Assembly (NCBI GenBank): GCA_032622095.1
Contig: CP136064.1
Span: 194,277,948-194,341,947 of the forward strand
DNA from: Siphonodentalium dalli
Taxonomy: Eukaryota > Mollusca > Scaphopoda > Gadilida > Siphonodentaliidae
DNA length: 64,000 nt
Direction: 5' to 3'
In this document: one piece after another, positions 1-64,000 of the stretch
How positions within the stretch are numbered: the stretch's first letter is position 1
Layout of the letters: each line of letters begins with the position of its first letter
The notes under the pieces: generated by a model
What the model was told of the DNA's origin: nothing
The model's input: the letters and a program-made list of their open reading frames with translations, nothing else
Database searches by the model: none
Position numbers and translations under genes: made by a program

Positions 1-223
1 TCCAAACCGCCATATATGCATGCTTTACATTATTTACGAACAACACGTAGTCATGCTCAATGGGTCACGCTCACCAAAAAAGTGACGAAGGGCATATACA
101 CATGTTTTGAAAATGTGCTGAAGGGTACAACAGGTTCGGTATCGGTTCTGATCCAATTATACTTCAAATGTATTCCTGAAATTCGGGCACCCATCATCAG
201 TTTGTTTTCAGTTCATGTTAATT

Positions 224-608
224 GTCCCCCGGTATTCCATCAGAGGACGATAGTAATGTCCCTCGTCCGTGCGTCCGTCGATCCGTCCGCCCGGAACTTT
301 GTCCGAGCCTGTATTTTGTCATTTTCTGGCTATTTTTTGTTTAAACGAGGCACATATATCAACCAGTATGGGGAACCTGCGCACCTGCGATTTTAAGTTC
401 AGTCGGAATCATTTTGACGGAGCTATTGCGACATAAAAATGTTTTATTTTTTTTTATTTTAGAGTTATTGACCATTTTCGACACATTGAAGATGTGCAAC
501 ATATTTAGAGAATATGCAATTTGTTTCATATTGATGTCATAAATTCCTCCTACATTTTGTGGTATATGGATCTAAAAACCTTCAAACGTGCCACCTTCGT
601 CGGGGGAC
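224..608. repeat. Interspersed repeat with GTCCCCCG / CGGGGGAC ends
   Basis: The segment starts with GTCCCCCG and ends with CGGGGGAC, and it contains a short CGTCCGTCC-type microsatellite near its left end. The same ends and the same kind of microsatellite occur in the larger element at 24021-25208. It is probably a non-autonomous element or a decayed tandem-module repeat. The 126-residue frame that overlaps it on the plus strand looks like chance. Confidence 0.5.
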
Positions 609-1241
609 ATTTTGGTCAGCGACCTTTTATTTTCATTGGAACGTATACGAATTGTTCTCTAACAGAAATCGTGGTATAGACTCGAAAACTAAACGTAATT
701 TGTAGAACGAGTTTTCAAAATCTGTGTAGGCCTACTCTTCAGCACATTTTCAAAACCTGTGTACTCTTCACTACTTTTTCAAAGCCTGCAATGTGTACCC
801 TTCAGCACTTTTTGTGGGAGTGACATCAGCCGCAGTCAGTGTACTTCAAGTGCATTACCTGATTATTTGTCGACCAACTATGTGTTCCCCGGAAAACGAC
901 AAATGCAATTCAATAACTAATTAATTGATGACAAATCACTAATTAATTGGCTTAAAATGATGTCCAACATAAAAGATGGTATTATTTGTTCAGTTTGACG
1001 CCTTGTCACGTCCACGATAAAACTATATATACTTAGCCGGAAATGAACTACGACCTCGCCATCTTCCATGCGCCGTAGTGGGTTGTTTTATTTATAGTGG
1101 TGATATTTATATTGTCAACCACCGTCAACCCCCCAATGTAACTGAATAATGCATTCAACAACATGCGCATGACTAACACATGTACACTTGGGTATAAGTT
1201 AGAAACTCTGTAAAAATCACAGCATGGCAAAGTTGGAAATG
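609..1241. other. Non-coding stretch downstream of the KY-like gene
   Basis: I see no gene, RNA or clear element here. The segment lies beyond the proposed poly(A) signal of the minus-strand gene that ends at 1261. Confidence 0.4.
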
Positions 1242-1247
1242 TTTATT
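1242..1247 (-). terminator. AATAAA poly(A) signal of the KY-like gene
   Basis: AATAAA on the minus strand lies 13 bases past the TAG stop at 1261-1263. The very short 3' UTR it implies is unusual, so the exact cleavage site is uncertain. Its placement supports 1261-1392 as the terminal exon. Confidence 0.45.
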
Positions 1248-1260
1248 GTCCAGTCTATCT

Positions 1261-1392
1261 CTACATTGTGTATTCTCTATGAACTCTAGGGATTTTGGGA
1301 TTCCATCTCCGTGACCCATAGCTCGTACGTGGTCGCACTGACAACAACGCTTCTCCGTGTCTTGTTTCAACTTCTTGTATGATACCCTGTGT
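1261..1392 (-). CDS. KY-like gene exon 8 (terminal)
   Basis: This exon is preceded by TTAATTTCAG and starts in phase 0, matching exon 7. It gives 43 residues and a TAG stop. The sequence after the last Trp of exon 7 (IIQEVE, then VRPR) resembles the return helix of dynein stalks, which often reads WV..I..Y..V..V.PKR. That similarity and the nearby AATAAA support the exon, although it is short. Confidence 0.5.
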   Translation of the reverse strand, partial: TQGIIQEVETRHGEALLSVRPRTSYGSRRWNPKIPRVHREYTM

Positions 1393-4300
1393 CTGAAATT
1401 AACGAACCGTTATGAGAGTGTATAGAATATACTTATATGGGACATACTAGATTAGGAGGAGGCAACTGTTATCGAAATTAAGAACACCCAACTTACTGCG
1501 AAACGAGTAGACATTATCGGAATGTTGCATAGATTATGCCGGAATCAATGAGAGAATATGCGTCAATGTGATTCCATCAGGTGTTTGGCAAGCTTCTAAG
1601 AGGGTAAATGACTGGAAATCGAGTTACGCTCATCAAGTTTTATCTCCCGAGTAATCTTTAATGCAATTTCAACCAGTTTGGCCATGAATATGGCAGAGAG
1701 CTACACGACGTTCTTGGCAGACGTATTCACTAGACATATATCTTGTTCCACCCATATCCAGAACTTTCCCCGAACATCAAGTGTTTCTATACATGCACCC
1801 ACCACCAAGGGGCATGATTATATGCATATTGCATGCATGTACAACATGTTCAATGCCAACTACATTGGCCCTTTCTTTATCAAATACTTATTTACGAACA
1901 GTCCCCTTAGGAAATTGTCTGATAATAAGTTCAACAAACTTTGAACTGGACATTACTGTGCACATGGAATTTGTTTTGTTCTGTCTGTCATCTGCTTAAA
2001 GATGGATTATCTCTTTGTAAACATGTATTATATAGTTACCGGGGTATAAAATATTAGATCTGAATCGAAGACTCCTGTCCGGAAATGCTTCTATCGATTA
2101 ATATTAATTTTATTTCGAATATTTTCTGGTCTAAAGAGGTGTGTTTGTTCACCTAACGAACAATATTGGTTACTGTTAACATAGACCAGAAATTATATTG
2201 TGCAATTTTGTCACAAATAAACGTTAATTATACTCATTATCGCTTATATCTGTGGAACAAAACAGTACAAACAACCAATCTGTGACATTTGACATTCGTT
2301 GCGTAGCCGTAGGAACAGCCCAGTGCTCTATATCGCAATCCGGTCTCATCCGAATGGTCGGTTCTAAAAATAGTAACATAAATGGGCCCGATTTAATATT
2401 CGAAATAAAATCAATATTAATTGATAGAAGCTTTTCCGGACATAGGACTTCAGTTCATATCTATTATTTTATACCCACGCAACTATTTAAAATTTGTTAT
2501 TTAAAGAGATAATCCATCTTTAAGTGTCCTAAACATCCCTCCAGATGAATAATATAGTGCATTCAAATGTATGCTTTTATAACTGATGAGATAATTTATT
2601 TAGTACGAAGAGGGTTAAAGTGGTTCACACATTACCAATACTTTCAGATATTCTTATCGATAAGTGAAATTGGATTGGGCGTCTCTAATATTTAACGATT
2701 TAGTTTCACTGTAAACATTCCAATTAAGGACAATCCGTGGTCACGTCGTTGTCGTTGTCAATACATTTGGGAACAAACTATGGCGTTTCAGATAATACCA
2801 TGAACACCTATGAAAATATATTTATGAAAAAGCATACCCAGACATAGAAGGTGGCCACTCCGGCGCTGACAGCTCTGACCTGATCCAGGTTATATATGAG
2901 GAGCATTTCTTTAGCGCCCATGCAAATGTCAAGACCCAAATCTTCTATCTTAAATGCCTCTATCTGCTTCATAAAGGATTCCTTGCCGATCCGGCCGAGT
3001 ATTGCTTGAACTTTCAGCCAGTCCTGTTGGAAATAAAAATGAAAGGGTCAGTCAACCCGAAGGGCCATATGAAGTTTGGGATCAATTGGCTGACAAATGT
3101 TGGATGTATGGGCATGCCGAAGTATTTAGCGATGCAAAGAATAAATGCCAAGAGGGCTGCAGGTGGCCATATTTTTTGATTGAATATCGTTCAAATTCGA
3201 TATCTCTCATCTAGAAGTGATCCTGAACATGCACGTATATTTTTATAATATTTCTGCAATAAATGTCGGACGCAGGATGTGCCGATGGATTCCAAAATGA
3301 CGCTAGCAGCCATGTTGTTTAACGATATTTGGAAAAAAATGATAGCTCCCATCTAGTGATCACCCCGAGAATTCATTTGAAGTTTGGTAACGATCGGATG
3401 AGAGATGTGACCTGTATACGATGTGCCAAAGGAAATTGTTGAAGGACGGACGGACTGACGAACCGACGACAGTCCATGGCAATAGCTAAAACTTTACTTA
3501 GTCAAGTTGAGCTATACAGTAATATACATGTACTGTACCAATGTTCTCTATATCAACATTATCGAAGAACACACACAATGAATTGTAGTCAACAGTCGTC
3601 AACTGGAAACCACTAGTCTTAAATCAGCGTATATTGTTGAATACTTATTTGTTGAAATGTTTATTATCTGTAATGTCGAAAATAGGAGTCATTCAGGAGT
3701 TATGCTCAACTCACTACTATTATATTATGGCCACGCCATTGTTCGCGTACTCTCAACAAATTAAATTAGATAGTAATTCAAGTTGAATATTTGTCGCTAA
3801 AGCACTATTTCTGGTTGGTCGAGAATTCCTAACTTTAGTTTTCAATTTGGGTTAAATATTTTGAATGTACCACCCTACTATAACAACAAGCGTAAAATAT
3901 ACGACACCGCTCAGCCAAGAGTCGCGTAATCGCGAGTCAACCGAACACGTACATATATGTCTACTCGCTGTTTCGAGTAAACCATTGCAACGTACTCAGA
4001 GATTTTATCACCGAAAAAGGGTTTTGGCATGTGATACAGACAAAAGAATTCGTGCAGTTTCTTTCATTTTTGTGTGTGGTTTGAACTACGACGGAGACAA
4101 ACGTACCCTAGCTGTTTCGTATGACATTCGGGGATTCGAGCATGGCATATTTATGAACTCGCTGGCAAGCTGGCTCGGCTCGTACGCAAACTGTGTTCAT
4201 GCTCGAATCCCCGAATATTCAACTCAACAGAGTAAATCTCCTGAATATAATTCCAAACTATCATTTTGGTTAAAATAAGAATATTAAATCACTCCAAATG

Positions 4301-7300
4301 GCAAACCTTTTATCGGAGAAATACCATGAAAACTATTCGACAGTTGGTCTGGTTTTCGGACACGGAAGACCAAACACAATGCATTTTTTCTTGGAGCGGT
4401 ATATCTTAATGTTAGAAAATTGGAGGGGGGGGGGGGCATCCCCAAAACTAGAACCCATAACTACGCCCTTGGTGTATGTGTGTGTATGTTGCTTTTTTTA
4501 TTAAAGATGATGAGAAGTCAAATTTACCTGTGTTTGTTCATAATAGTGACCGAGGATCAGCAGCGTCGCCGACATGACCGTGTGAACTATGGGGCTAGGG
4601 GCCGCGTAGGATCGGATTTCTTGCAGAGTTTTGTTTTCTAGAGCCAGGATATCATGTCGCAGCCTCTGCATCCTCAGCAATCTCTCGATGTTATCCTTTG
4701 CTTTTCGCATCTCGACACACAGCCTTCTGGCGAACATAGAATTGTCGGCTTTGTCCATGACATCAGCTAAGGACTGGAGACAACGGGATTCAATTGATTG
4801 TTCCAACTCTAAAAAAAATCCATATAACAGTGAGATATGTCATGCTCCTGGTTTAATCCTTCCATGACTGGAGCTTCCTGAATTTTTGCAAAAACCCAGT
4901 GCCACTGCATCCTCTTATATATGCGAGGCTCCAATAGGTAGCCTAGCATATATAAGAGAATGCATCGGCCTAATAATAGTTACCTTGATACTCGCATTTA
5001 TATACGATAATGCACTGGCACAGGGTCTTTAATGCTGCACCAGCGCAGTCCCGCCATGAAATGGTTATGGTAAGCCGATGAACTAGTATCTCCCAGAGCG
5101 CACACTTCGTCTATTTATTAAATACATTACAGTAATTTTACAAACAAAAATATTCTCGTGTTTGAATGATCGTTTTAGAAGGATGTTTCAATTAACAATC
5201 GACAGTGTGTCTGCTGGCGTCGAACACACATTGTTTACGTGCAACTTATTGACAGCCATGAATTTGAAGAAACAACTCTTTGTCCACATATTGATGCCCA
5301 ACACTGACCAACGACAGTCAAAGGTATATGTACAGTTAACGTCATCACATTTGGGGAAAATAGTCGGTGTGTTGCCCATTGCAGCCATAGACATACACGT
5401 TAAAATATTACAACGCAAGCCAGATAACAACTCCACAAAAGTTGTGAACATAAGTTGTGTGATAGAAAGGACATGGTTGGATATTCGTCTTTCCAGCTGC
5501 CGATGTCACTGACGTTGATTTCATTTTACCGTTGGTAAAGGGACCAAAGATTTCCAAAATGTTGATTTGGTTACCCAGTGTACCCAAATTTCGTCTGCGA
5601 ATCATAAACGTTATTATTTCCCAGTCTGCTTCAACTATAGGTGAAATTCACAGATTACGCATGTCAGCATTTTTTGTTGACGGGGTCATTGTGTCTATTT
5701 TGTCTTTGAATTAATTTTGAAAATGTTCTCCAAATTGAACCAGACAACAAACTTATACAACTGAGGAATTTATCTTGAGATTGGATATCCTGGGTACTCT
5801 ATTCAATGTCTCGTATATCCCGGGTATGATATTCAACGTAACCATGCCCACGTGACACGAGACTTGATCTTAGGTGAGTGCACAAGCAGTGTTAACACAA
5901 CTAACCTTTCTTCAGTGCGATGAAATGTAACTCATTACTAGCTTCATCTATTTCGATGCAGTTTTCCGGTTTTGTATTTGGCAATTGTTTCAATCCAGCA
6001 ATGGCGGCTTCGATATCGGCGAGATTTTGTTCACATAGAGCTGTCCTCAATTTTAGTTTGGTGGCTCGTTCAACCAGATCTTCACTACTCATCAACTCCG
6101 CCCCGTCTTCAAATTGATCGTAATCCACAATCTCGCTGACATTGGTGTCTTCGGCGTCGGACGCAAAATAGTCATACGCACTTTGTTCTTCAGCGGATGA
6201 ACTGAATCCATCATTTTTGTTTAAATTATGGGTTAATGATGTTCGGCCTAGGCACCCTTCATAAGTATTCTCGAACGTTTTCTTGTCGTTTTCAGAGTTT
6301 TGATTGTGCAGCAGAACTTGATCTTGAGAAGCAGCATCCACACTATCGCTTCTGTTTTGAATAGGTGTGAGTATCCTTCTATTCGGGCATTCAACATTGA
6401 TAGTATCAACAGTCTGCCCGTCTTTCGCAGATGATTGACGAACTTCTCCATCACCAAGACGACTCTGTGACGTCATACCTTGCCCATCTGACTGATCCCT
6501 CGATTGTTTGGAATGCATATCTGATTGAGCACGTGGTTGCAAAACCTCTGGCTCCCCTGATGGAGGTTTCTGTGCAGAATCCATGGGCAATTTTTCCAAA
6601 CTCTTGCTTTCCATCTCGCGTTCGTCCACGCTCTTTTCGTTCGTACCGGAAGGGCTACACGAATTTCTGCATTTTGGAGAATGTTCTCGATTCGCATTTA
6701 CAAGGTATGGAAAGGACACATCTTTACCATTCGATGTGTTTTCGAGCACTCGTTCGGAATAAGATTCGGAAAACTCTGGTTGCTCGTCGGCGCCATATTT
6801 TCCCTGTGAGCTCCGGCCATTTTGACACGAAACCTTTATACTCCTTCCGTCGTCACATTGACTGTCGGTTATCATTCCTGAGTCGAAACGGTCAGATGTG
6901 ATCTCAAAAACATCTACGCTCGAACAACCGGAAGCTGCGTTATGACGAATCTCCCTCTCATCAGTCATAAGTGATTCTGGTCTATTAGTTTGAGATGGAG
7001 AGGCAGACGTTCGATGTCTTGTCCTACTTGTTTTGCCTCTAAGTTTGGACTGTCGTTCTTGGTTTAGAGCTGCCGAGTTGAGCGTTTGGTTCACATCATC
7101 TGAGCAGATGGATTTATAGTCGCTGTCACTATCATGCTTCCCACATTCATCGACCAATCTGCTCGGTGCTTCTGATGGTATCTGATCTGAAAACATAATA
7201 ACAATATTGTTGTTTTTATGGTAATTTCCGAATCCACAGTTTTAATTGATGGCGAGACCATATTATGGGGCCAGCGTGGTCTAATGATTAAATTATTAAT

Positions 7301-10300
7301 TCTATGTGTTAATTTGAATTATACTTTACGCTGCCTTCATAACAACCGCGTAATCTAGTCCAGAATATATAGTCACATGCGGCGCTGCAGTTTATAGAAA
7401 CGCAGAAATGATTGCCCGAATCGTTCATATACCCACTCAAGATTATCCTTCATTAAATGCAGATCGGAGAAGTGGAGTGTATGTGATCCATAAATTTGAA
7501 ACCAAACCAAACTTATAAGTGGCTCGTTTGGCAGACATTTTGGATCAAATCGTCTGCTTGTTACTTAAATAAGCTTCCTCATACATGCAGAGTAATGGTT
7601 AAATGTTGCTGGCAATCAATATACCAAGTATATCTACACACGTTCGAAGCCCGAGGTGTAGATTTTGCAGATTTGTTTGCTAATTATTGGGTAGCTTTGA
7701 ATTCAGACGCCAACCTGAACAATCTGATGTATGATCAGCCAAAACCTAACGCGAACTCACATTGGTCTGATATGTTGATAGTTTCGCTTGTAGTTTGCGT
7801 TACGTGATATTCTATGATATATTCGTAGGCAACTTCGAACCGACAGCAGGAAACTGATTTGCTCTTTGCGACCACCTTTGCACCGTAAGTCCCTTCCTTG
7901 GGCAAAACAATAGTGAAGTGTATCACATCACCTTGATGATATTCGCCAACCAAGTTCTTTGCGTCCATCGGCGTTATCTCCTTGTTTAAAAGTACGAGTG
8001 AGGCATCAGTTGGTTTCGTTGTTTTGAACATAATTTTCAGTTTGTTTATGTCAGTGTAAATTAAACCTGATATATGACTTATTGGAACTAATCCAAGATT
8101 AGAGCATGCCATTTTCGCACCTAAGCCGTTTTCGAGTCCTTTCGGAAATCCGTGAGAAAAATGCGGAATATTTTGCTCACCGACCACCATATAGCTACAT
8201 ACATCAGTGATGCGACCTCTTCCGCTTTTGACATATATTATCAAAGAAAATTCCCCTGGATGTGGAACTTTTATATTGAAAAACAGCATACGTCCTTTTT
8301 CCCTTCGGTAAATGATACAGTCCTTATGAATAACGCTACCAGAATCGCCGCAAAACGAAAGCAGGGGAAGCAGCTGCAGTTCGCGATCAGAACTCGTTTC
8401 CATAAACACGAGTTCAATGTTGCCGTCTCCGGAGCGTATCTCGCCGTTTTTGTGATTGACTGGTATCAATCCAGCGTTGTATGTCTGCAAGCTGGGACCC
8501 CAGCAGCTAGATTTGCAGGACGGGAAAGGCTGACATTGTGGGTGTGGCTTGTCGAACATTATTTTATACACTGCCACAAGATCGTGCATGTTTCCGACCC
8601 TCTCCTTTGTTACATCTTTTGCTTGAAGTTCCAATTTGTACATCCCGTATACAGGTGCCCGAATTCGCAAACTTATCGCATCTGTCCCAAGACGCTGTAG
8701 AAAAACAAAGCTGTTAAGTTTTCGGACCGGCTTATTTCGTCGAAGCAAAGACAACGAATATCTGAAATCTATTGTGTGTGTTATATCCTCTGGAACTGAA
8801 AACTGAATTTCAACTTCTCCAGTACTAACACAAAAAACAGAATCGTTGTGAGTTACTGCTCTAAGATTTAGGTTAAAGTATCTATCACCAACGAATAACA
8901 TTGTCTCGAATTTGCACTTAGATATTGGAAATTCGAGTAACTGCCAAGCTGGGTCTGCCGGTAGATGTGAATATATCAACTGTTGGGGAGCAGTGAGAAA
9001 ATAGTTCTCATTCGGAGTACACATTGTGATATCCTTGCACTTCTCGTTTCTGAGTTGATCGTCTCTAGAATTCGGCATCACCCCATAGTGGTCTGTTTCC
9101 ATGCCAACCACACCAGACCCCCAGTAGCAGTTAATAAATCTCCAGTTTTCCTTTATAAGAACAGCGTTCCATTCTCCGTAATGTTTTTCTTGTTCCATTT
9201 GTTCACCGATCTCGTATGAGGAACCTTTGACATTGCCGTGAATGATCACACAAGGGATATCTGTCAATCTGAAATGAAAATCGTTACTCGTATTTAAATT
9301 CGCCCAGTACTATTCTTCGCTCAGTTTTTAATTCGCGCACCGTGCTGCGCGAATTCAAAACTGACAAAAATACTTTCGTTAAAGACTTGTATTTGGTGAC
9401 AGTTTCAGTTCTTAATTGTTCCTGAAGGTACATGTGTAGATTAAAGACCGCCATGACAAAACTTAACATTGAGTAGATAGTAACTGCATCAACATTTTGT
9501 TGAGAAGATGGGTTGTTATATGCTAAACATAATAATTCTGGCATTCGTGTAGTACGGGAAAACAATGAAATGAACTCGAAAAAGTGCGCGTTTACAAACA
9601 ACCACGTAGGTGGCTGCTTTTAGAGAAAATCAACATTTTGGCTGGATGTATTTCAAATAGTTGGGTCGATTTATTTAACTGAAACTCTATGACCACATTG
9701 TCACTTCGTTGTTGTGGATATTGAGATACATGTATGCTTTCGCGTCCCTTCGTACGGCAATATGTGTATTTCTTACAAGTATTGCAACATCGAAGATTTT
9801 ATCACCATTCGCATATGAATAATAGTGTCGAGAATGCATGCACACATGTAAATATAATTGTCTATATTAAGTTCAACCTTCCGTAATGTGTGTACAAGTA
9901 ACTCAATAACATATCCGTCATATTTTCGATGTAGTTTAGTATATATAAGGATTAACTGTCATTGTGAAGGGTTTTGTAAATATATTTAAATCGAAAAGTG
10001 TATCGTGACAAGATCAGCCCAAAATACCCAATAGCACCCTTGGCAAAAGTTAATAGGAACAATTTCTCTTCATGTTGAAACCCGATGATGTATTAAGTCA
10101 ATCCTGCGCGAGTCAAAATGCGCCCAAAGCATTACGCGTTCGTCTTTCCAAACCTAATGACGTATCGATGGTGTTATTAGCTTGGTGTTATGAGGCGTTA
10201 CGCATTCACCGAGAAATAACTGCAACTAGCCACGTGGGCGCCGACCAATCAGAATGCTGGATTTAGTGATGACAACACTTAGTGTGTAAATATACATTCA

Positions 10301-12978
10301 TGAGTCGTACTATTTTTCTGTCTGTTTAAAAATAATACGCCGTGAATATAAATACGAGTAATAACACATACATTTGTCCAAACATGCATGATTACAATTC
10401 AACCTTTAGTTATTCCCCTAATATTCAAGACTCAAATGAACCTCCATCAACTTCCTATACGAGCAACTACATGTACTATAGGCAAGTTTAATTTCGATGG
10501 TTTGATTCCCAATAAACCAGGATTGGAGTTCCCCAAAAAAGAGGGTGACCTGGTTATCTGGGGGATTACTTGCCAAGTGTCGATGGTTTCTGGGTGCAGT
10601 AACATCATTTCGTGGTAACAATTTGTGCGATCTGTCTTCGGCAACAAATCTGACGTCGTTATATGACCGAGAGGCTGCAACGGAGATGAACAAAACGGCC
10701 AATCGAACGTTAGCGTGTTCCAGTTTTGACTTACCTGCACAGTGCGCTGAAGAACTGAGCATATGTGCCTTTGGAGTTAACTATTCGCCATATCATGTAC
10801 ATGGGTGTGTCTGTTTCTGGGGCAGTTAACGGTATATTGATATCGTGTAGCGGGAGTGTTGTAATCCAGACATACAACACTCGCAGTCTCGCGAGGTCCT
10901 CGTGTACACTTGATGTCAAGTGACTGACGAGATTCTGCATTGGTGTCTGGAGAAATTTGAATGGGACCTGGAAATAAATAACACAAACGCGAAGATAAAA
11001 AAACATCGACACTGGAGAATCAAGAACATGCTAACGCCCTCAAGATCGTATTATTATGCATATATAATATAAAATGCACTACCTCAGAATTCCGTTAAAC
11101 AACCAATCCTTCAAATTATTACAACAACTACGACTTATCACTGAATGTTTCTCATTCACCACACCAGAAAGCCTCCAAATATGGACAAAAAATCTACTAC
11201 ATTTGTAATCTGATTAAATACCCCCCCCCGATACTTCGCAAAACGACATTCAGTCCACATTCCAACTGAGATACACTTCATCAGCAATGTTAGTTGTTAT
11301 ACTATGCATTGTGTTCCCACAATAAAAATCCTCAAGGGTGGCCCAGCCATTGTTCACGACTAAATATCGAAAGCCACCTAAAGTGGTTATAGAAGTTACA
11401 TACGGTAATAAAGAGACATCCGCAAATACATATATCCTACACAAAGTCTAACCGGCATGCAATATAGCGAGTACGTTATTAATCAAAGTTACCCCATAGC
11501 TCATATGACATCGCCCGATCAGCCTATACATGGCGTAATTAAAACGGATTAAATATGTCTTGTCCAATTTGACACCATATATATATACGTGTTCTATACC
11601 ATAACACATTTATAATACAGATCCATGAGTACACTAATAGAAGGGTTTGGTAGGCAAAATATCGACTGACAAAAGTGGAAGCTTTAACACGTTTTGAATT
11701 TTTGTCATCTCTGGTCAGCTCAGTAAAATTGTTTGCTCGCCTCTCATAAAGAGCGTCAACGTTTCTGTCGCCCAAAAGCGGTATAACACAAAAAGCGAAT
11801 AGTATGTGAGACACAAGATTGTGGCAACACACACATTCGACTTGAAAGTCATTTGCGAGAGAATTTCCCTGTCACAAAACTACTTATGTTGTTGGACACT
11901 TAAACAAGAAGCCACTTGTGATGTTATTACCACGTGTTTTACAGGGAAAACAACAACCAAATGTTTGATACAAATGGAACTGGAAGGCAATAATCGTTCT
12001 TTTAAAATCAGCTCACCTTTGATGCTCGTTTGTCGACGTTGGCATATTTCGCTGGAATGAAGATGTCTGACTTGCTATTTTTCGGTGGTTCCGGTGGAGG
12101 GATATCGATGCAGCCATTCTTAGCGTCGTGTGCAAACACGTGGTGAGTCTTCGAATAACGAAACGTCGGGACTATTCGATACGTTGCAAGCAATTTGTCG
12201 GGAGCATCAAGTGTTGTCTGAAATGTACAATATACAAATAGTTTATTTATTTGTCGTAGCCATTTTTGAAGCTCCAAAAAAATAAAATCAAGTGAGACCC
12301 AGATTGGCGTTTTTTTAACAACAATAAAAGTCTTTCAAATGCATAGAAATTCCAGGACACAGTTGCCTTTGTTTGATATTAGATATCGATGCGTTTATAA
12401 AATTTTGCATGCAACCGAAGTTAAAAACATATTATAGACTTGTTCGGGTTCGTGAAATTGATAAGTTAGTACTCATGCGCTATGCCAACATGTGGAATTT
12501 AGCATTCTACTGACGTCGCCGAAAATTTCAAAGAAATCGACCATACCACTCCATGTAAAACATCGTCTGAACTACGCCCAATTGTAAAGATTTACACCTC
12601 GATTCGAGACGCAACTATCGGCGATAATCTAACAAAAATGATTTTCGCCATCGAGAGTCATTGCATTTAATTAATATTTTAGAATAACGGCGTGTATCTT
12701 CATTTTGGATTAATATTCATAACAAATAACTACTTTGAGCAAGATTATTCTCAATTTCTCTTTGATCACCCTGCCAGAGTGTTTCACATCACTTTCATGA
12801 CACGGGCCGAACTTAGACAACTATTAGCCTCAAAATGACACTGTAATAAGTGGAGCATATATATATATATGATCACTGTATGGATGTCGTGGTCAACATC
12901 CACAATTGTACGTGGACTGACGTGGAAGCTAATAAGATATGATGAGAAACTAACCGTTGTGGAAGCACCACATCCCAT
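1261..12978 (-). CDS. KY/hillarin-like transglutaminase-fold protein with dynein-stalk-like C-terminus (8 exons)
   Basis: Eight exons join on the minus strand with matching phases: 12978-12955, 12217-12017, 10967-10735, 9268-7761, 7186-5906, 4808-4528, 3023-2838 and 1392-1261, giving 3,846 nt or 1,281 aa. Seen: an MGCGAS N-terminus suited to myristoylation and palmitoylation; a KY/hillarin transglutaminase-like core at about 60-230; Ig-like repeats at about 265-655, two of which begin GLIPV and GLVPI; a Ser/Asp/Gln-rich linker at about 657-1020; then helical sequence with EIRSY..P.P and, 30 residues on, DW, as in the end of dynein heavy-chain stalk helix 1 and the microtubule-binding domain. 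Known: KY/hillarin proteins act at the cytoskeleton and in muscle. Inferred: a membrane-tethered scaffold that may bind microtubules. The triad positions read K141, G184 and N199 instead of Cys, His and Asp, so peptidase or transglutaminase activity is unlikely. The first and last exons are the least certain. Confidence 0.8.
2000..2519. mobile_element. TTAA-flanked MITE with ~130-bp terminal inverted repeats
   Basis: TTAA at 1996-1999 and 2520-2523 flanks a 520-bp element that starts AGATGGATTATCTCTTT and ends with the reverse complement. The inverted similarity runs about 130 bp inward with indels. There is no coding capacity. TTAA duplication is the piggyBac-type target preference, so it is probably a non-autonomous piggyBac-like element. 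It lies downstream of KY exon 7, in intron 7. Confidence 0.7.
2838..3023 (-). CDS. KY-like gene exon 7 (dynein MTBD-like)
   Basis: The acceptor TTTCCAACAG precedes GACTGGCTG and the donor is TGG|GTATGC, both phase 0. The 62 residues start DWLKVQ and end FYVW. In dynein heavy chains a DW or SW lies at the start of the microtubule-binding domain and a Trp follows the conserved S.A..L element, and both are present here. Reading through the donor would give only nine more residues before a stop, so a truncated alternative end is possible. Confidence 0.65.
3050..3520. repeat. Degenerate modular repeat (GAAGTTTGG / GTGCCGAAGGATT family)
   Basis: Modules with the phrases CCATATGAAGTTTGG, GACGATCGG and ATGTGCCGA recur here in KY intron 6 and again, in better condition, at 47400-48185 and 59040-59833. 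The segment ends with a CGGACGGAC-type microsatellite. No protein domain is visible in any frame. Confidence 0.55.
4528..4808 (-). CDS. KY-like gene exon 6 (coiled-coil / stalk helix)
   Basis: The acceptor is a T-run followed by AG, entering in phase 1 to complete a Glu codon, and the donor is CACAG|GTAAAT in phase 0. It gives 93 codons of charged helical sequence, ending with a segment that carries EIRSY, a P.P pair and an aliphatic stretch ending LGHYYEQTQ. In dynein the same order marks the end of stalk coiled coil 1. Confidence 0.7.
4889..5035. repeat. Hairpin-bearing repeat, relative of the element at 13620-14048
   Basis: It is bounded by CAGTGCCACTGCAT-type and ATGCACTGGCACAGGG motifs. 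Inside, a strong hairpin pairs CTCTTATATATGC with GCATATATAAGAG around 4909-4966. The same words make up the inner hairpins of the larger inverted-repeat element at 13620-14048. It lies in KY intron 5. Confidence 0.55.
5906..7186 (-). CDS. KY-like gene exon 5 (disordered linker plus start of helix)
   Basis: The acceptor ATGTTTTCAG enters in phase 1 and the donor AAAG|GTTAGT leaves in phase 1. The 426 full codons are rich in Ser, Asp, Gln, Glu and Arg, with no fold visible until about the last 70 residues, which turn into a charged helix (ATKLKLR, LADIEAAIAGL). The long single open frame and matched phases support it. The linker probably separates the KY region from the stalk-like tail. Confidence 0.75.
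7761..9268 (-). CDS. KY-like gene exon 4 (transglutaminase-like core end and Ig-like repeats)
   Basis: The acceptor TTTCATTTCAG completes an Arg codon and the donor is CCAAT|GTGAGT. It starts LTDIPCVIIHGNVKG and goes on to EWNAVLI and WRFINCYWGSG, the KY/hillarin signatures normally carrying the catalytic His (here Gly184) and Asp (here Asn199). Beta-rich repeats typical of KY/hillarin tails follow, two of them starting GLIPVNH and GLVPISH. This is the most diagnostic exon of the gene. Confidence 0.85.
9322..9363. repeat. Short hairpin in KY intron 3
   Basis: AGTTTT..ATTCGCGCA pairs with TGC.GCGCGAAT..AAAACT around a small loop. It sits just upstream of KY exon 4, within the intron on the coding strand. 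No function is evident. Confidence 0.4.
10735..10967 (-). CDS. KY-like gene exon 3 (start of transglutaminase-like core)
   Basis: The acceptor TTATTTCCAG enters in phase 0 and the donor GTGCAG|GTAAGT leaves in phase 2. The 77 codons carry the helical SHLTSSVHEDLARLR segment and RVLYVWITTL, then SKGTYAQFFSALC. In active relatives a Cys occupies the place of this Lys141. Confidence 0.8.
12017..12217 (-). CDS. KY-like gene exon 2
   Basis: Sixty-seven codons lie between TACATTTCAG and AAAG|GTGAGC, phase 0 at both ends. It ends DIFIPAKYANVDKRASK, which fits the start of the KY/hillarin transglutaminase-like domain. A short proline run (DIPPPEPP) precedes it. Confidence 0.75.
12955..12978 (-). CDS. 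KY-like gene exon 1 (N-myristoylation signal)
   Basis: An eight-codon first exon, MGCGASTT, ends at ACG|GTTAGT in phase 0 and joins exon 2 in frame. Gly2 with Ser6 fits the N-myristoyltransferase consensus and Cys3 would suit palmitoylation. It is tiny, so the call rests on the donor, the phase and the meaning of the peptide. Any upstream non-coding exon is not resolved. Confidence 0.6.
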
Positions 12979-13619
12979 ATCGATTGGTTAATTATTCCTT
13001 TCAATGTACGGAGAATTTATCCAGAAACAATGTAGCGAGTTACACAGGGTAATGTCCTCATTATTGAATGGCTGGTACCTCAAGGTATAATGTGGCCGTT
13101 GTGGTTTATTTGTAAGTCTACATGACTACTGCACAGACACCTACATGGTGTGTCTAGCTTATACGATTATCGGATTAGTGTAATATTCTTCAGCTGATTA
13201 TATTATTATATGTACCCATGATCGCGGATTTGCCCAGGCGATAAGATAATTCAGACGTCCATATGAAAACACAAACTATTTCCGCTTTATTCATACAGGA
13301 CCCATGTTATGCCTCTTGTATAGGAAGGTTATTACCTAATGCATAACATGACAATAATACTCTCAATATTACCCGCTGTCAAGACTTGCCATACCTCTGT
13401 TATGTTCTGTATTGTTATAACCAAACATATATCAATGGTCATTATTATAGTATTATGTGGTATATAGCTCAATAAATTCAATTTTATTAAAGAATGACAA
13501 CGTTGTCAAAATTCTTGTTCAGAATCTGGCAGAATCTAGAGGTAAGTCTGTCCGATGGGACAGGTGATACTCCCACCCCGAGGTGAAATTAGTATAAATC
13601 GAGGGTAGCCATCTATTCA
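12979..13619. other. Upstream region of the KY-like gene
   Basis: The sequence upstream of the ATG contains the start of the 5' UTR and presumably the promoter. A CCAAT word occurs on the coding strand right before the start codon, but no convincing TATA box or initiator is visible. No other feature is seen. Confidence 0.3.
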
Positions 13620-14048
13620 TATATGTGACCCGCCATATCAAATCCAGTCGGAAGTCGGGATTTTTTTACCCTGTGCCAACGCATTCTCTTATATATGCAT
13701 ATATAAGAGAATGCATTGGCCTAACAATTTTTGATCATTTTTTTTAAATAAATGTTTCTGACAATTTTTAGGACATCAAATAAAAAAAACATCCATTACC
13801 CTGCAGGGAGCCCCACACATATATAGAAGCATATAGAAGAGTGTTGTCTGCTCATGTTTGTCTGGGGCTCTGTATGGGTGAAATTATAAAACTGTTAAAG
13901 AATACAAGAAAAAAATATTAAAATTGTAAAAAATTGTTAGGCCAATGCATTCTCTTATATGTCGCCTCGCATATATAAGAGAATGCATTGGCACAGGGTA
14001 AAAAAAATCCCGACTTCCGACTGGATTTGATATGGAGGGTCACATATA
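13620..14048. mobile_element. Long inverted-repeat MITE with nested hairpins
   Basis: The ends are inverted copies about 110 bp long, starting TATATGTGACCC and ending GGGTCACATATA. Each arm contains its own hairpin made from GCATTCTCTTATATATGC and its complement. The internal part is AT-rich and non-coding. A TA target duplication is possible but cannot be separated from the end sequence. A related, shorter piece lies at 4889-5035. Confidence 0.75.
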
Positions 14049-14557
14049 GGAATACAGGCTCGGACAGAATGATGTTGCAAAAAGAAAATGTCTAAGTACA
14101 AAAATGGCGGATAACTGCACTAAAAAAGGTCGGACGGACCTCATAATCTCAGGTATACCATGATAGGCCTACTAAATATGTTTGCCAAGTTTCAAGATAC
14201 ATGACTGGAAAATGAAGGAATACATGGACAAGCTGATTCCAGTATACCCCAACAACTTAGTTATACGGGGTATACAAAATAAGGTACGAAGGTAATATCT
14301 AACGGGACCTCTAAATCCACAACAGTGAAGGCAATGGTAGAAATTTACAATTTACAAAATCGGTTATGATATATACTACAAACAATACACACATGGAAAG
14401 ACTTTATAAACTATAGAAATAATTGCTATATATATCAAGGAGAATGTTAAATGCAAATTGAAGAAACAATCCTGAAAAAAAAAAAAAGTAGGCACATATG
14501 GGCAAAAGACGAAAGCAATAATAAAAAGCTTGGGAAATATTCAGAAGGTGTCAGACC

Positions 14558-15737
14558 GGTTTTCCGAAGACCTATTACTACCAAGGCCCACAACTCCGAA
14601 GACCCGATTCTCCGACGGCCCATAACTCCGAAGATCCGATTCTCCGAAAGCCCATAACTCCGAAGGGTCGATTCTCCGAAGACCTATAACTCCGAAGACC
14701 TATAACTCCGAAGGGCCGATTCTCCGAAGACCTATAACTCCGAATGCCCGATTCTCCGACGGCCCATAACTCCGAAGGTCCGTTTTATCGGGGTATCATC
14801 GTTTACTAAATAGTGTACAGTCCAGTGGCGAAGACAAGGGGTCCCAAAATTCCCAATGCCCCCATTAAACCTCTACTTGCTATTTCAGACAATATGGGCC
14901 CCTACCAAAACATGTCCAATGTCATGTAAACGCCCGGAAATCGTTCATGGGGCATCAAAATATTCAAACTTTTCCTACTGCCCTCACCTAAATGGGAATC
15001 CTGGCCCGCCACTGACTATACACCAGATACTATAACGTTACGTTGGCCCATGAGATGCCAGAGTAAAATGTACAGGGGTGAACGGGGAAGAACTTGTCGC
15101 CCCTGTGCATGTTAGGCTACTCTGACATTCTTGCAGCATTTCGTTATAATATACCCGGTGCACACCAGTGGCGGAGCCAGGGTTCCCATTTAGGGGTGCA
15201 CATTAATTAGCATATGTGGGGGATATGTGGGGGATATATCATGCATATGATATGCCGAAAGCATATCACGAAGGCCTGATTTGGGGAGCGCATACATGGG
15301 AGGGGTCGCCCCCAATCGTTGGTCCGGGGGCTCCCCTGGGCAGAAACACTGTGAATATTTGAATGCCTAGGAGGGATTTCCTGACGTTTACATGACATTT
15401 GACATGTTTTTTGGGGGCGGTCTTCCCTAGGGCCCCATTGACCCCACCACTGGACTGTATACTATTTAATAAGCGATAAAACATGATCTTCGGAGAATCG
15501 GACCTTCGGAGAATCGGATCTTCGGAGAATCGGCCTTTCGGAGTTATAGACCTTCGGAGTTATGGGCGTTCGGAGTTATAGGCCTTCGGAGTTATGGGCT
15601 TTCGGAGTTATGGGTCTTCGGAGTTATGGGATTTCGGAGAATCGGGACTTCGGAGTTATGGGCTTTCGGAGAATCGGGGCGTCGGAGAATCTGACCTTCG
15701 GAGAATCGGACATTCGGAGTTATGGGTCTTCGGAAAA
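14558..15737. mobile_element. Foldback-like element with arms of ~19-bp repeats
   Basis: The left arm (14558-14783) is a run of ~19-bp units of the type CCGATTCTCCGAAG or CCATAACTCCGAAG. The right arm (15484-15735) carries the same units inverted (CTTCGGAGAATCGG, CTTCGGAGTTATGG). The inversion continues inward through ACAGTCCAGTGG at about 14817 and CCACTGGACTGT at 15453. The loop holds hAT-like terminal words (CAGTGGCGGAGCCAGGG at 15171). The architecture resembles foldback transposons, and no transposase is present. Confidence 0.7.
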
Positions 15738-15947
15738 ACGCCACGTAACCCCATATTTTGGTACACCAAAATATGGCGACAACGACCCACCCAGCGTTAC
15801 TAAGGATACACGCGTATAAATTAGGTGGAATCTCTGCATTCCTTACAATCGCTAGAAGCAGAATCTCTCTACTAAGTATAATTTGAGGTTTCAAACCGTC
15901 ATGTGCCTTTAGGCTCTGTACCAGTCTGAATAGAACCAGAAGCAGTT

Positions 15948-16131
15948 CCAGTTTGGTTTAAATCTAGATCATGCCACGAACCTCTATTCTGGCTAACGCC
16001 CGTAGAGATCATTTTCCACCAGTACAAAACCTTCGAACTTTTTGAAGTTTTGACAGGGAATTTATTTCTTTGTTGTTATCTTTTCCTTAATAATGTATTT
16101 CACTGTAGGTGAATGTCCCAACTCAAAATTA
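15948..16131 (+). repeat. Left arm of a 7-kb-spaced inverted repeat
   Basis: This stretch matches the minus strand of 22858-23067 over about 185 bp with small indels. Shared words are CCAGTTTGGTTTAAA, ATCATGCCA, CCACCAGTACAAAAC, TTTTTGAAGTTTTGACAGGG and GTCCCAACTCAAAATT. The LINE at 16.2-19.9 kb lies between the arms. The arm is a degraded copy of a region that, at 22.9 kb, encodes the start of a small membrane protein. Confidence 0.65.
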
Positions 16132-16300
16132 CATGCTTTTCTCTGACTGTTATGAGCCTATATCGCAATAAACATCGAATTAATTACTCAGGAAAAATTC
16201 CATCATTGTATTTTGTTTGTTTGAACATATTTTATTTGACCCTCATTACATAATACATTTAACAAATTAGAATATGAAATAAGATATGAGTTAATCAAAA

Positions 16301-16346
16301 GGGATGGGAGCACAAGTTATTCAACTTAGAATATTGCTCCTCTCCC
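16301..16346 (-). promoter_or_regulatory. Conserved 3'-UTR stem-loop of the LINE
   Basis: GGGATGGGAGC pairs with GCTCCTCTCCC, and an inner AAGTT/AACTT stem sits inside. The same two-tier structure, with some base changes, occurs at 45660-45703, 57360-57403 and 63203-63246. A 3'-terminal stem-loop is the usual template-recognition signal of CR1/L2-type reverse transcriptases, and that role is inferred here. Confidence 0.55.
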
Positions 16347-16587
16347 TTAACAATATTGAAACGCAAATTAATAATTATATATGGAATTATGTAGAACTCA
16401 ATATTAGCTTATAATTGGAATGTAGTACCTAAAACGAGGAGGGTTGAGAATGAGGGTGAGGTATAAAGTGAGTAGACAGATATCAAGGATGGGATGTAGG
16501 TCCTATGGCGAGCTGAGCCGAGTATTTTGATGGCAATATGGGGAATGTATGAATATATAGGCTTATTAGGATTTTAAAGGTTTTCCG

Positions 16588-19500
16588 TCAATGAAATCTA
16601 CCCGATGATGCAATGAAAGTTTGCGTATTGCGAAACAATTTATCATTTAAAGTATTGGATAGGTTGCTTTGACCAAAGAGGATATCTTCAATCCTATCAA
16701 CGAAAATTCCATTTAGCCAAAGGCGTTGGATGAATATTAAGCGACTCTCTTCAAATAACGGGCACTGGAAGAAAAAATGTGAGGCGTCTTCAATATAAAA
16801 CCCACATTGACAGTGAGCTGTTATAGAAATATAGTTTTCAAGTTTATCAAAATTTAAATCGCTGCAGTTATTCCTTAGCTTGGTGTGCACGATGTTCCAT
16901 TTGCGAGTGCCTGAATTGAAGTATGGCGGCGGTTTTGGGGGGAATATAGGCAATTTGTCATACATTAATTTCAATATGTCGGTTTTGGTACTATCAGATG
17001 AACCATTTATTACCACTGCATTCCATTTAATTACCATCTCAGGCAGAAAGGTCGATTTAAAATGTTCTGTATTGTTGCGTTTCTGTAGGAATAATAATGG
17101 GTATCGATGTGAGTAGGTAGACTGATCTTTAGCAAATGTCGGCAAAAGTGTACTCAGGTAATTGGGAGCTTTACCAAGAATTATTTTCTGCCAAGTATTA
17201 AATTTATGGTGTTCGCGTCTGGTGTAAAGTGTAGGCCAACCTACTTCAGTGAGGAGTTTTTCATTCGAAACAGATTTATTTAACCCACTAACAATTCGAG
17301 CAGCATCATAATGTATCCGATCAAGCAGTACAAGAAGGGTATTCGGTGCGTGAGCCCAAATTACATCTCCGTAATCCATAAGTGGCAAAATAAAGGTTTT
17401 GTACATACATTCCAAGGTTCGCCGATTAACTGTGAATTTCAATCGTCTCAATTGCGATAGGCGAGATCTTAGGCGTCCACACAAATTTTCTATTTGCTTG
17501 TCCCAATTGAGGTTAGACTGAAGAAACACACCAAGGTGTCTATGTGTGTCCACCTGCTCTATTAATCGACCGTCCATTGCGACACTTAGGGTATTATAAT
17601 TAGATGAGAGGGAAAAATTTATTATTTTTGTCTTGGAAGAGTTGAATTGTACCAGCCATTGTTTGGACCACACAGATATACTTTCTACGTCTGTTTGCAG
17701 ATTATGTTCACATAAGGTACTAGCGTCATCGAATGAGATAAAACACGTGTCGTCGGCGTACATACGCGTGAAAGATATTAAATTCTCATGTATATCATTT
17801 ATAAAAACTAGGAAGAAGAATGGGCCAAGGATTTATCCTTGGGGCACTCCTGCTTTCAGTTGCAGGGGACTCGAAAATGTTTGTCCAACTATTACTCGTT
17901 GTGTCCTGTTAGATAAATTAATTTTTAATCCAGGCCAGAAGTCGTCCATTGACTCCGCATTGTTCAAGCTTAAATAACAGCCCCTCGTGCCAGACTCGTT
18001 CAAAAGCCTTGGAGATATCGCAAAAAATAGCACATGTGCACAATTTCTGATCGAGAGCCTGGCACAAGGAGTGTTGTATTTCCAGCAGCTGGTATAGTGT
18101 GCTGTGGCCAGGAATGAAACCGGACTGATAATCATATATTAATCCGTTATTAAAGAAATGTTTGGAAAGGTATTTCAATGCCACTTTTTCAAAGATCTTT
18201 CCAAGAACGGGTAACAGTGAGATTGGTCGGTAATTGTCAGTAGCGGATCGGTCGTTTTTTTTATGAATTGGAATAACATTCGCCTGTTTCCAAGAATCTG
18301 GAAAGCATCCCGATTCAAATGACATTAAAAATAAAATGCGAAGAGGGACTACCACTCGGTCGATCGTTCCTAGTAACATGCGAACGGTAATTCCATCGTG
18401 ACCGTGTGCCTTATTTGGTTTGGTCGATTGTATGGCTTCAGTTATATCATCGATCGTGAAAGGTAAATCTGATATATTATTATCACATTTTTTTCGGAAA
18501 ATAGGAAGGTTGCATTTAGAATTGTCGATATCTGAATTAGCAACAAATTTTTCATTAAGGAGACAGGCTTTGGAATCGTCATCAAACACCAAATTTCCGC
18601 TGCTGTTTCGCAGGGGTGGAATGCAGGAGTTCGGTGCATTATCAAGAAGCTCTTTGACAATGTGCCAAAATTTTTTTGCTGATGAATCGGACTTTATTGA
18701 AGTCTCGAGATCTTGGTCAAATTTAGCTTTTGCATACTTTTTCATGTTATTCACAGAATTTCGACTCTTTTTGTACCTGATCCAATCTTTCGGTTTCCCC
18801 GATTTTTGGGCTATGTGGCGTAAACGATTTCTACTACGGATGACAGATCTTAGTTCAGTATTGAACCAACACTTGTCGTTTTTTCGGATAAGAACTTTCT
18901 TTCTGGGAACTGTTTCTCTCATTATTGAGAGAAATTTTCTAGAGAATACACAGGTCGCCGAGTTTATGTCTTCAGTACCTTTCAGAATGTTATTCCAATC
19001 TAGTTCAAAAATCAGTGACCGAGTTCGTTCAAAATCAGCATTTCGGTACTGCCAAACAGTACGATAAAATGACTTTTGTGGACTATACTCAACGGCAACG
19101 TATGCATATACTGCATAGTGATCTGATATACCGAGATCCAAAACATCAGCATGATAAGAAACAACATCTTCACTGACTAGAATGGGGTCGAGGAGGGTAC
19201 TAGTAGTTTCTGTTACTCTAGTGGGAGACTCAATCAGGTTTCTCAAACGGTAGGCATCTTGTATAGTGTTTATTTTAGAGCCGGGGATGATCGCATTTGA
19301 ATTGAAATCTCCTGTGAGTATTAGCGGCAAGTTAAGATCCAATGCAATGTCTATAGACTCATCTAAAAATTTCCAATATTCAGGATCGCAAAATTGATCA
19401 GATCTGTAGGATATGCACAATAAGTAGCTAGTTTGGGGCATATAAATTCTGAACCACATAACCGAGTTATCAAATTCAAATTCCGGTATACGCGAAAATG

Positions 19501-19810
19501 CTATATGATTTGCAAAATAAACTGCAATGCCTCCCCCAGAGTTTGATCCATTATTTCTTATTGGTTCACAAAAGGATTGCATCAATATATTTTCGGATGG
19601 AAACGTATCATCAATGTGTGTTTCGGTGAAACAAATCACATCATAATCGTTTAGTAAGTAGGCAATTTTGGCGAGTTTGTGTCTTAAGCTCCGTATGTTT
19701 TGGTGAAATATCGAGATATGATGCAGCTCATCCGAAGAGGAGGTCGAATTTGTTCCAGGATGTGGATGGATATCTCCACAAATAATCAGGAGTAGAGCAA
19801 CAAGCGGCAC
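16588..19810 (-). pseudogene. LINE ORF2: endonuclease plus reverse transcriptase (broken)
   Basis: The upstream part (19810-17918) has the exonuclease-endonuclease-phosphatase motifs HQNIRSL, CFTETHIDD, LTGDFNSNA and SDHYAVYA. The first half of reverse transcriptase follows: YRPISLLPVLGK, SGFIPGHST, and CDISKAF with the catalytic Asp. After AWIKN the frame shifts near 17930 and continues to AGVPQG, where a stop replaces the usual Ser codon. The last part (17763-16588) starts MYADD, the second catalytic motif, and runs through the thumb to a Cys/His-rich end. Near the N-terminus, LLLIICGDIHPHPG resembles the 2A-like GDI..NPGP motif of CR1/L2 ORF2 proteins, but the final residues are altered. 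No start codon is certain. Confidence 0.88.
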
Positions 19811-19940
19811 CAGTCGGAAAGCTGTTTTTATACCAGATAAATTGGCGGAAAAAATTTGAGTTTTTCCAAAGTACTTTCACAAATCAAAGCCATAATTAGC
19901 GTAAGTGAAAAGCCCTATGGAAGCACGATACTGTTGGATA

Positions 19941-20255
19941 CTAATCCCCATGAGAGATGGTACAAAAGTAAAGTTCCAATTTGTGCTTCGGAAAGGGAAT
20001 CCCAAACATCAGAATAATCAGCTCAACTAACCATGGACCGGGGGTGATAAACTTGTATACTGTCAATGTGAATTTGGTTTCGTAATTTTGATTACATTGT
20101 ACATCATCATATTGTGTAATAGCTTCCTTCCTCGGAATCGAGAAATACACATTTACAAAGATATACACGTTTAACAATACGAAAAATCGGATCCCCGACA
20201 TCTTATCTTGACTGTCAGCCTTTGCAAATTCTAGGGGCAATTTAATGGGCTTCAT
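19941..20255 (-). CDS. Unrecognised small membrane-type ORF
   Basis: An open frame of 104 residues is present, with an in-frame ATG further in and a hydrophobic stretch (IRFFVLLNVYIFVNVYF). No domain is recognised. It lies directly upstream of the LINE on the same strand, but nothing marks it as LINE ORF1 (no CCHC zinc knuckle, no PHD). It may be an exon or chance. Confidence 0.15.
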   Translation of the reverse strand: MKPIKLPLEFAKADSQDKMSGIRFFVLLNVYIFVNVYFSIPRKEAITQYDDVQCNQNYETKFTLTVYKFITPGPWLVELIILMFGIPFPKHKLELYFCTISHGD

Positions 20256-21932
20256 CGATGTAAAGAGAAAAACATTCTAGCGAACGTGTATAAAGTTAAC
20301 AAAAGCGGTTCTCAGTATTTCTGGACAGGTAACCTAATGGTTACATTAAGCACAGCTGTTACGTGAATGCAGACTCAAATGGGGGGGGGGGGGGGGGGGA
20401 GAGACCAACATCAATGTATCATCAGAAATGATATAAAAAGACAGAATTACTTATTTTGTGTAATGTTGGCAAAATTTACAACATTCATGGCGGTTAATAG
20501 CGAAATCCATGCATGCGTGACAACTCGCCACCTAGTGATTTATTATAGGTTTAGATTTAGGTTGTTAATTTATGGGATTTTAATGCGAGGTATATCTACG
20601 CAACACAAAATATTTAAGGAATATTCATGTGTATATCTCTAAGTCAATGTATCAAAATGATAATGAAGAGCGTTGTTAGATATTTCGCCAAGATTGAGGT
20701 AGGTTAGATACGTTCCTGAGTTTCCCCAATTTGAATTAAATCCAACTGGGAGGCGCTCCAATTCAAGTGGACATCCCTTCACGATTGGTCTCTCCACCCC
20801 TAAAGATTTGGAGTGCTGTTGATATTGTTTTTAAGTCAGAATACATCAATATATAGGAGGCAATATAAACTCATAGCATAATATGAAACACCACCGAGAA
20901 AACCAAGAAAAACAATCAAAAGGCAACAAAACATAAATAACAAGTTATATACATGTATGCATGGATATGTGTCATTTATCGGCTATATCGAAAGGCACAC
21001 TTTGGCTGTACATAGGACCACGTATGGCCTTGGCTTTCTTTGCCGTATATATAAAACGATAAAGGCGTGTGGTGTGGCATAGGTAGGTCAAGGTAAACGG
21101 AAGATCACTGGGTCACCTAGATTGCTCTTACTGTACCAGAACACATGACTGATGTCCAACGGTGGATAAGTACAGCTGATTGTCATGGCGTGACGAGTAA
21201 ATACCGGAAACTAGGTCGATCTCATCTTGGGCGGACTGAGAATCAGGTCAAAATCAAAGTTGTACAACGGTTGAAAAACACGAGTCGTTTTGTAACCAGC
21301 GAATACAAACAACATTAAAAGCTTAGTTTAGAGGTAAAGCGTGCTGATAAAGTTTGGGATGTGTGACCTGGATGTTTCTAGCTAGTTCCTTGGTCAAAGT
21401 AAGTACGGTACAGATAATGTGTGGGCCTATCATTTCGCCTATTTTGTTCGGACTGTATTAGAACATCAGGAAATGTGGGTCATATGCTGACCCAGTTCAC
21501 TGGTCACTTTTCGTATAGTTCACAAACGAGTGGAACGACAACAGCGAGTTACCTTTCATAGTACTGTTAATTTTTCAATCTGATGATAACAGAAGATGGA
21601 TGTTACTAATTAATGGAAATTTAACCGATACATATATATCTGTGACTCGTGGAAAATGTGCAGATTTTATCCAAATATATAGCAGCATTTCTATAAAAGA
21701 TGGGATACATTTCACTGTAACGCTTGGTCAAAGAAAGCTAGATGCAGGTTGGGTTAGTGTGTGGGGTAATTGTTTTTCTTTTGATTGTTGGTTTTTGTTT
21801 TTGTTTTTAATTTTTTTTGTTTTTCATAATTGTAAGAAATTAATCTGTAATTTTGTTTAGTTGTTTTCGTGTCGACTTTATACTCTTTTTTTTAATTTTT
21901 TTTTTTTTAATTGGGAAATAACCTCATATTAA
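20256..21932. other. Non-coding stretch with a G18 homopolymer
   Basis: A poly(G) run lies near 20382-20400. The remainder is AT-rich. An open frame at 21600-21859 reads partly like coding sequence (RGKCADFIQIYSS) but has no splice or family support. I see no other feature. Confidence 0.3.
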
Positions 21933-22426
21933 AGGTACGGTTGGCCTTGGTGGTGGGTATCCTGTAAAAATATTTCCACCCGTCAAAAACCGCCACAAAC
22001 AGAAAGAACATCAAAATGTAGACAGACTTTGTCCGTATACAAATAAGAAATATCGCATAAACAGTATGTTATTGTCATTTGTTTGACCATTGTTATGTAA
22101 ACAAAAGCATAAAAAGTTACTTTTCTGGTGTTTGTTTATATTATGATGGTAAACATAAAGAGCGTTCTTTGTTGGTGAATTCCTGATATGGAACAAATAA
22201 AGAGCGTTTATGCCATTTTTGTGTGATTAGCCAGTAATATTGTGCTGTCTTCTGTAACACAATCAGGTTCTTACTTAGGTAAAATATAGTAGGTATTTGT
22301 GATAACATGCTGGTTATGCGATATTCATGGTATATATGAACGAAACTGTATGCATTTTAATGTTTTTCTGTTTACGGTGATTGGAACAAATATGAATATT
22401 TTCGATAACTAAGGCCTCACGTGCCT
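21933..22426 (-). mobile_element. TTAA-flanked MITE (AGGYACGG family), copy 1
   Basis: TTAA at 21929-21932 and 22427-22430 flanks a 494-bp element with AGGTACGG and CCGTGCCT-like ends. It is inverted relative to the copies at 23919, 46694 and 58342, shown by shared internal text such as CCGTCAAAAAC.GCCA.AAACAGAAAGAA. It is non-coding. Confidence 0.65.
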
Positions 22427-22512
22427 TTAAGACTTTCGGTTGATTTTGATTTTGTTTTGTTTTGTTTTTTATTACACCCCCACACAATTTCTAACTATAT
22501 ATATTTTTTTAG

Positions 22513-22607
22513 AAACAAGGTAAGAAGAAACTTATCTCTATGGCTCAGTATATTCTAAACATGGACGATAGAGAAGCCCAACTGCAATTTGCTTTCTTTG
22601 ACTGTAG
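22513..22607 (+). CDS. Orphan exon-like segment, possibly EF-hand-protein-like
   Basis: A T-run plus AG precedes 31 codons reading KKLISMAQYILNMDD and ending FAFFDC, followed by TAG|GTTACA as a weak donor. The composition and the amphipathic helix are coding-like and recall the helix before an EF-hand loop. No neighbouring exon was found. It could be a gene relic. Confidence 0.22.
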
Positions 22608-22718
22608 GTTACATATATATTAGTTGACTAGTTATTAATGCATATTATATACAGTAGTTGTATCAAACACACCAATGTGGTCAATTTTGGGACCTTTAAT
22701 TGTCACTTTATCTGTCTT

Positions 22719-22959
22719 GTTCGGCGATGGCTCTGTCGATCTGATCTTTGGCAAGCTCTTTCACATTGATCATGAGTTTATTGGAATTGGCAGTTAGTTT
22801 GAAGAATCATTGTATTAAGCAACGCAACGCAAAATCGCTCACAAATTCACTTAAATTGTGAAATTTTGAGTTGGGACCTTCACCTACAATGAAGTACACT
22901 ATTAAGGAACAGACGATAACTAAGAAATATATTCCCCGTGTTATTTTTTTCGACTTCAT
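22719..22959 (-). pseudogene. Small type II membrane ORF interrupted by one TGA
   Basis: From the ATG at 22957-22959 the frame reads MKSKKITRG, then a hydrophobic segment of about 17 residues (IYFLVIVCSLIVYFIVG), then GPNSKFHNLSEFVSDFALRC. A single TGA at 22807-22809 follows, after which the same frame continues for 32 coding-like residues to TAA. The TGA could be a CGA-to-TGA transition. Part of it is repeated, inverted, at 15948-16131. The family is not recognised. Confidence 0.3.
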
Positions 22960-23067
22960 AAGGTTCCCTGTCAAAACTTCAAAAAGTTCCAATGTTTTGT
23001 ACTGGTGGACTACAGGCGTTAGTCAGAGCAGAGATTCATGGCATGATCTATTTTAAACCAAACTGGC
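22858..23067 (-). repeat. Right arm of the 7-kb-spaced inverted repeat
   Basis: This is the inverted partner of 15948-16131. It overlaps the start of the small membrane ORF at 22719-22959, so the other arm is a decayed copy of that coding region or both are ends of one large element. Confidence 0.65.
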
Positions 23068-23918
23068 CCTGTACTAGACGCCCGTCACAGAACTATCGGT
23101 GATATATATACGTACCCTGGATAACCCTGGTATACGAGGGGAGACGTGTCAGACATGACATGAGCTTGCGCATTAGCTGAAAAGGCGACTAATTGGAATC
23201 ATCAGACATTCCTATTTATGGTAGAGTATGTCGTGTTTAGATAACATCGGGAAATATATGAATCCGATTCCAAATTAGTAGCGTCTGTAGTGAACAGATC
23301 GCGAAGGTGATTCGAGAATATAAATTGCATCCTATCTCTTGATTTCAGGCAATTTGTCGGGAAGATTGAACATACGAAATGAACGTATATCTTTGTATTA
23401 AAGAATATCTGGGTTTCATCACATAAATTCTCCTCATTGATGTTTAGTTATACGATATCGTAAGCCATATGCACTATTAGAACTGTGGCGACGACATCGG
23501 TAGCTACCATAAGCGACAAAAGCAAACATCAGGTGACATGTTCGGGTTGAAGTATACAGTTGGACGATATTAGTGCATCATTGAGCAGCTTATTTAAAGT
23601 ACGTACCAAAATGCTCAAGTCTGAACTAATCACCCAACGTATCGTCGTGAAAATAGGTTCATAATGGACCCAACTATTCACATTTTCATATTGGAAATAA
23701 GCCCACAGTGGACTTATAACCGTTTTCCGTTTTATGGCGCAGGCCACAGTGAAAACATATTATAAAGAACGTACATCTGGTTAGTCGATTTAGGTTCACA
23801 TATATATATATAGAGCGTAATTCATATTCAAATAATGCCGATATGAGCTTATTTGTTGTTTTTGAAATATGTTCAATATGAGCTTATTTTCAAGAAAACA
23901 GGCTAAATCACAAGTTAA
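23068..23918. other. Non-coding stretch
   Basis: No gene or element is recognised between the inverted-repeat arm and the next MITE. Short TATATA runs occur near 23100 and 23800. Confidence 0.35.
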
Positions 23919-25621
23919 AGGCACGGGCGGCGTTGGTTGCAGAATTATTCACATTTGTTCAAATCGCCACCAACAGAAGGAATATTAAAATATATATAGT
24001 TTTGTTCATATGCCAAACATAATAAAAGGTCGGCCGACCACAGTGTCCCCCGACAACGGGGCAAGTCGATGCCGCTTTGTTAAAGAATTTAAATAAATGT
24101 TTAAATGTTCAAAGTCGAAAGGGTTAATAATTCCGTAAAAAATTTATTTTCCGTCATCTATATACATGTTGCACATCTCCAATCTGTGGGTAACAATACT
24201 CTGAAGTTTCAAATATCTACGATCCAAACTGTAGGAGGAGTTGATTACACCATGAAGGTACCCTCATACAGAAAATTATAAAAAATAAATTTCAAAGTCG
24301 AAAGGCCCATAACTCTGGGAAAAATCATTGGATCTAACTCAAATTCGAACTTGACCTGTATTTTGATATGATCGACCGACACAAAAAAAGGAATTTCCAA
24401 TTAAACAATCCAAACTTGAGTTATCATCCGGAAACCAAAGAAAAAACAAGAAAATTTGAATTTTCTAAGTCGAAAAGCCCATAACTCTGAGAAAAATCAT
24501 CGGATCAAACTCAAATTCGAACTTGACCTGTATTTTGATATCAGTGACTCACAAAAATACGGAATTTCCAATTAAACAATCCAAACTTGAGTTATCATCC
24601 GGAAACCAAAGAAAAAACAAGAAAATTTGAATTTTCTAAGTCGAAAAGCCCATAACTCTGAGAAAAATCATCGGATCAAACTCAAATTCGAGCTTGACCT
24701 GTATTTTGATATCAGTGACTCACAAAAAAAGGAATTTCCAATTAAACAATCCAAACTTGAGTTATCATCCGGAAACCAAAGAAAAAACAAGAAAATTTGA
24801 ATTTTCTAAGTCGAAAAGCCCATAACTCAAGGAAAATTCAACGGATCAAACTCAAATTCGAACTCAACCTGTATCTTGATATGACTGATCCACATAAAAA
24901 CGGTATTTGCAATTAAAGGATCCAAACTTGAAATATCATCCGGAAACCGAAAAAGTGAGAAATTTTCTAAGTAAAAAAAAATTGAAAAAAGGGAAATAAC
25001 TCCATAAAAGAAGATCGGATCAAACCCAGAATTGCAGAGCACATGTGTTCTTGGTTGAAACACCTACATACCAAGTTTCAATCAAATCGGATGATCATTA
25101 CTGGAGTTATAACTCCGGACGGACGGACACACGGACGCACGGACGGACGACGGACGGACGGAGCTAATTACAATAGTCCCCCGAAAATAAATTTTACGGG
25201 GGACAATTAGCGCGTAAATGGTATATTGTCGTCAAGACGTACGATGGTGTACGTAAACAAGAGCCTGCTCGTGTTACAGAAGTTTTGCTTCTGTTTACCC
25301 GACACAGCTCAATTCTATTGGTTAATCACACACAAATGATATAAACACTCTTTATTATTTCCATATCAGGAAAACAGTAATAAATAACGCTCTTTATGTT
25401 TACCATATCCGGATCTAAACAAACGCCAGGTTCTGTAACATTTTTTTGCTTTTGTTTACATAACAAAGGAAAACATTTGACAATAACATACTGTTTATGA
25501 CATATTTCTGATTGGTATAAGAACAAGGCTGTCTATATTTTACTATTCTTTCTGTTTATGGCTGTTTTTGACGGAGCTGATTATCTTAACAGCATACCCA
25601 CCGCCAACGCCGCCCGTATCT
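23919..25621 (+). mobile_element. TTAA-flanked MITE, copy 2, split by a nested repeat
   Basis: TTAA at 23915-23918 and 25622-25625 flanks the element. The left end AGGCACGGGCGGCGTTGG and the right end CCAACGCCGCCCGTATCT form the terminal inverted repeats. The intact form at 46694-47217 is 524 bp. Here it is expanded by an insertion between CATAAT and TAGCGCG (24021-25208). Confidence 0.75.
24021..25208. repeat. Nested repeat with ~171-bp tandem modules
   Basis: It is inserted inside the MITE at 23919-25621. It starts with GGTCGGCCGACC and GTGTCCCCCG, and ends with CGGACGGAC microsatellite and CGGGGGACAAT. Four tandem modules of 170-172 bp start at 24299, 24471, 24642 and 24812 (key words CGAAAAGCCCATAACTC and GAGTTATCATCCGG). 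The ends match the repeat at 224-608. Confidence 0.7.
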
Positions 25622-25819
25622 TTAAAGGTATACTCAATACTCAAGTTATAACAACAACAACAACAACATTTCTTCACTAATACCCTTTAGTTATCAGAAT
25701 CGATTAATTGCAACAAACTAATACTAACCACTGTCAACTATGCTATACAATTTATCAAAACGTTTTTTATGTTTACCCATATCATAGTATGGTAAACATA
25801 ATGTTCGACGTCCGGATTG

Positions 25820-26540
25820 ACCACTCGTCGTGCGTCGGTCCGTCCGTCTGTATGTCTGTCTGTCCGTAGACACTTTACGCATGGTGCGATAACTCAAATA
25901 TTTTCTATCCGATCGGAACCAAATATATATGTATATGAGTTTCTCAGACCAAAATACAGATCGAGTTCAAATATGGGTTTGATCCGAGGTTTTTTTTTTA
26001 CGGAGTTATGGCCCTTTATCGACTTCGAATTCACGCATGCTGTCATAACTCAAACAATTTTTATCTGATCGGAACCAAATTTGGTATGCGAGTTTCAGAG
26101 CCCAAAATACAGAATATGTTCGAATATGGGTTTGATCCGATTTATTTTAAAGGAGTTATGACCCTTTTTTCGAAAATATATAATTTTAAAAAATCCGATG
26201 CTATAACCGAAGTATTTTTTCTCCGATTGTGTTCATATTTGATATGTAGGTTTATGATGACACGTCCCTCATCTGTATAGTTTTTGGCATTGATTGGTTG
26301 ATCGGTTTAGAAAATAATTAACCCTTTACACACATGCTATCCAATGCAATAAGTTGAACATATTTCTTCTGATCTGCCTCATACTTACTTAGAATTCACC
26401 GAAGCTGTTATGACTCAAAACATTTTTCATCTGATCAACACCAAATTTGGTATATGAATTTATCACCCATAAATACAGATCTAGTTCGAATATGGGTTTG
26501 ATCCGATATATTTTAACAGAGTTCTGACCCTTTATAATTA
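25820..26540. repeat. Degenerate ~155-bp tandem modules
   Basis: A CGTCCGTCTGT microsatellite is followed by recurring modules containing ATAACTCAAA.ATTTTT, GATCGGAACCAAAT and GGGTTTGATCCGA near 25889, 26043, 26200 and 26407. Weaker relics continue to about 27530. It is non-coding. Confidence 0.55.
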
Positions 26541-27539
26541 AAATAATTACTGCTGGGAATTTGAAGAGAACATATCTCACAGACCATGTGTGTTATTGAA
26601 ATGAGTTAATTATCACTATGGACATTAGATATGACATGCTATAATGCCTGATAGTGGTACTACTGGCTGGCAGGATTTGTTTATCATAATGTCAAATTGA
26701 TTGATGACTATCTGGTGGAGTTCTGTTTTCTGTGCAATATTAAGTTAACCCCTTTGCTGAAACAGGTTCATTACATTAGTTAATGTACACACTATAGGAC
26801 ACCTATTCTAAAATATTAAATTGGAATAGTCCATTGTTACTTTGTAGAGATGTTTTACAGACATTGTTGTTTACAGACACTGTTGTCTTATCTTAGACAA
26901 AAATTAATCCACACATTCCTTAGTTCCATGATATGATGTCATTGGAAATGATTAACCCTCTCCACACATCATATGGTTTTGATGCTTTTCATTTTATCAT
27001 TCTCCTATATTATGTCCAGGTTGATGGTGATCCACTTTTGATTTGCATGGATTTGGGATTAAAATTAAACCATTCCATAGACACATATTATGCGATAGAC
27101 AGATGTAATATTATCCCTTTCACTTTGATCCAGGTCCCGTAAGGGTTTCAATAAATCACCAATTGAATATTCATCATTAGAGGAAATGTCTTATTTTGAA
27201 ATTCCCTCAATTGCATTTGGGCTCCAGGGTAATATTAATGATGCTGGTATTTTTGAGACTGACATCCTTTGTATAGACTATTTTGTGTTTATCAGTTCAT
27301 TAGTTTGGGTAAGATTAACCCCATTCTATCCGATTTGATAACTGAAATATTTCCATTGATTATGTTTATACATGTAGTTCTTGGCATAGTTGACGAGAAC
27401 ACACACCCTAACCTGCATAGTGAGGGTCATTTGGTTTATTTGCTTAAAAACATTAACACCCTCCACCAATCCTGTTGACACAATGTGATAACTAAATATT
27501 TTTCACACGATCACTATATTAAGTGTGAATTATTAAGTG

Positions 27540-29195
27540 TGAATTTTATGAAAAGGTTGATGTAAGGATTTATAAAAATAGCTGATCGCTATCGCCAAGG
27601 TATGGGTTAAACATCTGCCGATCGTGATCAGCCTCTCGTTTAATAAACATTTTGTTCAACGAAATATGGCGTATTATCACTTGAGTATCACGAAATTTTG
27701 CCATATTTCCACTTGATTTTAGAGTTATCCATCTTCATCTGCAATTTTGTCCGAGACCGTCTGTATGGCGACTTTTCTCTGGGTCACAAACAAGAGAAAA
27801 TATCGAGAAATAACAATCTTCAAAAATATATATCTGATCACTCTGAGCTTTGATGGGTGGGTTCCTCGACTCAAATCAAATATTGTTTATCCCCGAAGCC
27901 AAGGAAATAGTAAATTTGGAGCGTTAATTCGGATTATGCATATTTAAGGAAATGTACCATCCATTATAGAGGAGGTTATTGTTTATAATTCAACTCGATA
28001 AAAAGAGAAAAGAATTATAATTCGTGCACAAACATCACTTGTTCTTATTGTAATCTGCTTATTAAACACATGGACAAAAATCATGTTTACAAACTGATAT
28101 CACAAGTGCAAAGATCATCTATAAAACAATCTAAGATAAAGCTAAAATAAAAATCTTTGTTCTCAACGTTTTGTCAAGCGGCCAAACGCCAGAAGCCTGT
28201 GTATTTTACCACCGACACACACAACATCACAATTTACACGAACAAAAGTACACCCGTTTTTTGTACTTATAATATGTGAATACACGGGTGTATAACATAC
28301 ACGGACTACTAACTAACATCGAACCACCGAAGATCTACTGACCACACATTTTATTAAAATATGGACAACCACAGACATCAAACTCATATTGTCTAATGCT
28401 ACTTAAGCTTATAAACTAGTGAAATTTCAGCATCACTATAATTCTGAAGAACTATGTTTGTAGATACACCACATCTGTATATAGCAATATCGTGTCGTCT
28501 TTTTTTCCTTTAAATAAATGGCATTTTAAATTTAGATTCCAGGGCTTAAATGAATAAGTTTGAGTCAGTGGTCTAAATCAGAAATAGAGAACTGTAACAA
28601 TCCAGAAGATTGTATATTTATAAAATAGTGTTATCAACCGGTATCATTGTTATATGACTATGTATTAATTGAAATGTTATTAATTTCACTAACTTCATAC
28701 AACAATCTACTGTATTGTTAGCATGTGTGTTACATGCGTCTTAAAAACTTTTTGGAACTCAGGAAGGCATCATTGGTGTGATATATAACAAACCATGTCC
28801 CTTACTACAAGCTCACATGTGATATATTATTCAGAAAATATAAATTATTATGTCGTGTTTTCTTAAAAATAATGAAGATGTCTTATAGCTCACATCTTGT
28901 ACGTCCGCTGTGTCTCAGCTTCATCGGCCTCAAAGAGCATCTGACATACACTTTGCAACTTTGAATTTTGATGTTAAAATGTACCAAATAAAAGCACATA
29001 GTGGATTTTTTCGCAAATGTTTGGTCGACAAAGATTAAAAAAAACGGAAACAAATTGAGCCAATGTGTGGGTGGTCAAAATGGCCATAGGCAGAAAAGTA
29101 TCAAACATATATTTCCGACAACCATATTTTGAAAAATAACATATGCTCGCAGCTGCCAAAATACTAATTAATATATAATTATCCTAGCGTATTAC
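27540..29195. other. Mostly featureless AT-rich stretch
   Basis: No gene is supported. One short coding-like piece on the minus strand at 28894-28940 (CTCTTTGAGGCCGATGAAGC) is bracketed by TATGTCAG and GTGAGC. Its phase does not fit the exon-like segment at 29196-29289, so it is only noted. Confidence 0.3.
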
Positions 29196-29289
29196 CTTTT
29201 ATCTCGTTTCTGGTAGAGTTTGCGCTCCCCTCGGCCATTTCGAATGCATGATACTCATCAACTTGAATCCACGTGATCCCCCACCGCAT
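29196..29289 (-). CDS. Candidate first coding exon of an unidentified gene
   Basis: On the minus strand an ATG at 29287-29289 opens 31 codons (MRWGITWIQVDEYHAFEMAE, then SANSTRNEIK) ending at AAAAG|GTAATA in phase 1. A second ATG at 29236-29238 would give MAEGSANSTRNEIK. No downstream exon could be joined and no family is recognised. Confidence 0.3.
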
Positions 29290-29778
29290 TTTCTTTTCGT
29301 TCAAACAATTGCTAGCGAGTAAAAATTCAAGATAGTGATATATTGGCGATATTAATTGGGGTTATTTCTGGAGGAAAGGGGTCGAACACATACTCGTACG
29401 ATCCACATTGTCTCCGTATGAATACGATTTCGAGGCACATTGTTCTATGTTATAAAAAAGTACACCAGCTGATGTAATATGCGAAAGAGCATCAAATCAA
29501 TTTTTCCGGGGTAATTAATGACTGTCCTCAACCGGTGTTGAAACACAAATGGATGCCCACAAGAAATAAATTAAGGAATAAGCATATTGTAGGGACATGA
29601 CAAACTGCGGGATGAGACGGGTGCAGGACAAAATACGCGACATAATTTATAATTGCGTTTTACATTTATTTTTCATGGTACCTTTGCATGGGTATGTTAA
29701 TCAGTCTCTAGATTAAAAAAAAAATAGCATCTGCACTCAAATGAATACGATCAATGAAATGAACCCAATCTTCTAAGA

Positions 29779-30117
29779 TACCTATGCTGCGGAACCAACT
29801 GGGGAACCAATAGCCAGACTCGCGTCAACGTCTACAAAACCTACATCCGAACAACAATGGAATATGGAGCAACCATCTTGAACGGAGCATCAAACATCAA
29901 CATTGACAGTCTACAAAAGTCCAGAACCACGCACTTTGACTAGCACTACGACAACATTCCATATATCATAGACCGAAATAAATAAAAGCAACAGACACTC
30001 CACCGATCAGACAACAGCCAACTTACACAAGAACTCAAACTACGAAACGAACTACTCTCCGAGAAAAAGACGAGGTCCATCCTACAACTAGACCAGAATC
30101 AATGAAAATCAACCCAA
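29779..30117 (+). pseudogene. LINE reverse-transcriptase C-terminal relic
   Basis: The plus-strand translation gives a typical non-LTR thumb region: WGTNSQTRVNVYKTYIR, then MEYGATILNGASN and LQKS, followed by stops. The remaining pieces (LTQELKLRNELLSEKK) are still recognisable in shifted frames. It runs straight into the 53-bp minisatellite. Confidence 0.65.
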
Positions 30118-31646
30118 CTATATAACCTCGACTCCTACCAACATCCATCTCCACCACACCCTCCCCAACTATATAACCTCGACTCCTACCAACATCCATC
30201 TCCACCACACCCTCCCGGCAACTATATAACCTCGACTCCTACCAACATCCATCTCCATCACGCCCTCCCGGCAACTATATAACCTCGACTCCTACCAACA
30301 TCCATCTCCACCACGCCCTCCCGGCAACTATATAACCTCGACTCCTACCAACATCCATCTCCACCACGCCCTCCCGGCAACTATATAACCTCGACTCCTA
30401 CCAACATCCATCTCCACCACACCCTCCCGGCAACTATATAACCTCGACTCCTACCAACATCCATCTCCATCACGCCCTCCCGGCAACTATATAACCTCGA
30501 CTCCTACCAACATCCATCTCCACCACGCCCTCCCGGCAACTATATAACCTCGACTCCTACCAACATCCATCTCCACCACGCCCTCCCGGCAACTATATAA
30601 CCTCGACTCCTACCAACATCCATCTCCACCACACCCTCCCGGCAACTATATAACCTCGACTCCTACCAACATCCATCTCCACCACACCCTCCCCAACTAT
30701 ATAACCTCGACTCCTACCAACATCCATCTCCACCACACCCTCCCGGCAACTATATAACCTCGACGCCTACCAACATCCATCTCCACCACGCCCTCCCGGC
30801 AACTATATAACCTCGACTCCTACGAACATCCATCTCCACCACACCCTCCCCAACTATATAACCTCGACTCCTACCAACATCCATCTCCACCACACCCTCC
30901 CGGCAACTATATAACCTCGACTCCTACCAACATCCATCTCCACCACACCCTCCCGGCAACTATATAACCTCGACTCCTACCAACATCCATCTCCACCACG
31001 CCCTCCCGGCAACTATATAACCTCGACTCCTACCAACATCCATCTCCACCACGCCCTCCCGGCAACTATATAACCTCGACTCCTACCAACATCCATCTCC
31101 ACCACGCCCTCCCGGCAACTATATAACCTCGACTCCTACCAACATCCATCTCCACCACGCCCTCCCGGCAACTATATAACCTCGACTCCTACCAACATCC
31201 ATCTCCACCACGCCCTCCCGGCAACTATATAACCTCGACTCCTACCAACATCCATCTCCACCACGCCCTCCCGGCAACTATATAACCTCGACTCCTACCA
31301 ACATCCATCTCCACCACGCCCTCCCGGCAACTATATAACCTCGACTCCTACCAACATCCATCTCCACCACGCCCTCCCGGCAACTATATAACCTCGACTC
31401 CTACCAACATCCATCTCCACCACGCCCTCCCGGCAACTATATAACCTCGACTCCTACCAACATCCATCTCCACCACGCCCTCCCGGCAACTATATAACCT
31501 CGACTCCTACCAACATCCATCTCCACCACACCCTCCCGGCAACTATATAACCTCGACTCCTACCAACATCCATCTCCACCACACCCTCCCGGCAACTATA
31601 TAACCTCGACTCCTACCAACATCCATCTCCACCACACCCTCCCGGC
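30118..31646. repeat. 53-bp minisatellite, about 29 units
   Basis: The unit starts CTATATAACCTCGACTCC and ends GCCCTCCCGGCAA, 53 bp. A few units are 50 bp, with CCTCCCCAA in place of CCTCCCGGCAA. Units differ by A/G at one site (CACACCC or CACGCCC) and rare singletons, and identity is very high. The frame is not kept because 53 is not a multiple of three. The array sits inside a LINE relic. Confidence 0.95.
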
Positions 31647-32325
31647 TTGACGACAGTCAACTTCCGTGTAAACAGAAACCGCCAACCGCACCATCAAACA
31701 CCACATGACTGTGTGGTCTCCGACGACTGTGCCAACCAATACAGCATGTGCATTTTTAGGTTACACTTGTGTAAATATAATTCGGAGTGACATCCAGCGG
31801 ATGCGGGAGGAATATATAGGAGAGAATGAAATAGACTCTGGGCTCTTATTGGCCAATATCCTCATCATCTATGATGGTAAATAACCTTCTTCCCTATGAT
31901 TTCCCATAAGTAAAATAGTCCTTCGCACAGGAATTAACCCTTTTAGTGAACTTTGAATTTTGTGGTGTGGTCTAAAATATGACATTAAATTTTAGTGCGA
32001 TTCTGACAATAGTTAAAAAAAACGCAATATTTAAAAGCGAATTCCCTTCTGGGGGAACATGAGTTGTTTGCAGAAAACGTTTCCGCAAATGTCAATCTTA
32101 CAGATTTAAAGAAAAATTTGGACCCAGGATTTGAACAGTATACGCTAAAACGTTTGCACTGAGGCCCATGGAAAGCATTTACACCAGTGTAGCCTTAACA
32201 AAGACTCTCCGTCGTGACAAATATTAAGTGTATGTACATAGATGATGTTCATTTGAATAAGCTTCCACCGCATACTCAATTGTATTTAAAAGCACAGTGT
32301 TTAGTAATCCAATCAGGGTCCCAAG
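31647..32325. other. Flank of the minisatellite
   Basis: The first ~110 bp may continue the LINE relic. The rest shows nothing recognisable. Confidence 0.3.
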
Positions 32326-32479
32326 ATGTGGCAGCGTTTTTCAGAAATCTCGAAAGAAGACTTCCACATGCGTTTATTGAGATATGGCGTCCCCCTGGCT
32401 ACATTCATTGTTGGCGTCATAACAACAACCACTGTAGCTGCTGTGTTTTATCATCGGGGGTCATGGTACAAGAATCCCG
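32326..32479 (+). CDS. Candidate first exon of a type II membrane protein
   Basis: An ATG opens 51 codons ending at CCCG|GTGAGT, a strong donor in phase 1. The peptide starts MWQRFSEISKEDFHMRLLRY, then has a 20-odd-residue hydrophobic segment (GVPLATFIVGVITTTTVAAV) and ends FYHRGSWYKNP. Basic residues before the segment suggest a signal anchor with the N-terminus in the cytosol. The next exon is not known. Phase 1 would also fit lectin exon 2 at 36461, so an alternative membrane-anchored first exon is conceivable. Confidence 0.45.
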
Positions 32480-33149
32480 GTGAGTGATTTCGTCCTCTAT
32501 TCGGTCGTACTTTGATATATGTATATCGCGGTTCTCTTTCCTATTTTTGCCACATACCCCCTCCCCATCCATTCGTGGCTCCTCTTTCCGTCCTTCACTC
32601 TCTCCTTACTCGGTGTGCCCTATCTCCCGCTAGATACTTCTCGCCACTATCTTCCATATAACCATATCTCTCTATTCACATCTATCACTCAACGTCATCC
32701 AACTTACACGAGGCAAAACACGAACTGAATTGCAGACCACGCATCATTATTACTTATGAGTGCACGAGGGCAGATCACATATCAGATTGAAATACATCAT
32801 ACAATAGTGTCAAGTTCAGGTGGGCGATCACATGAGAAATACCAGTAATTGTAGCTTTGAGATTATGTATCTACCATGATTATGGATCAGTCATGTATAA
32901 TTGGAGATGCACAGCTGAGTCACCACAAAGAACAGATCTGGCTCTAAACAAATTCTTGAATATCCTGAGTGATAAACATAAACAAATTGAATTGAGTTAT
33001 TTCACTCGTTCGTTCGTGGGGCGTGGTGGGGTGCAGTTAGTAGCGGTACGAAATGGGCTGCAAATAGAATGTAGTGCATAGTGGAAGGCAAATTCGCACT
33101 GACTGTCGTTTAGTCCCATAGTATACAATGCTGAGGTGATGGCCTTTCA
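32480..33149. other. Non-coding stretch
   Basis: A pyrimidine-rich patch (about 32530-32700) follows the candidate exon. Nothing else is recognised. Confidence 0.3.
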
Positions 33150-34030
33150 TGCAGGATTAATAAGCTGCTGTTTTACTAGATGCAATGTTATGTGTTTGTA
33201 GAAATAATTTACACCTGCGTTCATGAACGGAATATCCACGGTCAAAATGGATATCAGAAGGCATCGCAAACAATGCAAATAATTGAGTGAGGCATCTTAT
33301 GACTGTTTCCGATGCCATATCTGAACATGGACACGCGAACAGGAACTTGGAGAATTCGTTGATCGCTGTTAATACATAACGATTCTTAGAAAAATGAGGG
33401 TAATAGAAGTTAATACTTAGCCTCTTGTGAGGTTGCTTTGATAAATGCTGAGTTTGAATGGTCAAAAACTAATTTGTTTTTGCACACACAGAACACTGCT
33501 TTACAATGCTTTCGCATCTTCCACTGAGTATGGCGAATTATTTGCTCTAATACAATGCAACAATCGTGACACATCAGGATGACGCAAAGAATCATGAAGA
33601 TCCTGTAGAATGCCATGAGTCGTAGACAAACGGACGGCTCGAGACAAGCAATCAGCAGTCATTTCCCTTGCAATGTCTGTATTTAATGTCGTATATATAG
33701 CTGTAGCATCTTGGTTCTGAACGCCAGGGAATTATCTTGTCATTCTTGATTTTTCCTCTACTCTTAATGTCAAACATGAACGAGAATGCGTCCTGGTCCG
33801 TGACAAGAGTGAAGTGAGTACCAGACAGCAATTGTATCTATTTCCTAACAGACACAATGATGGCACAGTCTTCCTTCTCAATCGGAGAATCGTTTACCGT
33901 GTGAGAATGCAGTATACGTGAAAAGAATGCTACCGGTCGCCCCGGATTAAGGGACCCCGCGAGAGCTACATCTGAAGCATCGGTTTCGACAACGAATTAA
34001 GGTTTGGCTCAAGCTGTGTTGCTCTCCATT
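33150..34030 (-). pseudogene. Ty3/Gypsy pol relic: RNase H and integrase
   Basis: Reading the minus strand downward, 34000-33700 keeps RNase H words (VVETDASDVALAG, PVAFFSR, EKEDCAI, TDQDAFSFM). Then LHDSLRHPDVSRLLHCIR and a C..C remnant form the integrase zinc-binding region near 33590-33480. The integrase core lies at 33465-33157, with INEFSKF and DIHFDRG. Stops and frame changes interrupt each block. No LTRs, gag or protease are seen, so it is an old fragment. Confidence 0.75.
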
Positions 34031-34239
34031 GAGAACAACAGACTGAGGATGATGGGGTTGATGCGTCTGAGAGTCTTCGGTCATCGGGCTACGAAAATTG
34101 CTTAACTTATCCCACGCAGCCAGTTGATACAACAGCAGGATTCTCCCAAGATATGCCTGTTCCAAGCACATCACAAGTAGCATCGGTCAGTGCTGATCGA
34201 AAGCCAGCCTTTGGTGGGGGGGGGGGGGCAGCCACCCAC

Positions 34240-35470
34240 CATCCCCGATAAATTAATATAAACATGCAGGTGAACCAATCCCAAATTGATACAGGTTTGC
34301 TATAACAAAAATTGATTACCGGTGTAGCACAGAAATTAAAAGAGCAAGAAAATCACTGCACACATGAACAACAGCAATGTCATTGGAAATCTATAGTACG
34401 AGCATATAAATGTGAGGATCGTAACCAAAAACAGGAGCTTCCACAAGATTCTACCAACTTGAGGTGGAACTGGATGTAATATTTCTTCAAAGACCGAACA
34501 TAGAACCTGTTTTCTTAGAATTAGAATAATTACAGATGATATCCCGAAGCTAGAGGCAGTGAAAGAGCAAATTGTAGCTGTAGACGGAGGATCTGGCGCA
34601 GCTGACTCCGTTGCAGTTGAAGTTGACATCAAGAACAAGAAAGAGTTCATAATCTGCCGGATCAAAGAGAAAGACTGGTCAATCAGTGGGGCCACTGGTC
34701 GATGTGTATAGGGTGTGAGGAGACGATGACGACATGCCCCATTTGCAGAGTACCCGTTATAAAATGGGTCTACCTAGTTGAGTAAACTAGTATTTGTAAT
34801 CGAGTAAACTGTAGTATTCGTAAACAACATTTATTACTCAACTAGGCTTCTTCACTATGGGTCCGTTTCGTAAGCCAGCTAAATTGGACTGTAACCCCAA
34901 CTGTCCCATTGCAGAAAAGAGTGGTCTCACTGGATAAAGGACCTTGACAAATTTCCTGGACTAATTTACTAAGTTACAACTGCCAAGTCATGGTCACGGC
35001 GAAATGTTTGTTGACTTGGCAATTGTGTCTACATTCATATGCAATCAGTGGGTTTATTCTATCTCTTTGAACGAATTCCCTTTGGTTAGGTTTTCATATT
35101 GGCAAAATTAATGTCAACCGATATAGTATTGAAAAAAACAAACAAGAGAATTATAATGTGTCGTATATTCTATCAATGGTTTCTTTCAGTGTTTTTGCTT
35201 TCCGATTATTACACGGTTTCGTGTGCATGGTGGGGTTGAGTGGGCACAGGTTGTTCAGTGAGTTTACGCTCCTGTTATTCTGAGTAGTATACCAGTCATG
35301 GGCGCAGCAAAGTTTCCACCCGATATCAAAATGGATAATACTTGGAAATCGCCACAAGATTTTAAGACCAAATATGATTGGGTGTGGAAGTGTCCTTTAC
35401 TCACGAGGGTGTTGGTCGACAATCGGGGTTAGGTGTTAACTAAGCGCGTTTGAAGGGTTATGTATCTTTC
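34240..35470. other. Unassigned stretch with one coding-like patch
   Basis: Plus-strand 34525-34710 reads as charged coding-like sequence (LEAVKEQIVAVDGG, VAVEVDIKNKKEF) before a stop. It could be a gag or host-exon relic but has no recognisable domain or splice sites. A short ORF from 35298 (MGAAKFPPDIK) is likewise unassigned. Confidence 0.25.
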
Positions 35471-35926
35471 TTTCGAAGTCCCAATACTTCAAATGTCCCA
35501 TTTTCCGAAGACCCAATACTACGAAAGTCCTATATTCCGAATACCAAATTCTCCGAAGATCCCATGGTCCGAAAACCCAATACTCCGAAGGTCCCATATT
35601 CCGAAGACCCAATACTCACAGGGTCCGATATTCTGAAGACCCAATACTACGAAAGTTCCATATATTATTCCGAAAGCAAAATACTCCATTGGCCCAATAG
35701 TTCGAAGTATTAATTAATACTCCGAAGGTCTAATACTCCGAAATTCCAATACTCCGACGGTCTAATATTCAGAAGATCTTATACTCCGACGACCGATTAT
35801 GCCGAAGGTCTGATACTCCTAATGTGTTCTGACATACCGATCGGGTTTCGCCGCATGCAGATCTTCGTGGTCGTTTTAAGTGATCGGCCAACATTGTGCG
35901 TTGTCATACAACTCGACGAATGGATT

Positions 35927-36008
35927 ATGTGGGCTATAATGATAATTCTCATCGCCCAGTGCGCCTTGGACGAACGCAAACCTCCGTCTTGCATGTTCGA
36001 TATGGTTG
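35927..36008 (+). CDS. Lectin exon 1 (signal peptide)
   Basis: ATG plus 27 codons end at GTTG|GTAGGT in phase 1. The hydrophobic core is IMIILIA, with cleavage likely after about residue 13. An upstream in-frame ATG exists at 35822, but the shorter start gives a clean signal peptide. Confidence 0.65.
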
Positions 36009-39000
36009 GTAGGTTGAACTTCTTTAAATGGTTCTGTGAAGCTCCTATTCATACACGTGATATACTACTTATACGGACATACTAAGTACAGGTGGTATAT
36101 ACTATGCTACGGGCATGAGATCATATGCCATATTCATGATATATTAAGATCATAAGACGACTTCCTTCAGTGCGCCATACACGTCCTTAGTCATCGGATC
36201 TTCGTAGTATCTGGCGTCGTGGTACTGGAAATTCGGCGTATTCGGCGTTCACGGTACTCTGAACGCCGAATACGCCGAATTACCAGTACCGTCGGAGTAT
36301 TAATAGGACATTCGTATTATTGAGTCTTCGTAATACAAGGCCTTCGACGTATTATAACTTCGGACTATTGGATCGTCGGATTACAGGGACGAAACCATTT
36401 GAAGAAACTATGGAATCGTGCCAGATTATAACTTATAAAAAGGCCCGTTCTTGTTTGTAGTCAGATGCCCATACTCACTCGGCTACACGATCTACGAGAA
36501 CACTACAATCAATCAGCGAGTATGTATGAAGGCAAGCAAGACTGTGAAAATTAAAAGATCAGATGCTGAGTCAATATGTCAAAACGATGGTGGACACCTT
36601 CTGTTGTTCCAGAGTAGAGAAATGTTCTCATGGATCATGGAAATCCTCATGCCGATATTTCCTGATTTCACAGGTACATGTATGATATTTTGTAGAGCAC
36701 AAGCTGGCACTCTAAACTACATAATTATTCTGTCATTTAATGATGCCCGTCCGATTTAACATAATAAAACTACCACATGCACGTGTTCTATTCCAGAGAG
36801 TAATTAGATCGAATCAACGAGCTCATTAATAGGGTGGTTTGTTTGGCAGATATCGACTTCCAAGAGAGGATTGTTTGTCAGCTTAGCCACAAGAACATTT
36901 GCCGTTGTCCCTTGAAGTTCTGTCGATAATGGATTAGTCTTCAGTACAAACTATCGAAAATTCAAAGTTTCTGTATAAACAATCAGTAGATAAAAACCGA
37001 TTGAGACTTTCAGGTTTGACACTGTGTGTCGCTAGTAGTCCCTCATGTGACGACACGAAGGAAGATTAACGATGCAAACTGCATAATCCATAATGTAATA
37101 TGACCATACACTAGCGTAATTAACGAACCACAGCTAGGATATATCTGTGTCTTTTTTTAATCCTATAAAATAACTTCATAGATTCGTATTCCCATAAAAT
37201 AATATTAACTTAGGCCTTATATCGTGGTGTGATTATGATATAGTACACTCCAGAATGCACGAGGGTTCGTCGACAGAGTGGGTCCTATAGCAATTTCGTG
37301 TATAAATTAGGTCAATCATATCATACATCAAGGCATGTGAGAAATCAGAGATTCACAATGCAAACAGACTACGAGCTCACCGACTCAGAGTTAAAGCCTA
37401 AATAAAAAACAGTAAAAAGCCGTTCCTTTTGTACAAATTATTATAGAATATAAACTACCAACATCAAACTGAAAGTATTCAAAAGTCAAGACTGTTGGTT
37501 GTTATCTAGAGGGGGGTATTTTACTGAATTAACCATTTATATTATTGACGTTGTGTGAGCAATCCGATTGAGATGTGTACTATACGAAGAAGCTTGACGA
37601 TTTCATCATGTTAATTTCATTCATAAAATGTCATCATCTCGATTTCAACGAAACTCGACGAACAACGTCATCATGTAGCTTTCACCATCGACCGAATTTG
37701 CGATAACCTGAATGTATCTTCTGCTTTTTTCATAAGTATGTGTTTACTGTCGATTCATGAAAATAGAAGGATATATGAGGATTATCAGATTCACGCATGT
37801 ACTATGTAATATTAGGATAATTTAAACGCGATATCAGATTCACGTATGTACTATGTAATATAAGGATAATTTAAACGCGATATAATAACGTTTGCTTGCA
37901 TCACGAATTTCGATTCGATTTCGATTCGAGTATTGTCTCCAGCTAAGCCAGAGTGATTGAGATTTTCCCATTGCACGCGACATTAATATTTTAAGCCACT
38001 CCAATGCAAATATTTGACAGTCCATAATATTTTATAATTATGTTATCAATAAAATGTAAATCGCGCCTAAGAATGAACTTCACTGTGCATAATTCCGATA
38101 GTAACTCCCCTCATTTTGGAATGTAGGCCATTGAAAGACGCATACGTTTATTTCAGATTACGACATTAATGTTTTAAGCCCACCGATCTACTGTGCAACA
38201 AAAGTGCTCGCAAAAATTCAAAACAGCAGTGTCGTATTACAGATATAGTCTATATATACGACCCAAAGCGTCCGGCTTTGGTTCGTTAATATGCAATCGC
38301 ACGAATCGCCATAACTTCAGTTACGGGCGGCCTAGTCCAAGTCTTCTCGTACTAAAACCAGCTATTGGTATGGCGAGATGCTGTTATTTAGCCCGAGTTC
38401 CAGGCCCATGCATTCCTATGACACGACTTACGCCCAGGATCTGTGGCGGGAATTTGTGGTGTATTTTACTGGATTTACCTAACAAATCAATACATGATGC
38501 TGTATACATCGGAAAGAGTGACATCTTGTGGTCATAATGGTGTATAATAATCTAACTTTCATGTTAAATTACGCATAGAATATTCCGGTTGATTGTCACC
38601 GACATCGCTGTTTTTATATTTTGTTTACGTTTTAACTGGAAGCCGAAGTGTTACGAACAAATTCGGCATAGTCCGGAGTTTGTTTTGACCAAGACAAATT
38701 TCTACAAACAAAATGGCAGCCCCCATATTATTATAATGCTCGTTGTGTTTACACTGTTTTAAACTGTGAGATGGTTGTAATTCCCGTAATTTATTTAATG
38801 TATTATATTTATATCTTCAATATTTACTTAATCTATGTATTTATTTATTTATTGACACGTATAATTACGATTACAATGGAGAATTCATCGTGCGTGATTG
38901 ATCGAAAATCTACGGAATAATTTCACCGGAAAATGCCGAACGCAGTTCGCGAGGTTAACTGAGTTCGCATACTTTTAAAAATATGTAAACACTACGGCAA

Positions 39001-40034
39001 ATGTCTATTTTCACATTAAATTACCGTTTTCAATTCACAACTGATGTGGGTTTCAGATCAAATAGCATGTCTTCTGCGGAAAATATCCGTTTATTGTCGC
39101 AACTGTGATATTTTATTTCATATAATTATGGTTTTATTTGAGCGGGTCATTAACGCTTAACTCGTGTCATAAGAATATATAGGGCGCGAACTCGGACTAA
39201 ATACCAGCATCTCGCCATACCAATATATTAGCTGGTTGTAGCACGAGAAGACTTGGACTACGGGTGGCCTAGCACAAAAAAATATTTATCGGCAACGTGC
39301 TCAGTGGATTAGCGGGCATCGCTATTCACTAGAAAAATTACACCGGTGCAATCTTTTAAAGGATCAAAATGTGCGTGAAGCAGGTGCCGCAGACACCTCC
39401 GCTGAATTAAGGCTCCCAACTGTTTCAGCTAGTATTTGATAATCGTGGTCCAAATGCAAAAACGCTCGAACGATATTATTTTGATTATTGCGCTAGATCG
39501 TGCACTTGCAACAGTCATGGGTTGATAAAAAGTGGCTGGTACATAATCTTAAACATAATATATATATATATGCCAACATAAATGTATGGGATGTATCGTC
39601 GCTAACGTTGGATGTAGGCACATATTTTCGGCGTGCATCCTGCATGCTGAACATCCATTACCGAATGGCCAATCCAATTCCATTGTGATATGATATATTT
39701 TGGAGTGTCCAGACTGTCATTAATTTGGAACCTTCAAAATTTATACTTTAATAGCTGCCTGGCTTTCGATGAATATTCAGTTTTCTCGGTCGGTCATTTT
39801 GGATTTTTAATTTCAGATGACGTCTGGTTTGATGGCAACGAGATGGAAACCAATAAGATGTTTTTCACACATAGTGGTGCCATACTCCCGTGGGTAGACT
39901 GGAGAGCAGGCAATCCTGGGCCAACTGCTGGGGACTTCTTTATCTGGGCAAAACCATCTGATGGACCAGATGGATTCCTCGCTGACTCAATAGGAACTAA
40001 TATGTTCTACCCACTGTGTCAAATCGACATCTAA
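35927..40034 (+). CDS. Short secreted C-type lectin-like protein (3 exons)
   Basis: The exons 35927-36008, 36461-36673 and 39817-40034 join in phases 1 and 1 to give 170 aa. Residues 1-14 are a signal peptide (MWAIMIILIAQCAL). From C30 the protein reads as one C-type lectin-like domain: CPYSLGY, then S.AE..C with GGHLL (C67), later DDVWFDG, W..WR.GNPGP and YPLCQI (C166). C67 and C166 would be the long-range disulfide. The inner loop disulfide and the EPN/QPD and WND calcium motifs are absent, so calcium-dependent sugar binding is doubtful. The usual length of a secreted single-domain lectin is 150-180 aa, so it appears complete. Exon 3 lies in the segmental duplication and recurs at 50061. 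Confidence 0.75.
36221..36290. repeat. Strong hairpin (perfect ~30-bp stem)
   Basis: GGTACTGGAAATTCGGCGTA and the following TTCGGCGTTC pair with the downstream complement around a loop of about 10 bases, with a single mismatch. It forms part of the right arm of the foldback-like element in lectin intron 1. Confidence 0.75.
36461..36673 (+). CDS. Lectin exon 2
   Basis: The acceptor TTGTTTGTAG and donor CACAG|GTACAT enclose residues 28-99 in part, with C30, C49 and C67 and the GGHLL motif of the lectin fold. Confidence 0.75.
36674..38323. other. Lectin intron 2, first part
   Basis: AT-rich and non-coding. A near-perfect 53-bp tandem duplication lies at about 37785-37885 (core CAGATTCACG.ATGTACTATG). 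No other feature is visible. Confidence 0.4.
38324..39272. mobile_element. Inverted-repeat element in lectin intron 2
   Basis: About 75-80 bp at 38324-38402 (CCTAGTCCAAGTCTTCTCGT, then GGTATGGCGAGATGCTG) recur inverted at 39187-39272. The 950-bp element is AT-rich inside with no transposase. The superfamily is unknown because no clear target duplication is seen. Confidence 0.65.
39289..39372 (+). repeat. tRNA-like SINE head
   Basis: GTGCTCAGTGGATTAG resembles a tRNA A box, as in many tRNA-derived SINEs. A weak B-box-like GGATCAAAAT follows about 50 bases on. A second copy is at 48751-48838. It marks the upstream edge of the duplicated segment. Confidence 0.4.
39817..40034 (+). CDS. Lectin exon 3 (terminal)
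   Basis: The acceptor TTTAATTTCAG completes an Asp codon. The 71 further residues run from DVWFDG to YPLCQIDI and a TAA stop, the second half of the lectin fold. Confidence 0.75.
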
Positions 40035-40448
40035 ACCATCAGAGTATTGAGCCATATCTCAATCGCGTATATGTGGGGAACTACTTGTATATACATTTAT
40101 TACATGATCCGAGCATAATTCCTTTCATTGAACCTATTCTACAATAGTGATACACAACGGTCACTGTATAACAGGAAAAGTGCCAGCACGTGTACCCAAA
40201 TGTAACATTTTGCGCAAGCGCGACCTTTGATTTCAAACTTGTCGTCTGTTAACATTCTGTGTATTGATTTAGTTTGAGCAAATATCTCATTAAATTTACT
40301 GGAACTATTTCTTTACGCTGGCAAACGACGCATAGTTCCATGAAACGTCATCGCAAGCCTTAAAGAAGCTGCTGTCAGTTCCACGTCCAATTTGTAGATT
40401 TAAGTATATTTTATTGAGGTTTTGGATCAAGTAATAAATATAATCTAC

Positions 40449-40558
40449 AACTCGTCCCCAGTTTATAGAGAAATTTACAAAACGAGTACAGTAGATTAGG
40501 TCTGTACCGAGCCATTGGCGATGTTTGTAAATTTCAATATAAACTGGGGTCGAGTTAT
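40449..40558. repeat. Inverted repeat downstream of the lectin gene
   Basis: AACTCGTCCCCAGTTTATAG with following AAATTTACAAA is repeated inverted ~50 bases on (TTTGTAAATTT, AAACTGGGGTCGAGTT). It is conserved in unit B. Probably a small MITE. Confidence 0.55.
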
Positions 40559-40938
40559 AGCTCCTCTATATATGTATCTACCCTCGCAGAAATGATTTTA
40601 ATTCCAATAACTGAAAACTTTACATCGCTGCACCGAATAATTATGTATGATTTCTAATGATAATAAAATACTAACTGAAAATGTCCCATCCGATTAGACA
40701 ATATAAAACTAGCATTTTGTCACTGTTCTTCACTATTCGAGGTAGGTTTCAATGGTCATATGTCGACTTTCTAAAGCGGTACTTCGTAATGTTACTATGT
40801 CCCAAAATTAATAAAGAACATATACGACAAAGAGCATTTATAGTTGACTTTCAATCAAATATTAAAGATTTATTTGCGGACTTCTGGAAATAAAATGGAA
40901 GACAAGTGTATGATTGATAAATAGAGGATATGAAATGA

Positions 40939-41057
40939 GTGTTTCTCTCATATGATATTTATGAAACGAGTCTAAGAATGTTCAGTTTTCTCGAGCCTCC
41001 GGCGAGAGAAAACTGAAAATTCGTGACGAGTTTCATAAATATAATATGAGAGAAACA
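40939..41057. repeat. 115-bp palindromic hairpin
   Basis: GTTTCTCTCATAT.ATATTTATGAAAC pairs with its complement at the far end, and an inner TTCAGTTTTCTC pairs with GAGAAAACTGAA. It is repeated in unit B at about 51185-51303 with only small changes. Confidence 0.7.
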
Positions 41058-42061
41058 CGAATTACATATTCTATTTATCATATGACACATATAAATTGAT
41101 TATGATGTCCAAAACGCACACAGATCACTAAATAGCTATATGACATCGGCAGTAAAAGGTTAATGTGACGTCACTTCATTGCACCGGAAGCCCAATTACA
41201 ACTGGTGAACTAGCAGAAATAATATGCACGCGAAGATATAGTGCGCTATTCTGTTCTCAGTTTGTGGCATTATATCGTATGTTTATTAGAAAAATACGAA
41301 TTACATCTTCTATTTATCGTATAACAATGTCCAAAACTCTATATTTCAAGATTATAATTGCGAGAATTTCGGCATCGCGTTGATTGACGCGCACGAATTT
41401 TACCTGCATTTAGTCAGAGATGCGGCTCGGCCCCCGGCTGCCATTCAGCCAATCAGAACACACTTTTTGTCAACAAACCAATCAAATTATCGGAAGGTGA
41501 TATTAATTACTAATTCATATGAAATTGATTTATGACATAGTTTCCAACGTAAATAATGATTGAGTAATATGATAAATTAGTTTATTTATGCATTACGATT
41601 AGCAAATAGCCCTCGTAAAAAAAATTCAGGCGGTCCAAAAACGTTTCTGCAGAATTGTCCACGATTCGGATTGTGAGAAAATAGTGCCGTTCAGTGGTAA
41701 CTCATTTGCGAAACGTGTCCATTGAAAGGTGTCCATTGAACTACTGCACATAAGAATTACGAATAGGTTACTATGTCACTGTAGTATGTGTTCTTTCTAT
41801 CAGTTGTCGTTTTGCCATATCCGTAGTTACGATTACGGTTTTTGGAAGCCAATCATGGGCGCGCCAGATTTACATGCAATCTTCGAGCCAAGCACTGACA
41901 CTATGACTTGATAACAACGTAATTAAGCACAAACTAATCACGGAGAACAAAACCATATCCCCTCACTGTGGGTGACAACAGTTTGAACCCCTCTATGTTC
42001 TCACAAACGGAATCGCGTTAATAAATTCTGCGAAAGGGTTTTTGGGCCGTCCGAATATTAC

Positions 42062-42380
42062 AACTACTATTAGCTATTCGTAATTATTATCAGTAGTAGT
42101 TCATTATGCGAATACTATTATCCATTCGTAATTATTATCAGTAGTAGTTCATTATGCGACTGCTATTAGCTATTCGTAATTATTATCAGTATTAGTTCAT
42201 TATGCGACTACTATTAGCTATTCGTAATTAGTATCAGTAGTAGTTCATTATGCGACTACTGTTAGCTATTCCTAATTATTATCAGTAGTAGTTCATTATG
42301 CGACTAATATTAGCTATTCGTAATTATTATCAGTCTTAGTTCGTTATGCGACTACTGTTAGCTATTCGTAATTATTATCA
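42062..42380. repeat. 48-bp minisatellite, 7 units (unit A)
   Basis: The repeat period is 48 bp, with core TAGCTATTCGTAATTATTAT and GTTCATTATGCGACTA. Unit B has six copies at about 52308-52580, and unit C begins inside the last copy. Confidence 0.9.
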
Positions 42381-42478
42381 GCCTTCTATGTGATTATGTT
42401 TCTTTGCAAATACATTAGGCCACGGACTTGTGGAAATCAAATGAGAAGACAAATGTAATACTATGATTGATAATTTGG

Positions 42479-42484
42479 TTTATT
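42479..42484 (-). terminator. Poly(A) signal of forkhead copy 1
   Basis: AATAAA on the minus strand lies about 475 bases past the stop. It is conserved at 52677-52682 and 59960-59965. Confidence 0.4.
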
Positions 42485-42956
42485 TGTGCAATAACAATTT
42501 AAACATCAACATATTTTAGCACATCCACTTGATGATATAATGGTCGAATAACAATGATTCAAGAATATATACAATTGTAATTAAAGCATATTCGACTTAG
42601 TGTACAATTACATCTATCACAATTAATATAACAAAATAACAAAAGATAACAAGATATTCCATAAACGTGAAGAGATTTACATTCGCCGAATCAATGTTGG
42701 TTGGCCATATGATTTGAATTTCAAACTATTCCTAATTTGATCATTTGAAATGGTTGATTATAACAGTAACACTAAATAGTGATGTTTTGTCAAATTGAAT
42801 ATATTAAAAAACGTTTGATAGTATAATGGCAGTGGTTTAGTGGCGATGTATCAACCGCTGTGTTTAAGGCTCAAATTATGACGTTGAGAGCTTTCGAAAA
42901 TGCCAGATTCTAAATTTATAGTTTACGGAATATCATCAGTATATCAACAATATCAC

Positions 42957-44176
42957 TTAAGAATACTTAACAGGTCTGTAATAATAAGCAGACTGAGAAT
43001 CGATAACGTTGGATTTAGCACTATCAGCATAGAGTTCGTTGTGTGGCACCGATACTGTAGATTCCGTTACAGGACTGTTGGCGTAGTAAGAAGAACCGAA
43101 TTGGTACGGATGCTGATAATCGTAACCATAATGCTGATGGCCGTTGAAATTATACGTCGGGTTGATCTGACAAGCAGGCGCTGATGGATAACTGAATGTA
43201 GCTGTCGGATAGGAACACTGTTCGTATTTAGCACTTGTCTGTTGAATTTGCGACACCACCGGCTCAGATAAGTTGTATCGTTGAATAGCACGTGGTGGCG
43301 AGCTGCTCGGGATATCACAGGTGTAGGAGGAGTCTAATTTATAATCAGTGAGCGGCCTATTAATATCGAACTCTGGGCTGGAATTCAATGTCTCGTAACC
43401 GCTGTCCACACTGATGTTGGGTGAAATGAGCATAGAATTAGATGATGAACACGGAGAAAGAGTCGGCGAGTTGACGGGCGAAACAGGTTCGGCGAAAGGG
43501 TGAACTGTTGTCACTATTGGTGATAGCCGGCTGGTCAACTGCTCGTCGGTTGTCGTTGGAACAGTTCCGTCACGCGGTGATAGATCACAAAACTGCCTCT
43601 CGAAGACTTTTCGTGGTTCGGCTGACATGTAGAGGTTATGCTTGAATGTCTCCATTCTATGTAGCAACGCTGCGGAAACACGGTCCCAGAACTGGCCGGC
43701 GTTCACTCGATAGTAGCCCCAACGCAGTGTGTTTGTGCCGCTCTCTCTGTCGACGTTAGATCGGTAGTCTCCCTTGGCGAATGTGGGAAGGCTGCTGGGG
43801 ACGATGGTCCAGAGGAATGTAGCTCTGCCGAGAGGTCCGGACTGGGGCTGACCGCGACCGACGCCGATCTTGGTGAAGCATTTGGTCTTGGAGAGGCTGT
43901 GTCTGACGGCGTTCTTCCAGTGCTCTCTTGTTGAATGTCGGAAGAATGAGAAGCGATGTTTGATGTAACAGTAGATCTCGGTGATTGGCAGGCAGAAGTT
44001 TGGAGATCTCAGGACGGCGATGTAAATGAGCTCGGTGTATGAGTAGTTGGGCTTGACGTTGATGTCGTCTTTGACGTCAAGGCGTTCGTAGAGAGCGACG
44101 AAGTTGTCGACGACTTTGCGGAGATCTATGTCGGCTTCTTGTGTGAGATGCGACTGGGCTTGCTGTTCGATGACAC
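42957..44176 (-). CDS. Forkhead copy 1, exon 2
   Basis: It encodes residues 28-433, including the whole forkhead domain. The acceptor is CCGTTTCAG. A longer frame starting MLVNNSN upstream is intronic read-through. Confidence 0.85.
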
Positions 44177-45188
44177 CTGAAACGGAAATGTTACTGTTAT
44201 TCACAAGCAATTAGTTATATATTTATTTCTCTCCTCCATCACATGAAGAGTTGCATGCATGAGTAACATAACAAAAACGTGAAGAAAAAAGAACAGTTCA
44301 GTAGAAACGAACAAATGTTTTCCACAATTTTGTGTTTTTATTGTAATTACACATTGCTGTATTATGAACATTGAAATGCTGAAACAGTTTTCCTATTTAA
44401 AGCTGCTAGTAATCTTCAGCATTCAGATCAGAAATCGATTGAAATCAAAATTCTGCCAGTCAGTTTTATTCTGTACAAAATCCGCAACACGATAGTATTG
44501 CACGTATTAATTGATCTATTTTTATACCAGAACATGTTCATACATAAAATATACAGCACAATGGCTAGGGTGGTCAGAAAAATCTCACATCGGCAGGTAC
44601 AGACAATTGTTTGCCTCTGCATCGAAGAAAAAAAGCCTTGTAGCTTTATGAGCGTTTCTTATGGTAAAACATATCGTTTGATAAATCGAAATTTTGATAA
44701 CAGTTGAAAAATTTATGGACTTTGTAAAATATAAAACTATAATAGCATTTTTATCTCTGAGACAAACTATTTACTGTACACTTGAGGCCTGTGAATAGTT
44801 TATCTTTTAGTTGTGATATGAATAACACTTTCCAATATTATTATTAGTATTATTTCTCAATAACATCATTGGATTGCATAGTTCGGTCCAAGTTGGTTGG
44901 TGAGAAAACATTGGGGGTGATGTTTCCAAGAAGCCTGTCTTTGACAGAAAGTTAATTTATATCCTAGGAAGTTCAGGGAAGAGATACAAGTACATCATCT
45001 AATTAGCGCACCAGATAGGGACACCGGCATTTCCACATCTGAGAAATTTTAGTCCAAGATGCAAGGAGAGGGGTATGGTATCGAAGAGACTGACTGCTAA
45101 ACATACCTGGTCGGTGTTGAAGAAGACGACGAACTTTTTCAGAGTGGTCGTCGTGAACGGCAAATTCATCGGAAACTTTGCGCTTCAT
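42957..45188 (-). CDS. Forkhead-domain transcription factor, copy 1
   Basis: Two exons, 45188-45107 and 44176-42957, join in phase 1 (CCAG|GTATGT and CCGTTTCAG|GTGTC) to give 433 aa. Residues 69-154 form a winged-helix forkhead domain (KPNYSYTELI, then EIYCYIKH, WKNAVRHSLS and FLWTIVP). The usual RHNLS of recognition helix 3 reads RHSLS, and a ~13-residue Gly/Pro-rich insertion precedes the final strand. The C-terminus is Ser/Pro/Tyr-rich, as in activation regions. A basic MKRK start and KVRR in exon 1 could help nuclear import. Role inferred: sequence-specific nuclear DNA binding. The Fox subclass is not resolved. It differs from copy 2 at D380 and A393. Confidence 0.85.
45107..45188 (-). 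CDS. Forkhead copy 1, exon 1
   Basis: ATG plus 27 codons (MKRKVSDEFAVHDDHSEKVR, then RLLQHRP) end at CCAG|GTATGT in phase 1. The intron to exon 2 is 930 bp. Confidence 0.8.
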
Positions 45189-45269
45189 GATTGTTAAATC
45201 GTGTATGAAATGTTTGTAGTTGTTTGCTTGTGTACCAAGACTGAATGAAAATCGTAGATCATTAGGGGA

Positions 45270-45277
45270 TATTTAAA
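45270..45277 (-). promoter_or_regulatory. TATA-like box of forkhead copy 1
   Basis: TTTAAATA on the minus strand lies 82 bases above the ATG, with an initiator-like TTCAGTC about 35 bases downstream (A at 45242). The same arrangement and spacing occur in the other two copies. Confidence 0.5.
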
Positions 45278-45575
45278 CCGATGTATTGTTTTTACAATGG
45301 GTGGCTTGAGTTCTACTGACACCCATTTGAAAACCATCGAGAAACCTGCACGCGTCATTGTTTAAATAATATTGACCAATCGCGTTGCAGCAATGAAGCC
45401 ATGCCTTGTACTCACTAACGGGAAGTTCAAATCAATTAAAGCAGTCAGTGATCACAACTAATTAGGAACCACGTATGACGTGTTGACCACCTGATTATTG
45501 AAGGGCAGTCCAACAGTGAACACAGTTCTTGGGGGGGGGGGGTTTCAGTCTGTCTGCATGTGACACTGATGATTT

Positions 45576-45790
45576 AAACATATTTTATTATCCCTCAATC
45601 AATAAACAAAATACAAATAAACAAAATACAGTTGGTGAATAAGGATGAGAGGCGATAAAGGGATCGGAGCACAAGTTACAGAACTTAAAGAAGCTCCTAT
45701 CCCTTATATGAACGGAGAATACTGATTCATTACATTTTGGTCTCAAGATGAGTTGTGTAGACATAATGGTCAAAAAGCTGAAGAAATTTC
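45576..45790 (-). mobile_element. 5'-truncated LINE 3' end (unit A)
   Basis: It ends AATAAAATATGTTTAAA on the minus strand and carries the 3' stem-loop at 45660-45703, both related to the LINE at 16222-19860. It is repeated in units B (about 57276-57490) and C (about 63119-63330). Confidence 0.6.
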
Positions 45791-46114
45791 ATTATCATTA
45801 CTATGTTTTGTTTTGTTTTATATGTATGTAGTATCAATAAAATAATTCCAAAGGTAGGGGGATATAATTCTTAAATGTAATTCTTAAATGGAGCTCTTAG
45901 TCGGTTAAATTTAATTTAGTTTGGTGTGGTTCACTGCCTATGTTCTTCACTAGAAATAAAACAAGAATTGGCTTTAGTTGAGTTATCAAGTTGGTAATAG
46001 GACAAGTTGACTGACTATCTAAACAAAGGATAAAAATTATAAGAATGGAAGAAAAACATAGAAAAAACAAAAACAAATTAATCATTCGGTCATCATCAAT
46101 CAATAATCAGTTAG

Positions 46115-46576
46115 TGTAAACATATTTTTATTTCCAAATCCAAACATAATACACATAATAATCAGTTAATCGTGCTGCAAAATTAATCGTGCCAGTGGAT
46201 AATATTATTTGTTTTATTATTTTGGCATTTATCTCTGCTTATCCAAATCTGCCTGTTGAATCTAGATAGGATTGTATCATTTTAAATAAATATTCATTTT
46301 TGTCATAATCAATGTGACATGTGTCATGTGACACTGATGGGTGATTCGTGACAACAACAACAAAAAAATGGGTGATTCGCATTTTTCGCACAGAAGTAAT
46401 TTAAATTGTCTTTATTTCTACCATATCATGAATAAACTAACAAGAAACGCTCTTTATTGTTTTAATGTCAAAGAATATTTGGAAACCCAAACATCTTTAA
46501 CTCTTATATTTTGTATATTTATGTCATCTGTGCATTATGTCAATTGTTTGGATTTGGAAATAAAAATATGTTTACA
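46115..46576. mobile_element. Element with perfect 32-bp terminal inverted repeats
   Basis: TGTAAACATATTTTTATTTC and the 12 following bases at 46115-46146 recur exactly inverted at 46545-46576. In unit B the left end is missing by a deletion between two AATAATCAG repeats, and only the right end remains. It is non-coding. Confidence 0.6.
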
Positions 46577-46693
46577 TCAAACATCCTGAATTCGACTTGA
46601 ATTGCTCTTTATAACTGGACCGCGATGAAACAAAAGCTAGCATAATTTGGAACTTCAAACCGCAAAGCGCGTTTAAATCGAAGGATATCTTAA

Positions 46694-47217
46694 AGGCACG
46701 GGCGGCGTTCGTTGCAGAAATATTCACATTTGTTCAAATCGCCATCAACGGAAAGAATATTAAAATATATATAGTTTTGTTCATATATGCCAAACATAAT
46801 CAGCGCGTAAATAGTATATTTTCGTCAAGGCGTATGCTGGTGTATGTAAACAAGAACCTTCTCGTGTTACAGAAGTTTTTCTTCTGTTTACATAACACAG
46901 CGCAATTCTATTGGTTAATCACACACAAATGATATAAAAGCTCTTTATTATTTCCATATCAGGAAAACAGTAACAAATAACGCTCTTTTTGTTTACCATA
47001 TCCGGATCTAAACAAAAGGCAGGTTCTGTAACGTTTTTTGATTTTGTTTACATAACAAAGGAAAAATATTTGACAATAACATACTCTTTATGCCATATAT
47101 TTCTGATTGGCATAAGAACAAGGTCTGTCAATATTTTACTATTCTTTCTGTTTATGGCGGTTTTTGACGAAGCTGATTGTTTTAACAGCATACCCACCGA
47201 CAACGCCGCTCGTATCT
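46694..47217 (+). mobile_element. TTAA-flanked MITE, copy 3 (intact, 524 bp)
   Basis: TTAA at 46690-46693 and 47218-47221 flanks AGGCACGGGCGGCGTT and AACGCCGCTCGTATCT ends. This is the full-length form, duplicated at 58342-58865. Open frames inside (for example the one starting MFTISGSKQK) have no known domain. Confidence 0.75.
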
Positions 47218-47399
47218 TTAATCTGGCCTGTGATGACTGGCCTTGTAGCATGTATCACTTCATCCCATTGATAATATACAAAACATGTCGGGGATACAGG
47301 ACTGGGCGTATTTATCACTCTATACGGATCATAACTTCGGAAAATGTCAATGACATGCACTGTAGTTTAACACGAGGAGGGTCCCGATGGATTTAGTCA

Positions 47400-48185
47400 C
47401 ACAAAGAGTAAAATCCAAGAGGGCTACATTGTTTTAATGGGAAATCGTTCAAATTAAACGGCCCCCATTTAGGGGCAAACATGAACATGTCTCTAAAATT
47501 TCTAAACATTTCGCCCATAACTTTGGCTACAGGATGTGCCGATGGATTAATATCTGAAATCCAAGATGGCCGCTGGCGGATATCTTTTATTTTAAACGAA
47601 ATTCGAAAACATTTGCTCATCTGGAGTCCACACGGAATATCCATATGAAGTTTGGTGACGATCGGGTGAGCGATGTGGCCTGTAGGGTGTGTCGAAGGAT
47701 TTAGTTATGGAAAGAGTAAAATAAAAGATTGCTAGCGGCCATGTGTTTAACGAAACTCGGAAAAAAATCGACGGCTTCTATCTGGTGGTCACCCCGAAGA
47801 TCCATATGAAGTTTTGTGACAACGGGATGAGGGATGTAGGGTGTGCCGAAGGATTAAATCATGCAAAGAGTAAAATCCAAGACGACTGCCAGCGGTCATG
47901 TTTTTCATTTAACATCGTTCAAATTCAAGAGCTCCCATCTAGAAGTGATCCTAAACATGCCTGTAAATTTTCAACAACAAAAAAATTTAAATGTTGGTTG
48001 AACAGGGTCTGCCGATGGATTTAAATGTAAAATCCAAGATGTTGCTGATGGTCATGTTTTATAACGAATTTCGAGGAAAAATCGGCGACTCCCATCTTGA
48101 AGCCACCCGGAATATCCGCGTGGAGTTTGGTGACGATCGGAGGGATGTGGCATCATGTCATGTAATGTGCCGAAGGATTTAGTCA
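47400..48185. repeat. Modular ~153-167-bp repeats (GTGCCGAAGGATT family)
   Basis: Successive modules contain GTGCCGA.GGATT near 47530, 47687, 47840, 48007 and 48165, with GAAGTTTGGTGACGATCGG between them. It is related to 3050-3520 and duplicated at 59040-59833. Confidence 0.65.
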
Positions 48186-48750
48186 CGCAAAGACTAATAT
48201 TTATTTGCACAATGAAGTACCACAACTAAAAAACCTATTGCATGTTTTGGTGGCCAACAATCGAGAGAAATTTAGAATTATTGTCAGCCAATACTCAAAT
48301 GCATATATGATCGTATCTTATAAATACCATACCCTGTAAAAACTGCTTATTAAGAAAAACAAATCGGGGTGTGAATTTGCCTGGAAGTTATCAGTTTCAG
48401 ATTTCCAACTTCTCATTCTGGGCCGAACCATAGTCTACCTAGTAGATTCTGCCCCCTTGTTAGTGGTCACAATTAGACTACTGAACAATTCAGAATAGCC
48501 TACCATCCAGGCCTGTGAGGGAACACATGGGAACATCGGGGATGCAAATGGAATTACGAAACGTGTCTGTCTGGTTCAAACGGAGGAGTTCAGTTTGAAA
48601 TTTGCGTGGACCCCCCCCCAAAACAGGATAATTTAGGCTCGTCTCTAACAATGTAACGGACTACCAGAATAAATTTGATCTAGCGATCGTAGATGGTTCA
48701 AAAGGAGGAGTTCAGTTTGAAATTACAGAGTGCGTGGACCGCCTCCCAAA
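48186..48750. other. Spacer between unit A and the partial copy
   Basis: It contains a direct repeat of about 45 bp (GGAGGAGTTCAGTTTGAAAT) near 48585 and 48703. Nothing else is recognised. Confidence 0.4.
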
Positions 48751-49165
48751 CAAGATCGGCAACGTGCTCAGTGGATTAGCGGGCATCGCTATTCACTAGA
48801 AAATTTACACCGGTGCAATCTTTTAAAGGATCAAAATATGCGCGAAGCAGGTGCCGCAGACACCTCCGCTGAATTAAGGCTCCAAACGAGAGACTGTTTC
48901 AGCTAGTATTTGATAATCGTGGTCCAAATGCAAAATCGCTCGAACGATATTATTTAGATTATTGCGCTAGATCATGCACTTGCAACAATCATGGGTTGAG
49001 AAAAAGTGGCTGGTACGTAATCTTAAACATAATATATATGCCAACATAAATGTATGGGATGTATCGTCGCTAAATTTGCATGTAGGCACATATTTTCGAC
49101 GTGCATCCTGCTTGCTGAACATCCATTACCGAATGGCCAATCCAATTACATTGTGATCTCATATA
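48751..49165. repeat. Partial duplicate of 39289-39692
   Basis: It starts with the tRNA-like head (CAACGTGCTCAGTGGATTAG) and ends near CGAATGGCCAATCCAATTAC, before the lectin exon. It shows more changes than A versus B, so it is probably the older copy. Confidence 0.8.
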
Positions 49166-49169
49166 TATT

Positions 49170-49616
49170 TTGAAGACATCTGTCTGTTTGTCTGTATGTT
49201 TGTTTGTCATTGATACAAATCTACGATTCTCGGCCGATCGGGACGAAACTTGGTACGTGCGTGTAGTTTGACCAGGCGATGGACGTTGTCGTATTGGCGA
49301 GCCCGTGCGGCGCCCGTGCAGCGCATGCGCAGACGAGATCTCGGAAACGGGTGGAGCTATCGACTTGAAATTTGCTATGTGAATGTATCTTGCCCCGGAT
49401 ACGAATTTTATCGGGTCGCCGAGCCCGTGCGACGCCAGCTTCGCGCATGCGCAGACGAGATCTCGGAAACGGTGGAGCTATCGACTTGAAATTTGCTTTG
49501 TGAATGTATTTTGCCCCGGATACGAATTTTATCGGGTCGCCGAGCCCGTGCGACGCCAGTTTCGCGCATGCGCAGACGAGATCTCGGAAACGGGTGGAGC
49601 TATCGACTTGAAATTT
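49170..49616. repeat. 121-bp tandem repeat element
   Basis: GCGCATGCGCAGACGAGATC occurs at 49321, 49443 and 49564, a period of 121-122 bp, with CGGGTGGAGCTATCGACTTG following. A related piece in the opposite orientation lies at 63372-63570. It joins directly to the start of unit B. Confidence 0.75.
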
Positions 49617-50060
49617 GCGCGAAGCAGGTGCCGCAGACACCTCCGCTGAATTAAGGCTCCCAACTGTTTCAGCTAGTATTTGATAATCGTGGTCCAAATG
49701 CAAAAACGCTCGAACGATATTATTTTGATTATTGCGCTAGATCGTGCACTTGCAACAGTCATGGGTTGATAAAAAGTGGCTGGTACATAATCTTAAACAT
49801 AATATATATATATATGCCAACATAAATGTATGGGATGTATCGTCGCTAACGTTGGATGTAGGCACATATTTTCGGCGTGCATCCTGCATGCTGAACATCC
49901 ATTACCGAATGGCCAATCCAATTCCATTGTGATATGATATATTTTGGAGTGTCCAGACTGTCATTAATTTGGAACCTTCAAAATTTATACTTTAATAGCT
50001 GCCTGGCTTTCGATGAATATTCAGTTTTCTCGGTCGGTCATTTGGGATTTTTAATTTCAG

Positions 50061-50278
50061 ATGACGTCTGGTTTGATGGCAACGAGATGGAAACCAATAA
50101 GATGTTTTTCACACATAGTGGTGCCATACTCCCGTGGGTAGACTGGAGAGCAGGCAACCCTGGGCCAACTGCTGGGGACTTCTTTATCTGGGCAAAACCA
50201 TCTGATGGACCAGATGGATTCCTCGCTGACTCAATAGGAACTAATATGTTCTACCCACTGTGTCAAATCGACATCTAA
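50061..50278 (+). pseudogene. Orphan copy of lectin exon 3
   Basis: It encodes the same 71 residues as 39817-40034, with the same acceptor TTAATTTCAG and stop. Exons 1 and 2 are not duplicated, so it has no translation start of its own. It could be skipped or used as an alternative last exon of the lectin gene. Confidence 0.7.
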
Positions 50279-52307
50279 ACCATACAGAGTATTGAGCCAT
50301 ATCTCAATCGCGTATATGTGGGGAACTACTTGTATATACATTTATTACATGATCCGAGCATAATTCCTTTCATTGAACCTATTCTACAATAGTGATACAC
50401 AACGGTCACGGTATAACAGGAAAAGTGCCAGCACGTGTACCCAAATGTAATATTTTGCGCAAGCACGACCTTTGATTTCAAACTTGTCGTCTGTTAACAT
50501 ACTGTGTATTGATTTAGTTTGAGCAAATATCTCATTAAATTTACTGGAACTATTTCTTTACGCTGGCAAACGACGCATAGTTCCATGAAACGTCATCGCA
50601 AGCCTTAAAGAAGCTGCTGTCAGTTCCACGTCCAATTTGTAGATTTAAGTATATTTTATTGAGGTTTTGGATCAGGTAATAAATATAATCTACAACTCGT
50701 CCCCAGTTTATAGAGAAATTTACAAAACGAGTACAGTAGATTAGGTCTGTACCGAGCCATTGGCGATGTTTGTAAATTTCACTATAAACTGGGGTCGAGT
50801 TATAGCTCCTCTATATATGTATCTACCCTCGCAGAAATGATTTTAATTCCAATAACTGAAAACTTGACATCGCTGCACCGAATAATTATGTATGATTTCT
50901 AATCATAATAAAATACTAACTGAAAATGTCCCATCCGATTAGACAATATAAAACTAGCATTTTGTCACTTTTCTTCACTATTCGAGGTAGGTTTCAATGG
51001 TCATATGTCGACTTTATAAAGCGGTACTTCGTAATGTTACTATGTCCCAAAATTAATAAAGAACATATACGACAAAGAGCCTTTTATAGTTTACTTTCAA
51101 TCAAATATTAAAGATTTATTTGCGGACTTCTGGAAATAAAATGGAAGACAAGTGTATGATTGATAAATAGAGGAAATGAAATGAGTGTTTCTCTCATATG
51201 ATATTTATGAAACGAGTCTAAGAATTTTCAGTTTTCTCGAGCCTCCGGCGGGAGAAAACTGAAAATTCGTGACGAGTTTCATAAATATAATATGAGAGAA
51301 ACACGAATTACATATTCTATTTATCATATGACACATATAAATTGATTATGATGTCCAAAACGCACACAGATCACTAAATAGCTATATGACATCGGCAGTA
51401 AAAGGTTAATGTGACGTCACTTCATTGCACCGGAAGCCCAATTACAACTGGTGAACTAGCAGAAATAATATGCACGCGAAGATATAGTGCGCTATTCTGT
51501 TCTCAGTTTGTGGCATTATATCGTATGTTTATTAGATAAATACGAATTACATATTCTATTTATCGTATAACAATGTCCAAAACTCTATATTTCAAGATTA
51601 TAATTGCGAGAATTTCGGCATCGCGTTGATTGACGGGCACGAATTTTACCTGCATTTAGTCAGAGATGCGGCTCGGCCCCCGGCTGCCATTCAGCCAATC
51701 AGAACACACTTTTTGTCAACAAACCAATCAAATTATCGGAAGGTGATATGAATTACTAATTGATATGAAATTGATTTATGACATAGTTTCCAACGTAAAT
51801 AATGATTGAGTAATATGATAAATTAGTTTATTTATGCATTACGATTAGCAAATAGCCCTCGTAAAAAAAATTCAGGCGGTCCAAAAACGTTTCTGCAGAA
51901 TTGTCCACGATTCGGATTGTGAGAAAATAGTGCCGTTCAGTGGTAACTCATTTGCGAAAGGTGTCCATTGAAAGGTGTCCATTGAACTACTGCACATAAG
52001 AATTACGAATAGGTTACTATGTCACTGTAGTATGTGTTCTTTCTATCAGTTGTCGTTTTGCCATATCCGTAGTTACGATTACGGTTTTCGGAAGCCAATC
52101 ATGGGCGCGCCAGATTTACATGCAATCTTCGAGCCAAGCACTGACACTATGACTTGATAACAACGTAATTAAGCACAAACTAATCACGGAGAACAAAACC
52201 ATATCCCCTCACTGTGGGTGACAACAGTTTGAACCCCTCTATTTTCTCACAAACGGAATCGCGTTAATAAATTCTGCGAAAGGGTTTTTGGGCCGTCCGA
52301 ATATTAC

Positions 52308-52580
52308 AACTACTATTAGCTATTCGTAATTATTATCAGTAGTAGTTCATTATGCGAATACTATTATCCATTCGTAATTATTATCAGTAGTAGTTCATTA
52401 TGCGACTGCTATTAGCTATTCGTAATTATTATCAGTATTAGTTCATTATGCGACTACTGTTAGCTATTCCTAATTATTATCAGTAGTAGTTCATTATGCG
52501 ACTAATATTAGCTATTCGTAATTATTATCAGTCTTAGTTCATTATGCGACTACCGTTAGCTATTCGTAATTATTATCAGC
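52308..52580. repeat. 48-bp minisatellite, 6 units (unit B)
   Basis: Same unit as at 42062-42380 but one copy fewer, the main length difference in this part of A and B. Confidence 0.9.
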
Positions 52581-52676
52581 CTTCTATGTGATTATGTTTC
52601 TTTGCAAATACATTAGGCCACGGACTTGTGGAAATCAAATGAGAAGACAAATGTAATACTATGATTGATAATTTGG

Positions 52677-52682
52677 TTTATT
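52677..52682 (-). terminator. Poly(A) signal of forkhead copy 2
   Basis: AATAAA on the minus strand, equivalent to 42479-42484. Confidence 0.4.
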
Positions 52683-53154
52683 TGTGCAATAACAATTTAA
52701 ACATCAACATATTTTAGCACATCCACTTGATGATATAATGGTCGAATAACAATGATTCAAGAATATATACAATTGTAATTAAAGCATATTCGACTTAGTG
52801 TACAATTACATCTATCACAATTAATATAACAAAATAACAAAAGATAACAAGATATTCCATAAACGTGAAGAGATTTACATTCGCCGAATCAATGTTGGTT
52901 GGCCATATGATTTGAATTTCAAACTATTCCTAATTTGATCATTTGAAATGGTTGATTATAACAGTAACACTAAATAGTGATGTTTTGTCAAATTGAATAT
53001 ATTAAAAAACGTTTGATAGTATAATGGCAGTGGTTTAGTGGCGATGTATCAACCGCTGTGTTTAAGGCTCAAATTATGACGTTGAGAGCTTTCGAAAATG
53101 CCAGATTCTAAATTTATAGTTTACGGAATATCATCAGTATATCAACAATATCAC

Positions 53155-54374
53155 TTAAGAATACTTAACAGGTCTGTAATAATAAGCAGACTGAGAATCG
53201 ATAACGTTGGATTTAGCACTATCAGCATAGAGTTCGTTGTGTGGCACCGATACTGTAGATTCCGTTACAGGACTGTTGACGTAGTAAGAAGAACCGAATT
53301 GGTACGGATGCTGATAACCGTAACCATAATGCTGATGGCCGTTGAAATTATACGTCGGGTTGATCTGACAAGCAGGCGCTGATGGATAACTGAATGTAGC
53401 TGTCGGATAGGAACACTGTTCGTATTTAGCACTTGTCTGTTGAATTTGCGACACCACCGGCTCAGATAAGTTGTATCGTTGAATAGCACGTGGTGGCGAG
53501 CTGCTCGGGATATCACAGGTGTAGGAGGAGTCTAATTTATAATCAGTGAGCGGCCTATTAATATCGAACTCTGGGCTGGAATTCAATGTCTCGTAACCGC
53601 TGTCCACACTGATGTTGGGTGAAATGAGCATAGAATTAGATGATGAACACGGAGAAAGAGTCGGCGAGTTGACGGGCGAAACAGGTTCGGCGAAAGGGTG
53701 AACTGTTGTCACTATTGGTGATAGCCGGCTGGTCAACTGCTCGTCGGTTGTCGTTGGAACAGTTCCGTCACGCGGTGATAGATCACAAAACTGCCTCTCG
53801 AAGACTTTTCGTGGTTCGGCTGACATGTAGAGGTTATGCTTGAATGTCTCCATTCTGTGTAGCAACGCTGCGGAAACACGGTCCCAGAACTGGCCGGCGT
53901 TCACTCGATAGTAGCCCCAACGCAGGGTGTTTGTGCCGCTCTCTCGGTCGACGTTAGATCGGTAGTCTCCCTTGGCGAATGTGGGAAGGCTGCTGGGGAC
54001 GATGGTCCAGAGGAATGTAGCTCTGCCGAGAGGTCCGGACTGGGGCTGACCGCGACCGACGCCGATCTTGGTGAAGCATTTGGTCTTGGAGAGGCTGTGT
54101 CTGACGGCGTTCTTCCAGTGCTCTCTTGTTGAATGTCGGAAGAATGAGAAGCGATGTTTGATGTAACAGTAGATCTCGGTGATTGGCAGGCAGAAGTTTG
54201 GAGATCTCAGGACGGCGATGTAAATGAGCTCGGTGTATGAGTAGTTGGGCTTGACGTTGATGTCGTCTTTGACGTCAAGGCGTTCGTAGAGAGCGACGAA
54301 GTTGTCGACGACTTTGCGGAGATCTATGTCGGCTTCTTGTGTGAGATGCGACTGGGCTTGCTGTTCGATGACAC
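53155..54374 (-). CDS. Forkhead copy 2, exon 2
   Basis: Residues 28-433, with an open frame throughout. Nucleotide changes from copy 1 are few and mostly shared with copy 3. Confidence 0.85.
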
Positions 54375-56893
54375 CTGAAACGGAAATGTTACTGTTATTC
54401 ACAAGCAATTAGTTATATATTTATTTCTCTCCTCCATCACATGAAGAGTTGCATGCATGAGTAACATAACAAAAACGTGAAGAAAAAAGAACAGTTCAGT
54501 AGAAACGAACAAATGTTTTCCACAATTGTGTGTTTTTATTGTAATTACACATTGGTGTCTAGTATTATGAACATTGAAATGATTTCATTTCAATGAAACA
54601 TATCAGATATAGACTAACAACGAACGCCCATTATTGTTTCATGCTGAAACAGTTTTCCTATTTAAAGCTGCTAGTAATCTTCAGCATTCAGATCAGAAAT
54701 CGATTGAAATCAAAATTCTGCCAGTCAGTTTTATTCTGTACAAAATCCGCAACACGATAGTATTGCACGTATTAATTGATCTATTTTTATACCAGAACAT
54801 GTTCATACATAAAATATACAGCACAATGGCTAGGGTGGTCAGAAAAATCTCACATCGGCAGGTACAGACAATTGTTTGCCTCTGCATCGAAGAAAAAAAG
54901 CCTTGTAGCTTTATGAGCGTTTCTTATGGTAAAACATATCGTTTGATAAATCGAAATTTTGATAACAGTTGAAAAATTTATGGACTTTGTAAAATATAAA
55001 ACTATAATAGCATTTTTATCTCTGAGACAAACTATTTACTGTACACTTGAGGCCTGTGAATAGTTTATCTTTTAGTTGTGATATGAATAACACTTTCCAA
55101 TATTATTATTAGTATTATTTCTCAATAACATCATTGGATTGCATAGTTCGGTCCAAGTTGGTTGGTGAGAAAACATTGGGGGTGATGTTTCCAAGAAGCC
55201 TGTCTTTGACAGAAAGTTAATTTATATCCTAGGAAGTTCAGGGAAGAGATACAAGTACATCATCTAATTAGCGCACCAGATAGGGACACCGGCATTTCCA
55301 CATCTGAGAAATTTTAGTCCAAGATGCAAGTCCGTAGCCAGCCACTAGCAAAGACAGTTCGTCATATATTATGAGGGCATTGGACACGAGCTGTGAAGCA
55401 ACGGGAGGGGTGTCCCCTATCGCATTGAGGGGGGGGGTCCGGGGTTTCTACCCCGGGGAAAATTTTGGAAAAATACGATGCAAACGGCGTATACTTTAGA
55501 TCCGCCCTGAAACAAACAAGTTGAGCTTTGATTTTTCCAAGTTTTCTCTCACAGGTCTGAATCTGAACGGTATCTATATAGCCTAGCTGTTCTAAATGAA
55601 CCAATTGTCTTGTGCATGGGGGAGTAACATAATCCACTGGGCCTAACCATGGATCGAACCAGTATCAGACAAGTTTGTGACCTGAACCTGAAAATGTCTA
55701 AATCCTAACATCTATAGTAGTCCATCTGCAGGGAATATCACCTCCCCCGATTTGTTTTTCTTAAGTTATTTATAAGTTTTTAACTGACCACATGGGAGGG
55801 ACCAGGACACACTGTGCCGACCATGGATCGGCCCTGTGTGAGAAAATTTTGAAATCTGAACATACAAATTACAAAATCCTAGTATCTATTGAGTAGCCTC
55901 AATGTTTCCAAATGTTAGAAACTTTAAACCTGACACCCCCTATAAGGTTGGAAAATTTCCAATTGATGGTCTTTCAGTCAAAAATTTGGACCAAAAGTAG
56001 GAAAATATGTAAATGATGGTCTAAAACAAAATATTCCCCCACCAATAGATTGTTGGAAAATCGATCTACGAAATCGATTTTAACCTATTGTTTCGTGTGA
56101 CATTTCCAACTATTGTTATGTCGGGCATGATATTTCGAACAGTTTTGACCAAGGTTGATGGACATAGCTTAATTGGCAATCTGTAGTATTTTCGTGTACC
56201 TGCCTCTGCCCCGGCTATGTGCGGTATGATATGGGTCTATATATCCAGTGATTCCGACAGGCTACTTTTAGTTGGTTATGTTGATGAACCACACGCAGAT
56301 CGAACTCCGGAGCCTTAAGCTGCTTTCACATACCTGCGGCTGATGCAGTTTGGACGCATCCGATTTCAAAACGTTGCGGTTAACTGCGTTCATGCACCGC
56401 AACCCCAGTTATATATATGTATGGTTTGAAACGTTGTGCCTATATAATCCGATAGCCGCATGCATCAGCAGCATGTCAGTGAAAGCAGCTTTATACTCAC
56501 ATGTGTTGGCGGTCTATATGTGTTGAATTTGTGTGCACCAGTCTATATTCAAACTAAGCCTGCATGTAGTATATGATTATATCTATATACGTACATACGT
56601 CGTTTGTTCGAAGGGAGGTCCCGCTCATCAAAATTTTGCCGTTTGGTCAACTGCTGCACATGACACGTTCACCCGGCGAACGGCAATTACCACCACCGGG
56701 CACATGCAGGCAGAAGGGCCGTTCGTTCGAAGGGTACGAACCCCCTTGGCTACGGGCTTGAAGATGCAAGGAGAGGGGTATGGTATCGAAGAGACTGACT
56801 GCTAAACATACCTGGTCGGTGTTGAAGAAGACGACGAACTTTTTCAGAGTGGTCGTCGTGAACGGCAAATTCATCGGAAACTTTGCGCTTCAT
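53155..56893 (-). CDS. Forkhead-domain transcription factor, copy 2
   Basis: Exons 56893-56812 and 54374-53155 give 433 aa with the same splice phase as copy 1. It carries P91 and C97 in the forkhead domain like copy 1, but G380 and V393 in the tail like copy 3. The intron is 2,437 bp because of a hAT-like insertion with a nested MITE. Splice sites and the promoter words are unchanged, so the gene can still be functional. Confidence 0.85.
55327..56760. mobile_element. hAT-like non-autonomous insertion in the copy 2 intron
   Basis: Copies 1 and 3 show the empty site. The insertion is bounded by a 10-bp direct repeat AAGATGCAAG (55321-55330 and 56761-56770). The ends CAAGTCCGTAGCCA and TGGCTACGGGCTTG are imperfect terminal inverted repeats of hAT type. 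The exact target duplication (6-10 bp) is ambiguous because the ends overlap it. It has no transposase: the 91-residue minus-strand frame at 55362-55637 shows no domain. Confidence 0.8.
56318..56490. mobile_element. Nested 173-bp MITE, Harbinger-like
   Basis: TTA at 56315-56317 and 56491-56493 flanks AGCTGCTTTCAC...GTGAAAGCAGCT ends, and the inverted similarity goes on inward (GGCTGATGCAG). A three-base TTA duplication is typical of PIF/Harbinger elements. It lies inside the hAT-like insertion. Confidence 0.6.
56812..56893 (-). CDS. Forkhead copy 2, exon 1
   Basis: The same 27 codons and donor as copy 1. It lies just beyond the transposon insertion, which ends 41 bases inside the intron from the donor. 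Confidence 0.8.
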
Positions 56894-56974
56894 GATTGTT
56901 AAATCGTGTATGAAATGTTTGTAGTTGTTTGCTTGTGTAGCAAGACTGAATGAAAATCGTAGATCATTAGGGGA

Positions 56975-56982
56975 TATTTAAA
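56975..56982 (-). promoter_or_regulatory. TATA-like box of forkhead copy 2
   Basis: TTTAAATA, 82 bases above the ATG, as in the other copies. Confidence 0.5.
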
Positions 56983-58341
56983 CCGATGTATTGTTTTTAC
57001 AATGGGTGGCTTGAGTTCTACTGACACCCATTTGAAAACCATCGAGAAACCTGCACGCGTCATTGTTTAAATAATATTGACCAATCGCATTGCAGCAATG
57101 AAGCCATGCCTTGTACTCACTAACGGGAAGTTCAAATCAATTAAAGCAGTCAGTGATCACAACTAATTAGGAACCACGTATGACGTGATGACCACCTGAT
57201 TATTGAAGGGCAGTCCAACAGTGAACACAGTTCTTGGGGGGTTTTCAGTCTGTCTGCATGTGACACTGATGATTTAAACATATTTTATTATCCCTCAATC
57301 AATAAACAAAATACAAATAAAGAAAATACAGTTGGTGAATAAGGATGAGAGGCGGTAAAGGGATCGGAGCACAAGTTACAGAACTTAAAGAAGCTCCTAT
57401 CCCTTATATGAACAGAGAATACTGATTCATTACATTTTGGTCTCAAGATGAGTTGTGTAGACATAATGGTCAAAAAGCTGAAGAAATTTCATTATCATTA
57501 CTATGTTTTGTTTTGTTTTATATATGTATGTAGTATCAATAAAATAATTCCAAAGGTAGGGGGATATAATTCTTAAATGTAATTCTTAAATGGAGCTCTT
57601 AGTCGGTTAAATTTAATTTAGTTTGGTGTGGTTCACTGCCTATGTTCTTCACTAGAAATAAAACAAGAATTGGCTTTAGTTGAGTTATCAAGTTGGTAAT
57701 AGGACAAGTTGACTGACTATCTAAACAAAGGATAAAAATTATAAGAATGGAAGAAAAACATAGAAAAAACAAAAACAAATTAATCATTCGGTCATCATCA
57801 ATCAATAATCAGTTAATCGTGCTTAAAATTAATCGTGCCAGTGGATAATATTATTTGTTTTATTATTTTGGCATTTATCTCTGCTTATCCAAATCTGCCT
57901 GTTGAATCTAAATAGGATTGTGTCATTTTAAATAAATATTAATTTTTGTCATAATCAATGTGACATGTGTCATGTGACACTGACGGGTGATTCGTGACAA
58001 AAAAAAATAAAAAAAATGGGTGATTCGCATTTTTCGCACAGAAGTAATTTAAATTGTCTTTATTTCTACCATATCATGAATAAACTAACAAGAAACGCTC
58101 TTTATTGTTTTAATGTCAAAGAATATTTGGAAACCCAAACATCTTTAACTCTTATATGTTGTATATTTATGTCATCTGTGTATTATGTCAATTGTTTGGA
58201 TTTGGAAATAAAAATATGTTTACATCAAACATCATGAATTCGACTTGAATTGCTCTTTATAACTGGACCGCGATGAAACAAAAGAGAGCATAATTTGGAA
58301 CTTCAAACCGCCAAGCGCGTTTAAATCGAAGGATATCTTAA

Positions 58342-58865
58342 AGGCACGGGCGGCGTTCGTTGCAGAAATATTCACATTTGTTCAAATCGCCATCAACGGA
58401 AAGAATATTAAAATATATATAGTTTTGTTCATATATGCCAAACATAATCAGCGCGTAAATAGTATATTTTCGTCAAGGCGTATGCTGGTGTATGTAAACA
58501 AGAACCTTCTCGTGTTACAGAAGTTTTTCTTCTGTTTACATAACACAGCGCAATTCTATTGGTTAATCACACACAAATGATATAAACGCTCTTTATTATT
58601 TCCATATCAGGAAAACAGTAACAAATAACGCTCTTTTTGTTTACCATATCCGGATCTAAACAAAAGGCAGGTTCTGTAACGTTTTTTGATTTTGTTTACA
58701 TAACAAAGGAAAAATATTTGACAATAACATACTCTTTATGCCATATATTTCTGATTGGCATAAGAACAAGGTCTGTCAATATTTTACTATTCTTTCTGTT
58801 TATGGCGGTTTTTGACGAAGCTGATTGTTTTAACAGCATACCCACCGACAACGCCGCTCGTATCT
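58342..58865 (+). mobile_element. TTAA-flanked MITE, copy 4 (unit B)
   Basis: A duplicate of 46694-47217, also 524 bp, with TTAA on both sides. Confidence 0.75.
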
Positions 58866-59039
58866 TTAATCTGGCCTGTGATGACTGGACTTGTAGAATG
58901 TATCACTTCACCCCATTTATAATATACAAAACATGACGGGGATACAGGACTGGGCGTATTTATCACTCTATACGGATCATAACTTCGGAAAATGTCAATG
59001 ACATGCACTGTAGTTTAACACGAGGAGGGTCCCGATGAA

Positions 59040-59833
59040 TTTAGTCACACAAAGAGTAAAATCCAAGAGGGCTACATTGTTTTAATGGGAAATCGTTCAA
59101 ATTAAACGGCCCCCATTTAGGGGCAAACATGAACATGTCTCTAAAATTTCTAAACATTTCGCCCATAACTTTGGCTACAGGATGTGCCGATGGATTAATA
59201 TCTGAAATCCAAGATGGCCGCTGGCGGATATCTTTTATTTTAAACGAAATTCGAAAACATTTGCTCATCTGGAGTCCACACGGAATATCCATATGAAGTT
59301 TGGTGACGATCGGGTGAGCGATGTGGCCTGTAGGGTGTGTCGAAGGATTTAGTTATGGAAAGAGTAAAATAAAAGATTGCTAGCGGCCATGTGTTTAACG
59401 AAACTCGGAAAAAAATAGACGGCTTCTATCTGGTGGTCACCCCGAAGATCCATATGAAGTTTTGTGACAACGGGATGAGGGATGTAGGGTGTGCCGAAGG
59501 ATTAAATCAGGCAAAGAGTAAAATCCAAGACGACTGCCAGCGGTCATGTTTTTCATTTAACATCGTTCAAATTCCAGAGCTCCCATCTAGAAGTGATCCT
59601 AAACATGCCTGTAAATTTTCAACAACAAAAAAATTTAAATGTTGGTTGAACAGGGTCTGCCGATGGATTTAAATGTAAAATCCAAGATGTTGCTGATGGT
59701 CATGTTTTATAACGAATTTCGAGGAAAAATCGGCGACTCCCATCTTGAAGCCACCCGGAATATCCGCGTGGAGTTTGGTGACGATAGGAGGGATGTGGCA
59801 TCATGTCATGTAATGTGCCGAAGGATTTAGTCA
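59040..59833. repeat. Modular repeats (unit B copy)
   Basis: Equivalent to 47400-48185. It ends at the B/C junction, where GGATTTAGTCA is followed by TATTTATAGCTATTCG instead of CGCAAAGAC. Confidence 0.65.
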
Positions 59834-59959
59834 TATTTATAGCTATTCGTAATTATTATCAGCCTTCTATGTGATTATGTTTCTTTGCAAATACATTAGG
59901 CCACGGACTTGTGGAAATCAAATGAGAAGACAAATGTAATACTATGATTGATAATTTGG

Positions 59960-59965
59960 TTTATT
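59960..59965 (-). terminator. Poly(A) signal of forkhead copy 3
   Basis: AATAAA on the minus strand, about 120 bases inside the start of unit C, so the copied segment includes the whole transcription unit. Confidence 0.4.
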
Positions 59966-60437
59966 TGTGCAATAACAATTTAAACATCAACATATTTTAG
60001 CACATCCACTTGATGATATAATGGTCGAATAACAATGATTCAAGAATATATACAATTGTAATTAAAGCATATTCGACTTAGTGTACAATTACATCTATCA
60101 CAATTAATATAACAAAATAACAAAAGATAACAAGATATTCCATAAACGTGAAGAGATTTACATTCGCCGAATCAATGTTGGTTGGCCATATGATTTGAAT
60201 TTCAAACTATTCCTAATTTGATCATTTGAAATGGTTGATTATAACAGTAACACTAAATAGTGATGTTTTATCAAATTGAATATATTAAAAAACGTTTGAT
60301 AGTATAATGGCAGTGGTTTAGTGGCGATGTATCAACCGCTGTGTTTAAGGCTCAAATTATGACGTTGAGAGCTTTCGAAAATGCCAGATTCTAAATTTAT
60401 AGTTTACGGAATATCATCAGTATATCAACAATATCAC

Positions 60438-61657
60438 TTAAGAATACTTAACAGGTCTGTAATAATAAGCAGACTGAGAATCGATAACGTTGGATTTAGC
60501 ACTATCAGCATAGAGTTCGTTGTGTGGCACCGATACTGTAGATTCCGTTACAGGACTGTTGACGTAGTAAGAAGAACCGAATTGGTACGGATGCTGATAA
60601 CCGTAACCATAATGCTGATGGCCGTTGAAATTATACGTCGGGTTGATCTGACAAGCAGGCGCTGATGGATAACTGAATGTAGCTGTCGGATAGGAACACT
60701 GTTCGTATTTAGCACTTGTCTGTTGAATTTGCGACACCACCGGCTCAGATAAGTTGTATCGTTGAATAGCACGTGGTGGCGAGCTGCTCGGGATATCACA
60801 GGTGTAGGAGGAGTCTAATTTATAATCAGTGAGCGGCCTATTAATATCGAACTCTGGGCTGGAATTCAATGTCTCGTAACCGCTGTCCACACTGATGTTG
60901 GGTGAAATGAGCATAGAATTAGATGATGAACACGGAGAAAGAGTCGGCGAGTTGACGGGCGAAACAGGTTCGGCGAAAGGGTGAACTGTTGTCACTATTG
61001 GTGATAGCCGGCTGGTCAACTGCTCGTCGGTTGTCGTTGGAACAGTTCCGTCACGCGGTGATAGATCACAAAACTGCCTCTCGAAGACTTTTCGTGGTTC
61101 GGCTGACATGTAGAGGTTATGCTTGAATGTCTCCATTCTGTGTAGCAACGCTGCGGAAACACGGTCCCAGAACTGGCCGGCGTTCACTCGATAGTAGCCC
61201 CAACGCAGGGTGTTTGTGCCGCTCTCTCGGTCGACGTTAGATCGGTAGTCTCCCTTGGCGAATGTGGGAAGGCTGCTGGGGACGATGGTCCAGAGGAATG
61301 TAGCTCTGCCGAGAGGTCCGGACTGGGGCTGACCGCGACCGACGCCGATCTTGGTGAAGCATTTGGTCTTGGAGAGGCTGTGTCTGACGGCGTTCTTCCA
61401 GTGCTCTCTTGTTGAATGTCGGAAGAATGAGAAGCGATGTTTGATGTAACGGTAGATCTCGGTGATTGTCAGGCAGAAGTTTGGAGATCTCAGGACGGCG
61501 ATGTAAATGAGCTCGGTGTATGAGTAGTTGGGCTTGACGTTGATGTCGTCTTTGACGTCAAGGCGTTCGTAGAGAGCGACGAAGTTGTCGACGACTTTGC
61601 GGAGATCTATGTCGGCTTCTTGTGTGAGATGCGACTGGGCTTGCTGTTCGATGACAC
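60438..61657 (-). CDS. Forkhead copy 3, exon 2
   Basis: Residues 28-433. The only visible coding differences from copy 2 are two amino-acid changes six residues apart in the forkhead domain. Confidence 0.85.
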
Positions 61658-62736
61658 CTGAAACGGAAATGTTACTGTTATTCACAAGCAATTAGTTATA
61701 TATTTATTTCTCTCCTCCATCACATGAAGAGTTGCATGCATGAGTAACATAACAAAAACGTGAAGAAAAAAGAACAGTTCAGTAGAAACGAACAAATGTT
61801 TTCCACAATTGTGTGTTTTTATTGTAATTACACATTGGTGTCTAGTATTATGAACATTGAAATGATTTCATTTCAATGAAACATATCAGATATAGACTAA
61901 CAACGAACGCCCATTATTGTTTCATGCTGAAACAGTTTTCCTATTTAAAGCTGCTAGTAATCTTCAGCATTCAGATCAGAAATCGATTGAAATCAAAATT
62001 CTGCCAGTCAGTTTTATTCTGTACAAAATCCGCAACACGATAGTATTGCACGTATTAATTGATCTATTTTTATACCAGAACATGTTCATACATAAAATAT
62101 ACAGCACAATGGCTAGGGTGGTCAGAAAAATCTCACATCGGCAGGTACAGACAATTGTTTGCCTCTGCATCGAAGAAAAAAAGCCTTGTAGCTTTATGAG
62201 CGTTTCTTATGGTAAAACATATCGTTTGATAAATCGAAATTTTGATAACAGTTGAAAAATTTATGGACTTTGTAAAATATAAAACTATAATAGCATTTTT
62301 ATCTCTGAGACAAACTATTTACTGTACACTTGAGGCCTGTGAATAGTTTATCTTTTAGTTGTGATATGAATAACACTTTCCAATATTATTATTAGTATTA
62401 TTTCTCAATAACATCATTGGATTGCATAGTTCGGTCCAAGTTGGTTGGTGAGAAAACATTGGGGGTGATGTTTCCAAGAAGCCTGTCTTTGACAGAAAGT
62501 TAATTTATATCCTAGGAAGTTCAGGGAAGAGATACAAGTACATCATCTAATTAGCGCACCAGATAGGGACACCGGCATTTCCACATCTGAGAAATTTTAG
62601 TCCAAGATGCAAGGAGAGGGGTATGGTATCGAAGAGACTGACTGCTAAACATACCTGGTCGGTGTTGAAGAAGACGACGAACTTTTTCAGAGTGGTCGTC
62701 GTGAACGGCAAATTCATCGGAAACTTTGCGCTTCAT
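60438..62736 (-). CDS. Forkhead-domain transcription factor, copy 3
   Basis: Exons 62736-62655 and 61657-60438 give 433 aa, with a 997-bp intron. It matches copy 2 except for T91 and R97 in the forkhead domain (FCLTITEIYRYIKH). Thr after Leu is the common residue in other forkhead proteins, so copy 3 may keep the ancestral state. Promoter words, donor and acceptor are intact. Confidence 0.85.
62655..62736 (-). CDS. Forkhead copy 3, exon 1
   Basis: The same 27 codons and phase 1 donor as the other copies. Confidence 0.8.
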
Positions 62737-62817
62737 GATTGTTAAATCGTGTATGAAATGTTTGTAGTTGTTTGCTTGTGTAGCAAGACTGAATGAAAAT
62801 CGTAGATCATTAGGGGA

Positions 62818-62825
62818 TATTTAAA
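62818..62825 (-). promoter_or_regulatory. TATA-like box of forkhead copy 3
   Basis: TTTAAATA, 82 bases above the ATG. Confidence 0.5.
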
Positions 62826-63371
62826 CCGATGTATTGTTTTTACAATGGGTGGCTTGAGTTCTACTGACACCCATTTGAAAACCATCGAGAAACCTGCACG
62901 CGTCATTGTTTAAATAATATTGACCAATCGCATTGCAGCAATGAAGCCATGCCTTGTACTCACTAACGGGAAGTTCAAATCAATTAAAGCAGTCAGTGAT
63001 CACAACTAATTAGGAACCACGTATGACGTGATGACCACCTGATTATTGAAGGGCAGTCCAACAGTGAACACAGTTCTTGGGGGGTTTTCAGTCTGTCTGC
63101 ATGTGACACTGATGATTTAAACATATTTTATTATCCCTCAATCAATAAACAAAATACAAATAAAGAAAATACAGTTGGTGAATAAGGATGAGAGGCGATA
63201 AAGGGATCGGAGCACAAGTTACAGAACTTAAAGAAGCTCCTATCCCTTATATGAACAGAGAATACTGATTCATTACATTTTGGTCTCAAGATGAGTTGTG
63301 TAGACATAATGGTCAAAAAGCTGAAGAAATTTCATTATCATTACTATGTTTTGTTTTGTTTTATATATGTA

Positions 63372-63570
63372 CTAGAAGGTGACCCGACTTCGTCCGGGCT
63401 ATTCAAAAACCAAATTTCAAGTCGATAGCTCCACCCGTTTCCTAGATCTGGTCTGCGCATGCGCGAAGCTGGTGTCGCACGTGCTCGGCGACCCGATAAA
63501 ATTCGTATCCGGGGCAAGATACATTCACATACCAAATTTCAAGTCGATAGCTACACCCGTTTCCGAGATA
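63372..63570. repeat. Inverted relative of the 121-bp repeat element
   Basis: After ACTAGAAGGTGACCCGACTT come AAATTTCAAGTCGATAGCTC, TGCGCATGCGCGAAGC and GACCCGATAAAATTCG, the reverse complement of the unit at 49170-49616. It interrupts unit C. Confidence 0.65.
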
Positions 63571-64000
63571 TATAGCCCAATGTCATTTGCGGATACCTCG
63601 GCCGGTGATGAGTTAACGCGACACAGTCAAATGCATCGGCAGGGTGAGAGTTAACGTAATCTAACTTTATGACCTCTGACGACGTCATAGAAATTACGCA
63701 TTGATTTTATCCCGATAAAAGCATCGGACCACTTGTACCTAATAATTGAGGCAGATAACTAAAACGGATACATACATATTATATATCGTTGGAAAGAGGA
63801 CACGCCACAGATTCTAACCGTGCAAATTATATGACTGGCAATTTATTATTCGCGCTATATCGAATCGATTTGTGAGCACCGAACTGAAATATATTAGCGC
63901 AAAAACGGCGTAAAAACAGATTTGACCTCCGCACGTGAAAAGTTGACCTCGCACGGACAAATAAATATGCCTATGTTCGTCTCCGGCCGAAAACACATCC
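63571..64000. other. Right edge of the window
   Basis: I see no gene or recognisable repeat. It does not resume the A/B sequence. Confidence 0.3.

Follow-up and report, generated by a model that had tools for sequence, protein, structure and literature searches.

The stretch of DNA analysed here (the window, 64,000 nucleotides of the Siphonodentalium dalli genome) carries at 12978-1261 of its minus strand, to which all features below belong, a gene whose predicted product very probably combines an N-terminal acylation-type signal, a KY/hillarin transglutaminase-like core with Ig-like domains and a C-terminal tail descended from the stalk head of dynein. The initial annotation had proposed that eight exons join with matching phases, and this was borne out: the rebuilt exons give an in-frame product of 1281 residues without an internal stop, all seven introns are of the GT-AG type and the phases are compatible at every junction. 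The stop-to-stop frames that contain exons 4 and 5 span 524 and 446 codons, respectively, whereas 20 mononucleotide shuffles of the window gave no frame longer than 213 codons.

The KY/hillarin part of the gene

Exon 1 (12978-12955) encodes MGCGASTT, an N-terminal myristoylation-type signal of the MGxxxS/T pattern (MGCGAST) with a cysteine adjoining the glycine, in agreement with the suggestion that the N-terminus fits myristoylation. It is followed by exon 2 (12217-12017), which covers the N-terminal region with the pattern PPPEPPK...F...Y..VD.RA, by exon 3 (10967-10735) with the first half of the transglutaminase-like core and by exon 4 (9268-7761) with its second half and the KY Ig-like domains. 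Exon 5 (7186-5906) encodes a Ser/Asp/Glu-rich linker, disordered by composition. The reading of the middle part as a KY/hillarin core with Ig-like repeats holds up, as the protein matches the KY-type Ig-like family PF23265 (E 1.4e-42) in three stretches from residue 272 to about residue 644, corresponding to domains at 8521..8913 (E 1.3e-20 in the genome search), 8167..8481 (E 1e-4, the weakest of the three) and 7795..8118 (E 8.7e-8). These domains are located after the transglutaminase-like core, the same order as in KY (kyphoscoliosis peptidase) and hillarin, which are probable binding scaffolds; the Transglut_core Pfam match itself lies below the cut-off (E 0.036). The window copy differs from KY and hillarin in its replaced catalytic sites, its N-terminal MGCGAS signal and its dynein-stalk-like tail, and we know of no description of either protein that includes such a tail.

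The core is probably catalytically dead, judging from its residues at the catalytic positions. The nucleophile motif in exon 3 (around 10755-10775) reads SKGTYAQ and contains no cysteine, by motif reading alone, since the weak PDB alignments of the core (to FAP246 and 9crn) begin just past the Cys position. The Asp site (9130-9132) reads Asn, and an Asp stands opposite this Asn in both weak alignments. At the His site (9175-9177), two residues before a Trp, both the ungapped reading and the 9crn alignment show a Gly, but in the gapped weak alignment to FAP246 the FAP246 His falls opposite a His of the window core that lies two residues upstream of the site. Hence, by motif and weak alignments, the Cys-His-Asp residues of vertebrate KY were not found in the window core. 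Among the tail-bearing cores tabulated (those at C3:139.63 and C3:245.75 were left out of the table), the His site is non-His in all seven and Asp is retained in two, and of three cores without a known tail one retains both His and Asp. For vertebrate KY, passages of PMC6078408 describe conserved putative catalytic residues for which no activity was shown and a domain possibly co-opted for binding; for hillarin, passages of PMC3081291 describe a location at the axon hillock and action with septins.

Relationship of the tail to the dynein stalk

The dynein-stalk-like tail starts with exon 6 (4808-4528), whose first part (4806-4663) encodes a helix at the position occupied in dynein by the CC1 strand and whose second part (4662-4528) begins the segment resembling the dynein microtubule-binding domain, MTBD (QEIRSYAAPSPIVHTVMSATLLILG). 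Exon 7 (3023-2838) supplies the remainder of this segment with the pattern DW ... S....A.FY.W, and exon 8 (1392-1261) carries H...L..V.PR where CC2 would begin in dynein, followed by the stop. The residue order of the dynein stalk and MTBD previously noted in the C-terminus is thus present, and profiles of the sister tails support its ancestry. Searched alone against the PDB, the window tail gave ten matches at E<=10, all of them dynein, the best being borderline (E 0.0049). One of these ten, 6rzb, is deposited as MKIAA0325. Neither the window tail alone nor five other single tails matched the Pfam MT family; in place of single-sequence Pfam searches, a profile was built from ten tails of the S. 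dalli genome. This profile found 68 matches in the PDB. Of the 60 listed, 42 have E<=0.001 (best 8.7e-11), and on our reading of the rows every one is a dynein heavy chain or a fragment of the stalk. The anticipated match to the dynein MT/stalk family (PF12777) was obtained with the sister tails and not with the window tail by itself: profile-profile comparison using hhalign gave 98.4% probability over 103 aligned columns. The likeness to dynein extends from the last part of CC1 through the globular head, including exon 7, and takes in the landmarks PP, DW, S and W.

The ancestry is also supported by the single-tail Pfam searches, in which four of the ten tails match the MT family (E 8.8e-6 to 0.001), one C9 tail exceeding the curated cut-off (25.4 versus 24 bits) and the other three remaining below it. 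A coincidental likeness between coiled coils is suggested by the long helices that open the tail, by the borderline score of the window tail alone and by tail T4, one of those without an MT match, which matches the coiled-coil family SKA2 (E 7.8e-4, below the SKA2 cut-off); single-tail Pfam scores near 0.001 are thus indecisive. Against coincidence stands, besides the hhalign result and the coverage of the globular part, the match of the ten-tail profile to the short MTBD chain 6rzb (E 2.4e-10), where the low bias of 0.5 bits indicates that the coiled coil does not drive the dynein match, and we regard such a coincidence as extremely improbable.

The protein stops 43 residues past the conserved Trp, and the complete antiparallel CC1/CC2 stalk is absent; since the tail ends where the second coiled-coil strand would start, it does not represent a whole stalk. 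It also differs from dynein in lacking the AAA ring, for which AAA_9 was searched, and several positively charged tubulin-contact residues, and the loop that separates its LG landmark from DW is three residues longer than in mouse dynein. The genome search with AAA_9 returned 61 matches, and of the best candidates the nearest on the same contig is about 67 Mb away and none lies near the sister genes, in line with the proposal that the protein has no motor. Structure prediction of exon 6 alone yielded helices (best model mean pLDDT 83.7, the other four 52-60), and of the 18 Foldseek matches listed for it no entry was a dynein or reached E<=0.001; the prediction for exon 7 alone (pLDDT 44) was unusable. 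Intron positions shared with true dyneins were also considered. Some dynein genes have introns near DW, but these precede the tail junction by 4 nt (C6) or follow it by 2 nt (C8) and were consequently not counted as evidence.

Sister genes and the integrity of the gene

At nine places in the genome, the window included, a KY core is followed by a dynein-like tail on one strand at a distance of 3-23 kb. The tails at four of these places are weak in the single-sequence genome search (E 0.0015 to 0.6); the family profile raised three of the four to strong matches (2.9e-12 to 8.3e-19 on fetched frames), and the fourth, C3:245.75, was left out of this re-reading. The exon 6 donor GT and the exon 7 acceptor AG, the latter before the same codon, are found at all nine places, and the exon 7 donor is GT at eight and GC in the tandem neighbour. 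This neighbour has counterparts to all exons 1 to 8, including an exon similar to exon 8 (E 6.6e-4), and exon 2 has similar exons in the tandem neighbour (E 2.4e-4) and in two further sister genes, at C3:82.06 Mb (E 3.5e-5) and C9:178.83 Mb (E 0.006).

A 24-nt candidate for exon 1 in the tandem neighbour encodes MGSGASVA and ends in the same phase as exon 1 of the window gene. A scan of seven loci with the strict signal pattern gave, besides this candidate, one other MG start, which has no donor and lies inside L018. The signal was not found in 9.9 kb upstream of the C9:178.8 gene, in 8.0 kb upstream of C3:245 or in 9.9 kb upstream of C3:82; as C3:82 has its exon 2 at the outer limit of the stretch scanned and none was found for C3:245, the C9 scan is the informative one.

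These genes of the same plan favour a single gene in the window over the alternative that the exons from 7186-5906 onward belong to a separate one. Two genes wrongly joined, one of the KY type ending with exon 4 or 5 and a stalk-like one downstream comprising exons 6-8, would fit the tails at C9:100.76 Mb and C3:139.29 Mb, where no KY-like frame was found in about 20 kb upstream of each, also when repeated with tblastn, for which known KY loci did match. The whole-length search with exon 5, in which the sister loci fetched gave no match, would likewise fit. Such a misjoining is nevertheless very unlikely in view of the nine places with core then tail, the compatible phases and the direct comparison of exon 5 with the tandem neighbour's linker exon, in which the last ~53 residues of exon 5 (5906-6062) show a resemblance whose score is reached by 3 of 1000 shuffles. 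The linker of the tandem neighbour in turn resembles the presumed linker of the C9 gene (5/1000 shuffles). Direct comparison of the exon 5 end with that C9 linker was no better than shuffles (538/1000).

Tubulin contacts and possible function

Six positions forming salt bridges to tubulin are named for yeast dynein in a passage of PMC7042235, and we transferred them to mouse dynein numbering by our own mapping. The window tail retains three of the six, namely two residues of helix 1, E and R, and a basic residue in helix 3, and lacks the other three. Where mouse dynein has K3298, K3299, K3334 and R3382, the window tail carries E, N, L and A. Microtubule binding by the window tail is plausible, and the tail may be regarded as a putative binder; that the window copy functions as a microtubule tether is a possibility towards which we are slightly sceptical. 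The tail could instead be a dynein MTBD fold co-opted for another partner, with microtubule binding lost at least in the window copy, a serious alternative that we nonetheless think rather improbable. It draws on the acidic MTBD segment of the window (pI 5.59 versus 9.35 in mouse) and of tails T1 and T5, on the lost contact residues, on the missing CC2 strand that would hold the head and on the R3382 position, which is non-basic in all nine tails with a letter there. Yet by eye this site is basic in just four of six true dyneins of the same genome, and of the eight tails of sufficient length for scoring, five have a basic pI (8.1-10.1). Moreover, the E3304 equivalent is E in 9/9 tails, and those of R3306 and R3342 are R or K in 8/9 each, the R3342 column adjoining gaps.

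Because the sister genes share core and tail, the gene may encode a motor-less membrane-cytoskeleton tether, and the best overall explanation, which we consider reasonably probable, is a motor-less KY/hillarin-family scaffold that would connect the membrane with microtubules or some related lattice. The window protein may be tethered by its N-terminal signal, which the tandem neighbour shares in its candidate exon 1: the N-terminus would be myristoylated, perhaps palmitoylated too, and hold the protein at the membrane. The KY/Ig part would bind partner proteins, a role also supposed for KY and hillarin; the disordered linker would serve as a flexible spacer, and the stalk head would bind the cytoskeleton passively, most likely microtubules. 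As both the AAA ring and CC2 are absent, the helix sliding by which dynein switches affinity cannot operate, and the result would be a link of constant affinity. More tentatively, and with some doubt, we propose that the gene family took the microtubule-gripping head of dynein, lost motor and second strand, and combined the head with an acyl-anchored dead KY scaffold as constant-affinity membrane-microtubule links, whose duplicates diversified into basic and acidic forms.

To our knowledge, the dynein MTBD has been discussed only as part of dynein motors. A duplicated non-motor family carrying it would show that the module is reusable as a static binder and would supply natural single-strand versions with a broken affinity switch. 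The function of invertebrate KY/hillarin proteins is poorly understood, and such a family would suggest a direct cytoskeletal role for them. No description of KY/hillarin and dynein stalk in one protein was found in the open-licence literature, which is weak evidence, and the two are not joined in the passages covered of PMC9562170, PMC3081291, PMC6351634, PMC5549309, PMC6078408 and PMC7042235. The core shows a weak match to FAP246 (7n6g) that is not significant (E 0.04). FAP246 is an axonemal protein of Chlamydomonas and is not known to us to have a stalk tail. Common to both proteins are a transglutaminase-like stretch and the pattern F...P...IYS..P...WQLL.

Gene structure and the transglutaminase-like core

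The genome of Siphonodentalium dalli is assembled as 2.23 Gb in nine contigs, with the window located at 194.278-194.342 Mb of contig C4. The eight exons with matching phases proposed in the initial annotation could be rebuilt in frame on the minus strand, from 12978 to 1261, yielding a protein of 1281 residues and seven introns that all follow the GT-AG rule. The stop-to-stop frames around exons 4 and 5 extend over 524 and 446 codons, respectively; when the window was shuffled 20 times at mononucleotide level, the longest frame reached 213 codons.

The KY/hillarin core with Ig-like repeats, likewise part of that annotation, is confirmed by Pfam, where Ig-like_KY (PF23265) matches three stretches of the protein (E 1.4e-42), while Transglut_core itself stays under its family cut-off (E 0.036). 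Comparison of the core with solved structures gave four weak matches at E<=1, led by FAP246 (E 0.04) and the transglutaminase-like protein 9crn (E 0.066). The catalytic Asp site is occupied by Asn in both alignments, the nucleophile motif reads SKGTYAQ, without Cys, and the catalytic His site is Gly in the 9crn alignment. Since the FAP246 alignment contains a two-residue gap and pairs the FAP246 His with a His of the window protein two residues further upstream, loss of the catalytic His is likely rather than proven. Ten KY cores of the genome were tabulated by eye, those left out including C3:139.63 and C3:245.75 Mb. In all seven tail-bearing cores of this set the position two before the Trp is not His, and Asp is retained in two of them; the other three have no known tail, and just one of them, the core at C2:191.97 Mb, retains both His and Asp. 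We read the window core, on its residues, as a pseudoenzyme. Vertebrate KY, as described in PMC6078408, keeps its putative catalytic residues, yet no activity as an enzyme has been demonstrated, and a binding role has been proposed.

Relationship of the tail to the dynein stalk

The C-terminal tail encoded by exons 6-8 (about residues 1030-1281) had been likened to the head of the dynein stalk. Taken alone, it does not match the Pfam stalk family MT (PF12777), and its ten matches at E<=10 among PDB sequences are all dyneins (best E 0.0049); the likeness became significant once nine sister tails from the same genome were aligned with it (two of the ten tails being partial). The resulting profile gave 68 PDB matches, and among the best 60 of these, 42 lie at E<=0.001. 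On the basis of their names, their lengths and where the match falls, all 60 were taken as dynein heavy chains or stalk fragments. Some of the long chains are named otherwise ('AAA+ ATPase domain-containing protein'; 9fqr_Hl, 'Radial spoke head protein 9 homolog'; 9fqr_I3, 'Cilia and flagella associated protein 57') and are about 4,150-4,730 residues long, matched at the stalk location. Among the matches listed, 5ayh is the best (E 8.7e-11) and 6rzb the best short chain comprising only the microtubule-binding domain (E 2.4e-10). Compared with an alignment of mouse dynein and three dynein segments of this genome, the ten-tail alignment reached a profile-profile probability of 98.4% over 103 columns. 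Four of the ten single tails match Pfam MT (E 8.8e-6 to 0.001), that of the C9:178.80 gene alone passing the curated cut-off; among tails without an MT match, the sister tail T4 has a match to SKA2, a coiled-coil family, at E 7.8e-4, which does not reach the SKA2 cut-off.

The dynein match spans the end of the first stalk strand (CC1) and the globular head. As the protein stops 43 residues past the conserved Trp, the second strand (CC2) is absent, and no match to the motor-ring domain AAA_9 lies near the gene among those listed. Yeast dynein is described as contacting tubulin through K3117, E3122, R3124, R3152, R3159 and R3201 (PMC7042235), which we mapped, mostly by our own counting, to mouse 3299, 3304, 3306, 3334, 3342 and 3382 in the same order. 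The window tail carries N, E, R, L, K and A there, the 3342 column adjoining gaps, and has a pI of 5.6 in this segment. Eight tails had sufficient length to be scored, and five of them are basic. The real dyneins of this genome vary at the 3382 site (basic in four of six, read by eye). From these residues and charges, microtubule binding appears likelier for some sister tails than for the window gene.

Sister genes in the genome

A genome search with the window tail gave 21 matches in 13 places. At nine of them, the window gene included, the tail is preceded on its own strand by a KY core at a distance of 3 to 23 kb; for the longer distances we infer from order and strand only that core and tail form one gene. 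Searched with the single sequence, four of the nine places give weak tail matches (C3:139.65, E 0.0015; C3:245.40 and 245.75, E 0.11; C3:250.72, E 0.15), and the family profile lifts the C3:139.65, C3:245.40 and C3:250.72 tails to <=2.9e-12 among the fetched frames. The C3 places at 245.40 and 245.75 Mb (L024 and L025) form an inverted pair with identical match scores, and are either a recent segmental duplication or an assembly duplicate. The tandem neighbour, at about C4:194.255-194.272 Mb, has counterparts of all eight window-gene exons: a 24-nt candidate exon 1 (MGSGASVA), exons 2 and 3 by similarity, a KY core match, a linker exon similar to the last part of window exon 5 (score reached by 3 of 1000 shuffles), and exons 6, 7 and 8. 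The exon 6 donor is GT and the exon 7 acceptor immediately precedes the same codon in all nine tails read; the exon 7 donor is GT in eight and GC in the tandem neighbour.

No KY core was found within ~20 kb upstream of the tails at C9:100.76 (L008/L011) and C3:139.29 Mb (L014), which may be joined to something else. The place at C4:107.22 is a weak match, and that at C6:152.39, which has AAA_9 matches ~11 kb away, probably belongs to a genuine dynein. Dynein-stalk exon matches also occur at C4:107.23 (in L035), 107.70 and 108.03 Mb, with no nearby AAA_9 among the matches listed; they could be fragments, exons separated by very long introns, or reuse of the stalk elsewhere. The 107.23 Mb match, the only one of the three read, resembles true dynein.

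A fusion of KY with a dynein stalk head is not known to have been described, nor did one turn up in the open-licence literature searched; invertebrate protein databases may well contain such proteins already, under automatically assigned names.

Possible mode of action and neighbouring features

Hillarin is reported to be located at the leech axon hillock and to work with septins in cytokinesis (PMC3081291), so the KY part is most naturally read as a cytoskeletal scaffold. At the N-terminus, the signal is suggestive of a membrane anchor. The linker has a high content of Ser, Asp and Glu (disorder-promoting residues 67%, versus 48% in the core). The affinity switch of dynein is described as a sliding of the stalk helix (PMC7042235); this would be impossible in a protein without CC2 and the ring, so any binding by the tail would be of constant affinity.

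Elsewhere in the window, three near-identical 417-residue forkhead-domain frames lie in tandem on the minus strand (42957-44210, 53155-54408 and 60438-61691; Forkhead E 2.2e-20 in a domain scan of the first), which looks like a recent triplication. A LINE-like element (16588-19876, minus strand) has its endonuclease and reverse transcriptase split across two frames, RVT_1 in the second falling below the family cut-off. In repetitive DNA at ~14450-15800, frames on both strands read SELWAFGVIG-like repeats.
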